NCBI RefSeq assembly: GCF_900156875.1
Contig: NZ_LT707408.1
Span: forward strand, 1,023,009 to 1,087,008
From: Robertmurraya dakarensis
GTDB lineage: Bacteria > Bacillota > Bacilli > Bacillales > Cytobacillaceae
Length of the DNA stretch: 64,000 nucleotides
Direction of reading: 5' to 3'
Positions 1 to 64,000 of the stretch are shown here, piece by piece (position 1 is the stretch's first letter; every line of letters begins with the position of its first letter). The translations under genes were made by a program, and so were the position numbers. The notes beneath the pieces were generated by a model that had not been told where the DNA came from, did no database searches, and saw only the letters and a list, made by a program, of their open reading frames with translations.

Positions 1-1
1 T

Positions 2-466
2 ATAGATATTAAATCAAAAGTAGCAAGAAAAATTACAACAGGACAACCTGAAATGGTCATAAAAGAGGGGAAAATTATGGAAGGTGCATTGCGTAGGCTT
101 CGTATGGATGTTGATGAACTATCAGCAATGCTTCGTCAAAAAAATGTATTCGCAATGTCAGATGTTGATTATGCTATCTTGGAGACAAGCGGGCGGCTAT
201 CTGTGATGAAAAAAGAAGAGAAACAAGCTTTGACAAAAAGCGATGCAAATATTTTTTATCAACAACCAAAGAAGTTTAAAATGGCTACACAAGTCATATC
301 TGATGGAAAGGTAATAACTCAAAACTTATCTAAATTGCATTTGGATTCCAGCTGGCTAGAGAAACAACTCGAAAAAGCCGGAGTTTATTCTGTAACCGAT
401 GTCTTTTTCGCGGAAGTACAGCCTGACGGAAGTCTTTATATAGATAATAAGAATGATATTCATTAG
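2..466 (+). CDS. DUF421 (YetF-family) membrane protein, C-terminal part
   Basis: This is the 3' part of a gene that begins before the window. The frame is open from base 2, through an in-frame ATG at 53, so 53 is not taken as the real start. The visible residues (VARKITTGQPEMVIKEGKIM, then VDELSAMLRQKNVFAMSDVDYAILE) match the soluble C-terminal domain of YetF/YdfR-type proteins, a Bacillaceae membrane family with some sporulation-linked members. The membrane segments would lie upstream. The reading frame ends just before a bidirectional terminator. Family assignment is fairly firm; molecular function is unknown. Confidence 0.8.
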   Translation: MDIKSKVARKITTGQPEMVIKEGKIMEGALRRLRMDVDELSAMLRQKNVFAMSDVDYAILETSGRLSVMKKEEKQALTKSDANIFYQQPKKFKMATQVISDGKVITQNLSKLHLDSSWLEKQLEKAGVYSVTDVFFAEVQPDGSLYIDNKNDIH

Positions 467-479
467 ATATCCTAATACC

Positions 480-511
480 AAAAGACCTTGCCAGCTCATG
501 CAAGGTCTTTT
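480..511. terminator. Bidirectional intrinsic terminator between convergent genes
   Basis: An 11-bp stem (AAAAGACCTTG / CAAGGTCTTTT) with a 10-nt loop has A and T runs on either flank. It can therefore end the DUF421 gene on + and the CotF-like gene on -. Confidence 0.85.
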
Positions 512-520
512 GATTTGTTA

Positions 521-1135
521 TTACTGAAGATTACCTTGGTTAAAGGTATTCATAGTAGATGGCATTTGATGCATTGGATGTTGCTGCTGCATATTGCCTG
601 CCGGCTGGAACATACTTGTCATTTGGGCAGTTTGTTGCGTATTGAAAGTTGGGGGTTGGTAATAACCATTCTGATTCATCCATGTCCAAATATCGTATGC
701 CATTTCCTGACACATATTGGCACCATTCACATGGTACATTCGAAGGTTTGGATCAACACATTCATTTGCCCACTGCATGCCCATAACAGAACCGGACTTA
801 TGTGTATTTAGAGCAAGAGTTGCAATTGTTTGATCTGACAATGTTTTTGCATTAGTCATCGGTGTGGACATCGTCACTTGCTGCTGCTGCATGTCAGTAT
901 TAAGATTTTGCATGGTGAAATTAGGATGCTGGTGTGTCACCATAGCTCCTTTTCCTTGCATTAAATTTATTCCTTGTTGGTAGGCCGTCATCATCTGCTG
1001 CTGGTGCTTCACAAGGATGGATTTTAATCGTTGATCGTCACACATATTTGCAAAGGCACCATGCTGTTCGATTTCTGCTGCTTTCGTTCTAAGCGCTTCA
1101 GAAGTTTCAAGAAGTTCGTGTGCGGCAAAATTCAT
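521..1135 (-). CDS. CotF-family spore coat protein
   Basis: A 204-residue protein. The N-terminal helix-rich part (about residues 1-70, starting MNFAAHELLETSEALRTKA) and the middle part (about 95-150, ending in MCQEMAYDIWTWMNQNGYY) fit the Coat_F domain of Bacillus spore coat proteins. The rest is rich in Gln, Met and His, with a Q/M/P tail. The start has a clear GGGAGG site 7-8 nt upstream. It lies 28 nt downstream of a second Gln-rich gene on the same strand, so the pair is probably one mother-cell operon. A structural coat role is inferred from the family. Confidence 0.75.
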   Translation of the reverse strand: MNFAAHELLETSEALRTKAAEIEQHGAFANMCDDQRLKSILVKHQQQMMTAYQQGINLMQGKGAMVTHQHPNFTMQNLNTDMQQQQVTMSTPMTNAKTLSDQTIATLALNTHKSGSVMGMQWANECVDPNLRMYHVNGANMCQEMAYDIWTWMNQNGYYQPPTFNTQQTAQMTSMFQPAGNMQQQHPMHQMPSTMNTFNQGNLQ

Positions 1136-1163
1136 GATTTTTCCTCCCTTTTATGTTAAAGAT

Positions 1164-1532
1164 TTATTGATGAAATGTAGGCTGGAATGTATTATGACTA
1201 TGGCTTTGGCCAAACATCGGCTGCTGTGAAACTCCTGCTGTTTGGGTTCCAAATCCAGAGGAGTGAGATAGTCCTTGTTGAATTTGGTTACAAATATTAA
1301 CGACCTCTTGGCATCGTTGTACGGCCAATTCATGGTTATGAAGACTTTGTTCAAGCACTTGAACAGCTTGTCTTTCTCTTTGGAGCATCTGTTCAAGCAT
1401 TTGGACATTCTGCTGTTCTTTTTGCAGCATCATACGATATTGCTGGCTTCCTTGCTGAGTTTGTTGGATCAATTGCTGGGCAATTTGTCGAGCTTGGTTA
1501 GCTTGTTGGAAACCATGCTGTGTTGTATGCAT
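1164..1532 (-). CDS. Gln-rich coiled-coil protein, probable spore-coat-associated
   Basis: A 122-residue protein starting MHTTQHGFQQANQARQIAQQ. The ATG at 1532 is chosen over the upstream frame start at 1604 because a GGAGGG site lies 7 nt before it. The middle (about residues 10-80) is a heptad-like, Gln/Glu-rich amphipathic helix, and the tail is rich in Gly, Ser, His and Phe. No enzyme motif is visible. It sits first in a two-gene unit with the CotF-like gene, so a spore coat role is inferred from composition and context. I do not recognise a named family. Confidence 0.6.
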   Translation of the reverse strand: MHTTQHGFQQANQARQIAQQLIQQTQQGSQQYRMMLQKEQQNVQMLEQMLQRERQAVQVLEQSLHNHELAVQRCQEVVNICNQIQQGLSHSSGFGTQTAGVSQQPMFGQSHSHNTFQPTFHQ

Positions 1533-1720
1533 AAAATCCCTCCGTATAAGTAGAATGGGTGGAAGCAAGTTCCTTTGGTATTTTGTGCTTCTTCTTTGCA
1601 ACAAACACTGTAAACATCAACCATTTAATTAAACGAATAGAACATTATCATTTAAGTAATATTAAGAGCATCAAATAAGCGAATATTTCCATCATTTTGA
1701 AAAACGGTTAATTTATCGAC

Positions 1721-1754
1721 AAAAAAGTGTCCCAAACAAAAGTCCAGGACACTT
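1721..1754 (-). terminator. Terminator of ilvD
   Basis: The stem AAGTGTCC / GGACACTT has a 14-nt loop. Read on the minus strand it is followed by a run of T, directly after the ilvD stop. Confidence 0.8.
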
Positions 1755-1769
1755 ATTACTCGATTAAAC

Positions 1770-3449
1770 TTAGATTTTCATAACTCCACCTGTACTTGCA
1801 TTTGTAACAAGCTTAGAATAACGGGCTAAGTAGCCTTTTTTCACTTTTGGTTCAAAGCCTTTCCAATTAGCTTTTCGTTTTTCCATTTCTTCATCAGAAA
1901 TTTCTAATTGAATACTACGATTATTTAAGTCAAGTTCAATGATATCTCCATCTTCAACAAATGCGATTGGTCCGCCTTCCGCAGCTTCTGGAGAAATATG
2001 GCCGATTGAAATTCCTCTTGAAGCACCAGAGAAACGTCCATCTGTAATTAAACCAACTTTAGCGCCTAAACCGCGGCCTACGATTTGTGATGTAGGTGCA
2101 AGCATTTCAGGCATTCCAGGTCCGCCTTTTGGTCCTTCATAGCGGATTACCACTACATCGCCTTCTTTAACTTTGCCTGTAATGATTCCAGAAAGTGCCT
2201 CTTCTTGTGAATCAAAGCAAATAGCAGGCCCTCTATGATAGCCGCCTACTTCTGGATCTACGGCACCAACTTTAATAACCGATCCTTCTGGAGCTAAGTT
2301 TCCAAATAGTACAGCCAGTCCGCCTTTTTCAGAATGTGGGTTATCTAGCGGACGAATAACATTATGGTCTGTGATTTCGCAGCCAGCAACATTTTCCCGT
2401 AATGTTTTACCTGAAACGGTTAGGCAATCTCCGTTAATCGCACCTGGCTTTTTAAGAAGTTCATTAATGATTGCACTAACACCGCCCGCATTGTGAACAT
2501 CTTCAATATGATAATCAGATGCAGGAGCAATTTTTGCAAGATGCGGCACGCGGCCAGCAACTTCATTGATTCTTTCTAATGAATATTCAATTTCAGCTTC
2601 ATTTGCTAAAGCTAGTGTATGCAGAACAGTGTTAGTAGAACCGCCCATAGCCATGTCTAATGCAAATGCATTATCAATTGCATCAATTGTAACGATATCA
2701 CGAGGTTTGATATCTTTTTCAATTAGTTCCATTAATTGCTTTGCAGATTTTCTAACAAAATCTTTTCTTTCTTCAGCTACTGCCAAAATCGTACCATTTC
2801 CAGGCAGTGCAAGACCAAGTCCTTCTGCTAAGCAGTTCATAGAGTTTGCCGTGAACATTCCAGAACAAGATCCGCATGTTGGGCAAGCTACCTGCTCAAT
2901 TTCTGTTAATCTAGCTTCGTCAATTTGACCAGATTGGTATGCTCCTACGCCTTCAAATACAGATGTTAAGTCAAGCGCGTTACCAGCAGCATCTACGCCA
3001 GCTTTCATTGGTCCACCGCTAACGAAGATCGTTGGGATATTTAAACGCATGGCAGCCATCATCATTCCAGGAGTGATTTTATCACAGTTTGGAATACAAA
3101 CCATTCCATCAAACCAGTGAGCAGCTACAACTGTTTCAACTGAATCTGCAATGATTTCGCGGCTAGGCAATGAGTAACGCATTCCAATATGTCCCATTGC
3201 GATTCCATCATCAACACCGATTGTGTTCATTTCAAAAGGAACACCGCCAGCTTCGCGGATCGCTTCTTTTACAATTTTTCCGAATTCTTGTAAATGTACA
3301 TGTCCTGGAACAATATCAATATAGGAATTGACAACAGCAATAAATGGTTTATTGAAATCTTCTTCTTTCACACCTGCGGCACGAAGCAAGCTTCTATGTG
3401 GTGCACGATCGAATCCTTGTTTGATCATATTACTACGTAATTCTGTCAA
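1770..3449 (-). CDS. ilvD: Dihydroxy-acid dehydratase
   Basis: It converts 2,3-dihydroxy-isovalerate and -methylvalerate into the 2-oxo acids of valine and isoleucine synthesis in the cytoplasm, using an Fe-S cluster and Mg. The sequence is a near full-length match to Bacillus IlvD. Visible features include the [10 protein letters not shown] cysteine loop, the [17 protein letters not shown] cluster motif, [17 protein letters not shown] and the C-terminal [10 protein letters not shown]. The start is taken as TTG at 3449 ([12 protein letters not shown], 559 residues) because an AAGGGAAGGG site lies just upstream; the frame runs further up without one. It stands alone, not next to ilvBHC. Confidence is very high. 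Confidence 0.97.
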
Positions 3450-3475
3450 TTTATTTCCCTTCCCTTCTTGCAACA

Positions 3476-3490
3476 ACTATTGTGAAAATT
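3476..3490 (-). promoter_or_regulatory. Possible CodY-type site upstream of ilvD
   Basis: On the minus strand AATTTTCACAATAGT matches 12 of 15 positions of the CodY consensus AATTTTCWGAAAATT, 26 nt before the TTG start. CodY commonly represses branched-chain amino acid genes. The match is only moderate in an A+T-rich region. The rest of the 330-bp gap between ilvD and the next gene (3491-3778) shows no T-box and no clear gene. Confidence 0.3.
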
Positions 3491-3778
3491 TTATTAACTT
3501 TTACTCATTTTATCACTATTTTCAGAATTAAGATATAGTTTTTCCTGCATTGATTTGCTTTGATAAAGGGTCGAAGAGGGATAATGGAAACTGTATGTTC
3601 TTAGTGTTTGAGGCTTATTAAATCATTGCTGAAAGAGTCTATTAGAAATATTTGCTAGGGAATATTGAAAAACAAGTTTGATAGATAATCAGTCTCAATT
3701 ATTGTCATTTCAGAGAACATATTCTTTTTTGGTCTCACATAAAATGGACAAGGAGATAGACCCAGGAGGGAATTAAAA

Positions 3779-3826
3779 ATGGAGTATAAACATTTAATAA
3801 TGAAGGAATCGTCACAGAAGCGATGA
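3779..3826 (+). CDS. 15-codon leader ORF overlapping the YitT-type gene
   Basis: ATG at 3779 has an excellent GGAGGG site about 8 nt upstream. It encodes MEYKHLIMKESSQKR and stops at TGA 3824-3826, which overlaps the ATG of the next gene (ATGA). The next gene has no good ribosome site of its own at usual spacing: the nearest AAGGA is about 15 nt away. The arrangement therefore suggests translational coupling through a leader peptide. No homology is claimed for so short a peptide. Confidence 0.5.
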   Translation: MEYKHLIMKESSQKR

Positions 3827-4446
3827 AATTAAAAAAAACCTTTATAACCTATTGCTGTTTACTTTTCGGTGCTGTCATGCAGGGAATGTCCATGTCGTTC
3901 TTCTTGTTTCCTCACTCAATACCATCTGGTGGTGCCGCGGGAATAGCCATTCTAATGAATCACTGGTTTCATACTCCTTTAGGTTTTTCGTTATGGCTGG
4001 CAAATATTGTTTTTTTAGTTTTTGCACTGCAATACTTTGGTTATACTTGGACATTTCGAACAATTTTTTCTGTAGCTACGACATCGGCAACGGTCAGTTA
4101 CATCACTACACAGGTTCAAATTCCACATGTGCATATACTTGTAGATATAGCTGCAGGCAGTCTTTTCTTTGGGATTGGTGTCGGTTTGTTGATCAGGGCT
4201 GGAGCTTCCAGCGGAGGGATGGTTATCCCGGCGTTAATGATTGCTTCATATAAGAATTGGAGTCCAGGTAAAGTCATGATGGGAATTAACTTAATAATAT
4301 TTTTATTAACGGCACTTGTGATTGATTATAAAATTGTTATATTTGCTATTATCTGTCAATTTTTTTCAACGAATATTATCGATTTTATTTATGAAATGCG
4401 TCTTCCTAAAGGAGATGTGCTGACTCTAAACTGGAGGAAAAAGTAA
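3823..4446 (+). CDS. YitT/DUF161-family integral membrane protein
   Basis: A 207-residue hydrophobic protein with about five or six membrane segments. The conserved N-terminal stretch (MSFFLFPHSIPSGGAAGIAI) and the repeat-like Gly-rich loop GLLIRAGASSGGMVIPALM are typical of the YitT family. It is shorter than usual YitT proteins (about 280 residues) because the soluble C-terminal DUF2179 domain is missing; it ends soon after the last helix. B. subtilis YxkD-type proteins are comparable. Substrate and function are unknown. Translation probably depends on the overlapping leader ORF. Confidence 0.75.
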   Translation: MKLKKTFITYCCLLFGAVMQGMSMSFFLFPHSIPSGGAAGIAILMNHWFHTPLGFSLWLANIVFLVFALQYFGYTWTFRTIFSVATTSATVSYITTQVQIPHVHILVDIAAGSLFFGIGVGLLIRAGASSGGMVIPALMIASYKNWSPGKVMMGINLIIFLLTALVIDYKIVIFAIICQFFSTNIIDFIYEMRLPKGDVLTLNWRKK

Positions 4447-4474
4447 GAAGATCCTAAATTAAAGGATCTTCTTA
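4444..4474. terminator. Bidirectional terminator between the YitT-type gene and cysC
   Basis: A 12-bp stem (TAAGAAGATCCT / AGGATCTTCTTA) with a 7-nt loop overlaps the stop codons of both convergent genes. On the minus strand it is followed by CTTTTTCC. It should stop both transcripts. Confidence 0.7.
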
Positions 4475-5058
4475 CTTTCTAAATAAGTTACTATTTCTTC
4501 AACTGATTTTTCAATGGTCGTTTTGTCTGTTTCGATGATTAAATCAGGATTATCTGGAGCTTCGTATGGAGAAGAAATCCCTGTGAAATTAGGGATATCT
4601 CCCTTTCTAGCTTTCTTGTATAACCCTTTTGGATCCCGTTGTTCACACACATTGATGGGGCAGGCCACATAGATTTCAATAAATTCTCCTTCTTCAAACA
4701 TTTTTCGTACCTGCTGCCGATCTTCTTGATAAGGGGAAATAAAAGCAGTTGATACAATTTGGCCGCTATCGACAAATAACTTTGCTACCTCACCGATTCT
4801 ACGTATATTTTCCTTTCGGTCGTTTGCACCAAAACTCAAATCCTTGTTTAGGCCGTGGCGGATATTATCCCCGTCAAGGACATAGCTTTGAATATGCTGT
4901 TGAAACAATTTCTGGTCGATCGCATTAGCTAATGTTGATTTCCCAGACCCGGAAAGCCCTGTGAACCATAACACGCAGCTCTTATGCTGATTTTTTAGCT
5001 GACGGTCTTTCTTTGTTACAGTAGAATGGTGCCATGTGATGTTTTGGTCATTTCTCAT
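4459..5058 (-). CDS. cysC: Adenylylsulfate (APS) kinase
   Basis: It phosphorylates APS to PAPS with ATP. The 199-residue protein has the P-loop [12 protein letters not shown] (about residues 34-45), the [15 protein letters not shown] substrate loop, the FISPYQEDR motif and the [24 protein letters not shown] lid, all standard for CysC. It starts 3 nt after sat with an AGAGGGTG site and is the last gene of a leftward operon with comA, a histidine phosphatase, cysH and sat. A kinase is not strictly needed if the reductase takes APS, so its presence suggests PAPS is the reductase substrate or a by-product. Confidence 0.93.
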
Positions 5059-5061
5059 TTT

Positions 5062-6261
5062 CTACACCCTCTGAAAATTTGTATCTGCTTCCTGCATCCC
5101 TTTAATGAGGATTTCAACGACTTCAGGACGACTGAATTCCTTAGGAGGATGAATACCGGACTTTAGCATTCCTCTGACCTTTGTCCCAGAAAGTATGACA
5201 TGTGAATCTTTATTATGCGGGCAGGTTTTAGAAGAAGCCATATTTTCACACTTTTTACAATAAAAACTATGCTCGAAAAATAGCGGCTGAATCCCCAGCT
5301 CTTCTATGGAAAAATGACTGAATATCTTTTGTGCATCGTATGTTCCGTAATAATCACCTACACCAGCGTGATCTCTTCCGACAATGAAGTGAGTACAGCC
5401 ATAATTCTTACGGACAATCGCATGAAAAATGGCTTCCCTTGGACCAGCATAACGCATAGCCGCGGGAAAAACCGATAGAAAAACTCGATCTTTTGGATAA
5501 TAATGTTCTAGTAACACTTGATAACTTTTCATGCGGATATCACTTGGGATATCGTCTGATTTTGTTTCTCCAACAAGTGGGTTTAAAAAGAGTCCGTCAA
5601 CAACTTCTAGTGCAGATTTTTGAATATATTCGTGAGCGCGGTGAACGGGGTTTCTTGTTTGAAAACCAACGATCGTATTCCAGCCAAGCTGCTTGAATTT
5701 CTCTCTTGTTTGTTTTGGGTCTAAGTAAAAAGAATCGAATTGGTTTTTTTCTGGTCTTTTTACTAAAGTAACCTTTCCTCCAAGATAGTACTCTGCCCGA
5801 GAAAACAACTTCTTAACTCCTGGATGATTAAGATCTGTTGTTTGGAAGACATGCTCTGCTTCTCTTAATTTATTCGGAGAAAAAATCTCACTAATTTCCA
5901 TGACTCCATAGATATGACCATTGTATTTAAGATTTATCGTTTCACCAATTCCTAGTGTCATAGCTTTTTCTTTTGATACAGCTAAAGTAATTGGCAGGGA
6001 CCAGGGCAAGCCGCTTGAGAGTCTCATATTTAGTACTACTGATTCATAATCCTTCTTATTCATAAATCCTTCAAGAGGACTATAACCGCCATTTGCAATT
6101 AACTCGAGATCACTTAATTCTAATATATCTAGTTCTACAAAATTACGATCCTCATAAATTTCTTCTTCAAGATTGATGCGATTTATTAATATTCCACCAT
6201 GTGGGATGCATTCTTTCACGATTTTTTCCTCCCCAATTGAAATCTCTCTTTTTATTTCCAT
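5062..6261 (-). CDS. sat: Sulfate adenylyltransferase (ATP sulfurylase)
   Basis: It makes APS from sulfate and ATP. The protein matches the monofunctional Bacillus Sat family: PHGGILINR near the N-terminus, [17 protein letters not shown] (nucleotide-binding QxRN and HxxH), [24 protein letters not shown], and a C-terminal CxxC...C zinc-like motif ([17 protein letters not shown]). The start is placed at ATG 6261 (399 residues) because family homology begins there. The frame continues upstream inside cysH, where it gives non-homologous sequence. It is 7 nt downstream of cysH, so the two are cotranscribed. Confidence 0.93.
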
Positions 6262-6268
6262 TCTATCT

Positions 6269-6973
6269 CTACGATTGGTGCAGTCCGCACTCTGTTTTCG
6301 AAAGACCGGCCCATCTGCCGGAACGCTGATCATTTTCATCAAAGACTGGCTGAGTACATGGAGCACACCCAATGCTAGGGTAACCTTGATCATGAAGAGG
6401 ATTATATGGAAGATTGTTTAATTTGATATAGTTCATAATGTCATCCCATGACCAATGGATAAGGGGACAGATCTTAACTTTTTTAAATTTCTCGTCTTTA
6501 TTGACGTATTGAGTGTTACTTCTGCTTGGAGATTGTTCCCGTCTTAAACCCGAAATCCAAGCTTTAACACCGCTTAATGCTTCTTGGAGTGGGGCTACCT
6601 TCCTCATATGACAGCAGAGATTAGGATGGTGTTTCCATAGCTCATCTCCATACCATTTTGACTGTTCTGGCAGAGAAATTTTTGGTTTCACCATTTCAAT
6701 TGTAAGTGAAGGGTACTGTTTTTTTACTTTATCAATTAGTTCATAGGTCTCTTGGAAATGGAGTCCGGTATCTAGAAAAATAATTTTAGCCTTTTTGTTC
6801 ACCTTATAAATGAGGTCTATTAGTACGATTCCTTCTGCTCCGAAGCTGCAAGCATAGACGATGTCATCTTTGTATTCGTTATAGGCCCATTTTAAAACAT
6901 CTAAGTAATCCGGTTGAGTTTCGAAGATATTACATTCTTCAACCCAATTTTCATACGTGATAGGTTCAGACAA
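6269..6973 (-). CDS. cysH: APS/PAPS reductase (sulfite-forming)
   Basis: It reduces (P)APS to sulfite with thioredoxin. The 234-residue protein has [12 protein letters not shown] (PP-loop), Cys pairs C120-C121 and C203-x2-C206, and the C-terminal catalytic motif ECGLHQS (C229). The CC/CxxC set marks the [4Fe-4S] type that uses APS, and in Bacillus also PAPS. The start is TTG at 6973 because GGAGG lies 7 nt upstream; the other TTG at 6997 has none. No sulfite reductase genes follow in this operon, which implies the sulfite goes elsewhere. Confidence 0.93.
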
Positions 6974-7004
6974 AATGATTCCTCCGTTCTTTGTCAAACT
7001 CTGT

Positions 7005-7532
7005 TTAGATTCTCAAGGTTATGCATTGATTGTTATTCACAATGATTTTATTCATGTGGTTAATGTCGCCATATCGGCAATATGATAAGAGTGCTCTAAT
7101 CCAAGATCCATGTCCAAAAATTAAAATATGATTGTACCTTTTGTACTTCTCTAGGAATAAAATAATTCGGTTTTCAAGTTGTGCAATACTTTCACCTAGT
7201 TTTAATTCTTTTGGATTTTCAATCCATTGCTGACCATAGTGTTCAATAAGCTGATCCTTACTGCGTCCTTCGAATGGACCAAAATCAAGCTCATCTAGGA
7301 GGCTGTCTGCTTCAGCTGCATAACCGTAAAGCTGAGCTGTTTCATGAGTTCGTGCAAGCGTACTAGCCAAGATTAAATCAAAAGGGGAAAGTGCCTTTAA
7401 CAGCTGCTGATTTTCGTTGATTTCTTTTTGGATCGATTCTGTTACGGGTAAAATACGAATATCTCTTCTGCCTTGCAGCTTTTTCTGTTTATTCCAATGT
7501 GTTGGAAGATGTCTTATAACGGTAATTTCCAT
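7005..7532 (-). CDS. Histidine-phosphatase-family protein, candidate phosphosulfolactate phosphatase
   Basis: A 175-residue member of the phosphoglycerate-mutase-like superfamily. It has R7-H8 in IRHLPTHWN (the usual RHG has Leu for Gly), R61 in STLARTHETA, E82 in DELDFGPFEG and H141 in FGHGSW, so the catalytic set is complete. Its start overlaps the end of comA by 19 nt with a GGAGGACA site, so the two are translationally linked. It sits where a ComB-type phosphatase would be needed to dephosphorylate the ComA product. The substrate is therefore inferred to be 2-phosphosulfolactate; family membership alone does not show this. Confidence 0.8.
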   Translation of the reverse strand: MEITVIRHLPTHWNKQKKLQGRRDIRILPVTESIQKEINENQQLLKALSPFDLILASTLARTHETAQLYGYAAEADSLLDELDFGPFEGRSKDQLIEHYGQQWIENPKELKLGESIAQLENRIILFLEKYKRYNHILIFGHGSWIRALLSYCRYGDINHMNKIIVNNNQCITLRI

Positions 7533-8284
7533 TCACTGTCCTCCAAAAAAAAGGTCTCGCTTCTTAGCCCGCATCGCTGTGCTTCGAGGACTAAGACGTC
7601 GTTTAATTTGACATTACCTAAATTCACATTTGCTCCAATTTCATTAATAAAATACATCTGGTGTTTCGGTGTTGGGGCTTCAAAAATAATTCTCTTATGA
7701 TCAATATCTTTTATTAACTCGCGAATTAGATTAGATTTAACGGCACCGTTACTACTGTAAATTCCTGCGGAACCAGAATCTCTTCCTTCAGTTATCACAT
7801 ATTCACTGCCGGCTTCGAGCAGGAGCTGCATCTCTTTCTTCCACTGGGAAATAGACAATTCTTTATCCCCATCTTTTGAACCCACTTCTGCTATGACATT
7901 AAAATCCTTCTTTATTTTTTGTATTAAATCAAGCCGTTGTACTAAAGGAATCTCTATTGTGCCGTTTGAAACTTCAACCCATTGTATCCCTAAATTTCGA
8001 AGACACTGCAGGAATTCAGGTATTTTATTTTGAGAATAGCACTTTTCAAAAAGTGTTCCGCCGCAGTAAGGTTTAATGTTGTAAGCCTTGTATAAATCAA
8101 TTTTTTTTTGCAGGTTTGGTGTGATATAAGCGGACCCAATTCCAATTTTCGCGATATCAATAAATGGATGATAATCCTCTAAAATATTGGTTAGTTCACC
8201 GATTGGAGTTCCAAAATCTATAATAGATGTTAAGCCAAAAGTTCTGTCCCCTGTTGTTCTTTGCGGTAATTTCAAAAAATCCAT
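7514..8284 (-). CDS. comA: Phosphosulfolactate synthase (ComA/YitD family)
   Basis: It adds sulfite to phosphoenolpyruvate, giving (R)-2-phospho-3-sulfolactate. The 256-residue TIM-barrel protein matches Bacillus YitD along its length: IDIAKIGIGSAYITPNL, PYCGGTLFEK, WVEVSNGTIEIP, EVGSKDG, VITEGRDSGSAGIYSSNG, FEAPTPKHQMYFINEIG and a C-terminal GLRSETFFL. The ATG has a GGAGGAGG site. It is the first gene of the operon and defines the pathway as C3-sulfonate synthesis. In B. subtilis the equivalent yit genes are tied to sulfolactate found in spores; coenzyme M synthesis is unlikely here because no later com genes are present. Confidence 0.92.
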   Translation of the reverse strand: MDFLKLPQRTTGDRTFGLTSIIDFGTPIGELTNILEDYHPFIDIAKIGIGSAYITPNLQKKIDLYKAYNIKPYCGGTLFEKCYSQNKIPEFLQCLRNLGIQWVEVSNGTIEIPLVQRLDLIQKIKKDFNVIAEVGSKDGDKELSISQWKKEMQLLLEAGSEYVITEGRDSGSAGIYSSNGAVKSNLIRELIKDIDHKRIIFEAPTPKHQMYFINEIGANVNLGNVKLNDVLVLEAQRCGLRSETFFLEDSEWKLPL

Positions 8285-8342
8285 AGGAAAAGAGCCTCCT
8301 CCATTTTTCTAGGATAGATTATTCAAAAAATGGGTGAATGTG

Positions 8343-8351
8343 TATGTTATG
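8343..8351 (-). promoter_or_regulatory. Candidate mother-cell sporulation promoter (-10 element) of the comA operon
   Basis: On the minus strand CATAACATA fits the sigma-E/sigma-K -10 pattern CATANNNTA, 58 nt before the comA ATG. An AAATATT stretch lies 12 nt further upstream and could act as a sigma-E-like -35, though the spacing is short. A TATAAT for the divergent MFS gene lies at 8361-8366 on +, so the two promoters overlap. Confidence 0.4.
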
Positions 8352-8452
8352 GGCTTTTTCTATAATATTTGGGCACTAACTCTGCTGAATAATCTAACGC
8401 CGCCTATCAAACAATAGTAAAGGTTAATCTTTCATGTTAGGGGTGGACTCTC

Positions 8453-9697
8453 ATGCCAAAGCAAAAAAATAAAGGCATGACTATTTTTGCAATTGGTTCA
8501 ATCCCGCTTATTCTTGTTTTAGGGAACTCCATGTTAATCCCTGTATTACCCAAAATGAAAACAGAATTGGATGTATCACAGTTCAAAATCAGTTTAATCA
8601 TTTCTGTTTTTTCAATTGCTGCCGCGATATCTATTCCTATATTAGGATATTTATCTGATCGTTTCTCGCGCAAAGCTGTCATCATCCCCGCTCTAATTTT
8701 GTATGGTAGCGGCGGACTCTTAGCAGGAGCTGCAGCGGCATGGTTTTCAAATGCGTATACATGGATTCTCGCAGGAAGAATAATGCAAGGGCTTGGTGCT
8801 GCAGGAACAGCTCCCATTGCAATGGCATTAACAGGGGATTTGTTTAAAGGGGGAGAACAAAGTAAAGTTCTAGGTTTAGTGGAAGCTTCCAATGGATTCG
8901 GTAAAGTGATCAGTCCTATTATTGGATCTTTGTTAGCTTTAATTTTTTGGTATGCAGCATTTTTTGCCTTCCCAGTATTTTGCCTTATCTCAGTTTTTCT
9001 TACCATATTTTTTGTAAAAGAGAAAAAAGCAGAGAAAGAGCCGCCACCCGTTGGCAAATATATTAAAGGATTGGCGTCTGTTTTCAAAACGGAAGGCCGC
9101 TGGTTATTTGCCGCCTACTTTACTGGAGCAACTTGTTTGTTTACTTTATTTGGAATTTTGTTTTATATTTCCGATATCCTTGAAAAGGATTACGGCATAG
9201 ATGGTGTGTTAAAAGGAGGTATTTTAGCCATTCCTCTTTTATTTATGACAACCACATCTTATTTTACCGGAAGTAAAATTGGCAAGAAAATGCCGTTAAT
9301 GAAAAAGTTAATCGTTTTAGGTTTGCTTTTAATGACAATCTCATTTTCCACTCTTACATTATTCAAAAGCTTGGTCCCTTTCTTTGCTATTCTTGTTATA
9401 AGCAGTATTGGAACAGGATTGGTATTGCCATGCATTAATAGTTTTATTACCGGCTCGGTTCCAATGGACCGGAGAGGATTTGTGACTTCGTTATATGGGT
9501 CTGTCCGTTTTCTTGGTGTTGCGATAGGTCCTCCCATTTATAGTACATTAATGGAATGGTCCCGCACAGGCATGTTCCTTACAACTGCTGGTTTGACGTT
9601 ATTTGCAGGTTTGCTTAGTTTGACTCTAATACATGTTAAGAAAAAAGAACCATCAGAAGAGAATGACACACTCTTTGAAAAACTGCAATTTACTTAA
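8453..9697 (+). CDS. MFS transporter, YitG/multidrug-efflux type
   Basis: A 414-residue 12-helix major facilitator. [10 protein letters not shown] in the loop between helices 2 and 3 is the MFS signature, and [19 protein letters not shown] matches the helix 4-5 region of drug:H+ antiporters. It starts at ATG 8453 with an AGGGGTGG site and diverges from the comA operon. B. subtilis also has an MFS gene (yitG) near its sulfolactate genes, so export or forespore loading of sulfolactate is an attractive inference. By sequence it could equally be a general efflux pump. Confidence 0.85.
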
Positions 9698-9739
9698 TAT
9701 AAGCAGGGGACTTTGATTCTTAAAAAAGGAGAGATGGGT

Positions 9740-10021
9740 TTGCAAATTTACTTTTCACCAGAAGTGATTACCCCAGAATTCCAGGTTCTCAATGTGGTTG
9801 ATTCATCGAACAAAGCAGTTGGCAATGTAGCATTTCTATTTGATGAAAAGAAACTTTACGTTTATGGAATATTGGAAGAGGAGGGAGTAGGATCTGATTT
9901 TAAAGACCTCGTCACTCCATATATTAAGGGGCTGGCTAAAGCGAAGCCGGGATTAGACATTTTTTCCTGCTTATATGTGGGATGTAAAAAGATTAAATTG
10001 AATGAAGAAGAGAGTGAATAA
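9740..10021 (+). CDS. Hypothetical protein of 93 residues
   Basis: I do not recognise a family. The TTG at 9740 is preferred because AAGGAG lies 8 nt upstream; the ATG at 9734 is only 2 nt from that site. The protein begins MQIYFSPEVITPEFQVLNVV and looks like a small beta-rich cytosolic protein with a charged tail (KLNEEESE). Two cysteines lie close together (SCLYVGC). It begins 42 nt after the MFS gene and ends at a strong terminator, so it is probably cotranscribed with that transporter. Confidence 0.6.
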   Translation: MQIYFSPEVITPEFQVLNVVDSSNKAVGNVAFLFDEKKLYVYGILEEEGVGSDFKDLVTPYIKGLAKAKPGLDIFSCLYVGCKKIKLNEEESE

Positions 10022-10031
10022 AGAAAGGCCG

Positions 10032-10066
10032 GTCCAGCTGTATGGTTTAATCAGCTGGACTTTTTA
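10032..10066 (+). terminator. Terminator after the MFS/small-protein unit
   Basis: A 9-bp stem (GTCCAGCTG / CAGCTGGAC) with an 11-nt loop is followed by TTTTTATTG. Confidence 0.85.
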
Positions 10067-10132
10067 TTGTTGGATAATTGGGAATGTCCTAGTTAAGAGG
10101 GAGAGTAACAAGGCGTATAACCCTTACATAAA

Positions 10133-10160
10133 TTGAAATTACGAACTTTTGTAGTATAGA
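10133..10160 (+). promoter_or_regulatory. Possible sigma-A promoter of the TauE/SafE gene
   Basis: TTGAAA (10133-10138) and TATAGA (10155-10160) are separated by 16 nt, about 30 bp before the start codon. It was found by eye and is a moderate match. Confidence 0.35.
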
Positions 10161-10190
10161 GAGAGAAGAGCAGTTTGGGGAGTGCGCCGC

Positions 10191-10955
10191 ATGAGCATTG
10201 CAATTATTATAATGGGGCTAATGGTCGGGTTTTTGGTCGGACTCACAGGAGTTGGTGGTGCAGCCCTCTTAACCCCGATATTAATTATACTGGGGATTAA
10301 CCCATCAATTGCAGTGGGAACTGATTTAGCTTACAATTCAATTACAAAATTATTTGGGTCATTTCAGCACTGGAAACAAAAGACGATCAATCTACAATTA
10401 GTAAAATATTTGGCAATCGGGAGTATTCCAAGTGCCATTCTTGCAGTAGGAGCGTTGCAGCTTTTTGATACTTTTTTTCACAATCAAGAAGCAATTATCA
10501 AGCATGCATTAGGCTATGTGCTAATACTAGTAGCTTTGGCCACGTTAATCAAAACTTTCTTAAAAGAAAGATTTGAGTGGAACGTATTTCAGAGAAAGCC
10601 CATCGAAAACAAAAAGTTACTAACGATTACAATCGGGGCAGGCTTAGGATTTCTCGTGGGACTAACGTCAATTGGTTCGGGCTCTTTGTTCGCGCTGGCT
10701 ATGTTGTTTCTTTATAAATTAAAAACATCTGAATTAGTCGGGACGGATATTGCTCATGCTTTTTTGTTAGTCACGGTCGCTGGCTCACTGCATGCTGGGA
10801 TAGGGAATGTTGATTATTTATTGATGGTCAATCTCCTGGTTGGCTCAATTCCAGGCGTTATTTTAGGCAGCAACTTATCATCAAAGTTTCCAGCGAAGCC
10901 GTTAAGGGCAATTGTCGCTGTGATGATCTTGATTAGTGGAATAACTTTATTATGA
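10191..10955 (+). CDS. TauE/SafE (TSUP) family sulfite/sulfonate exporter-type permease
   Basis: A 254-residue membrane protein made of two related halves. Each begins with a Gly-rich motif (GFLVGLTGVGGAALLTPIL and GFLVGLTSIGSGSLFALAML) and each contains a VGTD motif followed by Ala or His, as in TSUP proteins. About eight membrane segments are predicted by eye. ATG 10191 is chosen because GGGGAG lies 8 nt upstream; the frame-opening GTG at 10182 overlaps that site. The family moves sulfite, sulfoacetate or other small sulfur and carbon anions. Its closeness to the sulfite-producing operon is suggestive but it is a separate transcript. Confidence 0.85.
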   Translation: MSIAIIIMGLMVGFLVGLTGVGGAALLTPILIILGINPSIAVGTDLAYNSITKLFGSFQHWKQKTINLQLVKYLAIGSIPSAILAVGALQLFDTFFHNQEAIIKHALGYVLILVALATLIKTFLKERFEWNVFQRKPIENKKLLTITIGAGLGFLVGLTSIGSGSLFALAMLFLYKLKTSELVGTDIAHAFLLVTVAGSLHAGIGNVDYLLMVNLLVGSIPGVILGSNLSSKFPAKPLRAIVAVMILISGITLL

Positions 10956-11004
10956 GAAGTGTTAGAAATGCTTGGATGATGTAGAACATGACTAAAGGGG
11001 ACGT

Positions 11005-11038
11005 CGGTCATCAGATAAAAAATGATGACCGTTTTTTT
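11005..11038 (+). terminator. Terminator of the TauE/SafE gene
   Basis: A 9-bp stem (CGGTCATCA / TGATGACCG) with a 9-nt loop is followed by seven T. Confidence 0.88.
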
Positions 11039-11169
11039 GTTGAATGACATATGTAGTTTTAAATACTACATAATATGATACTTGTATATCAACATGTGGT
11101 TTAGTTATTTACTTTTTGCTGAGGCTGCGTTAAAATATGAAGTAAGAAATACTGAAAAGAGGTTTAGTA

Positions 11170-11766
11170 GTGAACGAATTATCTGAGTTTCTTGAAAAAA
11201 TAGGGTTACACACACAAATAAATTTAAATGATATCCCGGATATTGATTTATATATGGATCAAGTCATTCAGTTGTTTGAAAAAAAATTTAACACAGTAAA
11301 ACGTAATGATGAAGAAAAGATCTTAACAAAAACAATGATTAACAACTATGCGAAAGCAAAATTGTTTTTTCCGATTAAAAATAAAAAGTACTCCCGTGAA
11401 CATCTCATATTGATCAGTTTAATTTATCAGCTTAAAGGGACACTCTCAATCAATGATATTAAAGAAGCAATGCAGGAATTGAATGAACATATAGCAAACA
11501 ATGATTTTCCGCTAGAAGAGTTTTATGATAGCTATCTCAAATTAAGCGATAAAAATGAGGACAGATTTAAAGAAGATGTACAAGAGAGGGCGAAAGAAGT
11601 AAAAACAGAAATTGAGGTGCTTGAGGAAGATCAGGCTCAATTTCAGTATCTAGAGAAGTTATTGCTAATATTATCACTTGTAAATATTAGCAATATTTAT
11701 AGAAGAACAGCCGAAAGATTGGTTGATGAAATCGTAGAGGAAGCTGGAAGGAAGGATACAAAATGA
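11170..11766 (+). CDS. DUF1836 domain protein with MerR-like helix-turn-helix
   Basis: A 198-residue protein starting at GTG 11170 with an AAGAGG site. Residues about 50-105 (ILTKTMINNYAKAKLFFPI...YSREHLILISLIYQLK) resemble a winged MerR-like HTH, the feature of DUF1836 proteins in Firmicutes. The C-terminal half is acidic and helical. Its stop overlaps the start of the hemolysin III gene (ATGA), so it may be a local regulator or partner of that membrane protein. No ligand is known. Confidence 0.7.
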   Translation: MNELSEFLEKIGLHTQINLNDIPDIDLYMDQVIQLFEKKFNTVKRNDEEKILTKTMINNYAKAKLFFPIKNKKYSREHLILISLIYQLKGTLSINDIKEAMQELNEHIANNDFPLEEFYDSYLKLSDKNEDRFKEDVQERAKEVKTEIEVLEEDQAQFQYLEKLLLILSLVNISNIYRRTAERLVDEIVEEAGRKDTK

Positions 11767-12410
11767 GCGAAACACATACATTTACAAAGGGAGAAGAAAT
11801 TGCCAATGCCATAACCCACGGAATCGGGGCATTACTTAGTATTGCTGCACTTGTGATTTTGATTGTGTTCTCCTCAATATACGGGAATACCTGGCATGTT
11901 GTGAGTTTTACACTGTTTGGAAGTACGATGCTGTTAATGTATTTGTCTTCGACGATGCTTCATAGTTTACCTGCTGGAAAGGCTAAGGATCTGTTTGAGA
12001 TATTTGACCATTCATCGATTTATTTTTTTATTGCTGGATCTTATACACCCTTTTTATTTATTGCGGTTGAAGGTTGGCTGGGCTGGACTATTTTTGGAAT
12101 TGTATGGGGACTAGCCATTATCGGGACAGTATTTAAATCATTTTTTGTGAAAAAATTCCTTTTGTATTCAACATTGCTGTATATTGTAATGGGGTGGCTG
12201 ATTGTTTTTGCTTGGCAGCCATTAGTTGATTTTCTTTCACCTAATGGGCTATTGCTGCTGGCCATCGGTGGAGTTCTCTATACAGTAGGAGCCATCTTCT
12301 ACGTTTGGAGAGGATTTAAGTTTCACCACGCCGTTTGGCATTTGTTTGTTATCGCAGGTAGTACACTGCATTTTTTCTGTATTTTATTCTATTTATTGCC
12401 AATAAATTAG
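11763..12410 (+). CDS. Hemolysin III (PAQR) family membrane protein, YplQ type
   Basis: A 215-residue, seven-helix membrane protein. It has EEIANAITHGIGALLS at the N-terminus, SSTMLHSL and FDHSSIYFFIAGSYTPF in the second and third helices, and HHAVWHLFVIAGSTLHFF near the end. The conserved H/D/S residues are those of the PAQR/CREST metal-dependent hydrolase-like family. It is translationally coupled to the DUF1836 gene and followed by a terminator. The family name reflects an early hemolysis assay; an enzymatic or lipid-related membrane role is more likely. Confidence 0.88.
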   Translation: MSETHTFTKGEEIANAITHGIGALLSIAALVILIVFSSIYGNTWHVVSFTLFGSTMLLMYLSSTMLHSLPAGKAKDLFEIFDHSSIYFFIAGSYTPFLFIAVEGWLGWTIFGIVWGLAIIGTVFKSFFVKKFLLYSTLLYIVMGWLIVFAWQPLVDFLSPNGLLLLAIGGVLYTVGAIFYVWRGFKFHHAVWHLFVIAGSTLHFFCILFYLLPIN

Positions 12411-12419
12411 TGTAAAAGG

Positions 12420-12446
12420 ATAACGCCGTCGCGTTATTCTTTTTTT
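12420..12446 (+). terminator. Terminator after the hemolysin III gene
   Basis: A 7-bp stem ATAACGC / GCGTTAT with a 4-nt loop is followed by TCTTTTTTT. Confidence 0.85.
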
Positions 12447-12483
12447 AATCTTTTTCCTCCTAAACGGATAAAAAATCATTAAA

Positions 12484-12502
12484 GAGAATGATTTTCATTC
12501 TC
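12484..12502. promoter_or_regulatory. Fur-like palindrome
   Basis: GAGAATGATTTTCATTCTC is a perfect 8-3-8 inverted repeat. It matches 15 of 19 positions of the classical Fur box GATAATGATAATCATTATC and directly abuts the Fnr-like site downstream. Confidence 0.5.
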
Positions 12503-12545
12503 CGTGATGAACATCACAAACAATATCATGAATGCATGCTATTCT
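12503..12545 (+). promoter_or_regulatory. Fnr-type class II promoter of the hemerythrin/PAS gene
   Basis: CGTGATGAACATCACA (12503-12518) matches the Bacillus Fnr box TGTGA-N6-TCACA at 9 of 10 fixed positions. A -10-like TATTCT lies at 12540-12545. A start site near 12552 would place the centre of the box at about -41.5, the normal position for Fnr activation. Confidence 0.6.
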
Positions 12546-12588
12546 TTACGTAAATTAACTGAAGATCAGCACAGGAGGAGTTAATCTC

Positions 12589-13818
12589 ATGAGTGAACTT
12601 ATAAATAATCGTGAACAAATGACCGAAGAACGAACAGAAAGATTAGCTATGTTAAAACAAATCTTTATCGATTTGCATAACGGCAAAAATCCAGCTGAAG
12701 TTAAAGCTCAATTTGATAAAGAAATTGGAAAGATTAACGTTGAGGAAATTTCACAGCTTCCGCATGACTTTATTGAAGAGGAAGGTATGACTACAGCTGA
12801 AGTAAAGAGATTGTATAACTTGCATACAGAGATCTTCAAAGGATCAATTCAGGAAAAAGTACGGTATCAGCATCCAGAAGACGAACCAGGACACCCTGTT
12901 CATACGTTTAAAATGGAAAACCAAGAAGTTGCAAAGCTAATTAAAGATCGACTTCAAGTACATCTAGCCCAGTTTGCGGAAGAGGATTCGTCTGAAAATG
13001 TGTACAAGTTAATGGAAGATACCAATCTCTTACTAGATATTGATAAGCATTATAGCCGAAAAGAGAATTTGATCTTCCCGTATCTTGAAAAGTACGGTAT
13101 TTATGGGCCAACGAATATGATGTGGAGAATTGATGATTTTATACGTGATGGAATTAAAGATGTAAGGAAAAAACTAGGAAGCTATGATGGTGATAAGCAA
13201 GCTATCATTGAAGGAACTCAATTTTGCATGAAAGAATTATTGGAAATGATTTATAGAGAGGAAAATATTCTGTTTCCAATGGCATTACAGAACTTCACTG
13301 AAGATGAGTGGGTTAAAATCGCGCATGAGAGTGATGAAATTGGTTTTTGCTTAATAGCACCTGCAGCAGGATGGAAGCCGGAACGAAAGGCAATTGGTGA
13401 GAAAGCTATTTCTGAAGGTTTTATCAAAATGGAGACTGGAATACTATCGTTAAAGCAGCTTGAACTTCTGCTCAATCATTTACCTGTAGATATCACCTTT
13501 ATCGACCATGAAGATGTTGTTCGTTATTTTTCTCATGGTAAAGAAAGAATCTTTGCCCGTACCAAAGCTGTAATTGGCCGCACTGTTCAAAATTGCCATC
13601 CTCCGAGAAGTGTCCATGTTGTAGAAGAACTTTTAAGTGATTTTAAAGCTGGTAAAAAAGACAGCGAGGATTTTTGGATTAAAGTCAAAGATAAATTTGT
13701 TTATATTCGTTATTTTGCTGTTCGAGATGAAAATGGCGGATACGTGGGAACATTAGAATTCACACAAAATATTAGCCCTATTAAAGAGTTAGACGGGGAA
13801 AAACGAATTTTAGCCTAA
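12589..13818 (+). CDS. DUF438 protein: hemerythrin-like domain plus PAS domain
   Basis: A 409-residue cytosolic protein. Order: DUF438 helical region (about 15-85), hemerythrin-type four-helix domain (about 100-240) with His and Glu ligands in HPVHTFKMEN, KHYSRKENLIFPYLEKYG and YREENILFPMAL, then a linker and a PAS domain (about 280-400, VDITFIDHEDVVRYFSHGKERIFARTKAVIGR). A di-iron site sensing O2 or NO with a PAS ligand domain is the expected design. GGAGGAG precedes the ATG. The Fnr-like and Fur-like sites upstream suggest control by oxygen limitation and iron, which suits a di-iron protein. Confidence 0.85.
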   Translation: MSELINNREQMTEERTERLAMLKQIFIDLHNGKNPAEVKAQFDKEIGKINVEEISQLPHDFIEEEGMTTAEVKRLYNLHTEIFKGSIQEKVRYQHPEDEPGHPVHTFKMENQEVAKLIKDRLQVHLAQFAEEDSSENVYKLMEDTNLLLDIDKHYSRKENLIFPYLEKYGIYGPTNMMWRIDDFIRDGIKDVRKKLGSYDGDKQAIIEGTQFCMKELLEMIYREENILFPMALQNFTEDEWVKIAHESDEIGFCLIAPAAGWKPERKAIGEKAISEGFIKMETGILSLKQLELLLNHLPVDITFIDHEDVVRYFSHGKERIFARTKAVIGRTVQNCHPPRSVHVVEELLSDFKAGKKDSEDFWIKVKDKFVYIRYFAVRDENGGYVGTLEFTQNISPIKELDGEKRILA

Positions 13819-13904
13819 TGTAAGCTTGCTGGTAACACCATTAAACATCTCCTTGAGGTCTGCATATTGTATTAGCAGACATAAAACAATTGCGAGGGAT
13901 CCAT

Positions 13905-14684
13905 ATGGGGGTTATCAGAACGGACCAATGGTTATTAGAAAGCTATGATCAGCCACTCAAAATGTGCGAAAAAATGAAATCATTATTTTCGGATGCTCGA
14001 TCTTCTAGCATCTACCATTATTTAACTCGCCATGGTATGTATCAGCCTGTAAAAGACGGTATAAAAACAGTTATTAAATTGCGAGAAAATAAAGTTTGGG
14101 AAATGGTTCAGCAAGAAAAACAAAGGCTGCGAAGGTTATGGGAAGGACCAGATGTTCCGGTTTATATATTCCCTTCTGATCAAAATAATAAAGTGATAGC
14201 TAGTGATTTTAATGGAAAATCAGGGCTGGCATTTAAAGATAAATTATTTTTATTTCTAACCGAGAATAACGAAGAAAAGGAAATAAGAGCTTTGTTTACG
14301 CATGAATATAATCATGTTTGCCGGTTAGCTCACATCCCAAAAAAAGAAGAAAATTTCGTCCTTTTGGATACGATTATAATGGAAGGATTGGCTGAAAATG
14401 CTGTACGTGAAAGGATAGGGAATGAGTTTTTAGCATCATGGACTACTTATTACTCTGATGTACAGCTTGAGAAGTTATGGAAAAACTTATTGCTTCCAAA
14501 TCGTGATCTACCGAAAGAAGACCGTAAACATCGACGTATTCTTTATGGATTAGGACTTTATCCGAAAATGGCTGGATACTGTGTTGGTTATTATTTGGTT
14601 AGGAAGTATATGGAAGATACAAATGATGTTATTAAAGAGCTTATGAAAATCGAGACAGAAAAGATTGCAGGGATTGAATTGTGA
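13905..14684 (+). CDS. DUF2268 putative zinc-dependent protease (YjaZ-like)
   Basis: A 259-residue protein with the metalloprotease motif HEYNH (about residues 133-137) and a downstream Glu in IIMEGLAEN (about 160-164) as likely third ligand. This is the DUF2268 arrangement seen in B. subtilis YjaZ. No signal peptide or membrane segment is visible, so a cytosolic location is inferred. The start is ATG 13905, 6 nt after GAGGG. It lies 86 nt after the hemerythrin gene with only a weak hairpin between, so read-through is possible, and it ends in a clear terminator. Substrates are unknown. Confidence 0.8.
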   Translation: MGVIRTDQWLLESYDQPLKMCEKMKSLFSDARSSSIYHYLTRHGMYQPVKDGIKTVIKLRENKVWEMVQQEKQRLRRLWEGPDVPVYIFPSDQNNKVIASDFNGKSGLAFKDKLFLFLTENNEEKEIRALFTHEYNHVCRLAHIPKKEENFVLLDTIIMEGLAENAVRERIGNEFLASWTTYYSDVQLEKLWKNLLLPNRDLPKEDRKHRRILYGLGLYPKMAGYCVGYYLVRKYMEDTNDVIKELMKIETEKIAGIEL

Positions 14685-14695
14685 AATGACTAGTC

Positions 14696-14728
14696 AAACA
14701 CTGTTCATGACAAATGGACAGTGTTTTT
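14696..14728 (+). terminator. Terminator of the DUF2268 gene
   Basis: A stem of about 12 bp (AACACTGTTCAT / ATGGACAGTGTT, one G:T wobble) with a 5-nt loop, followed by a T-run. Confidence 0.82.
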
Positions 14729-14836
14729 GTTTACTAAGCATAGTCCATAATTTGAAGAAGCATTTGAGGAGACTTTTAACGATACTTCCTTTAATATGGA
14801 TATTAAAGGAAATCTAATGATAGGGGAGGTTGTTTT

Positions 14837-15553
14837 ATGAAATATGCATTTATTTCAGATATTCATGGAAACGCTGTTGCACTTGAAGCAGTGCTTCAGG
14901 ATATTGAAGATCAGAATGTGGACGAGATTGTAGTACTAGGAGACTTATGTTATCGCGGTCCACAGCCTAAAGAATCATTGCAATTGATTCGTTCTTTAGA
15001 CAGTAAAGTGGTAAAAGGAAATGCGGATGAATGGGTAGTCAGAGGTGTGCATAAAGGAGAAGTACCAGACGACGCGCTAGAAATGATGAATATAGAAAGA
15101 GAGTGGACGCTTTCTAAACTTGACGATCTTGATATCTCTTATTTGGAGAAGCTGCCCCATGGTTTGAGTTTACAAGCAGAGGACAAAACCATTCAAGTTT
15201 TTCACGCGACAGCTGATAGCTTATTTGATATTGTTCTGCCTGATGCAGATAACGAGACGATCACTAAAAAAATGATGAAGGCAGATGGTCAAGTATACGT
15301 GTATGGTCATATTCACAATCCGTTTATTCGAAGTATTGATGGTAAAATGCTAATTAATACGGGGAGTGTAGGTTTACCGTTTGATGGGCTCCCAAAAGCT
15401 TCCTATGCCATCGTTGAAATTGAATCTGGAAAGCTTCGTGCTTCTATTGAAAGAGTTGATTTTGATATAGAAAAAGCAGCAGCACTGTACAGTGAGAAGG
15501 GGTATCCGAATGCGGAACAGCTTATTTCTTTTGTACGGAATGGAAAAAGATAG
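14837..15553 (+). CDS. Calcineurin-like metallophosphoesterase
   Basis: A 238-residue protein with the full dimetal phosphoesterase set: D-x-H in FISDIHGNAVALEA (residues 8-10), GDLCYRGPQP (GDxxxRG), GNADEW (GNxD/E), FHAT, and the late GHIHNPF plus NTGSVGLPFDG. This is the YfcE/MJ0936-like group of small cytosolic phosphodiesterases. The ATG has a GGGGAGG site. It stands alone, ending at a terminator shared with the globin gene opposite. The substrate cannot be told from sequence. Confidence 0.88.
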   Translation: MKYAFISDIHGNAVALEAVLQDIEDQNVDEIVVLGDLCYRGPQPKESLQLIRSLDSKVVKGNADEWVVRGVHKGEVPDDALEMMNIEREWTLSKLDDLDISYLEKLPHGLSLQAEDKTIQVFHATADSLFDIVLPDADNETITKKMMKADGQVYVYGHIHNPFIRSIDGKMLINTGSVGLPFDGLPKASYAIVEIESGKLRASIERVDFDIEKAAALYSEKGYPNAEQLISFVRNGKR

Positions 15554-15584
15554 ACGCCGCCAATTTTTTTGACGGCGTTTCTTT
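15554..15584. terminator. Bidirectional terminator, phosphoesterase / globin
   Basis: ACGCCGCCAA / TTGACGGCGT forms a 10-bp stem with one mismatch around a T-rich loop, followed by TTTC on +. It lies between two convergent genes. Confidence 0.75.
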
Positions 15585-15591
15585 ATGACAA

Positions 15592-15957
15592 TTATTTATA
15601 TAAAATATCATCTTGGAGTGTAGCAACCTTTGTTAAGGCTTGATCGATATCGGATTCACTTAGTCCAAAATGAGCAAGTGCATCATGAAGATGACTTGCA
15701 ATCGCATTAAAATGGTCCGGCTGAAGGTCCATCCCTTCATGAGCTTTTGCCATAGATGCACCAGTGTATTGGTTAGGTCCACCTAATGCGAAACTGATAA
15801 ACTTAGCTTGATGCTTAATTTGCTTGTCCATATCCGTATTTTCGAAAAACTGATTGACAGTAGGATCCTTTAACACTAAATCATGATAAAAATACTCGAC
15901 CACCTTTTCAATTCCTTCGGCACCGCCTGCTTTTTCATATAGTGACTGTTCAGACAT
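15592..15957 (-). CDS. Truncated hemoglobin, group I
   Basis: A 121-residue 2-over-2 globin: LYEKAGGAEGIEKVVEYFY (helix A/B with the Phe-Tyr pair at 23-24), then KFISFALGGPNQYTGASMAKAHEGM with proximal His at 73. The group I pattern (GGP..Y.G..M..AH) is clear. The start is ATG 15957, 11 nt after GAGGGGAG; the frame-opening GTG at 15969 lies inside that site. Such globins bind O2 and NO. It is near the hemerythrin gene and the nitrate genes but transcribed on its own. Confidence 0.9.
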   Translation of the reverse strand: MSEQSLYEKAGGAEGIEKVVEYFYHDLVLKDPTVNQFFENTDMDKQIKHQAKFISFALGGPNQYTGASMAKAHEGMDLQPDHFNAIASHLHDALAHFGLSESDIDQALTKVATLQDDILYK

Positions 15958-15986
15958 CTGTATGAACACTCCCCTCGTTGTTTTCT

Positions 15987-16001
15987 AACAATCGTATTGT
16001 T
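15987..16001. promoter_or_regulatory. 15-bp palindrome upstream of the globin gene
   Basis: AACAATCGTATTGTT is a perfect 6-3-6 inverted repeat 30 bp before the globin start codon, a plausible operator. A second, looser dyad (GTTCCTGTTAAGAAC) directly overlaps and follows it. I do not recognise the regulator. The rest of the 358-bp gap (16002-16253) holds no gene I can support. Confidence 0.35.
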
Positions 16002-16253
16002 CCTGTTAAGAACACTTTGTATACTTTCTCGCATCATGACAAAAATGGCATAGCTGGGAGATAATACTTAAAACTTGATATAACTAAAGATTATCTCTGT
16101 AAATTTCTTTTAAGGGTAACTACGCCTTAGGTCGTAGGACACTTTACATTAAAGGTCTGTTGGGAAGCTTAAAGATTCTGGTATTATTAAGGTAGAGAGT
16201 TTCTGTTTTGCTTACGCAGTTATAAGTGCTATTTCTCTTTTTAATGAATAAAA

Positions 16254-16280
16254 TGAAACTTTGAGTTCTATGAATACGTA
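16254..16280 (+). promoter_or_regulatory. Sigma-W-type ECF promoter of xpaC-telA
   Basis: TGAAAC (16254-16259) and CGTA (16277-16280) are separated by 17 nt. This is the sigma-W promoter pattern, 36 bp before the xpaC start. The xpaC-yaaN pair is, as I recall, in the cell-envelope-stress regulon of B. subtilis. Confidence 0.7.
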
Positions 16281-16315
16281 ATAATATAGAGGCTGATTAG
16301 TAAGGAGAGAATATC

Positions 16316-16972
16316 ATGAATCCGTTTGTTTCAGTGCTTTTACGAATATCCATTACCATCCCATCAACAGCACTAATGTGGATTATTAGTTTTTTTGGCT
16401 TTGATTTAGCATTTTGGATGTCAACTGTGATCTCACTGGCTGGCGGGGCAGTTGTTTATCAAACTGTTAAAGGAGTCTCCAAGCATCGATTTATTAAATC
16501 GCAAGGATTAACGAGAAAAGAATTTAAGTATATTGAGCGAAATTTAAAAGATGCAAAACTTAAAATCAACCGTTTAAATAAAGCGTTATTTGCCGTTAGA
16601 AGTATTCCTCAATTAAAACATAATATTGAAGTGCTTCGGATAACAAGAAAGATCTATCGTATTACCAAAAAAGAACCAAGACGGTTTTATCTTGGTGAAA
16701 AGTTTTTCTATTCTCATTTAGATTCTTTTGTAGAAATGGCAGAAAAGTATTCGTTTTTGTCGTCGCAGCCGTCAAAAAACCGCGAACTAAATCAATCGCT
16801 AGTAGAGACAAGGCGTACGATGGAAGAATTAACTCTCACACTTGAAAGAGATTTGCATCAGATCTTATCAAATGATATTGACCAGCTTAACTTTGAAGTG
16901 GATGTCGCGAAACGTTCGATCAAAACAATAAAGGATTCTCAAAATTTTGATGAAGGCGGGAATTTAAAATGA
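16316..16972 (+). CDS. xpaC: XpaC-family membrane protein
   Basis: A 218-residue protein. Two N-terminal membrane helices (about 5-28 and 30-50) are followed by a long basic helical cytosolic part ([21 protein letters not shown] onward). This matches XpaC, named for an effect on hydrolysis of 5-bromo-4-chloroindolyl phosphate. It overlaps the next gene by 4 nt (ATGA) and has an AAGGAGAG site. XpaC-TelA pairs are linked to envelope and toxic-anion stress; the biochemical role is unproven. Confidence 0.85.
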
Positions 16973-18147
16973 GTGAAAAAAATGAATCCCTCTATGGCGA
17001 TACCAATAGTGTGTTTGATGAGCTGCTTTCTAATCCGTTTTCCGAAGAAATAAAGAATGACAGCGAAATGACTCGGGCACAGGAGCCAAAGCAAGTAAAA
17101 CTGATTGATGTGCTTCCAGAGGGAAATAGAGAAAAGGCTTTTCAGCTTGCAAAGCAAATTGATCCTAAAAATCACCAGGCTATGATTTCTTACGGATCTC
17201 AAGCACAAGCGAAATTGTTGTCTTTTTCCCATACAATGCTTGAGCATGTCCAAAAGAAGGATGCAGGTGAAGTTGGTCAAATTATTAGTGATCTAATGAA
17301 AAAATTAAATGATGTGAATCCGGATGAATTGAAATCAGAGAAAAAATCCTTTTTTTCAAAAATGTTCGGAAAAATATCAAATTCAGTTCAAGAAGTCCTT
17401 ACTAAGTATCAAAAAACAGAAGCACAAATTGATCGAATAACTGTCCAGCTGGAACGCAGTAAAAACTCACTTGTTGGTGACATCAACTATCTCGAAAAAC
17501 TCTATGAACATAATAAAGATTACTTTAATGCCCTTAATGTGTATATTGCTGCGGGAGAATTAAAGCTTGAGGAAATGCAAACGAAAATCATACCTGAATT
17601 GAAGAAAAGTGCTGAAGCTTCACAGGATCAAATGAAGTTTCAAGAAGTTAATGATATGCTGCAATTTGCGGATCGCCTTGACAAAAGGCTTTATGATCTT
17701 AAATTAAGCAGAGAAATTACGATCCAAAGTGCACCGCAGATTCGATTAATCCAAAATACGAATCAAGCACTCGTAGAGAAGATTCAATCATCTATTATGA
17801 CTGCGATTCCGCTGTGGAAAAACCAGGTTGCAATTGCCTTGACACTATTAAGACAGCGCCGGGCAATCGAAGCACAAAAGCAAGTTTCCAAAACGACAAA
17901 TGAGCTTTTATTAAAAAATGCTGAATTGCTGAAAACAAATACTATTGAAACAGCAAGGGAAAATGAAAGAGGAATTGTTGATATCGAAACATTAAAGAAA
18001 ACACAGGAAAGTTTAATCACAACCCTTGAAGAAACCATGCGTATCCAGGAAGAGGGTAGAAATAAGCGGCGCCAAGCAGAATATGAGCTTACCGCCATGG
18101 AAAATAACCTGAAACAAAAGCTGTTGATGATCAAAGAAGATCAGTAA
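16969..18147 (+). CDS. yaaN: TelA/YaaN-family toxic anion resistance protein
   Basis: A 392-residue, highly charged, mostly alpha-helical protein without membrane segments. The TelA pattern includes the [22 protein letters not shown] stretch, [34 protein letters not shown] and the C-terminal coiled coil ending [15 protein letters not shown]. It is translationally coupled to xpaC and under the same sigma-W-type promoter. Members give tellurite, nisin or envelope-drug tolerance in some hosts. Direct function is unknown. Confidence 0.9.
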
Positions 18148-18149
18148 GT

Positions 18150-18186
18150 GAGAAAAGACCATCTGGTGGAAAGATGGTCTTTTCTC
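18150..18186. terminator. Bidirectional terminator, yaaN / monooxygenase
   Basis: A 14-bp perfect stem (GAGAAAAGACCATC / GATGGTCTTTTCTC) with a 9-nt loop lies between convergent genes. Confidence 0.88.
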
Positions 18187-18189
18187 CTT

Positions 18190-19242
18190 CTAGGCTTGTG
18201 TTAAGCTTGTGATTTCTTTAACGATTTCGAATGACCGCAGCCGTGCTTGATGGTTAAATATTCCTGAAGCTATCATGATTTCATCAGCGTTTGTTTTATT
18301 TAAGAATGCTTGCAGCTGCGTTTTTACAGATTTAGGACTTCCAATAATAGAGGCACCTAGTCTTTGTTGAAGCAGAGCTTTTTCGTATTCAGTCGCAAGT
18401 TCATTTATGTTTTCAACAGGGGGCTTTAATTTCCCTGGCATGTTTCGAATCAATGCCAAGAATTGCTGCTGCATCGAAGTTGACAGAAATGCTGCTTCTT
18501 CATCACTATCAGCTGCAAATATGTTTACAGCTACCATTGCATAAGGCTTTTCTAGAACTTCTGATGGACGAAAATGGTTTCGATATATTTCTAGTGCAGG
18601 CAAAGTATTTTCTGGTGAAAAATGACTTGCAAATGAAAAAGGTAATCCTAATTCTCCAGCAAGTCGTGCACTAAAGCCGCTTGAACCTAACAGCCAAACC
18701 GGAATGTTGAGCCCTTCTCCAGGAATAGCACGAACATGATTTTTTTCAGCATTCATGGTTGGATTGAAGTAGGATCTAAGTTCCTCTAATTGATTTGGGA
18801 AATCATCACCATTGCTAAAACGGTCTCTTCTTAAGGCGTAGGCCGTAAGTTGATCAGTCCCTGGTGCCCGGCCGAGTCCGAGATCAATTCTGCCCGGAAA
18901 TAACGATTCTAGTGTTCCGAATTGTTCTGCAATCACTAAGGGGGCATGATTTGGAAGCATGATACCGCCAGAACCAACTCGTATCTTCGAAGTCCCGCCA
19001 GCTACATGTCCTATTACGACAGAGGTTGCAGAGCTGGCAATTCCCTCCATATTATGATGTTCTGCAAGCCAAAATCGGGTATAGCCCCATTCTTCAGCAT
19101 GTTGTGCCAAATCAAGTGTATTTTTTAATGCATCACTTGGAGTTCCACCTTCAGGAACTTGGGCAAGATCAAGGATCGAATAAGGTATGTCAGTAATTTG
19201 TTTAATGTTATTCGAAGAATCAGGATTTAACAAAGATATCAT
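18190..19242 (-). CDS. Luciferase-like flavin-dependent monooxygenase (LLM class)
   Basis: A 350-residue TIM-barrel protein of the YvbT/MsnO8 group: [82 protein letters not shown] and FSFASHF are typical. It should use reduced flavin and O2 on an unknown small substrate. The ATG at 19242 has only a weak AGAAAGAAG site, so the start is less sure than the family. It lies divergent from the molybdoenzyme gene. Confidence 0.87.
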
Positions 19243-19328
19243 CTTCTTTCTAATTAATTATCTGGGATTAAAATTCCACTTAACTAATTTTAACAAGTAA
19301 TATGGTAGTATCAAAATAAGATGCACGG

Positions 19329-19346
19329 CCTCACACTAAAGTGAGG
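19329..19346 (+). promoter_or_regulatory. Hairpin/operator before the molybdoenzyme gene
   Basis: CCTCAC-ACTAAA-GTGAGG is a 6-6-6 inverted repeat about 40 bp before the start codon. It may be an operator or a 5'-UTR hairpin; it has no proper T-run. Confidence 0.3.
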
Positions 19347-19386
19347 TTTATCATTGTCATCAGTGAAAGAGGGAGGAAAATTTAAA

Positions 19387-19977
19387 ATGGAAAAAAAGCT
19401 GCCGCCCGGTCAATTTGAAACGGAAAGCTGGCCCATACTCCACCAAGGAGACATATATCAATTTAACGAAGAGACATGGAATTTTCGTCTATTTGGACAT
19501 GTGGAGAATGAGAAAAATTTAAGTTTCCATGAAGTCATGTCATTACCCAAAAAAATAACAACCGTTGATATGCACTGTGTTACAACTTGGTCCAAATTTG
19601 GTACTACTTTTGAAGGGATACCGATGAGGGAGTTTGTGAACTTAGTGCAACTAAATAATGACGTTAACTATGTTATGTTGTATGGTTACTACAATGGTGA
19701 TCCATATGGATATTGTGCTAATTTACCGTTGCAGCCGCTGCTCGGAGATGATGCACTATTCGTTTACCGCTTTAAAGATGAAAATCATGATTGGCAGGAT
19801 ATTAGTCCAAAACATGGCTTTCCCCTAAGATTTATTCCGCCAGATTCTTTTTATTTATGGAAAGGAACAAAGTGGGTTACCGGTATTCGCTTTATGAGGG
19901 ACGATGAAGCTGGTTTTTGGGAGGAATTAGGCTACTCAATGACTGCTAATCCATTCAAAGAAGAAAGATACCGATAA
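19387..19977 (+). CDS. Sulfite-oxidase-fold molybdopterin oxidoreductase (YuiH-like)
   Basis: A 196-residue protein with the oxidoreductase_molyb domain: PGQFETESWPILHQGDIY, then DMHCVTTWSK with the probable Mo-ligand Cys64, GIPMREFVNLV, and HGFPLRFIPPDSFYLWKGTKWVTGIRF. No signal peptide is seen. The start is ATG 19387, 10 nt after GAGGGAGG; the upstream frame (from 19354) includes that ribosome site. Most relatives have a preceding transmembrane partner, which is absent here. The substrate is unknown; a peptide-methionine-sulfoxide or sulfite role is only a guess from the fold. Confidence 0.85.
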   Translation: MEKKLPPGQFETESWPILHQGDIYQFNEETWNFRLFGHVENEKNLSFHEVMSLPKKITTVDMHCVTTWSKFGTTFEGIPMREFVNLVQLNNDVNYVMLYGYYNGDPYGYCANLPLQPLLGDDALFVYRFKDENHDWQDISPKHGFPLRFIPPDSFYLWKGTKWVTGIRFMRDDEAGFWEELGYSMTANPFKEERYR

Positions 19978-19991
19978 TATATAAAAGTAAA

Positions 19992-20025
19992 AAAAATCCT
20001 GAAACTTGTACAGTTCAGGATTTTT
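19992..20025. terminator. Bidirectional terminator, molybdoenzyme / nasA
   Basis: A stem AAAAATCCTGAA / TTCAGGATTTTT with a 10-nt loop lies between convergent genes. Confidence 0.85.
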
Positions 20026-20035
20026 CTAATTTGAA

Positions 20036-21238
20036 TTAAATTTTTACCGCATTATTGTTACTATGCCAAGACTTTTTCCATGAGTAGCTTGCTAGGAGCA
20101 GGGCGGCTAAAGCGAATAAGCTGATTCCTGAGAAAATGATAAAACCTAGAGCGTATGAACCGGTTATTCCTTTTAACGTACCAAGCAGGGTTGGTAAAAA
20201 GAAACCTCCTATTCCGCCTGCAGCCCCGACAATTCCTGTAACCATGCCAATTTCTTTTTGGAATCGTTGTGGAACGATTTGAAATACAGCTCCGTTTCCC
20301 ATTCCTAAGCACATCATGCCGACAAATAGCAATGGAATCATCGCCAGTAACGGGGGAAGCTGGCTGACTCCGACCATACAAATGGCGACCATTATAAATA
20401 ATCCGGATAAGACTTTGACTCCTCCAATGCGGTCAGAAATCATCCCTCCGACTGGCCGGAAAAAGCTGCCGGCTGCAACACACAGTGTAACAAAGTCGCC
20501 GGCTTGGACGCCGGATATTTTATACTCATCTACGAAGAACATGCTTAGAAAGCTTGTTAAACCAACGAATCCACCAAAAGTTACACTATATAGTAAACAG
20601 AAAAACCATGTATCTTTATAAGCAAAAACTTTAAAGTAATTCGCTAACGGTTGTGGAGCAGGCTGAGCTGGTGAATCTTTAGCAATAGTAATAAAAATAA
20701 TAAATGTGATTGCTAGTGGGACCAGAGCAAGTCCCATTGTTGTATGCCAACCTAAATTTTCAGCGAGACGTGGACCAAATAATGTGGCGATTAGTGTACC
20801 GCTGTTGCCTGCCCCTGCAATTCCCATTGCAAGTCCTTGCAGGTGGGGTGGATACCATCTGCTTGCCATGGGTAAAGCTACAGAAAAGCTCGCTCCGGCT
20901 ACGCCCAGCAGTATCCCAATCATATACACTTCGGAAAGTGTATTTCCAGCCATGAATCCCCATAGAAGCGGGATTGTTGTAATGATCATGCCCATAGTAG
21001 CAGTTCTTTTTGGACCTATTCTATCAGTTAGTATCCCCATGACAATCCTAAAAAAAGAACCGGCTAGTGTTGGGATCGCCACAACTAATCCCTTCTCCGC
21101 AGGTGATAGATTAAAATCCTCAGTAATGAATACTCCTAAGGCTCCTAATATCACCCAAATCATAAAGCTGACATCAAAATAAAGGAAGGAAGAAAATAGT
21201 GTTTTCGGGTGACCATTTTTTAATTCAGATAGTTTCAT
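20036..21238 (-). CDS. nasA: Nitrate/nitrite transporter of the NarK/NasA family
   Basis: A 400-residue, 12-helix MFS protein. It shows the nitrate-porter features: [18 protein letters not shown] in helix 1, the Gly-rich signature [18 protein letters not shown] in the first half, and [16 protein letters not shown] in the second. The length and the divergent position against nasB match B. subtilis NasA. The start is ATG 21238, 7-8 nt after GAGAGGAG. It imports nitrate for the assimilatory reductase encoded opposite. Expression is expected under nitrogen limitation through the TnrA box between the two units. Confidence 0.92.
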
Positions 21239-21330
21239 AGTGCAGCTCCTCTCCATTTGGCAAGTTTTTAAAAAAGATCTAAGTTTTCAAAAAAATAATA
21301 GCATAATGAATTGTATAAGCACAAAAAACG

Positions 21331-21347
21331 TGTAAGGTTTTCTTACA
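21331..21347. promoter_or_regulatory. TnrA box shared by the divergent nasA and nasB promoters
   Basis: TGTAAGGTTTTCTTACA fits TGTNA-N7-TNACA at every fixed position. A -10-like TATACT at 21377-21382 (+) and TATGCT at 21304-21299 (-) put the box about 50 bp upstream of both predicted start sites, as for TnrA-activated nas promoters of B. subtilis. Confidence 0.75.
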
Positions 21348-21388
21348 AACAATAATGAATACATAAAATCTTGCAGTATACTGATTTT

Positions 21389-21590
21389 ATCGAGAAGAAA
21401 TTGCTTTCTTACGGTGGTAATAAAGGGAAGGACACAACCTTAGCGCCTTAAGCTAAAGTGGTTAAAAAGTAGTAAAAATAATAAAATCCGAGAAAGGAGA
21501 TGTATTTTAACATCTAATGTGATATCATCTAACATAACAAAAAGCGGTGGCAAAAAAATAGATATACAAATACAAATTAAGAACTTTTAC
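21389..21590 (+). ncRNA. Structured 5' leader of the nas operon (unassigned)
   Basis: About 210 nt separate the predicted nasB start site from the nasB ATG. They include a bulged hairpin at 21436-21463 (AACCTTAGC / GCTAA-AGT-GGTT) and a 6-bp hairpin with hexanucleotide loop at 21498-21515 (AGATGT / ACATCT). I cannot match it to a known riboswitch or to an ANTAR-type leader, and no ORF with a good ribosome site fills it. The remainder of the gap is A+T-rich. Confidence 0.35.
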
Positions 21591-21601
21591 GGAGGTATCA
21601 A

Positions 21602-23743
21602 ATGCATAAGGAAAAAATAGTTCTTGTCGGCAATGGGATGGCGGGGATTCGGTGTGTAGAAGAAATAATAAAGCGTAGTCCCGATCGCTTTGCTATTACT
21701 ATTTTTGGGAGCGAACCACATGAAAATTACAATCGTATTCTTTTGTCTTCGGTTCTTCAGGGGGAGGCATCTTTTGAGGATATAACGACTCATAATTCTG
21801 AATGGTACCGGAATAATAACATTCAACTGTTTGTAAATGAGACTGTAACCTGTATTGATGGTGATAATAAAACGATCATGACAAACAAAGGCAGGCATAT
21901 CTCCTACGACAAACTAATCTTAGCTACCGGATCTATTCCTTTTCTTCTGCCTCTTCCAGGAAATGATTTAGAGGGAATTATGACATTTAGAACAATTGAA
22001 GATTGCGAGAAAATAATTGAATCTTCTAAATGGTGTAAAAAGGCGGTTGTAATTGGTGGAGGAGTCTTGGGGCTAGAAGCAGCAAGAGGGCTTCTTCACT
22101 TGGGATTAGAAGTTCATGTGGTCCATCTTTCGCCGTTCATTATGGACCGGCAATTAGATAGTGTGGCCGCACGGCTTCTTCAAAAGGAGCTCGAAAAACA
22201 AGGGATGAGATTTCTTTTAGAAAAAGAGACGAGTAAATTTACCGGAAATAATCGAGTTGAAAAAGTAATGTTTAAGGATGGTGGCGTAGTAGATACTGAT
22301 CTAGTCGTCATGGCAGCGGGGGTTCGGCCGAATATTACTTTGGCGAAAGAGTGTGGTATTCAAATAAATCATGGCATCGTTGTGAATGATTATTTAGAAA
22401 CGAACAAGAAAGACATATACGCTTTAGGTGAATGTGCTGAGCACAATGGAGTGGTGTATGGTCTTGTCAAACCTCTTTATGAGCAAGGAAGAATCTTAGC
22501 TAGACGTATTTGTGGACAAAACAGTGAAAGGTATAAGGCTGCTGCACTATCTACAAAATTAAAAATATCAGGTGTTGATGTGTTTTCGGCAGGACAGTTA
22601 GAAGTGAGGGATGGGAAGATATTAACTGCTTATGATGAATCAGAGCGAATATATAAGAAGCTTGTCTTCCAAGGTAAAACAATTATGGGTGCGGTTCTAT
22701 ACGGAGATACTCGAGAAAGTACGAGAATACTGGAGTGGATTCAAAAGAAAAAAGAACTTACTGATAAAGAAAAACTCCTTCTGCTTGAGTGTGAAAATCA
22801 AGATCTTTCAATGGCTAATCTGCCGCAAAATAGTCTGGTTTGTAACTGTAATGGTGTAACGAAAAGAACAATCATAGAATCTGTCAGGAAAGGCGGGTTA
22901 TCAACGGTCGAGGAAATAAAAAAATGCACAAAGGCTTCTAGTTCATGCGGTGGTTGCAAACCGTTGATAACTGAACTGCTAGCTTATATTAAGAGTGATC
23001 AGTTCAGCGAAATGACTGTCGAGCAAGGAATGTGTTCCTGTACATTGTTAACTGAAGATGAAGTTGTTGAGCAAATACAAACTCACGGGCTAAAGTCTGG
23101 TGGGGAAATAAAGGGTGTGCTTGAATGGGGTTCTGAAGAAGGCTGTCATAGATGCAGACCAGCATTAAATTATTATTTGGGGATGATTTATCCCGAATCA
23201 CAAGAGGTGAATTTGGATTTAGAAAGTATTCAAGAAAATACTGTAAGGGCTGTTAAGGCTTATGCAATTCCACAGGATTGTCATTGCTCGGTAAAAGAAC
23301 ATTATAGAATGGCAAACACTATTAAAGATAAGATAGAGTTTTTAACTACACCTTATAGATTAACGATTGGAGTTTACCCGTGTACTCATGGCAGTTCGAG
23401 GTCGATGCCGGAAGATGTAAGAGTTATCAAGAGTCCTAGAGGATGGGAGGTCTATGTTGGAGGAAATGAAGGATCCAATCCAACTTCGAAAGAGCTGCTA
23501 TCAATAGCAGCCAGCGAAGTTGGAGTATTTGAAGATGTGTGTGGGTTTGTTCAGTATTACCGAGAAACGGCGAAATATTGGGAACCGACAGGGAAATGGA
23601 TAGAGAGACTTGGCTTGATACACATAAGAGAGGTGTTGTTTGACCATGAGGCAAGAAAATGGCTTCTTAAGCGATTGGAAAAGGATGCTGTCATGATAAG
23701 AAACAGAAGAGATCCTATGCCAGCTGAAACTACTAGCATATAA
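21602..23743 (+). CDS. nasB: Assimilatory nitrate reductase electron-transfer subunit
   Basis: A 713-residue flavoprotein passing electrons from NAD(P)H to NasC. Order: FAD/NAD pyridine-nucleotide oxidoreductase (about 1-400, VLVGNGMAGIRCVEEI; AVVIGGGVLGLEAARGL), a BFD-like [2Fe-2S] domain (CNCNGVTK...CGGCKPL, about 415-460), a second Cys-rich BFD-like repeat (CSCTLL...CHRCRPALNYYL, about 475-530), then a C-terminal remnant of the nitrite-reductase siroheme domain. In that remnant only one Cys (PCTHGS) is left of the C-x5-C and C-x3-C ligands present in NasD, so it cannot bind siroheme normally. It is a clear paralog of NasD. GGAGGT precedes the ATG. Confidence 0.9.
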   Translation: MHKEKIVLVGNGMAGIRCVEEIIKRSPDRFAITIFGSEPHENYNRILLSSVLQGEASFEDITTHNSEWYRNNNIQLFVNETVTCIDGDNKTIMTNKGRHISYDKLILATGSIPFLLPLPGNDLEGIMTFRTIEDCEKIIESSKWCKKAVVIGGGVLGLEAARGLLHLGLEVHVVHLSPFIMDRQLDSVAARLLQKELEKQGMRFLLEKETSKFTGNNRVEKVMFKDGGVVDTDLVVMAAGVRPNITLAKECGIQINHGIVVNDYLETNKKDIYALGECAEHNGVVYGLVKPLYEQGRILARRICGQNSERYKAAALSTKLKISGVDVFSAGQLEVRDGKILTAYDESERIYKKLVFQGKTIMGAVLYGDTRESTRILEWIQKKKELTDKEKLLLLECENQDLSMANLPQNSLVCNCNGVTKRTIIESVRKGGLSTVEEIKKCTKASSSCGGCKPLITELLAYIKSDQFSEMTVEQGMCSCTLLTEDEVVEQIQTHGLKSGGEIKGVLEWGSEEGCHRCRPALNYYLGMIYPESQEVNLDLESIQENTVRAVKAYAIPQDCHCSVKEHYRMANTIKDKIEFLTTPYRLTIGVYPCTHGSSRSMPEDVRVIKSPRGWEVYVGGNEGSNPTSKELLSIAASEVGVFEDVCGFVQYYRETAKYWEPTGKWIERLGLIHIREVLFDHEARKWLLKRLEKDAVMIRNRRDPMPAETTSI

Positions 23744-23804
23744 CGCTTATGGAATGTCTAATGGATAGCCGTGATCGTTCACTGAAAAGAAGAGAGGAAT
23801 GAGC

Positions 23805-25940
23805 ATGACAGAATTATTATTAAAATACTTCCGGTCAAAGCAGCAAGAAGTCCAATCAGAAAAGGTATATGATACACAATGTCCTTTTTGCAGTATGCAA
23901 TGTAAAATGCAGTTGATTGAACAATCCATTGTTAAGAGAAAGAAATATAGAGTTACTGGAAAAGATAATCCGACTTCGCAGGGGAGAATTTGTGTTAAAG
24001 GGGTGAACGCACATCAGCATGTGCTTCATCCAGAGCGAGTGATGTATCCTTTATATAAGCAAAACGGTAAGTTTAATCGGATTTCTTGGGATGAAGCAAT
24101 TTCTATTATTAATGAAAGGTTTCGTAAAATCCAATCTCAGTATGGTTCAAATAGTTTGTCATTGTATGGAGGAGGTTCGTTAACCAATGAAGTTTCCTAT
24201 TTAATGGGGAAATTTGCCAGGGTTGCCTTGGGGACGAAATATATTGATTATAATGGGAGGTTTTGCATGTCGGCTGCTGCATCTGCGGCAAATGCAGCAT
24301 TTGGAATCGACCGGGGATTTACGAACTCTTTATCAGAAATACCAGACTCCAAATGCATCCTATTAGTTGGGACGAATATTGCGGAATGTCAACCGACAAT
24401 ATTGCGGTATTTTGAAAAAGCAAAAGAAAACGGCTCGTATATTATTGTTGTTGATCCGCGTGAAACCGCCACTGCTAAACTAGCTGATCTACATCTAAAA
24501 ATAAAACCGGGAATGGATGCAGCTCTCGCAAACGGCTTGTTGAAGGTATTAATTGAAGGGAATTATATGGATAAAAAATTTATTACCAACCGAACAATGG
24601 GGTATGATGAGGTTCAATCTAATGTTTCATCCTATGACTTTGAGGAGATTGAATCACTAACTGGAATTTCACTCTCTGAAATTCGCAAAGCTGCTGTTAT
24701 GTTTGGGGAATCTGAGACAGGGATGATTTTTACAGCCAGAGGGGTCGAACAACAGACAGATGGGTACATGGCTGTAAGGAATTTCTTGAATATTCTTTTA
24801 TTAACAGGAAAAATTGGAAAGTATGCGTGTGGCTACGGAGCGATAACGGGTCAAGGAAATGGTCAAGGCGGTAGAGAACATGGTCTAAAAGCAGATCAAT
24901 TACCTGGATATCGCTCTATTGAAAACAGGGAACATCGTCAGCACATTGCAGATGTATGGGGAGTTCCTGAGAAGGAATTGCCGAGAAAGGGAGTTTCGGC
25001 TTATGAAATGATGGAAAAAATAACTCACGGTGAAATTAAGGGCATGCTTCTGATGGGATCCAACCCAATTGTTTCAAACCCAAATGCCGATTTCGTTAAA
25101 AAATCATTAGCTCAATTGGATTTTTTAGTAACTGTAGATATGTTCATATCTGAAAGTGCTGCCATGTCAGATTTAATTTTGCCCGCTTCCTCTTACCTGG
25201 AAAATGAAGGGACAATGACGAACTTAGAAGGTAGAGTGGTGTTTCGAGAGGCGAACCGCCAGACTCCTGGAGAAGTTAAACATGACTGGGAAATACTTTG
25301 TGAGATAGCTAAGGCGTTAAACAAAGAAGAATATTTTTCTTTTTCTTCACCAGAAGATATATTTAATGAACTTAGAATTGCCAGCAAAGGGGGAGTTGCT
25401 GATTATTACGGGATTACCTATGAGCGCCTAAAACAAGAAAGAGGGATCCTTTGGCCATGTCCTGATGTTAACGATGCGGGCACCAAAAGACTATTTGACG
25501 AGACTTTTTATCATCAGGACGAAAAGGCGGTCATGATTCCTGTTTCAAATCAGCCTAAAGTTCCAAAAGACATTAATAACCAACAATATCCTTTAACTTT
25601 AACTACAGGCAGAGTCATGTCGCATTATTTGACAGGTGTTCAAACGAGGAGAAGTCCATCGCTTTCAGCGAGAAATTTTGAATCATTTATTGAAATTCAT
25701 CCGAGAACAGCTGAAGAATATAACATTCGAGATGGGATGTTAGTAGAGGTGCAATCGAAAAGAGGGAAGATAGTTGTTAGGAGTAAATTAACCGAAATGA
25801 TTCGGCAGGATACTGTTTTTGTTCCGTTTCATTGGTCTGAGACACAAAATGTCAATGTTTTGATATCGGATGAACTTGACCCTGTTTGCCGAATGCCTGG
25901 ATTTAAAGTATGTGCTGTAAACATACGTCCGCTTGATTAA
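23805..25940 (+). CDS. nasC: Assimilatory nitrate reductase catalytic subunit
   Basis: A 711-residue Mo-bis-MGD oxidoreductase reducing nitrate to nitrite in the cytoplasm. An N-terminal [4Fe-4S] motif (CPFCSMQCKM...GRICVKG) is followed by the molybdopterin oxidoreductase core (GSNSLSLYGGGSLTNEV; NGRFCMSAAASAANAAFG with the Mo-ligand region; VDPRETATAKLADLHL) and the C-terminal dinucleotide-binding domain (LTLTTGRVMSHYLTGVQTRR; HWSETQNVNVL). No Tat signal is present, consistent with an assimilatory enzyme. ATG 23805 is chosen 7 nt after AGAGAGG; the ATG at 23799 is too close to the site. It lies 61 nt after nasB. Confidence 0.93.
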   Translation: MTELLLKYFRSKQQEVQSEKVYDTQCPFCSMQCKMQLIEQSIVKRKKYRVTGKDNPTSQGRICVKGVNAHQHVLHPERVMYPLYKQNGKFNRISWDEAISIINERFRKIQSQYGSNSLSLYGGGSLTNEVSYLMGKFARVALGTKYIDYNGRFCMSAAASAANAAFGIDRGFTNSLSEIPDSKCILLVGTNIAECQPTILRYFEKAKENGSYIIVVDPRETATAKLADLHLKIKPGMDAALANGLLKVLIEGNYMDKKFITNRTMGYDEVQSNVSSYDFEEIESLTGISLSEIRKAAVMFGESETGMIFTARGVEQQTDGYMAVRNFLNILLLTGKIGKYACGYGAITGQGNGQGGREHGLKADQLPGYRSIENREHRQHIADVWGVPEKELPRKGVSAYEMMEKITHGEIKGMLLMGSNPIVSNPNADFVKKSLAQLDFLVTVDMFISESAAMSDLILPASSYLENEGTMTNLEGRVVFREANRQTPGEVKHDWEILCEIAKALNKEEYFSFSSPEDIFNELRIASKGGVADYYGITYERLKQERGILWPCPDVNDAGTKRLFDETFYHQDEKAVMIPVSNQPKVPKDINNQQYPLTLTTGRVMSHYLTGVQTRRSPSLSARNFESFIEIHPRTAEEYNIRDGMLVEVQSKRGKIVVRSKLTEMIRQDTVFVPFHWSETQNVNVLISDELDPVCRMPGFKVCAVNIRPLD

Positions 25941-25970
25941 TTTATTTATAATTTGAAGGGAGCACTTTAG

Positions 25971-28385
25971 ATGGATAAAAAGAGGTTGGTTCTTGTAGGT
26001 AATGGGATGGCAGGCGTAAGAGCAATTGAAGAGATTTTAAGCATTTCCAGGGATCAGTTTGAAATTACTATTTTCGGTAGTGAACCATATCCAAATTATA
26101 ATCGGATTCTTTTGTCGAAAGTTTTGCAAGGTGATACTAGCGTTGAGGATATCACGTTAAATGACTGGGACTGGTATAAAGAAAATGGAATTACATTGTA
26201 CACAGGCGAAAGTATTACGAAAATTGAAACGGGAAGAAAAGTAGTAATCTCTGATTCTGGCAGGACCGTTCGCTATGACGATTTGATAGTAGCTGCTGGA
26301 TCTAATCCTTTTATTCTACCTATTCCAGGGGCAGATAAAGAAGGAGTAACAGCATTCCGTGACATTCAAGATACAGAAAAGATGCTTTTAGCTTCCAAGA
26401 AATACAAGAAAGCGGCTGTTATTGGAGGAGGTTTGCTAGGGTTAGAGGCGGCGCGTGGTCTTTTGAATTTAGGAATGGATGTTTCCGTTATTCATATAGA
26501 ATCGTATTTAATGGAAAGACAACTAGATATGACGGCAGGAAAGATGCTTCAAAAAGAATTAGAGGCACAAGGGATGAATTTTCTCCTTGAAAAACATACA
26601 GAAAGCATTATCGGAAATGACCGGGTTGAAGGTTTGAAATTTAAAGATGGCTCAACGTTGGACGTAGATATCGTCGTCATGGCGGTCGGAGTTAGACCGA
26701 ATACATCATTAGCCAAAGAAAGCGGGATTGAAGTCAACCGCGGAATAGTGGTAAATGATTATATGCAGACGAATATTCCTCATGTTTATGCTGTTGGGGA
26801 ATGTGCAGAACATAATGGAATTCCATATGGGTTGGTAGCTCCGTTGTATGAACAAGGAAAAGTGTTGGCTAAACATGTGTGTGGAATTGAAACGGCACCG
26901 TATAAAGGGTCGGTCTTGTCTACGCAATTAAAAGTTTCTGGAGTAGAGGTCTTTTCTGCAGGTGACTTTAGTGAAGATGATGAGAAAAAGGCATTGAAAG
27001 TTTACGACGAGCAGGATGGAGTGTATAAGAAAATTGTATTTCGCGGCAATACGATTGTTGGGGCAGTGCTTTTTGGTGACACACAAGAAGGGAACCGGCT
27101 ATTCGCAATGATCCAAAAGCAGGCAGATGTCTCAGATACGGCGAAGATTTCAATCTTACAGCCTATTGGTCAAGAAGCGACTGAAAGTTTAGTAGCAAGT
27201 ATGGATCGAGATGAGATTGTGTGTGGGTGTAATGGTGTTTCCAAAGGTGCTATTGTAGATGCTGTTCAATCTCAAGGGTGTACGACTGTGGATGCTGTAA
27301 AAGGATGTACCAATGCTTCTCGTTCTTGTGGGGGCTGTAAGCCTCTTGTCGCAGATTTGATACAGTACACGCTTGGGTCTGATGTTGATATCGATGGAGA
27401 AAAAGAAGCTATATGCGGTTGTACCACACTATCTCGAGATGAAATTGTAGAAGAAATTCGCTCAAAAGGATTAACACATACAAAGGAAGTGATGAATGTC
27501 CTTGGCTGGGGTACTGAAGAAGGGTGTTCAAAATGCCGTCCGGCCCTAAATTACTATTTAGGAATGGTAAATCCAACAGAATATAAGGATGAAAAGGAAT
27601 CTCGGTTCGTCAATGAACGGATGCATGCCAATATTCAAAAGGATGGCACTTACTCAGTTGTTCCTAGAATGTATGGTGGGGTTACAAATGCGGATGATTT
27701 GCGAAAAATAGCTGATGTGGTTGATAAGTACGAAATTCCGTTAGTGAAGGTGACTGGTGGACAGCGTATTGATTTACTAGGTGTAAAAAAAGAAGATCTG
27801 CCTAAAGTTTGGTCAGATCTTGATATGCCTTCGGGATATGCTTATGGCAAATCACTGCGAACGGTGAAAACATGTGTAGGGGAACAATTCTGCCGCTTCG
27901 GAACACAGGACTCCCTTGGGATGGGAATAGCATTAGAAAAGAAATTTGAAGGACTTCAAACTCCTCATAAAGTAAAAATGGCTGTTTCTGCCTGTCCAAG
28001 AAGCTGTGCAGAATCTGGTTTTAAAGACATAGGCTTTATCGGTATAGACGGCGGATGGGAAATTTATGTTGGCGGTAATGGGGGAAATCATATTCGCGGT
28101 GGGGATTTATTATATAAAGTTAAATCTGATCAGGAATTAATGGAAGTTACAAGTGCTTATCTGCAATATTATCGGGAAACAGCCAACTATTTAGAACGAA
28201 CTTCATTTTGGGTGGAACGTATGGGATTAGATCATATCAAAACAGTGCTGGATGACAAGGATAAAAGAAGAGAATTGAATGAACGAATGGATGAAACGTT
28301 GTCAGTTTACAAAGATCCGTGGAAAGAAATCATTCAGGACGATCAGACAAAAAGGGAATTGTTTGAAGAACTCGTACGATCATAA
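25971..28385 (+). CDS. nasD: Assimilatory nitrite reductase [NAD(P)H] large subunit
   Basis: An 804-residue siroheme enzyme reducing nitrite to ammonium. Order: FAD/NAD oxidoreductase (1-400), BFD [2Fe-2S] domain (CGCNGVSK...CGGCKPL), second Cys-rich repeat (CGCTTLS...CSKCRPALNYYL), ferredoxin-like half domain (from about 550), then the siroheme/[4Fe-4S] domain with both ligand motifs: TCVGEQFCRFG (about 632-642) and SACPRSCAES (about 672-681). Unlike NasB it keeps all four Cys ligands. It follows nasC by 30 nt with an AAGGGAG site. Confidence 0.95.
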   Translation: MDKKRLVLVGNGMAGVRAIEEILSISRDQFEITIFGSEPYPNYNRILLSKVLQGDTSVEDITLNDWDWYKENGITLYTGESITKIETGRKVVISDSGRTVRYDDLIVAAGSNPFILPIPGADKEGVTAFRDIQDTEKMLLASKKYKKAAVIGGGLLGLEAARGLLNLGMDVSVIHIESYLMERQLDMTAGKMLQKELEAQGMNFLLEKHTESIIGNDRVEGLKFKDGSTLDVDIVVMAVGVRPNTSLAKESGIEVNRGIVVNDYMQTNIPHVYAVGECAEHNGIPYGLVAPLYEQGKVLAKHVCGIETAPYKGSVLSTQLKVSGVEVFSAGDFSEDDEKKALKVYDEQDGVYKKIVFRGNTIVGAVLFGDTQEGNRLFAMIQKQADVSDTAKISILQPIGQEATESLVASMDRDEIVCGCNGVSKGAIVDAVQSQGCTTVDAVKGCTNASRSCGGCKPLVADLIQYTLGSDVDIDGEKEAICGCTTLSRDEIVEEIRSKGLTHTKEVMNVLGWGTEEGCSKCRPALNYYLGMVNPTEYKDEKESRFVNERMHANIQKDGTYSVVPRMYGGVTNADDLRKIADVVDKYEIPLVKVTGGQRIDLLGVKKEDLPKVWSDLDMPSGYAYGKSLRTVKTCVGEQFCRFGTQDSLGMGIALEKKFEGLQTPHKVKMAVSACPRSCAESGFKDIGFIGIDGGWEIYVGGNGGNHIRGGDLLYKVKSDQELMEVTSAYLQYYRETANYLERTSFWVERMGLDHIKTVLDDKDKRRELNERMDETLSVYKDPWKEIIQDDQTKRELFEELVRS

Positions 28386-28416
28386 ATCTAAAACCATATC
28401 AATGGAGGTGTTCTAA

Positions 28417-28743
28417 ATGGTAAACAAAAATGTGACAAAAATTCTAATAGGTTTTGTTCATGAATTACCGGAAAAATTAGGAAAAACAGTTCTGATTGGG
28501 GATAGGGAAGTTGCGGTATTTAAATTATCAAGCGGGCGTATACGTGCAATTGAAAATCGCTGCCCTCATAAAGGTGGTGTTTTATCTGAAGGTATCGTGA
28601 GTGGGGAGTTTGTTTTCTGTCCGATGCATGATTGGAAAATTTGTTTAGACGATGGGAAAGTGCAGGAACCGGATAAAGGTTGTGTTAAATCTTACCAAAC
28701 AGCTATTGAAGGAGAGGAAGTCTATCTTATAATAGAAGAATAA
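28417..28743 (+). CDS. nasE: Nitrite reductase small subunit, Rieske-like
   Basis: A 108-residue beta-rich protein with a complete Rieske [2Fe-2S] motif: [10 protein letters not shown] and FCPMHDWKI, giving C-x-H and C-x2-H ligands. NirD-type small subunits often lack these residues, but the Bacillus NasE form retains them. GGAGGTG lies 7-8 nt before the ATG. It forms the nitrite reductase complex with NasD. Confidence 0.92.
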
Positions 28744-28757
28744 TGTTAACAAAGTAA

Positions 28758-28779
28758 CTCCAGCGTCTTGGCGCTGGAG
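28758..28779 (+). other. Stable hairpin between nasE and hemD
   Basis: An 8-bp GC-rich stem CTCCAGCG / CGCTGGAG with a 6-nt loop has no T-run. It may protect or process the upstream mRNA and lower downstream expression, rather than terminate fully. Confidence 0.5.
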
Positions 28780-28880
28780 CAAGACTAAAAAGTGGAAAGG
28801 TATCGGATGTTAACAATTATCCGAATTCAAATCTGCTTTGTTAGCGTGCTTTATAAGATTAATAGTTGGAGGTATTTTTT

Positions 28881-29690
28881 ATGAAAAAGCTTGAGGGAAA
28901 AGTAATTGCACTGCTTGGTTCGCGAAAAATTGATGAAATGAGCAAACTGGTTGAGAACCAAGGAGGAGTTCCTCTCAGCAGACCTGCGCAAGGGACGGCT
29001 ATTCTTGATGACTCTAAGTTAAAAGAAGACTTGTATCTCCTTGTTGAAGGGAAGTTTGAATGGGTTATTTTTACTACCGGAATAGGGATTGAAACCTTAC
29101 TTAACGCTGCAGAGAAAAACAATATGAAGGAAGAATTTCTGCGCAGTCTTAAAGGGATGAAAATAGCTGCCAGGGGATACAAAACCGTCAATATGTTAAA
29201 AAAACTAGAACTGATACCGCTTGTGCGGGATGATGATGGCAGTACTGCAGGATTGGTGCGTGAACTTTCGGCTCATTCTCTTGAAAAAAGCAGAGTCGCT
29301 CTTCAATTACACGGAGATCCCGCACCGCGTTTGAGAGAATGGCTGGAAGAACAGCATGCTGAGTATAAGGAAATCCTTCCTTATATACATATAGCCCCAG
29401 AAAAGGATGTATTGGAAAAATTATTATCTGAAATTTTGAATGGTGATGTGGATGCTGTTGTTTTTACGAGTACACCGCAAGTGCGCAACCTTGTGAATTT
29501 CAGTGCTGAACGAAATTTGGAACGTGAACTCAAAGAGAAGTTTGAAGATGAGGTTGTTGCCTTGTCTGTTGGAAAAGTAACTGCACAAGCACTGCGTGAA
29601 GAAGGAATTAATAAAGTGGTGTTTCCGCAGTTGGAAAGAATGGGAAGTGCAATTGTTGAATTAGCAAATTATTATCATCAAAAAGCATAG
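28881..29690 (+). CDS. Uroporphyrinogen-III synthase family protein (HemD-like)
   Basis: A 269-residue two-domain protein of the HemD fold: KVIALLGSRKIDEMSKLVENQGG, then EWVIFTTGIGIETLL, KIAARGYKTVNMLKKL, GDVDAVVFTSTPQVRNL and ALSVGKVTAQALREEGI near the end. It should cyclise hydroxymethylbilane to uroporphyrinogen III, the siroheme precursor. ATG 28881 has a GGAGG site. Placed between nasE and nasF, it would raise precursor supply when nitrite reductase is made. A housekeeping hemD is presumably elsewhere. Confidence 0.8.
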   Translation: MKKLEGKVIALLGSRKIDEMSKLVENQGGVPLSRPAQGTAILDDSKLKEDLYLLVEGKFEWVIFTTGIGIETLLNAAEKNNMKEEFLRSLKGMKIAARGYKTVNMLKKLELIPLVRDDDGSTAGLVRELSAHSLEKSRVALQLHGDPAPRLREWLEEQHAEYKEILPYIHIAPEKDVLEKLLSEILNGDVDAVVFTSTPQVRNLVNFSAERNLERELKEKFEDEVVALSVGKVTAQALREEGINKVVFPQLERMGSAIVELANYYHQKA

Positions 29691-29712
29691 AAAATATAGG
29701 GGTGGAGAGATG

Positions 29713-31197
29713 ATGAAGGGTAAAGTTTTCCTTGTTGGTGCAGGACCTGGGGATGCAGGGTTACTCACGATTAAAGGTCTTAAAGTAATTGAACAAGCAG
29801 ATGTGATTTTATATGATCGCTTAATAAACCCAAGACTATTAGAATCCGCCCCCTCTCATTGTGAATTTATTTTTTGCGGGAAACTTCCCTCTAAGCATAC
29901 ATTAGACCAGGATATGATTAATGAACAGCTTGTTCTAAAAGCGTTAGAAGGGAAGATAGTTGTTAGGCTAAAAGGAGGCGATCCTGGAGTATTTGGAAGG
30001 GTAGGGGAAGAAGCAGAAGTGCTTGCTTCCTATAAGATCCCGTTTGAAATCGTTCCTGGTATTACTTCGGGGATTGCTGCCCCGATATATGCGGGAATAC
30101 CAGTTACTCACCGGAAATTTGGAGTATCGTTTACGATTGTTTCAGCACACGATAAATCAGAGGGAGGAAAGCCTGTTATTGATTGGAGTGGCTTGGTCCG
30201 CAGTTCTGAAACGATTGCCTTTTATATGGGAGTTTCTAATCTTCCTTACATATGTGAGAATCTAATTCATCATGGGAAATCTGCGGATACTCCTGTAATC
30301 CTCATTCAATGGGGGACATATGGAAGGCAAAGAACTCTTCAGGGCACCCTTTCTGATATAGTAAACAAGGTCAAAGAAAACGGTTTCCAGAATCCAGCAA
30401 TTACGTTAGTTGGTCAGATTGTGTCATTAAGAGAGAATATTCAATGGTTTGAGAAAAAACCTTTTTATGGGAGACAAATTCTTTTAGCACGAACGAATGC
30501 GGGCAGAAGCTCTATTGCGGAGAAACTGCAAGGGCAGGGAGCAGATGTGATTGAGTTTCCGAAGTGGATTAGAAAGAAAGTCCCTGCTGATACAAAAATA
30601 TTAAATCAAATTTTTTCTTATGATCAAATTTTATTCACTTCCTCGGACAGTATTGATGAATTTTTTGATATAGTAGTTTCATATGGCTTAGATATTCGGA
30701 ATATTAGGGCAAATTTGTATTGTTTGTCAAATAAGTCACTAGAGACATTAAAATCAAGAGGTCTTATTGCGTGCAGCTATAAAAATATGAAGATGGAGCA
30801 ATATGGGAAGATTTTAGTGGTTGGAGATCGTCGTGTAGGTGAACAGAGGATGATTCGCGAGATTGAACTTGTTCGACATGATTATTTTCAAACAAGTAAA
30901 GTAGAAATAGATGAAAAATTTATTCCGATACTAAAAAGAATGTTTGATGAAGCTTCGATTGATACGGTTATTTTTCCGAATAGATCATCAGTTGAAGCGG
31001 TCATGAGTGTTGGTGAAAAATGGGGTTTTCCGATTGGAGAAATTTTAAAAGATGCTTCGATTTGCGGGATGGGTAAAGGATCTAGGGAAAGGACTGAAAA
31101 TTGGGGACATCCACTTGATTTTAAGCCCATGGAACCCGGTATTGAAAATCTAATTAATGGATATAGGGACCAAAGGTTTAATATGGTCAAAATTTAG
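29713..31197 (+). CDS. nasF: Uroporphyrinogen-III C-methyltransferase fused to a HemD-like domain
   Basis: A 494-residue protein. Residues about 1-245 are a full SUMT/CobA domain: VFLVGAGPGDAGLLTIKG, ADVILYDRLI, VVRLKGGDPGVFGRVGEEA, PGITSGIAAPIYAGIPVTHR and NPAITLVGQIV. It methylates uroporphyrinogen III to precorrin-2 with SAM. Residues about 250-494 resemble a diverged HemD fold (RQILLARTNAGRSS; QILFTSSDSIDEFF; SIDTVIFPNRSSVEAVM). The ATG at 29713 is 5 nt from GGTGGAG and is preferred to 29710. With the separate HemD gene this makes two HemD-like modules in one operon. Confidence 0.88.
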   Translation: MKGKVFLVGAGPGDAGLLTIKGLKVIEQADVILYDRLINPRLLESAPSHCEFIFCGKLPSKHTLDQDMINEQLVLKALEGKIVVRLKGGDPGVFGRVGEEAEVLASYKIPFEIVPGITSGIAAPIYAGIPVTHRKFGVSFTIVSAHDKSEGGKPVIDWSGLVRSSETIAFYMGVSNLPYICENLIHHGKSADTPVILIQWGTYGRQRTLQGTLSDIVNKVKENGFQNPAITLVGQIVSLRENIQWFEKKPFYGRQILLARTNAGRSSIAEKLQGQGADVIEFPKWIRKKVPADTKILNQIFSYDQILFTSSDSIDEFFDIVVSYGLDIRNIRANLYCLSNKSLETLKSRGLIACSYKNMKMEQYGKILVVGDRRVGEQRMIREIELVRHDYFQTSKVEIDEKFIPILKRMFDEASIDTVIFPNRSSVEAVMSVGEKWGFPIGEILKDASICGMGKGSRERTENWGHPLDFKPMEPGIENLINGYRDQRFNMVKI

Positions 31198-31214
31198 GTT
31201 GTTTGGAGGTTAAA

Positions 31215-31991
31215 ATGGAAGCGATTCTTTATGTTTGTCATGGGAGCAGGCTCCAAAAGGCTAATGAGGAAGCGATTGCGTTTATTAAGAGATGCATGAA
31301 AAAAAATAAAAATAAAATCACTGAATATGGTTTTCTTGAATTGGCCTCGCCGACAATTGAAGAAGCTTACGAACGATGTGTGAATCGTGGAGCTGTGAAA
31401 ATAAAGGTCATTCCTGTATTGCTGCTAACAGCAGTACATGCAAAAAAGGATATTCCGGAGGCTCTTTCGCGGCTGCGTGAAAAATACCCATCTGTAGAGA
31501 TTCGGTATGGACGACCAATTGGTGTGCATTCCAATATGATTGACATCGTAACGGAACGACTTTGGGAAAAAGCTAGTCAAATATCTGAAGATTCCTTCGT
31601 CTTACTTGTTGGGAGGGGGAGCAGTGACCCTAGTGTTAAAAATGACCTTAGTAACATTGCGAAAATGCTTAAGAAAAAAATAGGATCGGTTTTAGTTAAG
31701 GATTGTTATTTAACTGGTTCAGGTACAAGTTTTGAAGAAGCCATTCGTGATGCGGAAAATTCAGATGCAAAAGAGATTTACATTATCCCTTATTTATTGT
31801 TTACTGGAATACTAATGACGACCTTGAACAAGAAAATTAGTGAGATATCAAATAACGGAAATAAAAGGTTTATACTATGTAATTATCTTGGAAATCATCC
31901 TTTGATGGAAAGGATATTAGAGGAAAGGTTGTCAGAGCTTGATTTTAAAAAAGAGGATAAACCTAAAAAAACTAGGAAGATCACAAGTTGA
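31215..31991 (+). CDS. sirB: Sirohydrochlorin chelatase, CbiX/SirB family
   Basis: It inserts Fe2+ into sirohydrochlorin. The 258-residue protein has two CbiX-like halves: LYVCHGSRLQKANEEA with the metal-binding His, GFLELASPTIEEAYERCV, KVIPVLLLTAVHAKKDIPEAL, then VLLVGRGSSDPSVKNDL and YIIPYLLFTGILMTTL. ATG 31215 follows GGAGG. A precorrin-2 dehydrogenase (sirC) is not in this operon, so that step must be encoded elsewhere. It is the last gene before the terminator. Confidence 0.87.
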   Translation: MEAILYVCHGSRLQKANEEAIAFIKRCMKKNKNKITEYGFLELASPTIEEAYERCVNRGAVKIKVIPVLLLTAVHAKKDIPEALSRLREKYPSVEIRYGRPIGVHSNMIDIVTERLWEKASQISEDSFVLLVGRGSSDPSVKNDLSNIAKMLKKKIGSVLVKDCYLTGSGTSFEEAIRDAENSDAKEIYIIPYLLFTGILMTTLNKKISEISNNGNKRFILCNYLGNHPLMERILEERLSELDFKKEDKPKKTRKITS

Positions 31992-32007
31992 TCAACCTAG
32001 TTTTTTT
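31966..32007. terminator. Terminator of the nas/siroheme operon, bidirectional
   Basis: The stem AAAAAACTAGG / CCTAGTTTTTTT overlaps the sirB stop codon and carries a further small dyad (GATC...GATC) in its loop. The A and T runs suit both strands. Confidence 0.82.
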
Positions 32008-32028
32008 ATGCTCCTGCAGAAATTCTTA

Positions 32029-32673
32029 TTATAGGACATACATGAAAACACAAAGGAAATGTGCGGTACTGCCCAGCATAATAAAAATATGAAATATCTC
32101 ATGAAATCCCATATATTTTGTTTTAAAAATGTTAGGTTTTATTCCATAGATAACCCCGCCGATTGTATAGAGTATACCTCCGGCTATTAAGAGGAAGATC
32201 CCTTTAGAACTTAATGCTTCTGAAAGGGGAGAAACCACGAAGATAGCCAGCCAGCCAAGAGCGATATAAATGGATGTCGACAGCCATCTTGGGCAGTTAA
32301 ACCAAACCATTTTGAAAATAATTCCACATAAAGCAATAAAGACAACAACTGAGAATAACACCCATCCAGTTACTCCGTTTAAACTTATTAAGCAAAACGG
32401 AGTATAAGTGCCCGCGATTAAAAGGAATATCATCGAATGGTCTATCCTTCTTAGGAATGCGATGACTTTATCTTTTGCGATTACCAAATGGTAGGTAGCA
32501 GAAGCGGAGTAAAGCAAAATCATGCTAAGACCAAAAATAATCACGGCAGTTATTGAAAGTGCTGATCCAGAAGTGAGAGAGGCTTTAATGATCATGGCAA
32601 TGAGGGCAACAAATGAGCAAATAGCTGCAGCTAAATGTGTAAGTCCATTAATAGGTTCACGTGCATATTTCAA
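32029..32673 (-). CDS. Hemolysin III (PAQR) family membrane protein, second copy
   Basis: A 214-residue seven-helix protein: REPINGLTHLAAAICSFVAL, YSASATYHLV, LRRIDHSMIFLLIAGTYTPF and MGFHEIFHIFIMLGSTAHFL hold the conserved His, Ser and Asp residues of the family. It is only moderately similar to the YplQ-type copy at 11763-12410, so the two are different subfamilies rather than a recent duplication. CAGGAGG precedes the ATG. It is transcribed alone, diverging from the ammonium transporter. Confidence 0.88.
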   Translation of the reverse strand: MKYAREPINGLTHLAAAICSFVALIAMIIKASLTSGSALSITAVIIFGLSMILLYSASATYHLVIAKDKVIAFLRRIDHSMIFLLIAGTYTPFCLISLNGVTGWVLFSVVVFIALCGIIFKMVWFNCPRWLSTSIYIALGWLAIFVVSPLSEALSSKGIFLLIAGGILYTIGGVIYGIKPNIFKTKYMGFHEIFHIFIMLGSTAHFLCVFMYVL

Positions 32674-32720
32674 TGATTTAACCTCCTGGTTATTTTATGT
32701 AGTTTCTATTACTACTTGTA

Positions 32721-32749
32721 ATGATATACGTAATATGAAATGTAGTCAA
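32721..32749 (-). promoter_or_regulatory. Sigma-A promoter of the second hemolysin III gene
   Basis: On the minus strand TTGACT (32749-32744) and TATCAT (32726-32721) are separated by 17 nt, about 50 bp before the start codon. Confidence 0.5.
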
Positions 32750-32773
32750 CGATTTTTATTACCGAAAAAAACA

Positions 32774-32790
32774 TGTAAGGTTAGTTAACA
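32774..32790. promoter_or_regulatory. TnrA/GlnR box 1 upstream of the ammonium transporter
   Basis: TGTAAGGTTAGTTAACA fits TGTNA-N7-TNACA fully, and shares TGTAAGGTT with the nas box. Its centre is about 70 bp upstream of the predicted start site. Confidence 0.6.
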
Positions 32791-32818
32791 AAATAATTTA
32801 AAATTTTGCAAAAATTTA

Positions 32819-32846
32819 TTGACAGATATGAAATATAAGGTAAAAT
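32819..32846 (+). promoter_or_regulatory. Sigma-A promoter of the ammonium transporter
   Basis: A perfect -35 TTGACA (32819-32824) and a -10 TAAAAT (32841-32846) lie 16 nt apart; the predicted start is near 32853. Confidence 0.55.
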
Positions 32847-32863
32847 AATAAGTAATTAACTCA

Positions 32864-32880
32864 TGTTAGCTTTTCTAACA
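32864..32880. promoter_or_regulatory. TnrA/GlnR box 2, downstream of the predicted start site
   Basis: TGTTAGCTTTTCTAACA fits TGTNA-N7-TNACA fully and is a near-perfect palindrome. At about +11 to +27 it would repress rather than activate. A third, partial copy (minus strand TGTTAGATTTCTTAC) follows within 30 bp. Confidence 0.6.
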
Positions 32881-32927
32881 TTAACAAGTAAGAAATCTAA
32901 CATTAAGAAAAGAAGGGAGAAGGATTT

Positions 32928-34199
32928 ATGGATGCAATAATTTTGATGGATAATTTGTGGGTAGCAATTGGTGCAATTTTAGTATTTTTTATGATTGGTG
33001 GATTCATATTATTAGAAGCAGGTTCAACAAGAATGAAGAACGCTGGTCATATTGCTGGCAAGACCATTTTTACAGCTGGAATTGGGACGTTAGTTTTCTG
33101 GGCAGTTGGATATGGATTTATCTACGGTGAAGGTAACGGTTTTATCGGTTTATCAAATTTCTTTTATGGTGATGCTTCAACGGTTGAAGAAGGTTTAACC
33201 CCTGCGGTGGATTTTTCCTTCCAAGTCATGTTCGCGTTAGTTTCTCTGACAATTGCATTTGGTGGGTTTGCTGAAAGAGCGAAATTATCTGTATATGTCA
33301 TCTTCGCATTATTATTTTCAGCCTTTGTTTATCCGGTAGTGGCTCACTGGATTTGGGGCGGCGGCTGGTTAGCTGAACATGGAAAGCAAGACTTTGCCGG
33401 TTCAACTGTGGTTCACTTAACTGGAGCGATGGCTGCATTGGCTGCAACCATGATCTTAAAACCACGTATCGGGAAATATAATAAAGATGGTTCTTCCAAT
33501 GATCTAGCTGGACACAATCAAGTCTTTACTGCATTAGGCGTTCTTATTCTTTGGGTTGGATGGTTTGGATTTAATGGTGCTAGTACTTTTGGTGTCGCAG
33601 ATGGATTTTTAGGTTTTGTTATCTTAAATACGCAATTAGCAGCTGCGGCTGGAGCAGTTGCGGCGATGTTCACAGCTTGGGTGGTAACTGGAAAAGCGGA
33701 TGTTCCAACAACATTAAACGGTGCACTTGCCGGGCTTGTTGCAATCACTGCATCATGTGGATTCGTTGCACCATGGGCAGCAGTAGTCATCGGTCTTATA
33801 GGTGGTATAATGGTAGTATTCAGTATGAAGTTCTTTGATCGAGCAAGAATCGATGATCCTATCTTTGCATTATCTGTTCACGGTACAGTTGGGGTTTGGG
33901 GCACTTTATCAAATGGATTATTCGCACTACCTGAATTGTCATCTGGTGTTGGCTGGGGACTTCCAGGATTGTTCTACGGCGGTGGTTTTGAACAATTAGG
34001 TGTTCAAGCTTTAGGTGTTGTCGCTTCTGGGATCTATGCTTTTGTGGTTGCTTTCATTATTCTTAAAGTAATGGATAAGGTAATGGGCGGACTTCGTGTT
34101 ACAGAAGAAGAAGAAATTATGGGCTTGGATATTAGTGAACACGGAAGCTACGGATATCCAGAACAAATGACAGCAAATAATTCTAAAATCAGTTCTTAA
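32928..34199 (+). CDS. amtB: Ammonium transporter
   Basis: A 423-residue AmtB/NrgA-family channel with eleven helices. Visible family features: FFMIGGFILLEAGSTRMKN, YPVVAHWIWGGGWLAEHGKQDFAGSTVVHLTGAMAAL (first pore His), WFGFNGAST, GALAGLVAITASCGFV, and ALSVHGTVGVWGTL with the second pore His. AGAAGGGAGA precedes the ATG. It is the expected high-affinity ammonium importer for nitrogen limitation, supported by the TnrA-type boxes. No glnK/PII gene follows, which is unusual. Confidence 0.94.
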   Translation: MDAIILMDNLWVAIGAILVFFMIGGFILLEAGSTRMKNAGHIAGKTIFTAGIGTLVFWAVGYGFIYGEGNGFIGLSNFFYGDASTVEEGLTPAVDFSFQVMFALVSLTIAFGGFAERAKLSVYVIFALLFSAFVYPVVAHWIWGGGWLAEHGKQDFAGSTVVHLTGAMAALAATMILKPRIGKYNKDGSSNDLAGHNQVFTALGVLILWVGWFGFNGASTFGVADGFLGFVILNTQLAAAAGAVAAMFTAWVVTGKADVPTTLNGALAGLVAITASCGFVAPWAAVVIGLIGGIMVVFSMKFFDRARIDDPIFALSVHGTVGVWGTLSNGLFALPELSSGVGWGLPGLFYGGGFEQLGVQALGVVASGIYAFVVAFIILKVMDKVMGGLRVTEEEEIMGLDISEHGSYGYPEQMTANNSKISS

Positions 34200-34206
34200 A
34201 AGAGAA

Positions 34207-34236
34207 GGCCTCTCCCTCGAGAGGTCTTTGGTCTTT
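34207..34236 (+). terminator. Possible attenuating terminator between amtB and the nucleotidyltransferase gene
   Basis: The stem GGCCTCTC / GAGAGGTC (one wobble) with a 4-nt loop is followed by TTTGGTCTTTT. The T tract is interrupted, so partial read-through is likely. Confidence 0.55.
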
Positions 34237-34255
34237 TGGATAAGGGGGTGCTGGT

Positions 34256-35245
34256 GTGGGTTCGGCAGCAGAAACTTATGAAAATATAAAACAATGGAAA
34301 GAAGAAAATATCTCTCTGTGTTTGAATGAGTCTGATGCATTAAATAAATTTCACGATATGGTGATGAAGAGGGTCTTTGATATAGCGATTGCTCAATTAG
34401 GAAAAGGAAACCCTCCTTGTCCATATTCGTGGTTCGTGACAGGAAGTGGGGGAAGATTTGAGCAAAGTATAATTAGTGATCAAGATCATGGCATAATTTA
34501 TGAAGTATCTAGTGAAGAAAACAATCTTTATTTTAAGGAATTAGGTAATGAAATTGCATATGGATTAAATGAAGTTGGGTACCCGTACTGTCAAGGAAAT
34601 GTAATGTGTTCAAATCCTCGCTGGCGTAAATCTAGAGATAAATGGAAAGAACAACTTTTACAGTGGATGGAAGAAGGCAGTTGGGAGTCTATTCGGAATT
34701 TACAAATATTTTATGACGCGAGAACGTTAACTGGTGAGATTTATTATGTACATGATTTAAAGGGTTTTATTTATGAATACCAAAAGGAACATCCCCGCGT
34801 TTTAAAACGTCTGATGGATAATGTAAAGCATATCAAAAACGTAATAGGTCCACTTGGTCAATTGATGGTGGAGGGGCATGGCATTCATCAGGGGAAGCTG
34901 GACCTAAAGTATTCTGCTTTTCTGCCTTATGTAAATGCCATCCGGTTGTTATCTATAAAGGAAGGACTTAAAGCAACATCTACAATTCACCGGATTAATG
35001 GTTTAATTAATGCGAATAAAAAATATGGACCTATCTTAACAACCAGCAAAAATAATTTCATAGAACTTTTAAAATATCGATTTTCCTTTCATCAGGGTGA
35101 GACATATGAAGGAACGCATTTCTTGGATGTGGATAAACTCAGTAAAAGTGAACGAAAAGAGATTAAAAGAATCATAAAGGACGGTAAGAAACTGCATAAT
35201 TATGTCTGCAATCTCATTGAAAAGGGTGATAATCATGGCATTTGA
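34256..35245 (+). CDS. GlnD-like nucleotidyltransferase of the DUF294 family
   Basis: A 329-residue protein. The nucleotidyltransferase core (about 30-160) contains FVTGSGGRFEQSIISDQDHGIIYE, matching the GSxGR-E...(S/T)DQD metal and nucleotide motif of DUF294/GlnD-type enzymes; NVMCSNPRWRKSRDKWKEQL is also characteristic. The C-terminal part (about 170-320) is the all-helical DUF294_C region (VEGHGIHQGKLDLKYSAFLPYVNAIRLLSI). No CBS or cNMP-binding domain precedes it, unlike many relatives. The GTG start has AAGGGGG 7 nt upstream. Its gene overlaps the exonuclease by 11 nt. Target is unknown; it occupies the position where glnK commonly follows amtB. Confidence 0.8.
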   Translation: MGSAAETYENIKQWKEENISLCLNESDALNKFHDMVMKRVFDIAIAQLGKGNPPCPYSWFVTGSGGRFEQSIISDQDHGIIYEVSSEENNLYFKELGNEIAYGLNEVGYPYCQGNVMCSNPRWRKSRDKWKEQLLQWMEEGSWESIRNLQIFYDARTLTGEIYYVHDLKGFIYEYQKEHPRVLKRLMDNVKHIKNVIGPLGQLMVEGHGIHQGKLDLKYSAFLPYVNAIRLLSIKEGLKATSTIHRINGLINANKKYGPILTTSKNNFIELLKYRFSFHQGETYEGTHFLDVDKLSKSERKEIKRIIKDGKKLHNYVCNLIEKGDNHGI

Positions 35246-35969
35246 ACCTTTTATAAGATTATTGAGAGGAATTCAAGGAAAACCACGTCTAGATGGTCTT
35301 GGAGATATACAGAATTCACAGCAAATTGCTTTTTTAAGAAGAATGCAGAAAGAAATGGATCAGGAGGATAGTTTAAAGGTTCATTTAAAAAAATTGGATG
35401 TTGTTGTGTTTGATATTGAAACAACGGGCTTCTTTCCAAACAAAGGTGATGAAATTATTTCAATAGGTGCTGTAAAAATAACGGATGGTGAAATCAAGGA
35501 GGAAGATACTTTTTATTCACTTGTACATTGCGAAAAAGAGTTGCCGCCAGAAATTGAGAAGTTAACAGGGATTACGTCTTCACACTTGAAGGAAGCTCCC
35601 ATGCTATCAAATGTCTTTGTTAATTTCCTTAAATATGTTCAAGGATCTATCCTTGTAGCGCATCATGCGAACCACGAAAGAAGTTTTCTGCAAAGCGCAA
35701 GTTGGAAATTGTTTCGGACACCTTTCAAACACCGAATCGTAGATACCTCCTTTTTATTCCGTGTAGCCGAACCTGAATTAACAAAGGTTACACTAGAAGA
35801 TTTATGTGAACATATTGGAATTCCGGTAACAGGTCGTCATCATGCATTAGAAGACGCTAAGTTAACAGCGAAGTTGTGGGAACATTACGCCCGTGTCGTA
35901 ACAAGTGTTGGGTGTGAAACCTTGCATGATGTATACAGCCAGCTTGCTAGGAATAAAAGGCCTTTTTAG
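35235..35969 (+). CDS. DnaQ-like 3'-5' exonuclease
   Basis: A 244-residue protein with the DEDDh exonuclease motifs: VVFDIETTGFFPNKGDEIISIGAV (Exo I, D-x-E), HHANHERSFL (Exo II region) and GRHHALEDAKLTAKLW (Exo III, H-x4-D). About 45 residues precede the domain. ATG 35235 is chosen, 7 nt after AAGGGTGAT; upstream frame sequence lies inside the previous gene. The 11-nt overlap shows coexpression with the nucleotidyltransferase. Such DUF294 and exonuclease pairs also occur beside acetate transporter genes in proteobacteria, as I recall, but what they do is unknown. Confidence 0.85.
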   Translation: MAFEPFIRLLRGIQGKPRLDGLGDIQNSQQIAFLRRMQKEMDQEDSLKVHLKKLDVVVFDIETTGFFPNKGDEIISIGAVKITDGEIKEEDTFYSLVHCEKELPPEIEKLTGITSSHLKEAPMLSNVFVNFLKYVQGSILVAHHANHERSFLQSASWKLFRTPFKHRIVDTSFLFRVAEPELTKVTLEDLCEHIGIPVTGRHHALEDAKLTAKLWEHYARVVTSVGCETLHDVYSQLARNKRPF

Positions 35970-35979
35970 AGGCTTTTTT
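35955..35979 (+). terminator. Terminator after the exonuclease gene
   Basis: The stem AAAAGGCCT / AGAGGCTTTT (one bulge) overlaps the stop codon and runs into a T tract. Confidence 0.65.
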
Positions 35980-36124
35980 GGCGTGAAATTCAAAATTCAT
36001 TTCTTTGTCATAATGATTTTACACTATTGTGAACGAGTTCTACAATCTGCTTTTTTCATATCTTTTTATGATATTTTATAAGTGTAATCATTCATTATTT
36101 TATGAAGAAAGGAAAGTGATTAGC

Positions 36125-36628
36125 ATGTTTGTCAGATGGTTAAGAGAAAGTCAGATTTCTGGAGTGTTATTAACTATCATTCGATTGTATTTGGGTTATT
36201 CTTGGTTAACAGCAGGATTTCATAAAGTAGTAGATGGATTTGATGCATCTGGATTTCTTCAAGGTTCAATTGCAAAGGCTGGCGGCGATCATCCAGCTGT
36301 ACAAGCCTGGTGGGCGAGCTTTTTAGAAGGTGTCGCATTGCCCAATGCGGGTCTTTTCAGCTTCCTAGTCGCATGGGGTGAGGTCCTAGTGGGTCTTGGA
36401 TTAATTTTAGGATGTTTCACAACTGTTGCAGCGTTCTTTGGAATTGTCATGAATTTTGCATTTTTATTCTCAGGAACAGTTAGTACAAATGCACAAATGG
36501 TGTTACTAACTATCTTTATTTTAGTAGCAGGTTATAACGCTGGTAAGATTGGACTTGATCGATTTATCGTACCTTTCGTTCAAGAAAAATTTGGAAAAGG
36601 GGAACAACACACAGTTGCGAAACTATAA
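36125..36628 (+). CDS. DoxX-family membrane protein
   Basis: A 167-residue protein with four hydrophobic helices. IIRLYLGYSWLTAGFHKV, the second-helix region LVAWGEVLVGLGLILGCFT and FLFSGTVSTNAQMVLLTIFILVAGYNAGKIGLDRF are DoxX/DoxD-type features. The start is ATG 36125, after AAAGGAAAGTG; the longer frame from 36029 adds non-homologous residues. DoxX proteins are linked to redox and thiol stress or to quinol oxidase in archaea; here the role is not defined. Confidence 0.82.
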   Translation: MFVRWLRESQISGVLLTIIRLYLGYSWLTAGFHKVVDGFDASGFLQGSIAKAGGDHPAVQAWWASFLEGVALPNAGLFSFLVAWGEVLVGLGLILGCFTTVAAFFGIVMNFAFLFSGTVSTNAQMVLLTIFILVAGYNAGKIGLDRFIVPFVQEKFGKGEQHTVAKL

Positions 36629-36646
36629 TTTGACACAATTACACTG

Positions 36647-36682
36647 AAAAGACCGCCAATTCTATACAAAAGGCGGTCTTTT
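36647..36682. terminator. Bidirectional terminator, doxX-type / yqhV-type
   Basis: An 11-bp stem AAAAGACCGCC / GGCGGTCTTTT with a 14-nt loop lies between convergent genes. Confidence 0.88.
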
Positions 36683-36699
36683 ATTTTTTGATAAAGTGA

Positions 36700-36975
36700 T
36701 TAATTGCTCTTAACACCGTATAGAATTAATCCTACCCCGCAAAAAATCCACAACATCTTCGTGAATGAAACCTTTTCAGCGACTCCAAATAGACCAATCG
36801 TTGTTGTTGCAATGAGGATGATTGGTCCGATTAAAGCAAGAGAACTATTTATAACGAGAGCCTTTTCAACCTCATTTACTTTTAAAATTAACATCGCAGC
36901 AATAATTTCAATACTGCCCGAGAGAATTCTAAGTAATGCCATCCCGATAATCGCTTTTTCTAAAAAATGTAACAT
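36700..36975 (-). CDS. YqhV-like DUF2619 membrane protein
   Basis: A 91-residue protein with three hydrophobic helices. GMALLRILSGSIEIIAAMLILKVNEVEKALVINSSLALIGPIILI aligns with B. subtilis YqhV (RVLSSMIELTAA...NDVRKAVVVNSILAIVGPL). In B. subtilis yqhV lies beside spoIIIAA; here it is isolated. GGGGAGGTAGCT precedes the ATG. Function unknown; possibly sporulation-linked. Confidence 0.78.
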   Translation of the reverse strand: MLHFLEKAIIGMALLRILSGSIEIIAAMLILKVNEVEKALVINSSLALIGPIILIATTTIGLFGVAEKVSFTKMLWIFCGVGLILYGVKSN

Positions 36976-37079
36976 AGCTACCTCCCCATTGTTTATTGCT
37001 ACATTATTCTATGCAGCAATTGTTTGGAGAAGGACAAGTAATTAATCGAACTTGTCAGCAAAGTGGTAATACATATTAA

Positions 37080-37107
37080 ACGGATGAAGGACAATCCGCA
37101 TATATTG
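37080..37107 (+). promoter_or_regulatory. Candidate sigma-K promoter of tgl
   Basis: AC at 37080-37081 and CATATATTG at 37099-37107 are 17 nt apart, resembling the sigma-K AC-N16/17-CATANNNTA pattern with one mismatch, 33 bp before the tgl start. Late mother-cell expression would fit a coat cross-linking enzyme. Confidence 0.4.
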
Positions 37108-37139
37108 TAGGAATAATGACGATTGGAGTGATGACTTGA

Positions 37140-37862
37140 ATGATCATAATGATGGGTACTTTATTAGAAGACCCGCCCCATAGTCTCTCAGAAATTGAGG
37201 GTACTATCTTTAAAGAACTGCAAGCAAGCAAGTATCCCCGATATTATATTTCTATGAACCAGCTTAGATTTGAAATCCTGCTAAGGTCAAACATTATTGA
37301 AGCAGCTATTAAGCTTTCAAATAGCGCAGCGGAATTTAACATATTTAAAAATTCAAAATTCAACCCTCTTTACTGGATAAAGACGAGAAGGGGTTATGCT
37401 CTTAGACCGAATGTACTTCCTTCAGCAGCTATTGCAGATATTTTTAAAAATGGACATGAATATGCATTTGAATGTTCAACTGCGATTGTTCTCATCTATT
37501 ACTACGCAGTGCTGCAGTCCATTAATATACAAGCTTTTAATCAGTTGTTTAGAAACTTACTTGTTTGGGATTGGAGTTACGATGAAGATTTAAAGATTAT
37601 CACTAAAGCCGGTACAGATTATATTCCTGGTAACGTTTTATATTTTTATAATCCAGATTATAAATATCCTGTTTGGATTGGTGAGAATACAGTTTACATG
37701 GGGAAGGATCTTTACTTTGGGCATGGAATTGGCATAGGAACAAAAGAAGAAATGATTCAATCTTTAAATACATTGAGAAAGCCAAATGCGATAAGGTCAG
37801 CTTATTTATTAGAACAATATAGCACTTTAGATTTTCAATATTTATCAAAGTTTGCTTATTGA
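37140..37862 (+). CDS. tgl: Spore coat transglutaminase (protein-glutamine gamma-glutamyltransferase)
   Basis: It cross-links Gln and Lys side chains of spore coat proteins. The 240-residue protein matches B. subtilis Tgl (245 residues): FEILLRSNIIEAAIKLSNSAAEF, YAFECSTAIVLIYYYAVL with catalytic Cys112 preceded by Glu111, YDED...PGNVLYFYNPDY and YFGHGIGIG. The ATG is preceded by a GGAG/AGTGAT site. It stands upstream of two YjcZ-type genes, also likely spore genes. The Gln-rich coat proteins at the start of the window would be natural substrates, which is an inference. Confidence 0.92.
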   Translation: MIIMMGTLLEDPPHSLSEIEGTIFKELQASKYPRYYISMNQLRFEILLRSNIIEAAIKLSNSAAEFNIFKNSKFNPLYWIKTRRGYALRPNVLPSAAIADIFKNGHEYAFECSTAIVLIYYYAVLQSINIQAFNQLFRNLLVWDWSYDEDLKIITKAGTDYIPGNVLYFYNPDYKYPVWIGENTVYMGKDLYFGHGIGIGTKEEMIQSLNTLRKPNAIRSAYLLEQYSTLDFQYLSKFAY

Positions 37863-37968
37863 AATGAATTGGTTACCATTTCCACTGCTGAAAATGGTCA
37901 TCTGTCTATTCCACATCCTAAGGCAATTGAATAGGATATATTGAAATACGAAAAGGAGGTTTTTATAA

Positions 37969-38070
37969 ATGTCTGAACATGGATACGGCGGCGGATTTGC
38001 TCTATTAGTGGTGCTGTTTATTTTATTAATTATCATTGGTGCTTCTTGGGGATACGGCGGCTATTATTAA
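37969..38070 (+). CDS. YjcZ-family sporulation micro-protein, 33 residues
   Basis: AAAGGAGGT lies 8 nt before the ATG. The peptide starts [18 protein letters not shown], has one hydrophobic helix (about 10-26) and ends SWGYGGYY. This Gly/Tyr-rich, single-helix layout is the YjcZ family of tiny Bacillus spore membrane proteins. A paralog follows 27 nt downstream. Confidence 0.85.
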   Translation: MSEHGYGGGFALLVVLFILLIIIGASWGYGGYY

Positions 38071-38097
38071 GCCGAAATTAATAAAGGAGGAGATTTA

Positions 38098-38229
38098 ATG
38101 CCTTACGGATATGGATATCCTTATGGTGGTGGCTATGGCTACGGAGGCGGCTATGGTGGAGGGTTCGCTTTAATTGTTGTTCTCTTCATCTTACTAATCA
38201 TCGTAGGTGCTGCATGTTTTAAGTGGTAA
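38098..38229 (+). CDS. YjcZ-family sporulation micro-protein, 43 residues
   Basis: AAAGGAGGAG lies 6 nt before the ATG. A Gly/Tyr repeat ([20 protein letters not shown]) leads into a single helix ([16 protein letters not shown]) and ends ACFKW. It is a paralog of the gene just upstream: GGGFAL(L/I)VVLFILLII(I/V)GA is shared. A strong terminator follows. Confidence 0.87.
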
Positions 38230-38239
38230 TAAAATAGCG

Positions 38240-38267
38240 AAAAAGCAGGGTTTTACCCTGCTTTTTT
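38240..38267 (+). terminator. Terminator after the YjcZ-type genes
   Basis: AAAAAGCAGGG / CCCTGCTTTTTT with a 5-nt loop; also usable on the minus strand for the tatD-type gene. Confidence 0.9.
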
Positions 38268-38279
38268 GAATTACATATT

Positions 38280-39056
38280 TTAATGGAAGTAGAAATCCAT
38301 TGAGTTTTGGAGGATCTTTTCCGTGACAACAGATAATGGAAGTTTTTTAAGGGAAGCAATCTTTTTTAGTGATTCTTTCATCATTTTAGGATGTGTCATC
38401 TGTCCTTTAAAAGGACCTTCAAATGGCCAAGGACCATCAGTTTCAACCATAATTTGTTCAAGAGGAAAGTGCTGTACTAGCTCTTGTATCTCCTTTTCAT
38501 AGGTAATGTCGGGTGTAACAGAGATATAGTATCCGTTACGTTCCAATCTTAGGATGGTTTTCATATCTCCTTTAAACCAATGAAAATGAGCCTTTTTTAT
38601 TGAATATTTCTCAAGTAGATCGCAAGCAGCTTCAGCATCTTCGTACACAGCGTGAAGGACAATTGGTTTTTCCCATTCTTTTGATAGTTGGATAAAACAA
38701 TCAAGCAGCTCCACGTACTGATTGTAAGGGAATGCTGCTTCTTTTTTGTCCTGCTTTAAATAATAGGGAAGACCTACTTCTCCAATAGCTGCCATTTGAT
38801 TTTTGTGTTCAGCCATCCAAGCAATCAGCGTCTGTAAATCCTCCTCAGAGGGAAGATGCTGCTCAGGATGAAAACCGAATGCTGCATGTACTTGAGGGTA
38901 ATTCTTAGAAAGTTCCAAGTTTCTATTACAAGAATTCAGGTCAGTGGATACGGTAATCAGTGCATGCAGAGCACTGTAATGATTGATTAGGCGGTTAATA
39001 TCATCATCTTTATATTGATCTAAATGGATATGTGCGTCCACAAGTTTAAGTTTCAT
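38280..39056 (-). CDS. TatD-family metal-dependent hydrolase in the thiamine-precursor operon
   Basis: A 258-residue amidohydrolase-fold protein: VDAHIHLDQY (H9-x-H11), AAFGFHPEQ, GEVGLPYY (metal-ligand Glu), VLHAVYEDAE, AHFHWFKGD and VETDGPWPFEG (metal-ligand Asp). The ATG at 39056 follows GAGGAAGG at about 10 nt; the longer frame overlaps the preceding ABC gene. It is the last gene of the TPP-riboswitch operon, 40 nt after the ATPase gene. TatD proteins are mostly DNases, but here a salvage hydrolase acting on an imported pyrimidine is possible. Confidence 0.82.
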   Translation of the reverse strand: MKLKLVDAHIHLDQYKDDDINRLINHYSALHALITVSTDLNSCNRNLELSKNYPQVHAAFGFHPEQHLPSEEDLQTLIAWMAEHKNQMAAIGEVGLPYYLKQDKKEAAFPYNQYVELLDCFIQLSKEWEKPIVLHAVYEDAEAACDLLEKYSIKKAHFHWFKGDMKTILRLERNGYYISVTPDITYEKEIQELVQHFPLEQIMVETDGPWPFEGPFKGQMTHPKMMKESLKKIASLKKLPLSVVTEKILQNSMDFYFH

Positions 39057-39096
39057 CAAGTATACCAGCCTTCCTCTTCGATATTGAGAAGTAACT

Positions 39097-39855
39097 TTAT
39101 GTCCTTGTGATATACTCATCAGCTGTCGATGTAAGCAAATTATAAACCTTTCTTTTCCATTTAAAAAATTCGTCTTCAAGGAGAAGCTTTTTTTCCCGCG
39201 GGCGGGAAAAAGGAACGGTCACTTCCGCTTTAACTTGAGCAGGTTTCGAAGATAAAATAATGATTCTATCTGACAAAAATAAGGCCTCCTCGATATTGTG
39301 GGTAACGAAAAGGATAGTTTTCTTGTATTCCTCCCATGTACCCAAAAGCCATTCTTGCATCTCCTGTCTCGTTAATTCGTCCAAAGCAGAGAATGGTTCG
39401 TCAAGACATAATACCGATTGTGGACTTAATAAAGCTCTAATAAATGCGGCTCGCTGTTTCATTCCTCCTGAAAGCTCATTAGGATAAGCATTCATATATT
39501 GTTGAAGCCCAGCCTTCATTAGCATGTCTTTTGCGGTTTCCTTATCAGCTTTTCTTTGCAGCTCTTGCCCAAGAGTTACATTATGAAGAATGTTTCTCCA
39601 TGGAAGAAGGGAGGGGGTTTGCGGCATATAGCTGATATAGCCCCTCTTACCAGAAATAACGTCTCCATTTAAGTTGATTTCACCCTCATCAGGTGCAAGT
39701 ATACCGCCAACTAAGTGGAATAACGTGCTTTTTCCGCTTCCGGAAGGACCTAAAATGGAGACAAACTCACCTTCTGCCACAGAAAGATTAAGATGTGCGA
39801 GGATCGTTTCGTTTCCAAAACTCTTTGACAAATTTGAGATATTTAGCAATGTCAT
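39097..39855 (-). CDS. thiZ: Thiamine-precursor ABC transporter, ATP-binding protein
   Basis: A 252-residue nitrate/taurine/HMP-type ATPase: Walker [13 protein letters not shown] (about 36-47), Q-loop YMPQTPSLLPWRN, signature LSGGMKQRAAFIRAL, Walker B VLCLDEPFSALDELT and the switch His in VTHNIEEALFL. Its start overlaps the permease stop (ATGA). It powers uptake of a thiamine precursor such as formyl-aminopyrimidine or HMP, inferred from the operon and its riboswitch. Confidence 0.9.
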   Translation of the reverse strand: MTLLNISNLSKSFGNETILAHLNLSVAEGEFVSILGPSGSGKSTLFHLVGGILAPDEGEINLNGDVISGKRGYISYMPQTPSLLPWRNILHNVTLGQELQRKADKETAKDMLMKAGLQQYMNAYPNELSGGMKQRAAFIRALLSPQSVLCLDEPFSALDELTRQEMQEWLLGTWEEYKKTILFVTHNIEEALFLSDRIIILSSKPAQVKAEVTVPFSRPREKKLLLEDEFFKWKRKVYNLLTSTADEYITRT

Positions 39856-40616
39856 TTTATTTCTCCTTTGAACTGTCCACGAACTAGGGTGCGTTCAGCT
39901 GCCTTAATGAGACCAAAAAACAATAGGCTTAAGATCATAATCCAAAAAATCGCTACGAAAACTCGATCAGTTCGAAATGATGAAGAAGCTAAAGTCATAT
40001 AGACACCTATTCCATGTTTTGCTCCAAGCCATTCTGAAATAACTGCTCCCATTACACTATATGTAGCCGAGATCTTTAAACCGGAGAATATTGATGGAGT
40101 GGCGTAGGGAAGTTCCAGTTTCCAAAATAGCTGACTTTTTGATGCACCTGCCATATTCATATAATGCTTTAACTCAGGTGCTGTTTGCTTGAATCCATCT
40201 AGGGAAGCGACGGTGATTGGAAAAAAACAAACCAGCGCAATTACGATGATCTTCGGCATGAGGCCAAAGCCAAACCAAATTACCAAGAGTGGAGCAAGAA
40301 CAATAATAGGGATGTTCTGGGATAATATTAATAATGGATAAATAGAATCTCTAAGACCTGGCAATAAATGAAGAATAATTGCTGTTATCAGTCCTGTCCC
40401 TGAACCAATCAAGAAACCTATCAATGAAAGCTTTAGAGTTGCCAGAAGATGTGGATAGAATTGTTCCCATCCATTCCATCCTTCTTGAAAAATTTGCGAA
40501 GGTGCTGGAAAGAGCCAATCCGGTACACCAGTCTGTTTAACGATTAATTCCCAAACAATTAATAAAAGGAGAAGAACCAAAACGGGTCTCCATCCTTTTA
40601 AAATCATATTATTCAC
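39852..40616 (-). CDS. thiX: Thiamine-precursor ABC transporter, permease
   Basis: A 254-residue membrane protein with about six helices and the binding-protein-dependent permease loop (PELKHYMNMAGASKSQLFWKLELPYATPSIFSGLKISATYSVMGAV, the EAA-like region). It is of the SsuC/ThiX type and overlaps both neighbours by 4 nt, so the operon is tightly coupled. Confidence 0.9.
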   Translation of the reverse strand: MNNMILKGWRPVLVLLLLLIVWELIVKQTGVPDWLFPAPSQIFQEGWNGWEQFYPHLLATLKLSLIGFLIGSGTGLITAIILHLLPGLRDSIYPLLILSQNIPIIVLAPLLVIWFGFGLMPKIIVIALVCFFPITVASLDGFKQTAPELKHYMNMAGASKSQLFWKLELPYATPSIFSGLKISATYSVMGAVISEWLGAKHGIGVYMTLASSSFRTDRVFVAIFWIMILSLLFFGLIKAAERTLVRGQFKGEIK

Positions 40617-40906
40617 TGTCGATACTTCTCCGTTAAATTTGTCATTGTAATTCCTTGAGGCTGGTAAAGAATCTTTACTTGGGAAATGACATTGCTGCTG
40701 CCGAGTTCAATCATTCTTTCATTCATTTTTACGATTATGTTCAATAGCTCATGTAATTCACCCTCCATGGTCGTTTCAAGTGGATGAACCTCATATTTAA
40801 CTCCAGATGCTTCAATAATTGAAATTGCTTCATCTACATAAGGAATGACGTCTTCACCGTCTTTGGTTTTAGGAATGATTTGAATACTAATGAGTGAATT
40901 TGCCAC
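40613..40906 (-). CDS. MTH1187/YkoF-type thiamine-binding protein (DUF77)
   Basis: A 97-residue ferredoxin-like protein: LISIQIIPKTKDGEDVIPYVDEAISIIEASGVKYEVHPLETTMEGE is the DUF77/MTH1187 signature. Relatives form oligomers that bind thiamine or its pyrimidine. It lies between the permease and the substrate-binding protein genes, so a cytosolic ligand carrier or sensor for the transporter is inferred. Confidence 0.85.
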   Translation of the reverse strand: MANSLISIQIIPKTKDGEDVIPYVDEAISIIEASGVKYEVHPLETTMEGELHELLNIIVKMNERMIELGSSNVISQVKILYQPQGITMTNLTEKYRQ

Positions 40907-40920
40907 TTTAATTCTCCTCT

Positions 40921-41931
40921 CTATTCTGGTAAAAATTCATTTGTGAATGCTTTTTCCGCGTCTAATTCTTTTTCTAAAAGCCCATTCTCAAACATCCAAT
41001 TCGCATAGTTTTCCCAAACTTCTTGTTTCTGCAATCCCCATTTATCAGCATCATCTTGGTATTTAGGTGCTAACCATTCCTGGCTTTTTTTCACGAGTTC
41101 AGCATCTAAATCAGGGGCAGCCTTTAACAATATATCAGCCGCTTCGTTTGGTTGTTGTATTGCGAACTGATACCCTTTAGCAACTGCTTTTAAAAAGCTT
41201 TTAATTGTCTCTGGATTTTCTTCAATCATATTTTCGTTTGTAGTTAGCACAGGCGTATAGTAGTCGAGATTATTAGAGTAATCCGTTAAGTAGACCATAT
41301 TAATATCCTCTCCTCTAATCTCTGCTTCAACACCCGTCCATCCGTAATAAATCCAAGCAAAATCGATGTCTTGTCGAACGGCTGTAAAAAAGTCCGTATC
41401 ACCGATATTCACAATAGAAACTTTTTCAACATCAGCGTTCTCCTGCTTCATAAGGGATTCAATAACCGATCTTTCAATAGGTGAGCCCCATCCTCCATAA
41501 GATTTTCCTTCAAAATCTTTTGGACTTTTAATGTTTTTTTCTGCAAGTGATGCGAAACCAGAGGTATTGTGCTGGATGATAGCTGCAATTGACACAAGTG
41601 GAACTCCTTGAACCCGCGCCAATGTTACGCCCTCTTGGTAGCTTACACCAAATTCTGCTTTTCCTGAAGCGACTAATTGATCTGCCCCGGCTTCACCAGG
41701 CATCATGATTTCAACTTCTAGTCCTTCCTCTTCGAAGTAACCATTTTCCTGTGCTGTATAAAGACCTGTATGATTCGTATTTGGTGTCCAATCAAGAACG
41801 ACTGTAACCTTGTCCAATGCTTCTTTTTCAGGATGGTTAGGTTCGTTTAGGTCAGCATTATCTTTAGCCGCATTTCCACACCCTCCAATAAAGAAAAGCG
41901 CTAATAAAGTGATCAGCCAAATCTTTTTCAT
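40921..41931 (-). CDS. thiY: Thiamine-precursor ABC transporter, substrate-binding lipoprotein (NMT1/THI5-like)
   Basis: A 336-residue exported lipoprotein. The signal peptide is KKIWLITLLALFFIGGCGN, with lipobox GGC giving Cys18 as the lipidated residue. The mature part has KVTVVLDWTPNTNHTGLYTAQENGYFEEEGL, typical of NMT1/THI5 HMP-type binding proteins, and QHNTSGFASL. ATG 41931 has AAGGAGTG upstream; the frame-opening start at 41976 lies in the riboswitch terminator. It is the first gene of the TPP-controlled operon. Confidence 0.9.
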   Translation of the reverse strand: MKKIWLITLLALFFIGGCGNAAKDNADLNEPNHPEKEALDKVTVVLDWTPNTNHTGLYTAQENGYFEEEGLEVEIMMPGEAGADQLVASGKAEFGVSYQEGVTLARVQGVPLVSIAAIIQHNTSGFASLAEKNIKSPKDFEGKSYGGWGSPIERSVIESLMKQENADVEKVSIVNIGDTDFFTAVRQDIDFAWIYYGWTGVEAEIRGEDINMVYLTDYSNNLDYYTPVLTTNENMIEENPETIKSFLKAVAKGYQFAIQQPNEAADILLKAAPDLDAELVKKSQEWLAPKYQDDADKWGLQKQEVWENYANWMFENGLLEKELDAEKAFTNEFLPE

Positions 41932-41974
41932 GCAAAACACTCCTTGTGTTAAATTTAAGAAGAATAAGGAAAAC

Positions 41975-42006
41975 AAAAAGCACCCTAGGCTTTTGAACCT
42001 GGGCGC
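41975..42006 (-). terminator. Riboswitch-controlled intrinsic terminator
   Basis: Read on the minus strand, GCGCCCAGG pairs with CCTAGGGTGC (with bulges) and is followed by TTTTTG, between the TPP aptamer and thiY. It is the expression platform that stops transcription when TPP is bound. Confidence 0.75.
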
Positions 42007-42044
42007 ATATTAGCAAAACAATAAATATTTATATTGTTTGAATA

Positions 42045-42131
42045 TGTTCCCTACGCTGGTCTTAGCCAGATCAGGTTCAAAGGGTCAGCTTCTTATGGAA
42101 GCAATCTCAACCGGCAACACCGGTTCCCCTA
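42045..42131 (-). promoter_or_regulatory. TPP riboswitch (THI element)
   Basis: On the minus strand the conserved parts appear in order: GGGGAACC, the TTGAGATTGC loop, then ACCCTTTGAACCTGATCTGG and CCAGCGTAGGGAA. These are the core TPP-binding nucleotides. It precedes the thiYXZ operon and turns it off in thiamine-replete cells. Confidence 0.95.
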
Positions 42132-42201
42132 CTATTCTTTCCTATTTCACTATCTTCTTCCAATATTATAACAGAATATTTTCATTGCCTCAGTGATTTT
42201 T

Positions 42202-43293
42202 TCAGGATTCATGACTTTTTTCTACAGTATTATTTTTCCTAATCGATAAGTCGAAGTGACCATGCTTAGATTCAAACTGCTGGATATGTGAGAGCTGCTG
42301 TGCCAACTCCTGAAGTGCCGTTAATTCGTAAAACAGAATTGTCTCTGGAGAGAAACTGTTAGACCCTTCATGAGCGGGGTTAAATAATTCATTCCTTAAA
42401 GAAGATGAATCTTTGCGTATATTTGGTATTAACCATTCAGGATGGTCATTCATACTAAAACTTCTCTCCTGCAAGAAATGTGCTAATCCTGTAATAAAAG
42501 TAATAATGTAGGAATCTTCCTTTATATCTACTTTATCTTTGTCAAATGGCACATACATCAAATTCCCAATATGATAGAGCATCTGCCTTAGAACAATTAG
42601 TTTCTTATGTTCATAATGAAATTCACGAAGTTCCTGTTTTGTATGGCGGTGATACTTCCATTCTTCTCTTTGATATTGACAAAGCTGCTCCGTTTTTTCC
42701 AAGTCCTTCATAAGAGAATTGAATTGTTCGTAAGTGTTTTTATTTCTTCTTTTATGTAAAATATCATTTGTTATTTGCAGGAGTAAGCTTCCCAATTTTT
42801 CAAACAAAATTCCTGTACTTTTCGTGATTGCCCCAGTGTAGTGAGGAGGAAGAATTAAAATGTTCACCAATGTTGAAACGGTAAGGCCTATTGTTGTGGT
42901 GCCAAGTCTTTCTACGAAAGCAGCTAAATAGTGATCATGAGTAATCGGGATCATGTTGACAGCCGTCAGCGTAGCAACTAGTATACCGGCCTCAAGCTTA
43001 AATTTGTGACAGGTAACGATTGTAAAAATAGCTGCCAATGCATAAGTAATGGCCTGGTCTCCAAAAAGTGCAGCAAAAATCATTGAATATCCGGCGCCAA
43101 TTACAGCAGATGGAAATCGAATGACACCTTTTTTGATAGAGTCTGAAGCAGTTGGTTCAATCGTTACAATTGCTGTTATAACGGCAAAAATAGGGTTGAA
43201 GTTGAAGGCTTGACATATTAAGGCAGTAACAAAAACACCGATTCCTGTCTTAACAACTCTGCCTCCGGCAAATTTAAATTTGGAAAACACCAT
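42202..43293 (-). CDS. Aromatic acid exporter (FUSC/ArAE_1) family membrane protein
   Basis: A 363-residue protein. The N-terminal half has about five or six helices (GRVVKTGIGVFVTALICQAFNFNPIFAVITAIVTIEPTASDSIKKG; RFPSAVIGAGYSMIFAALFG), and the C-terminal half is a soluble helical ArAE_1_C domain (QREEWKYHRHTKQELREFHYEHKKL). This is the YgaE/YqjA-like family of Bacillus. AGAGGTT precedes the ATG. Substrate unknown. Confidence 0.8.
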   Translation of the reverse strand: MVFSKFKFAGGRVVKTGIGVFVTALICQAFNFNPIFAVITAIVTIEPTASDSIKKGVIRFPSAVIGAGYSMIFAALFGDQAITYALAAIFTIVTCHKFKLEAGILVATLTAVNMIPITHDHYLAAFVERLGTTTIGLTVSTLVNILILPPHYTGAITKSTGILFEKLGSLLLQITNDILHKRRNKNTYEQFNSLMKDLEKTEQLCQYQREEWKYHRHTKQELREFHYEHKKLIVLRQMLYHIGNLMYVPFDKDKVDIKEDSYIITFITGLAHFLQERSFSMNDHPEWLIPNIRKDSSSLRNELFNPAHEGSNSFSPETILFYELTALQELAQQLSHIQQFESKHGHFDLSIRKNNTVEKSHES

Positions 43294-43498
43294 AATAACC
43301 TCTTGTTTTAAAGTTTTATTTTATATTTTTAGGTAAATACTTGATATTTTAAGAAGTATATAATATTTGTATATTACTGGTAGAGCCAGGTCAAGTGTTC
43401 TTAAATAATCTGTTTAAATAGCTGGTCATTTGCTATAATATTGTGATGCGGACTAATTTAATATTAATATGCCATGGATGAAAGAAGGAAATAAATTT

Positions 43499-45082
43499 AT
43501 GACAACAAATCTTAAGGATGAGGTTTTATCCCGCCGGACATTTGCGATTATCTCCCACCCGGATGCGGGGAAAACCACTTTAACAGAAAAGCTGCTGCTG
43601 TTCGGTGGTGCGATTCGCGATGCAGGAACGGTTAAAGGGAAGAAAACAGGTAAATTTGCAACAAGTGACTGGATGGAGATCGAAAAGCAAAGGGGAATCT
43701 CTGTTACCTCAAGTGTCATGCAGTTTGATTATAAAGATTGCAAAGTGAATATCTTGGATACACCTGGTCACCAAGATTTCAGTGAAGATACGTATCGTAC
43801 ATTAATGGCTGTAGACAGCGCTGTTATGATTATAGATTCTGCTAAGGGGATTGAGGAACAAACCTTAAAGCTCTTTAAAGTTTGCCGGATGCGTGGGATT
43901 CCAATCTTCACCTTCATTAATAAGCTTGACCGTGAAGGGAGATCTCCGCTAGAGTTACTTTCAGAACTAGAAGAGGTAATGGGAATTGAATCCTATCCAA
44001 TGAATTGGCCGATCGGTATGGGAAAAGACTTTCTAGGGATTTATGATCGGTATTACAATCGGATTGAACAGTTTCGTGTTGAAGATTCAGACCGGTATAT
44101 CAGTCTTAATGAAGACGGAGAAATTAATGGTGATCACAAATTAAAACAATCTTCTCTTTATGACGAAACTCTGGAAGAGATGATGCTGTTAAATGAAGCT
44201 GGAAATGAATTTTCGCGTGAACGTATTGCAAATGGTGAGTTGACACCCGTTTTCTTCGGAAGTGCTTTAACTAATTTTGGCGTACAAACATTTTTGGATG
44301 CCTATTTGGAATTTGCTCCCCCTCCACAATCAAGAAATTCAACTGAAGGGGAAATTGATGCACTTTCCGAAGACTTCTCCGGATTTATCTTTAAGATTCA
44401 AGCAAATATGAACCCTGCTCACCGTGACCGGATTGCATTTTTGCGGATTTGTTCTGGAAGGTTTGAGCGCGGCATGACAGTCAACATTCCTCGATTAGGT
44501 AAGACGATGAAATTGGCGCAATCCACACAATTTATGGCTGATGACCGCAGTACGGTAAATGAAGCTGTCAGCGGGGACATCATTGGTTTGTATGATCCAG
44601 GTACTTATCAAATCGGGGATACTCTCACAGTTGGCAAAAATAATTTTCAGTATGAGAAGCTGCCGCAGTTTACACCTGAATTATTTGTTAGAGTGACTGC
44701 TAAAAATGTCATGAAACAAAAACATTTTCATAAAGGGATTAACCAACTGGTACAGGAGGGGGCTATTCAGCTCTTTAAAACCGTTAAAACGGAAGATTAT
44801 TTGCTTGGCGCAGTGGGACAGCTTCAGTTTGAGGTGTTTGAACACCGAATGAAGAACGAGTATAACGTCGAGGTGATTATGGAACGATTAGGTTCTAAGA
44901 TTACTCGATGGGTTGAAAATGAGACGGTAAATGAAAATTTATCTGCATCTAGAAGTTTGCTTGTAAAAGACAGATATGATAAAAGAGCATTCCTGTTTGA
45001 GAATGACTTTGCATTAAGATGGTTCCAGGATAAAAACCCGGATGTTAAATTGTATAATCCTATGGATGATTATCAATCATAA
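43499..45082 (+). CDS. prfC: Peptide chain release factor 3
   Basis: A 527-residue translational GTPase that recycles RF1/RF2. Motifs: G1 [19 protein letters not shown]2 [12 protein letters not shown]3 [15 protein letters not shown]4 [10 protein letters not shown], and the RF3 C-terminal region [31 protein letters not shown]. The sequence [13 protein letters not shown] is RF3-specific and separates it from EF-G. The ATG at 43499 has an AAGAAGGAAAT site; the earlier frame start at 43469 lacks homology. B. subtilis lacks prfC as I recall, but other Bacillaceae carry it. Confidence 0.95.
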
Positions 45083-45097
45083 CAGCTTGATAAAGTT

Positions 45098-45128
45098 GGT
45101 CCCCTTGATAAGGGGATCTTTTCTTTTG
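45098..45128 (+). terminator. Terminator of prfC
   Basis: The stem GGTCCCCTT / AAGGGGATC with a 3-nt loop is followed by TTTTCTTTT. Confidence 0.85.
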
Positions 45129-45235
45129 AGAGAAAGTATACATTGACTTAGAGGAATAAAAATAATATATTAAAATAGCAAAATACTTTAGTGCTAAAAA
45201 GCGTTTAAGTGCAAAAAACACGGGGGATTATCGAC

Positions 45236-46621
45236 ATGAATGAATCACAAGCTGCTATAAAGCTGAAATCATCAGAGGCACTGATTTTAACGTTAATATT
45301 ACTAACAGGACTTAGTTTTACTATTATCAAATATAATATTGTGCCGCATGTTCCAGTTGTGATGGCCATTTTTATTTTGTTTTTGTATGGGCTTATAAAA
45401 AAAGTTCCGATGAGTGAACTGGAAAAAGGGATGATAGAAGGGGCTAAATCAGGTCTTGGTGCGATTATGCTGTTCTTCTTTATTGGAATGCTGATCGCAA
45501 GCTGGATGGCTAGCGGAACGATTCCTACTTTTATCTATTTATCTTTGGAAGTCGTTAATGGGAGTTATTTTTATGCGATTGCGTTTGTTGTCACTGCGAT
45601 CATCGGCATGAGCATTGGAAGTTCCTTGACTACAGCTGCAACCCTGGGCGTGGCATTTATCAGTGTTAGTTCAGCATTAGAACTTTCCATTGCGATCACA
45701 GCCGGTGCTGTTATTTCAGGAGCGTTCTTTGGGGATAAGATGTCTCCACTATCAGATACAACAAATCTTGCATCGATGGTTGTGAAGGTAGACATATTTG
45801 AGCATATAAAAAATATGACATGGACGACCATTCCGGCGTTCGTTATATCTTTTATTCTATTTGCTTTTTTATCGCCTAAGGATGCTTCTGCGAGTTTTGA
45901 AAAGATTAATCTGCTAAAAGAAACGCTTCTAAAACTAGACTTGGTTCATTTCTATTCGATTATCCCGTTTCTATTATTAAGTATACTAGCTATAATGAGG
46001 GTCTCAGCCATGTTGACACTAGCAATTGGGATTATCTCTGCACTCCTGCTTTCTATTTTTGTTCAAAAAGATTTTACATTTCAGTTCATGATGGAGCTTT
46101 TGTTCTCGGGATATCGTTCTAGCAGCGGTGTAGAGGAAGTAGATGCTCTTTTGGCTAGAGGTGGAATGGAAAGCATGATGTTCTCCATTTCGTTAGTATT
46201 GCTTGCTTTAGCTTTAGGGGGCCTATTATTTAAGCTGGGTGTTGTGCCTGCTTTATTAAACGGGATTGCCCACTTGCTCTTTAAAGTGCCTGCACTTATT
46301 TTTTCTACAGTTATGACAGCGATTGGCATTAATCTATTAGTGGGAGAACAATATTTATCGATCTTGTTAACAGGAAACACTTTTCAGGATTCGTACAAAA
46401 AAGCAGGATTGCATTTAAAAAACTTATCAAGGATTTTAGAGGATGCTGGAACTGTTATTAACCCACTTGTTCCTTGGGGAGTATGCGGTGTCTTTTTAAC
46501 AGGTGTTTTAGGAGTACCAACTCTTGAATATTTACCATTCACATTTTTCTGTTTAATATCACCGGTTTTGACAATCATTTATGGATTCACCGGGTTTACA
46601 ATTGTTAAGAACAAATCATAA
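45236..46621 (+). CDS. nhaC: NhaC-family Na+/H+ antiporter
   Basis: A 461-residue, roughly 12-helix protein. GAKSGLGAIMLFFFIGMLIASWMASGTIPTFIY, SLTTAATLGVAFISVSSAL, GAVISGAFFGDKMSPLSDTTNLASM and EDAGTVINPLVPWGVCGVFLTGVLGV are hallmark NhaC motifs. The start is ATG 45236 with GGGGGAT upstream. It exports Na+ in exchange for protons. It stands alone with a strong terminator. Confidence 0.92.
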   Translation: MNESQAAIKLKSSEALILTLILLTGLSFTIIKYNIVPHVPVVMAIFILFLYGLIKKVPMSELEKGMIEGAKSGLGAIMLFFFIGMLIASWMASGTIPTFIYLSLEVVNGSYFYAIAFVVTAIIGMSIGSSLTTAATLGVAFISVSSALELSIAITAGAVISGAFFGDKMSPLSDTTNLASMVVKVDIFEHIKNMTWTTIPAFVISFILFAFLSPKDASASFEKINLLKETLLKLDLVHFYSIIPFLLLSILAIMRVSAMLTLAIGIISALLLSIFVQKDFTFQFMMELLFSGYRSSSGVEEVDALLARGGMESMMFSISLVLLALALGGLLFKLGVVPALLNGIAHLLFKVPALIFSTVMTAIGINLLVGEQYLSILLTGNTFQDSYKKAGLHLKNLSRILEDAGTVINPLVPWGVCGVFLTGVLGVPTLEYLPFTFFCLISPVLTIIYGFTGFTIVKNKS

Positions 46622-46622
46622 T

Positions 46623-46667
46623 AAAAGCGAGAAGAAATGCCTTTGTGGATTCTTCTCGCTTTTTTTT
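46623..46667 (+). terminator. Terminator of nhaC
   Basis: A 14-bp stem (AAAAGCGAGAAGAA / TTCTTCTCGCTTTT) with a 13-nt loop is followed by eight T. Confidence 0.93.
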
Positions 46668-46672
46668 AGTTA

Positions 46673-46702
46673 ACCCCCAGAAATTCTCATTTATCTCTCG
46701 TA
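46673..46702 (+). promoter_or_regulatory. Possible sigma-I autoregulatory promoter of sigI-rsgI
   Basis: ACCCCC (46673-46678), the reported sigma-I -35 type element, is followed 20 nt later by CGTA (46699-46702), close to the CGAA-like -10. The spacing is longer than I would expect, so this is tentative. Confidence 0.35.
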
Positions 46703-46707
46703 GTTAT

Positions 46708-46735
46708 TTAGTAAAGAAAGCGGCCGCTTTACTAA
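46708..46735 (+). promoter_or_regulatory. Large dyad in the sigI leader
   Basis: TTAGTAAAG-(AAAG)-CGG faces CCGCTTTACTAA: a 12-bp inverted repeat with a 4-nt bulge and a perfect 14-bp palindromic core (AAAGCGGCCGCTTT). It could be a regulator site or an RNA hairpin. A micro-ORF with a good ribosome site (46754-46768, MSKR) follows. The rest of the leader to 46903 shows no other gene. Confidence 0.4.
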
Positions 46736-46903
46736 CATCTAAGGAGATGCTATATGAGCAAAAGATAACTAACATTATGATCTTATAACTATTCCACGCA
46801 TCTTTCTTTTATGGGCTGATGAGGGGATTTTTTAATAGTTTCCAAAAGCTTACCCTTAAAAAAATATCTCCGATATCGTAATATATGGAGATAAGGGTAA
46901 GGG

Positions 46904-47656
46904 GTGAGACTGTTGCTTGGTTTATTGTTTTTGGCTAAAAAGAAAAAACGAACACTTGAAGAAACCGTTCATCGAATTCAGCAAGGTGATACGACTCTGC
47001 AAAATGAGCTGATTTCTTCTTATAAACCGTTTATTGCAAAATCAGTTTCGTCCGTATGTAAGAGGTATATTAGCGAAACAGATGATGAATTTAGCATAGG
47101 CTTAATCGCTTTTAACGAAGCGATTCAAAAATATGATTCCGATAAAGGGAGTTCCCTGTTAAGTTTTGCGGATGTTCTCATTAAGCGCCGCGTTATTGAC
47201 TTTATTCGCAGACAACCGAAGAATCAGGGATTAAGTCTAGATTCGAGGGATGAGTTGGAAGAAGATAGTCCGCAGTCATCAATAGAAGCAGAGTTGTCTC
47301 TTGATGAATTTCAAAAGATAAAGGAAGCGGAGCAAAGAAGAGAGGAAATTATTCAATTTTCTGGAATTCTTAAAGATTTCGGTTTATCCTTCAATGAACT
47401 CATTGAGCAGTCTCCCAAGCATGCTGATGCACGGAAAAATGCGATGATTGTTGCGAAAACTTTAGTGAGTGATCCTGAATTACAGAAGCTCTTATTGGAA
47501 AAGAAGAGATTGCCAATTAAACAATTAGAAGACAAGGTGGAAGTAAGCAGAAAAACGATTGAAAGAAATCGTAAATACATTATCGCTATTTCGCTAATTT
47601 TCATCGGTGATTATATCTTTTTAAAAGACTATATAAAAGGGGTGTTGGAAACGTGA
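46904..47656 (+). CDS. sigI: RNA polymerase sigma factor SigI
   Basis: A 250-residue heat- and envelope-responsive sigma factor. The conserved block KPFIAKSVSSVCKRYISETDDEFSIGLIAFNEAIQKYDSDKGSSLLSFADVLIKRRVIDFIRRQPK matches Bacillus SigI closely (sigma-2-like region), and the C-terminal LPIKQLEDKVEVSRKTIERNRKYIIAISLIFIGDY is the HTH DNA-binding region. GTG 46904 and TTG 46913 are both possible starts; each has an AAGGG-type site. It overlaps rsgI by 4 nt. Confidence 0.93.
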   Translation: MRLLLGLLFLAKKKKRTLEETVHRIQQGDTTLQNELISSYKPFIAKSVSSVCKRYISETDDEFSIGLIAFNEAIQKYDSDKGSSLLSFADVLIKRRVIDFIRRQPKNQGLSLDSRDELEEDSPQSSIEAELSLDEFQKIKEAEQRREEIIQFSGILKDFGLSFNELIEQSPKHADARKNAMIVAKTLVSDPELQKLLLEKKRLPIKQLEDKVEVSRKTIERNRKYIIAISLIFIGDYIFLKDYIKGVLET

Positions 47657-48738
47657 AAAAAGGTATAATAATGGAAATCAATGATCGTTTTTTAACAATG
47701 TTAACCCCTGAAGGCGAGTTTTTGCGGGCAAAAAAGCAAGAGCATTATTATGAAATCGGGCAAGAAATCTATTTCTCGCCCATCCAAGAGACGGAAAAGG
47801 AGAAACTGTGGTCGTTTTCGATTTTTAACGGGTTAAAAGGGAAGTCATTTGCAGCGATGGCGATGGCTGTCGCACTTATCATTGCTATTGTTTCATTTAT
47901 TCCTTTTCATAATCAAAATCAGGTATATGCCTACATGTCTATTGATGTGAACCCAAGTATTGAAATAGGTGTTAATGACCAGCTGAAAGTGATTGAACTG
48001 ACCGCCTATAATGAGAGCGGAAAACAAGTCATTGAAACAATTGAAGATTGGGAAAATACATCACTCAATGATGTAACAGGTCAACTATTAACGGTGATTA
48101 AAGAGCAAGGGTATTTAGCAGCTCAAAAAGACGTTGTTATTGGCACTGTTCACACGGGTAAAATCATTGAGACAAGTGAGGAAAAACTTGATCGGTCCAT
48201 TAAAAAATTAGAAGAAAATATTAAGCAAGATGAGGTTAAAATTATCTCAGTTGAAGCTACAACAGAGGACCGTGAACTTGCAAAAGAAAGTGGAGTAACG
48301 GTCGGTCAATTTGTTAAAGAAAAGACCGAGAAGAACAAAAATCAGACAGAAAAGAAACAGCTCCCAAGTAACAACAAGAAGCCAGAAAAAGTGGAGCCTA
48401 AAAACAGCAATGGAATAAAGAATACTCCGGCGAGGAATATAGCACCTGGGCAACAGAAAAAAGCTGAAAACCAAAATAAGTCCCAAGATGTGAAACAAAA
48501 TAGTAATAAAATTCCGCCAGGTAAAAACAAAGAAGGAAAAGACAATAATAAGAATAAAAGTAATGAAAAAGACCGTAACAATGGGAAAAACAAAAACAAC
48601 GGTGAAAAAAACCGAAACAATGGGAATAACAGTAAACAGGATCATAATATGAATGATCAAAGTAATAAAAATAAAAACAGGGATAAGAACAATTCATCAC
48701 ATAACCGTGAAGGTAACATAGAGAACAATAAGGAATAA
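47653..48738 (+). CDS. rsgI: Anti-sigma-I factor RsgI
   Basis: A 361-residue membrane-spanning regulator. The cytosolic RsgI_N domain (about 1-55, MKKGIIMEINDRFLTMLTPEGEFLRAKK) binds SigI, a single helix (about 64-84) crosses the membrane, and the external part contains YMSIDVNPSIEIGVND, the conserved RsgI ectodomain motif near the self-cleavage site. From about residue 215 the chain is low-complexity Lys/Asn-rich. It starts at GTG 47653, coupled to sigI. Confidence 0.92.
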   Translation: MKKGIIMEINDRFLTMLTPEGEFLRAKKQEHYYEIGQEIYFSPIQETEKEKLWSFSIFNGLKGKSFAAMAMAVALIIAIVSFIPFHNQNQVYAYMSIDVNPSIEIGVNDQLKVIELTAYNESGKQVIETIEDWENTSLNDVTGQLLTVIKEQGYLAAQKDVVIGTVHTGKIIETSEEKLDRSIKKLEENIKQDEVKIISVEATTEDRELAKESGVTVGQFVKEKTEKNKNQTEKKQLPSNNKKPEKVEPKNSNGIKNTPARNIAPGQQKKAENQNKSQDVKQNSNKIPPGKNKEGKDNNKNKSNEKDRNNGKNKNNGEKNRNNGNNSKQDHNMNDQSNKNKNRDKNNSSHNREGNIENNKE

Positions 48739-48765
48739 CCCGATTGAGATACGTAATCATGATGG

Positions 48766-48793
48766 TAGTCCGGTTGTATACACAACCGGACTA
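48766..48793 (+). terminator. Strong hairpin after rsgI
   Basis: A 12-bp perfect stem TAGTCCGGTTGT / ACAACCGGACTA with a 4-nt loop. The following T-run is poor, so termination efficiency is uncertain. Confidence 0.6.
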
Positions 48794-48825
48794 TTCCAGT
48801 CTATATTAATTTATAATGGATCTTT

Positions 48826-49029
48826 TTAAGCTTGATTGTTTCCGCCAGATAATTGTGATTGAGCTTGTTGGACGAGTCTCTTTGTAATCTCTCCTCCAAC
48901 AGACCCATTTGCGCGTGAAACTGTATCTGAGCCAAGGGTGACTCCGAATTCTTGGGCAATTTCATATTTCACTTGATCCAAAAATTGGTCTACTCCAGGC
49001 ACTAACAATTTGTTACTGCTCCTTGCCAT
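48826..49029 (-). CDS. Alpha/beta-type small acid-soluble spore protein
   Basis: A 67-residue DNA-binding spore core protein: [55 protein letters not shown]. The EIAQEFGV stretch includes the GPR protease site, and the [16 protein letters not shown] region is the universal second motif. ATG 49029 has TAGGAGTG upstream; the longer frame to 49080 is not used. It saturates and protects spore DNA. Confidence 0.95.
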
Positions 49030-49131
49030 AATTCTCACTCCTAAAAAATTAATTTTTCCCCCGTATGAATAGTGTTGCATGATATCCTTCTTTCATGTGT
49101 GGAAAATATGACTAAGATTTCTTATAGCTGC

Positions 49132-49160
49132 AAAAAAAGAGCTGATGGACACCAGCTCTT
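49132..49160 (-). terminator. Terminator of glcD-glcF
   Basis: On the minus strand AAGAGCTG / CAGCTCTT with an 8-nt loop is followed by TTTTTT, just after glcF. Confidence 0.85.
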
Positions 49161-49167
49161 CCTGCAA

Positions 49168-50493
49168 TTATTTAACTACTGCTTCTAATAATACATCAAC
49201 AATGTGAACAGCTCTCATTTTATCACTCAAGTTTTCTCTTTCGATTCCAAGCTTCATTTGCAGAAGGCAGCCTGGATTTGCTGTCACGACGGTTGTCGCA
49301 TGTGTTGCTTTCGTTTGTTCCATTTTATAATCCAATATCTGCATGGACATTTCAGATTCCACAATATTGTATATTCCTGCTGAACCACAGCAGCGGTCGG
49401 CATCCTTCATTTCCTTAAAATCAATTCCGTCTATTGCACGAAGAAGCTCACGTGGTGCAGACGCCGTTTTCATCACATTTCGTAAATGGCAGGAATCTTG
49501 GTACGTAATGATTTGATATGGAAGCTGAAGTTTAACCTTTTTATGAAAGTCTGCTTCGTAAAGGATTTGTGATATATCTTTGATTTTATTTTTGAAATCA
49601 ACAGCGCGATCCTTCCATTGCGGATCATCCTTTAGGAGATGATCATAATCAACAAGAAATGCCCCGCACCCTCCAGCGTTCGTAATGATATAATCGACAT
49701 TTAAATCTTCAAACGCTTTAATATTTTGCTTCGCAAGCTCCTTGGAACCGTCCTTTTCGCCGCTATGACCATGTAAGGCACCGCAGCAGCTTTGATCTTT
49801 TGGTATGACAATTTCGCAGCCAGCTAATTGAAGCAGCTTCATGGTTGCATTATTGGTCTCAAGAAACATCGTATCCATTAGGCAGCCAGTAAAGAAAGCC
49901 ACTCGTTTTGTTGTTGTTCCTTGTGAAGGAACAAACTCTGGACGATTTTTCATTTCTCTCATTGTCGGAACTTTTGGAAGAACTCTCTCCATTGTTGCTA
50001 AGCTTTCTGGAAACAATTTCATGACACCAGCTGCCCTTGCTACTTTCTGTAAACCAGAGCGTTGATAAAAGCCCAGTAATCCTGTTACCGTTCTCATCCG
50101 ATTTGGATGTGGAAATAGACCATCAAATACCACTTTTCTTACAGTTCGTACAGGTAAAGAATGCTTTTTGTTCTGGTTAATGATATCACGTGCTTCTTCA
50201 AGCAGGTGACCGTAATTGACACCAGAAGGGCATACAGGTTCGCAGGCACGGCAGCCAAGACATTGATTAAGTGATTTCTCAAAGTCTTCGTCTGGTTCAA
50301 TAAGACCGTCCACAACAGCTTTCATTAAAGCGATACGTCCCCGCGGAGAATGTGTCTCTTTATAACCAGAAGTGATGTATGTTGGACATGAAGGTAAACA
50401 AAAACCGCAGCGCATACAATTTAACAATTCATCTTCGTTCATCCTATTTTTGAATTCATCTTGGATTGTTTGTTGTTCTAGAACTGTTGTCAT
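49168..50493 (-). CDS. glcF: Glycolate oxidase iron-sulfur subunit
   Basis: A 441-residue protein with two [4Fe-4S] motifs (CMRCGFCLPSCPTY, about 26-39; CLGCRACEPVCPSG, about 78-91) and two CCG domains (QSCCGALHGHSGEKDGS and DRCCGSAGIYNIVESEMS), the GlcF/YsfD layout. It transfers electrons from GlcD toward the respiratory chain. Its start overlaps the glcD stop by 4 nt. Confidence 0.93.
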   Translation of the reverse strand: MTTVLEQQTIQDEFKNRMNEDELLNCMRCGFCLPSCPTYITSGYKETHSPRGRIALMKAVVDGLIEPDEDFEKSLNQCLGCRACEPVCPSGVNYGHLLEEARDIINQNKKHSLPVRTVRKVVFDGLFPHPNRMRTVTGLLGFYQRSGLQKVARAAGVMKLFPESLATMERVLPKVPTMREMKNRPEFVPSQGTTTKRVAFFTGCLMDTMFLETNNATMKLLQLAGCEIVIPKDQSCCGALHGHSGEKDGSKELAKQNIKAFEDLNVDYIITNAGGCGAFLVDYDHLLKDDPQWKDRAVDFKNKIKDISQILYEADFHKKVKLQLPYQIITYQDSCHLRNVMKTASAPRELLRAIDGIDFKEMKDADRCCGSAGIYNIVESEMSMQILDYKMEQTKATHATTVVTANPGCLLQMKLGIERENLSDKMRAVHIVDVLLEAVVK

Positions 50494-51902
50494 TTTCCAA
50501 CCACCACACGTTTTCTACTGTCTTTTGCAAATATCTTCCCAGGATTCATAATGTTGTTCGGATCTAGTGCTGCTTTAACAGCTTTCATTGCTGCAATTCC
50601 TTCTTTTCCAAGCTTTAATTCAAGATATGGAGCTTTCATAATTCCAACCCCATGTTCACCTGTAATTGTACCGCCTAGTTCAACAGCTTTAATGAAAATT
50701 TCTTCAAATGCCTTCTCAACGCGTTCCATTTCTTCTTTATTTCTAGCATCTGTTGGAACAGTTGGATGGAGGTTTCCATCACCGGCATGGCCAAAGGTAC
50801 AAATATTTAAATCATACTTTTTAGCAATTTCATTGATCGCTTTTACCATATTGGCAATTTCTGATCTTGGTACTGTCGCATCTTCAAGAATGGTTGTTGG
50901 CTTTAGTCTTGCTAGAGCTGATAAGGCCCATCTTCTAGCTGTTGTTAATTGTTCTGCTTCCTCGTCAGACTGAGCTACCTGAACAGAAACCGCATTTTCA
51001 CTTTTACAAATATCTGTCATTTTTTCGATATCTTTTTGAACAACTTCCGGTGATCCATCTTGTTCGATTAAAAGAACAGCTTTTGCATCTGTAGGAAGTC
51101 CGATTTTAACATAGTCTTCAACGACAGTGATTGTTGCCTGATCCAAGAACTCTAATGTTGTTGGGATGATCTTGCTGGCAATAATTTTTGAAACAGAACG
51201 AGCTGCTGCTTCTAGGTCTTGGTATAGGGCAAGCATCGTTTTTTTCGTTTCTGGCTTCGGAACAAGTTTAAGTGTTGCTTCCGTAATAATTCCTAACGTT
51301 CCTTCTGATCCGACGAACAGTCGAGTGAAATCATAGCCTGCGACATCCTTTGCAAGCTTGCCCCCTGATCGCATAATATCGCCATTTGGCAGTACGATTT
51401 CCAATGCAATAACATAGTCTCTTGTGACACCATATTTTAGACCGCGAAGCCCGCCGGAATTTTCATTAATATTACCGCCAAGAGTAGAAGATTTCATTGA
51501 ACCAGGATCTGGCGGGTAAAATAATCCTTTTGCTTCTACTGCATTGATTAGATCAAGAGTAATGGCTCCAGGCTGTACAGTAGCTGTTAAGTTTTCTTCA
51601 TCGATCTCAAGAATTTTATTCATATGTTTAAAAAGAAACACGATTCCGCCTTCAGTGGGACATGTTCCTCCGCATAAATTAGTACCTGTACCACGAGGTA
51701 CAACTGGGATTTTATATTCATTACAAATCTTTATTAATGACGAGACTTCTTCTGTATTTCTCGGGCTGACAACACCATCAGGCATCGCTTGAAAATTCGG
51801 TGTCGCATCGAATGAATAAGCAAGTCTGCCCACTTTACTGTCATCGAAGTTTTCCTCTCCAACTACTGCGATTAACTTCTTTCTTATTTCTTCTTTTAAC
51901 AT
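50490..51902 (-). CDS. glcD: Glycolate oxidase FAD-binding subunit
   Basis: A 470-residue FAD-linked 2-hydroxyacid oxidase of the VAO fold. PVVPRGTGTNLCGGTCPTEGGIV (FAD site), YPPDPGSMKSSTLGGNINENSGGLRGLKYGVTRDYV, FVGSEGTLGIITEATLKLVPKP and TFGHAGDGNLHPTVP with GTITGEHGVG at the C-terminus are standard GlcD/YsfC motifs. The start is ATG 51902 after GGGGGAA. It oxidises glycolate, and possibly lactate-like acids, to 2-oxo acids. Confidence 0.93.
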   Translation of the reverse strand: MLKEEIRKKLIAVVGEENFDDSKVGRLAYSFDATPNFQAMPDGVVSPRNTEEVSSLIKICNEYKIPVVPRGTGTNLCGGTCPTEGGIVFLFKHMNKILEIDEENLTATVQPGAITLDLINAVEAKGLFYPPDPGSMKSSTLGGNINENSGGLRGLKYGVTRDYVIALEIVLPNGDIMRSGGKLAKDVAGYDFTRLFVGSEGTLGIITEATLKLVPKPETKKTMLALYQDLEAAARSVSKIIASKIIPTTLEFLDQATITVVEDYVKIGLPTDAKAVLLIEQDGSPEVVQKDIEKMTDICKSENAVSVQVAQSDEEAEQLTTARRWALSALARLKPTTILEDATVPRSEIANMVKAINEIAKKYDLNICTFGHAGDGNLHPTVPTDARNKEEMERVEKAFEEIFIKAVELGGTITGEHGVGIMKAPYLELKLGKEGIAAMKAVKAALDPNNIMNPGKIFAKDSRKRVVVGK

Positions 51903-51931
51903 GAAGAGATTCCCCCATAAACTCATTATAA

Positions 51932-51955
51932 AACGCTTACAAAATAATAAGCGTT
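51932..51955. promoter_or_regulatory. Inverted repeat upstream of glcD
   Basis: AACGCTTA-N8-TAAGCGTT is a perfect 8-bp inverted repeat 30-53 bp before the glcD start. It is a candidate operator for the adjacent CdaR-type regulator. The first arm also lies in a weak catabolite-repression (cre)-like sequence (12 of 14). Confidence 0.45.
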
Positions 51956-51981
51956 ATTAAAAGTAACTACATTAAGTATAG

Positions 51982-52002
51982 AAAAAAGCGGGAAAACCCG
52001 CT
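51982..52002 (-). terminator. Terminator of the CdaR-type regulator gene
   Basis: On the minus strand AGCGGG / CCCGCT with a TTTT loop is followed by TTTTT. It separates the regulator from glcD. Confidence 0.75.
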
Positions 52003-52036
52003 ATGTATAAATATATAAAATATAAACATTTTTCTT

Positions 52037-53149
52037 TTACTTTTTTGTATGTTCATCTAAAAAGAGAAGCGCTAGGTAAAGGATAAATAAATCATCAGTA
52101 TTTCGTGGGTTTAAGTTTGTTAATTCTGAAATTTTTTTCAACCGATAGTGGAGGGTATTGATATGTATATGTAAGGATTGTGCTGTTTCTTTTAAATTAA
52201 AATCATGATGAAGAAGAGTTTTTAATGTTGTAATAAGCTCTTGTTCTTCCAATAGAGGTTCTATCGTCCGCAGCACAAACTCTTTCTTTGTATGCTGTTT
52301 AATATCATCTAATACCATTTCTAATGTCAGATCTTCATCAAATACGACTTCTCCGTCTTTCTTTCTAGCCTTTAAGGCACGTTCTGCCTGGTGATACGAA
52401 AGTTGGATTTGTGAAGGACTTACTTTTGATCCAATCCCGATACTCACCACTGTATGCAGTCGTTCTGAAAGGAATGTTTGAAATCTGAAGGCCCTACTGC
52501 GGGTATCCGAACGCTCAAGCTCCTTGCTGTTGGAAAGATAAATCACTCTATTGTTTCCCCATCTAGCGATGATGTCATGTTGATTTCGTTCATTCCAAGC
52601 TAGAATGGAAAGCCAGCCATCTCGATGTAACAGAGTGGAATCTTGATTGAACTCTGCTATCATTACTCTGCGGTTTACTGACAGGTCGATGTCAAGAAGC
52701 TTTGCTCGATCTGTAAATGAATCATCCCATTCTTTAAACTGAATCCAATCCAATAGAAAAGCTTCAATTGAACGAGATTGCCAGTCAAATTGCTCGGTAA
52801 AGTAACTTTCGCTTATTAGAAGCTCGGTCATTTTTCGAATGATTTCACCATAAGGAGAAACGGTCTCTGGATCTCCTGTTATTCCAATGACTCCGACAAC
52901 ATCTCTTTGGAAAAAAATCGGCAAATTTATCCCAGCTTTTACACCTCTCAGAATAGCTTGATCTTCCTGAGTAATAATCAATTTATCCTTTTTCTTGGAT
53001 GCAATAAAGGCACCTTCATGAAAGGTATGAACCCGGTCAGGATCAGTGCTGGCAATAATGATTCCCTGTGTGTTGACAACTATGATATCTTCATTTAATA
53101 ATTTTCTAACCTCACTGACAATTTTTTCTGCCAGTTCTTGTATAAGCAT
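52037..53149 (-). CDS. CdaR-family transcriptional regulator of the glycolate operon (YsfB-like)
   Basis: A 370-residue regulator. The N-terminal sugar-diacid-recognition domain (about 1-135) includes NEDIIVVNTQGIIIASTDPDRVHTFHEGA and LPIFFQRDVVGVIGITGDPETVSPYGEIIRKM. The C-terminal PucR/CdaR HTH (about 305-365) includes FNLKETAQSLHIHINTLHYRLKKISELTNLNPR. The ysfB-ysfC-ysfD order is as in B. subtilis. It probably senses glycolate or glycerate and activates glcDF. Confidence 0.9.
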   Translation of the reverse strand: MLIQELAEKIVSEVRKLLNEDIIVVNTQGIIIASTDPDRVHTFHEGAFIASKKKDKLIITQEDQAILRGVKAGINLPIFFQRDVVGVIGITGDPETVSPYGEIIRKMTELLISESYFTEQFDWQSRSIEAFLLDWIQFKEWDDSFTDRAKLLDIDLSVNRRVMIAEFNQDSTLLHRDGWLSILAWNERNQHDIIARWGNNRVIYLSNSKELERSDTRSRAFRFQTFLSERLHTVVSIGIGSKVSPSQIQLSYHQAERALKARKKDGEVVFDEDLTLEMVLDDIKQHTKKEFVLRTIEPLLEEQELITTLKTLLHHDFNLKETAQSLHIHINTLHYRLKKISELTNLNPRNTDDLFILYLALLFLDEHTKK

Positions 53150-53284
53150 CTTTATTCCTCCTAATGATCCATTAATTCATTATAGGAAAATTAATATGAT
53201 ACGTAAATTTTTTAATAAGACTTTAAAATTAGGGAGATATTCTTTATGATAGGGGGATAGAAATGGCGAAAGGATAGCAAAAAT

Positions 53285-54643
53285 ATGTGGACAGCAACTA
53301 AAAAGATCTTTAAGAATTTGACGCCTGCTCAAGTCTTAGTCGGTTATTATGCTCTGGCTATTATTATTTCTGTTTCATTATTAAGCATTCCGGCTGTTCA
53401 TCAACCCGGAGTACAAGTACCTTTTATCGATAGGTTGTTTACTGCTGTTAGTGCCGTAAGTGTAACAGGATTATCAGTAATCAATATTTCTGAAACGTAC
53501 AGTGTGTTCGGGATATTTATCTTGATGTTTGTGCTTCAGCTTGGCGGTATTGGTGTGATGACGCTAGGCACCTTTTTTTGGCTGCTTCTTGGGAGAAAAA
53601 TCGGCTTAAAATCTAGAAGACTGATTATGGCCGACCATAATCAAACGAACTTGGCTGGTTTAGTCTTATTAATTAGGGAGATATTAAAGATCATTTTATT
53701 AATAGAGCTAATCGGAACGGTTATTCTAGGATTGTATTTTTTAAATTATTATCCCAGCTGGGAAGAAGCTTTTCTTCATGGGTTATTTGCATCTATAAGT
53801 GCAACTACCAATGGTGGTTTTGATATAACAGGACAATCACTAGTGCCTTACGCAAGTGATTATTTTGTCCAGCTTATCAATATTATTTTGATCACGCTAG
53901 GAGCTATCGGCTTTCCTGTCCTTATTGAATTAAAACATTATTTATTTCCTGATAAGGAAGAACAGCTGCCTTTTCGGTTTACCTTATTTGCAAAATTAAC
54001 ATCCGTTACTTTTATTGCTCTGTTAGTGGTCGGCACATTAACAATATGGATATTAGAATTTCAGCATGCTTTTAGAGACGTATCGTGGCATAAATCCTTT
54101 TTTTACTCTCTCTTTCAGTCTGCTTCAACCAGAAGCGGCGGATTAGCAACGATCGATGTCAGTCAATTTTCTGAGCCTACCTTAATTATTATGGGTATTT
54201 TGATGTTTATTGGGGCTTCCCCAAGTTCTGTTGGAGGCGGGATAAGAACAACCACATTTGCGTTAAATATGTTATTCTTATACCATTTTGCGCGGGGAAA
54301 TAAAAATATAAAAATTTTTAAGCGAGAAGTACACGAAGATGATGTAACCAAGTCTCTTGTTATTTCCTTATTAGCAGTAGGTTTATGTGTTTTTTCATTG
54401 ATTTTATTATCAATTTCAGAAACACACTCACTATTAGCGCTTCTCTTTGAAATATGCTCTGCATTCGGAACAACAGGGTTGTCTATGGGAATTACTCCTG
54501 AGCTAAGCAGTTTCGGGAAATGTGTCATTATGGTTCTGATGTTCATAGGAAGGATCGGTTTAACTTCTTTCTTATTCATGATTGGCGGTAAAAAACGAGA
54601 AGTAAATTATCGTTATCCGAAGGAAAGAGTTATTATAGGATAA
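53285..54643 (+). CDS. Ktr/Trk-type potassium channel subunit (KtrB/KtrD)
   Basis: A 452-residue K+ transporter with four M1-P-M2 repeats. Filter-like loops are SAVSVTGLSVINISE, SATTNGGFDITGQSL, SASTRSGGLATIDVSQFS and SAFGTTGLSMGITPEL, each with the key Gly, and the third-repeat gating loop ASPSSVGGGIRTTTFAL is present. Length fits KtrB/KtrD. A KtrA/KtrC regulatory subunit is not adjacent, which favours a KtrD-like orphan arrangement. Confidence 0.9.
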   Translation: MWTATKKIFKNLTPAQVLVGYYALAIIISVSLLSIPAVHQPGVQVPFIDRLFTAVSAVSVTGLSVINISETYSVFGIFILMFVLQLGGIGVMTLGTFFWLLLGRKIGLKSRRLIMADHNQTNLAGLVLLIREILKIILLIELIGTVILGLYFLNYYPSWEEAFLHGLFASISATTNGGFDITGQSLVPYASDYFVQLINIILITLGAIGFPVLIELKHYLFPDKEEQLPFRFTLFAKLTSVTFIALLVVGTLTIWILEFQHAFRDVSWHKSFFYSLFQSASTRSGGLATIDVSQFSEPTLIIMGILMFIGASPSSVGGGIRTTTFALNMLFLYHFARGNKNIKIFKREVHEDDVTKSLVISLLAVGLCVFSLILLSISETHSLLALLFEICSAFGTTGLSMGITPELSSFGKCVIMVLMFIGRIGLTSFLFMIGGKKREVNYRYPKERVIIG

Positions 54644-54655
54644 TTTAAGATATAA

Positions 54656-54690
54656 AAAATAATCCAGGGGAATTCCCTTGGATTATTTTT
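54656..54690. terminator. Bidirectional terminator, ktr / DUF3905 gene
   Basis: An imperfect stem AATAATCCAGGGG / CCCTTGGATTATT with an AATT loop is followed by TTTTT, between convergent genes. Confidence 0.85.
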
Positions 54691-54700
54691 TATCGATATT

Positions 54701-55045
54701 TTAATCCTTTCCATGGCTTACATCTTTTGTAGGATGCATGAATGGATAGGCCTTGGGTGGTTTTTTGCTTTCTAAAAGTTCCCTATTTTCCGTTGTGTTC
54801 CATCCAATATCATTTGTAGGATGAACCCATTCATCCCCAGACATGATGGCTGGGTCAGTATCGTCAGTCCATTGTTCTAATGGTGAGTTCGGGGAAGAAT
54901 AATGGCTGTCTCCAATCACTACGCCGTGTTCATTGATGAAGGGAGGATCCATTTTAATCCCCGTATCCTTAAAGTCAGGTGCGCTTATTTGATGTGGTAA
55001 TGTCTCATCAATCGAAAGGTTCTTTAATTGTTTTTTCTTAGCCAT
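54701..55045 (-). CDS. DUF3905 domain protein
   Basis: A 114-residue hydrophilic protein. DFKDTGIKMDPPFINEHGVVIGDSHYSSPNSPLEQWTDDTDPAIMSGDEWVHPTNDIGWNTTENREL is the DUF3905 pattern, found in spore-forming Bacillaceae. It is rich in Asp, Pro and Trp with no catalytic motif. GGGAGACC lies upstream of the ATG. Function unknown. Confidence 0.75.
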   Translation of the reverse strand: MAKKKQLKNLSIDETLPHQISAPDFKDTGIKMDPPFINEHGVVIGDSHYSSPNSPLEQWTDDTDPAIMSGDEWVHPTNDIGWNTTENRELLESKKPPKAYPFMHPTKDVSHGKD

Positions 55046-55197
55046 TTGACTGGTCTCCCTTTCATTCGGTTTGATATTAGTTTCAGGTCTTATCTTCTTT
55101 TTTATGAGATAAAACTCTAAAGAAATAAATGGAAGTGTAGAGATATTAAAAATGTGAAAAATAAATATGTAACTTTCTAATCAGGGAGGTAGTCTAT

Positions 55198-55362
55198 TTG
55201 GCAAAACGTAAGGCTGAACATAATGCAGTTGAAAAATATAGCAAAACTCCAAAGAAAAATCTTCAGGAATCTGAGTTTTCAGCAGAATTCACACACGGCG
55301 AAAACCCAATGAAGGGTGCTAATCGAAATTCTAAGCAGGGGAGAGAGGGACGGTCGGAATGA
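55198..55362 (+). CDS. Small basic hydrophilic protein, 54 residues
   Basis: TTG at 55198 has a strong GGGAGGT site 7 nt upstream. It encodes MAKRKAEHNAVEKYSKTPKK and continues with ESEFSAEFTHGENPMKGANR. The composition (Lys, Asn, Glu, no Cys or Trp) recalls minor small acid-soluble spore proteins such as the gamma type, but I cannot assign it. Its stop overlaps the next ATG (ATGA). Confidence 0.6.
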   Translation: MAKRKAEHNAVEKYSKTPKKNLQESEFSAEFTHGENPMKGANRNSKQGREGRSE

Positions 55363-55490
55363 CAAAAATAACAAAAGAAATCGTAAATGTTGAGTTTGGC
55401 AATGAATTTGGTGATATGAATGCAGCAAAGCAGTATGAAGTTCCTGCTAGCAATCAGGACCATAAGAAAAAATCTAAAAAGAAGAAGTAA
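55359..55490 (+). CDS. Small Lys-tailed protein, 43 residues
   Basis: ATG 55359 overlaps the preceding stop by 4 nt and has GAGAGGGA upstream. It encodes MTKITKEIVNVEFGNEFGDM, then NAAKQYEVPASNQDHKKKSK with a poly-Lys end. EFGNEFGD and the EF(S/G)AEF motif of its partner look related, so the two may be a duplicated spore-protein pair. Function unknown. Confidence 0.55.
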   Translation: MTKITKEIVNVEFGNEFGDMNAAKQYEVPASNQDHKKKSKKKK

Positions 55491-55500
55491 AAGCGGTAAC

Positions 55501-55610
55501 TGACCGATATATCGAAAAAGCGGCCGATAATATCAATATCTGACCGATATTTTTGAAATCTGACCGATAAAATAAAATTTTGACCGATATACACCCAAAA
55601 GTGACCGATA
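55501..55610. repeat. Six direct 9-bp repeats (TGACCGATA) with 20-bp periodicity
   Basis: TGACCGATA occurs at 55501, 55541, 55561, 55581 and 55602, and CGGCCGATA at 55521. The spacing is 20, 20, 20, 20 and 21 bp. Spacers are A+T-rich and unrelated. The array fills the non-coding gap between two convergent units. Confidence 0.85.
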
Positions 55611-55640
55611 TCCTTCGTTTTTATCGAACCACGCCTATTA

Positions 55641-55677
55641 AAAACAGGGTCAACTCTATAAGAGTCGACCCTGTTTT
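55641..55677. terminator. Bidirectional terminator next to the repeat array
   Basis: AAAACAGGGTCAACTCT / AGAGTCGACCCTGTTTT is a 17-bp stem with one mismatch and a 3-nt loop. It ends the radical SAM gene on -. Confidence 0.9.
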
Positions 55678-55680
55678 AAA

Positions 55681-57438
55681 TTAATACTCAGTTTTTTCAC
55701 TACAATATACAAAAAAAGAAGCCTTTTCCTGTGCACTATCAAAATAGATTAGTACTGGCATTGGATTTTTCAATAGAGTGCCTGTATTCAAGTAATGCTC
55801 TAGGTCAAATGCAAATTTCTCGAGAATTGTATGTTTGTACAACTCTTTCTCTGCTACTTGCATCTTGTCAAAATCACTTCCCAGAAGTGAAGGCTGCCTC
55901 AAAATACTTTGATAAAGCGAAGATCTTTCGGCCTTATCATAGCTTGTCCCCCACCAAGGTTTTCTAGGTTTATATTTTGAGCCTTTTAAGTAATCCAGCT
56001 TCATTAAACTTTCGATTATATCGATTTTTTCCGTGCCCTTGTATTGAAGAAATTGGTATAACCGTTTGTACAGGTCTTCAAGTTGATGACCGATTCTTGA
56101 CCATCCTTGAGATTCCCAATAAGATCCAAACTCCTGGAAAAAGTCAAAAGGAGTAGGAAATACGGACGAAACTAAATACTCAATCGTATGATCCATTCGG
56201 TGATCATTCCAATATTTTTCTAAAACGTCTTCCACTTGTTTAATCTTAATAATATCTTGGAATGTCAGAACATTATTACCAAGGATTTCGTATGGCGAAT
56301 GATCCATATAAATATAGTTGTATTTTTCTGCATTTAATCTTAAGCCAGTTCCGCGCAGCATCTTTAAGAAACCAAGCTGCAGCTCTTCCGGTCTTAATGC
56401 AAAAACATCGTTGAAAGTCCTTCTAAAGGAATCGTAATTTTCTTCAGGCAGTCCAGCAATTAAATCAAGATGCTGATCAATTTTTCCGCCTTCTTTCACC
56501 ATTGTGACTGTTCTTGTCAGCTTTTCAAAGTTTTGCTTTCTCATGACTAATTCATTCGTGTAATCATTGGTGGACTGAACACCGATTTCGAAACGGAAAA
56601 GCCCTGGAGGAGCTTCTTGATTTAAAAATTCTATTACTTCTGGTCTCATGATATCAGCGGTGATTTCAAATTGAAAAACTGTGCCTGGAAGATGTTCGTC
56701 AATCAAAAAGCGGAACATTTCCAATGCGTAGCTCCTGCTAATATTAAAGGTACGATCGACAAACTTAATTGTCTTGGCCCCATTTTGCATTAAATAGCGA
56801 ATATCATCTTTAATTTTTTCACGGTCAAAATAACGAACTCCCACTTCTATTGAAGATAAACAGAATTGACAGCTAAACGGACATCCTCGGCTCGTTTCAA
56901 TGTAAGTAACACGCTTGGAGAGATTCTGGATGTCCTCTTCAAAACGAAAGGGTGAAGGGAGGTTTCGTAAATCAAGCTTATTTCTTTGCGGATTGATCCG
57001 GACAATTCCATTCTCACGATAAGCAATGCCATGTGTGTTACTTAAAACATCATCACCATTTATAGTGCGTAATAATTGCTTAAAGGTTTCTTCCCCTTCG
57101 CCAATGACTATATAGTCAAACTCAGGAACCTTTTCCATCCATTCCACGACATCATATGTGACTTCTGGCCCGCCAACGACAATGTGTATAGCAGGGTCAA
57201 TTTTCTTGATCATTTTGATGACTTTAATCGTTTCTTCTATATTCCAAATATAACAGCTAAAACCGATAAGATTAGGATTTTTTTGGATGAGGTCCGTGAC
57301 AATATTCATCGTGGGGTCCTTAATCGTGTATTCAGCAATTTGAACATCGAACTCAGGCTCTGCAAATGCTTTTAAATATCTTATAGCAATATTGGTATGA
57401 ATGAACTTGGCATTCAAAGTGGTACAAATTATATTCAT
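55681..57438 (-). CDS. B12-binding-domain radical SAM protein
   Basis: A 585-residue protein. The N-terminal cobalamin-binding fold (about 1-135: LNAKFIHTNIAIRYLKAFAEP, IGFSCYIWNIEETIKVI, HIVVGGPEVTYD, YIVIGEGEETFKQLL) is followed by the radical SAM core with RGCPFSCQFCLSS (CxxxCxxC, about 180-190) and FQFEITADIM, FRFEIGVQSTND, LIAGLPEENYDSF. A DUF4080-like C-terminal region ends the protein. It probably catalyses a cobalamin-dependent methylation or rearrangement on an unknown substrate. No partner gene is adjacent. Confidence 0.88.
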   Translation of the reverse strand: MNIICTTLNAKFIHTNIAIRYLKAFAEPEFDVQIAEYTIKDPTMNIVTDLIQKNPNLIGFSCYIWNIEETIKVIKMIKKIDPAIHIVVGGPEVTYDVVEWMEKVPEFDYIVIGEGEETFKQLLRTINGDDVLSNTHGIAYRENGIVRINPQRNKLDLRNLPSPFRFEEDIQNLSKRVTYIETSRGCPFSCQFCLSSIEVGVRYFDREKIKDDIRYLMQNGAKTIKFVDRTFNISRSYALEMFRFLIDEHLPGTVFQFEITADIMRPEVIEFLNQEAPPGLFRFEIGVQSTNDYTNELVMRKQNFEKLTRTVTMVKEGGKIDQHLDLIAGLPEENYDSFRRTFNDVFALRPEELQLGFLKMLRGTGLRLNAEKYNYIYMDHSPYEILGNNVLTFQDIIKIKQVEDVLEKYWNDHRMDHTIEYLVSSVFPTPFDFFQEFGSYWESQGWSRIGHQLEDLYKRLYQFLQYKGTEKIDIIESLMKLDYLKGSKYKPRKPWWGTSYDKAERSSLYQSILRQPSLLGSDFDKMQVAEKELYKHTILEKFAFDLEHYLNTGTLLKNPMPVLIYFDSAQEKASFFVYCSEKTEY

Positions 57439-57546
57439 ATAGATTGAAAACTCCTTTATAAGAGTAGTCTTATTTGTTAAAATAACAATTTTTTATTATA
57501 ACCTATTGTAGACAAAAATAATAGAAGAAAAACGAAACAGAACATA

Positions 57547-57578
57547 TAAAAGCTCCCTCCAGTTAGGAGAGAGCTTTT
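57547..57578 (-). terminator. Terminator of lutP
   Basis: The stem AAAAGCTCCCTCC / GGAGAGAGCTTTT (one mismatch) with a 5-nt loop lies just past the lutP stop. Confidence 0.85.
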
Positions 57579-57585
57579 AAAGTTC

Positions 57586-59280
57586 CTATGGAAGCATCCA
57601 AGATAAGATATTGCTCTGAAGGAACGTAATGGTACAAACTATTAATAATAGGAAGATACTATGCTTTAAGGTGAAGCGCAACAACTCAGATTCTTTGCCA
57701 GCTAGACCCACAGCAGCACAGGCAACAGCAATCGATTGAGGTGAAATCATCTTACCTGTTACACCGCCGCTTGCGTTAGCAGCAAGTGCTAAAGTTGGAT
57801 CCATTCCCACAGAAGTTGCTGTAACTTGCTGTAATTTAGCAAATAACAGGTTTGCGGAAGTGTCTGAACCCGTGATAAATACGCCGAGCCAGCCCAAGAC
57901 TGGTGAAAAGAATGGGAAGAGAGCACCTGTTTTTGCTAGTACCATCCCCAAAGTTGTCGTCATGCCAGCTGCATTCGTAACATATGCGTAGGCTACAACC
58001 GACGAAATCGTAATGATTGGATATTTTAATTCGTTCAAAGTATCCGCAAATGTTTTTGCCCAGTCGCCCCAAGAAATACGAACAATAAATTTCGTAATAA
58101 TGGCTGCAATTAAGATGGCAGTTCCCGCTGCAGCTAAGATTTCAAGCTTATATACAGCAGCAATTGGATCTCCTGCATCATTAAAGATTTGATTGTGCAA
58201 GAAAGGAACTTCCGGCATAAAGGTTAAAGCATGTCCAAGAGAATTAACCGCTTGCAGTATGACATTTGTTCCTTCGTAATGACCAGTTAAAGCTGTTTTA
58301 ATTGCAGGTACTCCCCACAGCGAGATAATTCCAGTTAAGACAATGAATGGAGACCACGCCTTAAATATTTGTGCTCCAGTGAATTGGCTGTCTTTTTTGG
58401 CAATAAGTGCTTTAGCTGCAGCAGGTGCATTTGCAGCCTTTTCTTCAGAGAAACGGTAAATGTTTTTTGGCTGCCAGAATTTCATAAATACAGCTAGTGC
58501 CACTAAAGAAATAAGGGCTGAGAGAACATCGGGCAATTCAGGGCCTAAGAAATTTGAACTTAAAAACTGTGTTAATGCGAAAGTAATACCAGACACTAAA
58601 ACGGCTGGCAGTACTTCAATCGTCTTCTTGAATCCTACCATGATAAAAACAAGGAAGAATGGGATAAATACAGAAAGCAGTGGTAATTGTCGGCCTACAA
58701 CTTTAGATATTTCCATTGCAGGGACACCTGTAGGACCTTCCATTGCGATGATCGGGATTCCGATAGCGCCGAAAGCAACAGGTGCTGTATTTGCAATTAA
58801 ACAAAGACCAGCTGCATATAAAGGGTTGAAACCAAGACCAACTAATAAGGCTGCAGAAATTGCAACTGGAGCTCCAAACCCAGCAGCTCCTTCTAAAAAT
58901 GCACCAAAAGAAAAGGCGACAAGTAGTGCCTGAATACGTCTATCCTCAGTTATAGATAAAACAGAGTGGCGAATGATATCAAATTGCCCTGTTTTTACTG
59001 TTAAGTTATATAAGAATACTGAAGTAATAATGATCCAGCCGATAGGCAATAGTCCGTATACGGCTCCTTGAGTTGCGGACATAACTGCTGGCATTACCGG
59101 CATTCCATAAGCAAAGACAGCTAGAATAAGAGCAAGAAGTAAAGTCGTCAATCCAGCAATGTAGCCTTTCATTCTCTTGATGGCTAGAGCCCAGAAAAAA
59201 TAAAGAATTGGAATAATAGCAATTAAAGCTGATAAAGCAAGACTGTCACCAACGGCTGTAAAGTTTTGAGTGAATGTCAC
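57586..59280 (-). CDS. lutP: L-lactate permease
   Basis: A 564-residue LctP-family transporter with 12 or more helices. FGAFLEGAAGFGAPVAISAALLVGLGFNPLYAAGLCLIANTAPVAFGAIGIP, GVFITGSDTSANLLFAKLQQVTA and NASGGVTGKMISPQSIAVACAAVGL are the family motifs. It diverges from lutR with a LutR-type operator between. It imports lactate for LutABC. Confidence 0.94.
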   Translation of the reverse strand: MTFTQNFTAVGDSLALSALIAIIPILYFFWALAIKRMKGYIAGLTTLLLALILAVFAYGMPVMPAVMSATQGAVYGLLPIGWIIITSVFLYNLTVKTGQFDIIRHSVLSITEDRRIQALLVAFSFGAFLEGAAGFGAPVAISAALLVGLGFNPLYAAGLCLIANTAPVAFGAIGIPIIAMEGPTGVPAMEISKVVGRQLPLLSVFIPFFLVFIMVGFKKTIEVLPAVLVSGITFALTQFLSSNFLGPELPDVLSALISLVALAVFMKFWQPKNIYRFSEEKAANAPAAAKALIAKKDSQFTGAQIFKAWSPFIVLTGIISLWGVPAIKTALTGHYEGTNVILQAVNSLGHALTFMPEVPFLHNQIFNDAGDPIAAVYKLEILAAAGTAILIAAIITKFIVRISWGDWAKTFADTLNELKYPIITISSVVAYAYVTNAAGMTTTLGMVLAKTGALFPFFSPVLGWLGVFITGSDTSANLLFAKLQQVTATSVGMDPTLALAANASGGVTGKMISPQSIAVACAAVGLAGKESELLRFTLKHSIFLLLIVCTITFLQSNILSWMLP

Positions 59281-59368
59281 GATTCTTTCCCCCGATTTTC
59301 ATATAGATGTCAAAGGTCTTATAATTAAAGTCCCCCAAAAATGTTCTGTTACGCTCCTTTCCTCAAAA

Positions 59369-59382
59369 AGTAATCGTTTTCA
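59369..59382. promoter_or_regulatory. Possible cre site upstream of lutP
   Basis: AGTAATCGTTTTCA matches 13 of 14 positions of the CcpA consensus TGWNANCGNTNWCA. It lies 89 bp before the lutP start on the far side of a 312-bp gap. Confidence 0.4.
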
Positions 59383-59405
59383 TGTTTTCATAGCATAAGA
59401 TGATT

Positions 59406-59424
59406 AGGTCATCTGATGACTAGT
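59406..59424. promoter_or_regulatory. LutR operator upstream of lutP
   Basis: AGGTCATCTGATGACTAGT contains the perfect palindrome GTCATC-T-GATGAC, fitting the TCATC-N-GATGA LutR site. Its exact reverse complement recurs upstream of lutA. Confidence 0.8.
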
Positions 59425-59545
59425 GTTAAAATTATATTTTGTTTATGATAAAATTTCAATATATCTATGAAAAGATTGTGGCGTTTTTGTGAAATTTTTA
59501 TGAAAAAATACCAACAAAAATAAAGGCGCTATTTTCTAAATTTTA

Positions 59546-59553
59546 TGTATAAT
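59546..59553 (+). promoter_or_regulatory. Extended -10 promoter of lutR
   Basis: TGTATAAT is an extended -10 element with no good -35, about 40 bp before the lutR start. Confidence 0.45.
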
Positions 59554-59592
59554 AGATCTATAAATTCAGTTATGAAAAAAGGGGATTAGCAG

Positions 59593-60330
59593 GTGAGCCG
59601 GATGAAGTATAAACAGATAAAACCTAAAAAAATTTACGAGGAAGTTGCCGAAACTCTTCATGAGTTGATTAGAACGGGTCAACTAAATCCAGGTGATAAA
59701 TTAGATTCTGTCCAACAGTTAGCGGAAAACTTTAATGTTGGCAGATCGGCAATAAGAGAAGCTCTATCTGCGTTAAAGGCAATGGGATTAGTGGAAATGA
59801 AGCAGGGGGAAGGTACCTTTGTAAAAGGGTTTGAAGCGAAAGAATTGATATTTCCGTTATCAACAGCTATTTTGATGAACAAAGAAGATATCGCTCATCT
59901 TTTAGAAGTCAGAAAAATTATTGAAACAGGTGCTGCGGCATCAGCTGCTAAAAATAGATCGGAAGAAGATATAGAAGCAATGGCAATGGTACTAGATGAG
60001 ATGAAGAAGGCACAAGGAGACGGAGAATTAGGGGAGAAAGCTGACTTTAAATTTCACTTAACTTTAGCAGCTGCTTCACATAATCCATTGCTATCTAATT
60101 TATTAGAACAGGTTTCAGGGCTCATGATTGAAACGCAAAAAGAAACGCGCAGGATATGGTTCTACTCAAAACAAACAACAAGTGAAAAGCTGTATGAGCA
60201 GCATGTTGATATTTTTAGAGCGATTGAAGCAAAGAATGAGGATAAGGCTAGAGAGGCTATGCTTTCACATCTAGATAATGTGGAGGCGATATTGAATAAA
60301 TATTTTGAAGAAACTGGAAAGAATGCTTGA
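59593..60330 (+). CDS. lutR: GntR/FadR-family repressor of lactate utilisation
   Basis: A 245-residue regulator. The winged HTH (about 5-75: KKIYEEVAETLHELIRTGQLNPGDKLDSVQQLAENFNVGRSAIREALSALKAMGLVEMKQGEGTFV) is followed by an all-helical FCD ligand domain (about 90-230; EVRKIIETGAAASAAK, DFKFHLTLAAASHNPLL, QHVDIFRAIEAKNEDKAREAMLSHL) with the His and Asp of the metal/ligand site. GTG 59593 follows AAGGGGATT. It probably senses lactate and binds the two operators. Confidence 0.92.
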   Translation: MSRMKYKQIKPKKIYEEVAETLHELIRTGQLNPGDKLDSVQQLAENFNVGRSAIREALSALKAMGLVEMKQGEGTFVKGFEAKELIFPLSTAILMNKEDIAHLLEVRKIIETGAAASAAKNRSEEDIEAMAMVLDEMKKAQGDGELGEKADFKFHLTLAAASHNPLLSNLLEQVSGLMIETQKETRRIWFYSKQTTSEKLYEQHVDIFRAIEAKNEDKAREAMLSHLDNVEAILNKYFEETGKNA

Positions 60331-60391
60331 GCTAAATAAGGGGAATTTAATAATATATTAACTAACTATATGGTGGAATAATATAAATAGA

Positions 60392-60423
60392 GGGAAGAAA
60401 CCGGATTTTGCCGGTTCCCCTTT
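60392..60423 (+). terminator. Terminator of lutR
   Basis: GGGAAGAAACCGG pairs with CCGGTTCCCC (a 6-bp core plus an outer GGG/CCC) around a 6-nt loop, ending in TTT. Confidence 0.7.
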
Positions 60424-60511
60424 AGATTACCCTATTAATACTGTTTATAAGCTGTGAACATGGTCATTCCATAATTTTTTTAGGATAATATTTCCTGTGT
60501 ACAAATTTTAA

Positions 60512-60525
60512 TGAAAACTCTTTCA
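60512..60525. promoter_or_regulatory. Possible cre site of lutABC
   Basis: TGAAAACTCTTTCA matches 13 of 14 positions of the cre consensus; the central CG is changed to CT. It lies 57 bp upstream of the LutR operator, in a 329-bp gap that has no other gene. Confidence 0.4.
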
Positions 60526-60581
60526 AAAAATGAATAAAGTGTAGTAGTATTATTCTAGTGGAGAATTGTAAACTTCCAATT

Positions 60582-60600
60582 ACTAGTCATCAGATGACCT
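60582..60600. promoter_or_regulatory. LutR operator upstream of lutABC
   Basis: ACTAGTCATCAGATGACCT is the exact reverse complement of the lutP operator. It lies downstream of the -10-like TATTCT at about 60550, where a bound repressor would block transcription. Confidence 0.8.
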
Positions 60601-60659
60601 GTTAATCAACATAAGATTATGAGGTTCTGATTATATGATATGTAGAAGGAGCGGGAATA

Positions 60660-61376
60660 ATGAAAGTAACCCTATTTGCTACCTGCATGGTAGATTTGTT
60701 TCAAGGGAATGTAGGAAAAGCAACAGTTGAAGTATTAGAAAGACTGGGATGTGAAATAGATTTTCCAGAAGCACAAACTTGCTGCGGCCAGCCAGCTTAT
60801 AACAGTGGTTATGTTGAAGAAACAAAAGCTGCTATGAAAAAAATGATTCAAGCATTTGAACATGCTGAATATATAGTTTGTCCGTCTGGATCTTGTGCGT
60901 ACTTCTTTAAAGAGTATCCCCATGTTTTTAAAGATGATCCTGTTTGGAAACCAAAAGCACAAGCACTTGCCGACAAAACGTACGAATTTACCCAATTTAT
61001 TGTTGAGGTTTTAAAAGTAAAAGATGTAGGGGCACGTTTAAACGGAAAAGCTACATATCATACTTCTTGTCATATGACACGTCTATTAGGCGTAAAAGAA
61101 CCACCAATGGAACTATTGAAACATGTTAAAGGTCTAGAATTTACAGAACTTCCGAACAAAGAACAATGCTGTGGTTTCGGTGGTACTTTTGCCGTGAAAA
61201 TGCCTGATATTTCAGAGCAAATGGTGGATGAAAAAGTGGAACATGTTGAGGAAACAGGAGCAGAGTATTTGGTTGGTGCAGATGCAGCCTGCTTAATGAA
61301 TATAGGCGGAAGAATCAATCGTGAAGGCAAGAATATTAAGGTAATGCATATTGCAGAGGTCCTTAACAGTCGATGA
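60660..61376 (+). CDS. lutA: Lactate utilization protein A
   Basis: A 238-residue protein with two CCG domains: [44 protein letters not shown] and [14 protein letters not shown]...[19 protein letters not shown]. This is the LutA/YkgE type. With LutB and LutC it forms the iron-sulfur L-lactate oxidation complex giving pyruvate. An AGAAGGAGCGG site precedes the ATG. Confidence 0.95.
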
Positions 61377-61422
61377 TGTCGCGCAGTAAAATTCTTGCAT
61401 CGAGAAAAAGGGGGAAATACCA

Positions 61423-62850
61423 ATGGCAATGAAAATTGGCACAGGGGAATTTAATGATCGTGTTGGGACTGGCATAAAAGATTCCTTTATGCGCGGCGCT
61501 GTTTCAAGTGCCCAGGAAAGATTCCAATCACGTCGTCTTAGTGCTGCTGAAGAACTCGGCAATTGGGAGGATTGGCGTTCCCATGGAGAAGAAATACGCC
61601 AGCATGTTCTTGAGAACTTAGATTACTATTTATATCAATTAAGTGAAAATGTCTCAAAACGAGGCGGACATGTCTTCTTTGCTCAAACAGCTGAGGAAGC
61701 AAGTGAATATATTAAGAATGTTGTTGAGAAAAAAGAAGCTAAAAAAATTGTTAAGTCAAAATCAATGGTAACAGAAGAAATCAACTTGAATGCCGCTTTA
61801 GAAGAAGCTGGCTGTGATGTAATTGAAACGGACTTAGGGGAATACATCTTACAAGTTGACGATCATGAACCGCCATCTCATATCGTAGTGCCTGCACTAC
61901 ATAAAAATAGACAACAGATCCGTGACGTTTTTAAAGAAAAGCATGGATATGATAAATCGGATGAGCCAGAAGAGCTTGCGCTGCATGCCCGTGAAAAACT
62001 TCGACAAGAATATCTAAATGCAGATGTTGGGATTACAGGCTGTAACTTTGCAATTGCAGAAACGGGATCGGTTACATTGGTTACCAATGAAGGGAATGCG
62101 GATTTAGTTATGGCATTGCCTAAGACGCAAATTACGGTAATGGGAATGGAAAGACTTGTTCCGACCTTTGAAGAAATGGAAGTGCTTGTTAGCTTATTAA
62201 CGAGAAGTGCGGTAGGGCAGAAGTTGACAAGTTATATCACTACTGTTACGGGACCTAAGGAAGAAGGGGATGTAGATGGTCCTGAAGAGTTCCACCTTGT
62301 TGTTGTAGACAATGGCAGATCTGGAATTCTTGGCGGTGAGTTCCAATCCGTCCTTCAATGTATCCGTTGTGCGGCCTGTGTGAACGCATGTCCTGTTTAC
62401 CGTCATGTTGGCGGTCATAGCTATGGTTCAATCTATTCTGGTCCAATTGGAGCAGTATTATCACCACTTTTAGGCGGATATGATGACTTTAAAGAATTGC
62501 CATATGCTTCAACTTTATGCGGGGCTTGTACGGAAGCTTGTCCGGTTAAAATTCCACTGCATGAGCTGCTGCATAAACACCGTCAAGTGATCGTAGAAAA
62601 AGAAGGAAGGGCGCCAGTAAGTGAAAAATTATTAATGAAGGCTTACGCTTTTGGAGCATCTTCTCCGTCTTTATTTAAATTTGCCACTAAGATTGCTCCA
62701 ACTGTTACATCACCTTTTACAGATGGAGATAAAATTACAAAAGGTCCAGGCCCATTAAAAGCATGGACAAATATTCGTGATTTCCCTGCACCAAATAAAG
62801 AGAATTTCCGGGATTGGTTTAAAAATCGTCCAAAAGGAGGGGCTAATTAA
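61423..62850 (+). CDS. lutB: Lactate utilization protein B (iron-sulfur)
   Basis: A 475-residue protein: LUD domain (about 60-290, [46 protein letters not shown]) then two [4Fe-4S] motifs, [19 protein letters not shown] (about 312-330) and [18 protein letters not shown] (about 366-383), and a C-terminal LutB tail. AAGGGGG precedes the ATG. Its stop overlaps the lutC ATG (TAATG). Confidence 0.95.
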
Positions 62851-63566
62851 TGAACGGAACTATTCAAAATCGTGATGCTTTCTTAGGTCATATTGCCAAC
62901 CGACTTGGACGAGAGCGAAAAACAAGTGTTGAACGTCCTAAGTGGAAATATAATCCACAGGATGAAGTGCTTAAGAATGCTACACAGGATGAACTTGTGG
63001 AAGTGTTAAAAGAACAATGTAAAAACATTCATACAAATTTCGTCTTATCAAATTCGAAAGATCTTACAGAATCAATTAAAAAAGTGGTTAATGAATATGG
63101 TGGAGGACCAATCGTAGCTTGGAAAGATGAAAGGTTTGACCAATTCGGCTTAACGAATTTAATGAATAAAGAATGGCCTGAATCTGGAGTTGACCTTCAC
63201 TTCTGGGATCACACAAAAGGTAAAGAAAACATAGACAAAGCTAACTATGCTAATGTTGGAATCACAGTAAGTGATGTAACTTTAGCAGAATCTGGAACTG
63301 CTGTTTTATTCAGCAGTAAGGATAAAGGAAGGACGGTAAGTTTCCTTCCAGCCACTTCAATTGTTTTAATACCAAAGAGTACCATCGTCCCTAGAATGAC
63401 ACAAGCTGCACGAATTATTAGTGAAAAAGTTAGAAGTGGAGAAACAGTCGCTTCATGTATTAACTTTATCACAGGTCCAAGTAACTCGGCGGATATCGAG
63501 ATGATCCTTGTAGTGGGTGTTCATGGACCGATTAAAGCAACATATATCATTGTAGAAGATATGTAA
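62850..63566 (+). CDS. lutC: Lactate utilization protein C
   Basis: A 238-residue LUD-domain protein: RDAFLGHIANRLGRERK, ADVTLAESGTAVLFSSKDKGRTVSFLPATSIVLIPKSTIVPRMTQAA and CINFITGPSNSADIEMILVVGVHGP are LutC/YkgG motifs. It is coupled to lutB through a one-base overlap, with AAAGGAGG upstream inside lutB. Confidence 0.95.
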   Translation: MNGTIQNRDAFLGHIANRLGRERKTSVERPKWKYNPQDEVLKNATQDELVEVLKEQCKNIHTNFVLSNSKDLTESIKKVVNEYGGGPIVAWKDERFDQFGLTNLMNKEWPESGVDLHFWDHTKGKENIDKANYANVGITVSDVTLAESGTAVLFSSKDKGRTVSFLPATSIVLIPKSTIVPRMTQAARIISEKVRSGETVASCINFITGPSNSADIEMILVVGVHGPIKATYIIVEDM

Positions 63567-63577
63567 TAAAGTGAAGC

Positions 63578-63611
63578 AGAGACTTACACAATCGTGTAGG
63601 TCTCTTTTTTA
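63578..63611 (+). terminator. Terminator of lutABC
   Basis: AGAGACTTACAC / GTGTAGGTCTCT (one wobble) with an AATC loop is followed by TTTTTT. Confidence 0.9.
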
Positions 63612-63763
63612 TGCAAGAACAAAGATTTTGCTATATGGATATAACACTAGTGAGACTACCCTGTTATAATACAATAATTTTTCTGTTATATAAACAAGGT
63701 GTATTGTAATATGTAGGTGTAATTGGAGTTTATTTTAACTGTTTCAGAAAAAAATATATTGTG

Positions 63764-63806
63764 TATGATTTTTATCACAGCAATTCTAATTATACTTATT
63801 TAAAAT
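63764..63806 (+). promoter_or_regulatory. Fnr-type class II promoter of the last gene
   Basis: TATGATTTTTATCACA (63764-63779) matches TGTGA-N6-TCACA at 9 of 10 fixed positions. TAAAAT at 63801-63806 is a fitting -10, putting the box centre at about -41.5. The rest of the 301-bp gap before the gene is A+T-rich with no ORF. Confidence 0.55.
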
Positions 63807-63867
63807 ATGGAAGAGAGAGAAAATTATTTAAAATAAATAATCATTGTTACATATAAGGAGGGAGAAT

Positions 63868-64000
63868 ATGTCTATTTTACCGAAGAAGAATCAATTAGGT
63901 TTCTTTGAGATTCGTTTAGAATCGATCGGTGGTTTAGGTGCAAATTTAGCTGGTAAAATGCTGGCAGAAGCTGGAGTTTTGGGGCTTGGTCTTAACGGAT
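63868..64000 (+). CDS. 2-oxoacid:acceptor oxidoreductase family protein, N-terminal fragment
   Basis: The gene begins at ATG 63868 with a clear AAGGAGGGAG site and runs past the window end. The 44 visible residues (MSILPKKNQLGFFEIRLESI then GGLGANLAGKMLAEAGVLGLGLNG) have the start of the gamma-type domain of pyruvate/2-oxoacid ferredoxin oxidoreductases, with the Gly-rich GGLGANLAGKML loop. The rest would show whether it is a stand-alone or fused enzyme. An Fnr-like promoter upstream fits anaerobic pyruvate or oxoacid metabolism. Confidence 0.65.
   Translation, partial: MSILPKKNQLGFFEIRLESIGGLGANLAGKMLAEAGVLGLGLNG

Follow-up and report, generated by a model that had tools for sequence, protein, structure and literature searches.

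The comA gene of Robertmurraya dakarensis, predicted to encode a phosphosulfolactate synthase, is followed not by comB but by a histidine phosphatase gene (HP) and by cysH, sat and cysC. This raises the question of what the operon makes from sulfate, whether it is separate from cysteine synthesis, and what HP does in it. The locus lies in a window of 64,000 nucleotides, to which all coordinates refer. It is proposed that this is probably a sporulation-dedicated operon leading from sulfate to 3-sulfolactate, with HP in the place of ComB.

The comA operon and the second sulfate set

The five genes lie head to tail on the minus strand, and their clear family matches bear out the first-pass annotation in treating them as real genes and rule out artefactual open reading frames. 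They are comA (7514..8284; YitD-like, 256 aa; PF02679, 270 bits), HP (7005..7532; RHLPT-type histidine phosphatase, 175 aa; PF00300, 92.5 bits), cysH (6269..6973; APS/PAPS reductase; PF01507, 203 bits; TIGR00434, 315 bits), sat (5062..6219; ATP sulfurylase; PF01747, 340 bits; PF14306, 166 bits; NF003166, 585 bits) and cysC (4459..5058; APS kinase, 199 aa; PF01583, 240 bits; TIGR00455, 296 bits). The start of cysH is probably the TTG at 6973 behind CGGAGG, rather than 6997, and that of sat probably the GTG at 6219 behind GGGGAGG, rather than 6393, from which the mechanical reading frame overruns the end of cysH. On this basis comA and HP overlap by 19 nt, and the gaps are 31 nt (HP-cysH), 49 nt (cysH-sat) and 3 nt (sat-cysC); the tight packing first described, with overlaps or gaps under 35 nt, holds at most junctions but not between cysH and sat.

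Both flanks are conserved. A YitT-family membrane gene (3823..4446, plus strand; PF02588, 132 bits) converges on the operon, and an MFS transporter gene (8453..9697, plus strand; PF07690, 238 bits; 455 bits against NF053757, under its cut-off of 600) diverges from it; among the best 80 of 103 relatives found with the HP profile, they occur near 76 and 78 of the 80 named loci, respectively. From gene order we take the former to be YitE-like and the latter YitG-like. A fold of positions 4421-4500 (-25.9 kcal/mol) gives a minus-strand stem-loop at 4438..4480 with an 18-pair stem, a probable terminator common to the operon and the convergent gene, which is absent from the output of the consensus terminator scan. 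Because the loop contains the stop codon of cysC, the operon probably ends at this gene.

The first-pass annotation had noted that no cysJI genes are present and had proposed a sulfonate branch apart from cysteine synthesis, to be checked by a search for a second cysH/sat/cysJI set. The comA cluster indeed has no cysJI, but the genome does: cysJ, cysI, cysH, cysP, sat and cysC are present together with siroheme-type genes, cysJI and the second cysH-cysP-sat-cysC set lying about 0.41-0.43 Mb from the comA operon. The comA cluster is excluded as the sole sulfate set of the genome, and because cysJI and another cysH-cysP-sat-cysC set are found elsewhere, we read it as a dedicated second one. The proposal of a separate sulfate-to-sulfolactate branch gains support from this assimilatory set and from the conserved, predicted sigma-K-like promoter described below, although it had given the histidine phosphatase no role and the absence of sulfite reductase is only local. 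Linked sat, cysC, cysH and comA genes set apart from the assimilatory set are expected of the Bacillus spore sulfolactate pathway, and R. dakarensis has this arrangement. When its own loci (L080, L081) and three relatives were searched against Rfam, no riboswitch reached the gathering score, which leaves an S-box on the second cysH without support; locus L028 had two sRNA matches.

The histidine phosphatase and its alternation with ComB

HP belongs to branch 1 of the histidine phosphatase superfamily (92.5 bits against a PF00300 gathering score of 21.7). Residues R7, H8, R61, E81 and H141 are invariant in 37 of 37 relatives and also in all 10 paralogues compared (out of 15 paralogue rows); we take R-H, a second R, an acidic E and a second H to be the catalytic set of this branch. 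The alpha-ribazole phosphatase CobC and other branch-1 enzymes share the His_Phos_1 domain and these five residues with HP and provide its best model and PDB matches, but the top score, 91 bits to CobC (TIGR03162), falls below the equivalog cut-off of 162.9, and HP was rejected as a CobC. The comA-linked family carries RHLPT where 10 of 10 paralogues have RHG and is further set apart from them by K92, W144, R146, N161 and N168.

A profile search that is positive in B. subtilis detected no PF04029 (ComB) gene in the R. dakarensis genome, and no comB adjoins comA in its operon. Among 397 genomes sampled from the order, 68 carry comA (PF02679 matches over the Pfam cut-off): HP is adjacent in 37, ComB in 25, both in none and neither in 6. 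At E<=1e-20, HP occurs in 38 of the 397 genomes and stands beside comA in 37 of these. It was found without ComA in G009 and in a Thiomargarita-titled MAG of unknown completeness. Thirteen of the 37 HP genomes carry a PF04029 gene elsewhere; the R. dakarensis genome is not one of them. The named loci (best 80 of 103 relatives) tell the same story, with comA directly before HP in 79 of 80 and the matched stretches of the two overlapping in 63 of the 79, although these loci overlap in part with the other locus set (L107, L056) and the counts are not independent. By record title the HP-type loci among them come from Neobacillus, Mesobacillus, Lederbergia, Robertmurraya, Siminovitchia, Fredinandcohnia and others. 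In three genomes (G190, G382, G343) comA-cysH-sat-cysC is retained although neither an HP of the RHLPT family nor a ComB is present genome-wide, and the phosphatase step there must therefore be carried out by something else or be dispensable.

HP appears to be an unrecognized replacement of ComB, and this substitution appears to be the unusual and new part of the operon. The three genomes with neither phosphatase, the two with HP but no ComA and the 13 HP genomes with a PF04029 gene elsewhere count against this reading. Among the open-access papers searched, none pairs "phosphosulfolactate phosphatase" with "histidine phosphatase"; an earlier mention in the subscription literature is possible.

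Proposed pathway and alternative readings

We infer the substrate of HP, the product of the operon and the time and place of its expression as follows. Sat and CysC would convert sulfate to APS and PAPS, from which CysH would release sulfite; ComA would join sulfite to PEP to give (2R)-2-phospho-3-sulfolactate, and HP would take the phosphate off 2-phosphosulfolactate via a phosphohistidine on H8. Transcription from the sigma-K-like promoter would be a late mother-cell event, like that of the B. subtilis genes yitCD and yitBA-yisZ.

By family, the comA product is predicted to be a phosphosulfolactate synthase: it scores 269.8 bits against the PF02679 cut-off of 25.2 and reaches an E value of 3e-51 with B. 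subtilis 1u83, and it stays under the cut-off of the archaeal equivalog TIGR03849 (225.5 bits against 280). In a quick tree of 68 comA rows, HP-type ComA forms one side of a long branch (length 1.28; SH-aLRT 99), and the HP/ComB type switches once on this tree, not many times. We compared positions conserved at >=95%, excluding the divergent ComA rows G292 and G373 and setting aside the convergent ComB rows G250 and G227; G396 (an isolated comA lacking both phosphatases) was counted as ComB type and the three HP-less rows as HP type. The HP type keeps 48 of the 88 positions that are conserved in the ComB type (23 of the 48 polar or charged), including K46, E104, E133, K137, E166, R168, E202, N221, N224, R237 and R241 and the motifs GGT-FEK, EVG-KD, E-R--G, IFEAP and N--N. 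The other 40 are changed (20 polar or charged), and 34 positions are conserved solely in the HP-type clade. The changed positions F47, W49, T51, D155, E169, K206, T235, L236 and D243 are, by eye, common to B. subtilis and archaeal ComA, and for this reason the product of HP-type ComA could differ.

Two wider readings address this divergence. Speculatively, Bacillaceae may possess a second sulfonate module, assembled separately from an HP-type ComA and its own phosphohistidine phosphatase, which would alternate with the ComB module from one family to another and solve the same step in a second way; its C3 sulfonate spore solute could be 3-sulfolactate or a close relative of different chemistry or stereochemistry. 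A little less likely still is a different product altogether: the acceptor to which HP-type ComA joins sulfite, or some other nucleophile, would not be PEP, and the compound formed would then lose its phosphate to HP. The long branch, the clade-only and changed positions (W49 and D155 among them) and the pairing of HP-type ComA with a different phosphatase in 37 of its 40 genomes point toward such a product, whereas the 48 kept positions with their five motifs, the sulfite-making genes adjoining HP-type comA in most loci, and the YitT and MFS flanks, also present around 13 and 9 of 25 ComB-type loci, speak for phosphosulfolactate.

It is also conceivable, if improbable, that HP clears a nucleotide arising in sulfate activation, be it the PAP left behind when PAPS is reduced or another, while an unlinked general phosphatase handles phosphosulfolactate. 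In 57 of the 79 comA-HP named loci (best 80 of 103) cysH, sat and cysC are all present, in a further 10 the set is incomplete, and cysH lies beside comA in just 4 of 25 ComB-type loci, as expected if HP served sulfate activation. However, 12 of the 79 have none of the three genes (of the 22 loci without a full set, 2 have <4 kb downstream), and the comA tree requires at least 7 switches between presence and absence of the cys genes; HP therefore goes with ComA rather than with sulfate activation, and a PAP phosphatase was set aside. Moreover, the three HP-less loci retain cysH-sat-cysC, HP is missing from the four ComB-type loci that contain all three cys genes, and no HP is among the listed reading frames at the second cysH-sat-cysC set of R. 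dakarensis itself. That HP is instead a mutase supplying PEP to ComA, with a general phosphatase taking the phosphate off, is very improbable: the superfamily contains cofactor-dependent phosphoglycerate mutases and HP weakly matches several such models and structures, but its top model is a phosphatase (91 bits against <=45 for all others) and the HP/ComB alternation fits a phosphatase.

Proposed sporulation control and comparison with B. subtilis

Upstream of comA, a pattern match predicts a sigma-K-like promoter (8315..8341, minus strand) composed of AC at 8341-8340, 16 nt and AATAATCTA at 8323-8315. Of 96 distinct regions upstream of comA, 81 contain the pattern AC-N15..17-[AC]ATANNNTA, against a mean of 1.2 and a maximum of 3 in shuffles, which are first-order resamplings; the regions are related and hence not independent draws. 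These 96 remained of 119 upstream regions after removal of short or identical ones (120 loci in total, L176 having no comA). The architecture and the -35 element fit sigma K, but the -10 element is AATANNNTA, its first base being A, not C, in 84 of the 96 best sites, and the strict CATANNNTA form occurs in 2 of 96. With one mismatch allowed, the sigma-K pattern is found in 93 of 96 regions (shuffles 18.2), as compared with 6 for sigma E (4.2), 0 for G (0), 9 for F (15.8) and 2 for A (0.4), all scanned with what we take to be the consensus patterns; a sigma-70 scan was set aside (15 sites against 13.5 expected). The promoter spacer contains RCCYA, presumably a GerE-like core, in 68 of 96 regions, an observation on which we build no claim.

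Should the sulfolactate reading hold, it would give a definite role to one small member of the histidine phosphatases, a superfamily in which function is difficult to read from sequence, and a pathway usually recognized via comB would become visible in many Bacillaceae without comB beside comA. Species that store sulfolactate in their spores could then also be predicted. Sulfolactate set free at germination could feed sulfonate degraders (PMC9826295).

The sulfate-to-sulfolactate branch itself is not new, as it has already been inferred for B. subtilis, where sulfolactate makes up 5% of spore dry weight and yitCD and yitBA-yisZ are late mother-cell genes, yitCD being transcribed chiefly by sigma K (PMC517825). 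The R. dakarensis operon shares Sat, CysH, CysC and ComA with the B. subtilis yit genes, and both loci have YitT-family and MFS neighbors. For B. subtilis, the gene-to-enzyme names and the neighbor order are those we take to be correct. The genes form one unidirectional operon in R. dakarensis and two in B. subtilis, and HP-type ComA forms a clade of its own, sharing 34-41% identity with the ComB type in the main stretch of the match. Finally, R. dakarensis has a histidine phosphatase where B. subtilis has ComB (YitC): the two occupy the same place beside comA and the same reaction is proposed for both, yet HP has no PF04029 match and belongs to a different family, histidine phosphatases working via a phosphohistidine and ComB being Mg-dependent.

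The comA operon and its sulfur setting

Open reading frames and family matches bear out the five-gene cluster of the first-pass annotation: comA, a histidine phosphatase gene (HP), cysH, sat and cysC are arranged in that order from 8284 to 4459 on the minus strand of the window (bases 1023009-1087008 of contig C10, in a genome of 5.48 Mb). comA shares 19 nt with HP; the most likely starts of cysH and sat, read from the sequence, are TTG 6973 and GTG 6219 on the minus strand, each preceded by a good ribosome site, and the cysC stop codon lies within the loop of an 18-pair stem-loop. The flanking genes encode a YitT-family protein and an MFS transporter. Near the sulfite-pathway genes, a TauE/SafE-family permease (10182-10955), matched in 54 of 120 loci, is a possible candidate for a sulfite or sulfonate exporter; a 102-aa protein at 9713-10021 has no Pfam match and is matched in 115 of the 120 loci, the window's own being counted in both cases.

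The sulfate-to-sulfolactate pathway claimed for this cluster is right in outline and as such is not new. In a study of B. subtilis, phosphosulfolactate synthesis is inferred for yitCD and yitBA-yisZ, which are expressed late, yitCD chiefly under sigma K; sulfolactate makes up 5% of B. subtilis spore dry weight, and the same study found none in spores of either B. cereus or B. megaterium (PMC517825). The proposed lack of a sulfite reductase holds for the cluster but not for the genome. The genome carries two CysH genes and one ComA gene. A second set about 0.43 Mb away consists of cysH, cysP (by PF01384 match), sat and cysC, then three siroheme-type genes named by eye, with cysJ and cysI some 12-15 kb before the set. 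A NIR_SIR protein of 538 aa that carries ferredoxin-like half domains (locus L080:9334-10950; C10:1019333-1020949), encoded some 2 kb beyond the left end of the window, is predicted to be another nitrite/sulfite reductase near the operon. The claimed separation from cysteine synthesis therefore stands as far as gene content tells; a sole sat/cysH set, named as the result contrary to it, was not found, the second set being present.

At 21602-31991 of the window, two NirB-like proteins flank a nitrate reductase-like molybdoprotein, followed by uroporphyrinogen methyltransferase/HemD-like and CbiX/SirB-like genes. The genes of this region, named by eye and including NIR_SIR matches, suggest a nitrate assimilation and siroheme cluster.

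A histidine phosphatase beside comA

The unusual part of the operon is its phosphatase, not the pathway itself. The conversion of phosphosulfolactate to sulfolactate requires loss of phosphate, for which the standard enzyme is ComB (PF04029; YitC in B. subtilis). The window's genome gave no PF04029 match in a search whose control was positive in B. subtilis. Among 397 genomes sampled from the order, ComA exceeds the Pfam cut-off in 68; beside comA these have HP in 37, ComB in 25, both in none and neither in six. In two of the 25 (genomes G250 and G227) ComB is convergent and of another subgroup. Three genomes with neither (G190, G382 and G343; loci L032, L038 and L044, all of genus code g65) run from comA directly to cysH with no HP of the comA-linked family and no ComB, which shows either that HP is dispensable or that its place in them is taken by a different phosphatase. 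As for the others, G396 has an isolated comA (L014:7572-8369) between clpX-like and lonB-like genes (by eye), and G292 and G373 have a divergent ComA-like protein in a different context (L031:7519-8346 and L040), that of L031 adjoining an apparent MmgE/PrpD-type gene (by eye).

An alignment search of the 397 genomes found HP in 38, namely the 37 comA-linked ones and G009, which has no comA and in whose HP C replaces N168, a residue invariant in the 37. Some PF04029 gene occurs elsewhere in 13 of the 37 HP genomes. Since many PF04029 genes far from comA score 150-222 bits (a few unlinked ones 90-126) versus 113-143 bits for 23 of the 25 adjacent to comA, the family apparently includes a second subgroup, perhaps with another function.

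All 37 HPs contain R7, H8, R61, E81 and H141, the catalytic set of the histidine phosphatase superfamily. These HPs and the two comA-less members group separately from the RHG-type paralogues (support 93), and the group has residues of its own (L9, P10, K92, W144, R146, N161 and N168), among which K92 and R146 may be candidates for sulfonate or carboxylate binding. In a phylum sample of 398 genomes, of which the listing assigns just some 15 to the same class, ComA exceeded the cut-off in 136, and the HP family is clearly set off by score, as the window's own HP was the only match above 200 bits and the 27 other matches reached at most 88.

Among the best 80 of 103 named relatives from a scan of species genomes, comA directly precedes HP in 79, with matched stretches spaced -16 to +89 nt and overlapping in 63; the record titles chiefly name Bacillus, Neobacillus, Mesobacillus, Robertmurraya, Siminovitchia and genera like them, with one Paenibacillus. 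The one exception is a MAG titled Thiomargarita (completeness not given), with no comA in its locus or genome; its HP of the comA-linked family (L176:6001-6540) adjoins trigger factor-clpP-clpX-like genes (by eye).

Two types of ComA and the partner of HP

A quick ComA tree, with no root inferred and with long branches flagged by the program, places the 37 HP-linked ComA proteins and the three HP-less ones on one side of a branch of length 1.28 (SH-aLRT 99), and HP versus ComB requires one change. Families f1, f41, f42 and f15 contain both types, which suggests that the two modules were exchanged or underwent differential loss. HP-type ComA may yield a different product: 40 of the 88 conserved positions of ComB-type ComA are changed in it (20 polar or charged), some of them common to B. 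subtilis and archaeal ComA by eye (F47, W49, T51, D155, E169, K206, T235, L236 and D243). Mild changes include E169D and D243E, and the other 48 positions are kept, 23 of them polar or charged, including K46, E104, E133, K137, E166, R168, E202, N221, N224, R237 and R241. That HP might instead be a PAP phosphatase is argued against by the 79 comA-HP loci among the best 80 named, which carry cysH, sat and cysC together in 57 cases, some of them in 10 and none in 12, the presence of any changing on the comA tree at least seven times; HP goes with ComA rather than with sulfate activation.

Predicted promoter and comparison with B. subtilis

Of 96 distinct upstream regions, 81 contain AC, 15-17 nt and [AC]ATANNNTA within the final 80 nt before comA (mean 1.2 and maximum 3 in resampled sequences), the best sites lying mostly at -43 to -35 from the start codon. 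According to the B. subtilis study, sigma K and sigma E share an identical -10, sigma K is marked by C at position four of the -35, and the gap spans 14-16 nt (PMC517825). The element agrees with sigma K apart from the first -10 base, which is A in 84 of the 96 best sites; the strict -10 form occurs in two of the 96 regions, and the loose form in eight of 25 ComB-type loci (shuffles 1.1). We read it as a predicted, unproven sigma-K-like promoter. A Coat_F gene at 521-1135 fits a spore former.

The substrate of HP, the product and the timing of expression are all inferred. The likely new finding is that a dedicated, non-orthologous histidine phosphatase seems to stand in for ComB in many Bacillaceae, and no paper in the open literature searched names both phosphosulfolactate phosphatase and histidine phosphatase. 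In B. subtilis ComB (YitC) is the standard enzyme, whereas here, in a genome without PF04029, it is HP that stands beside comA.
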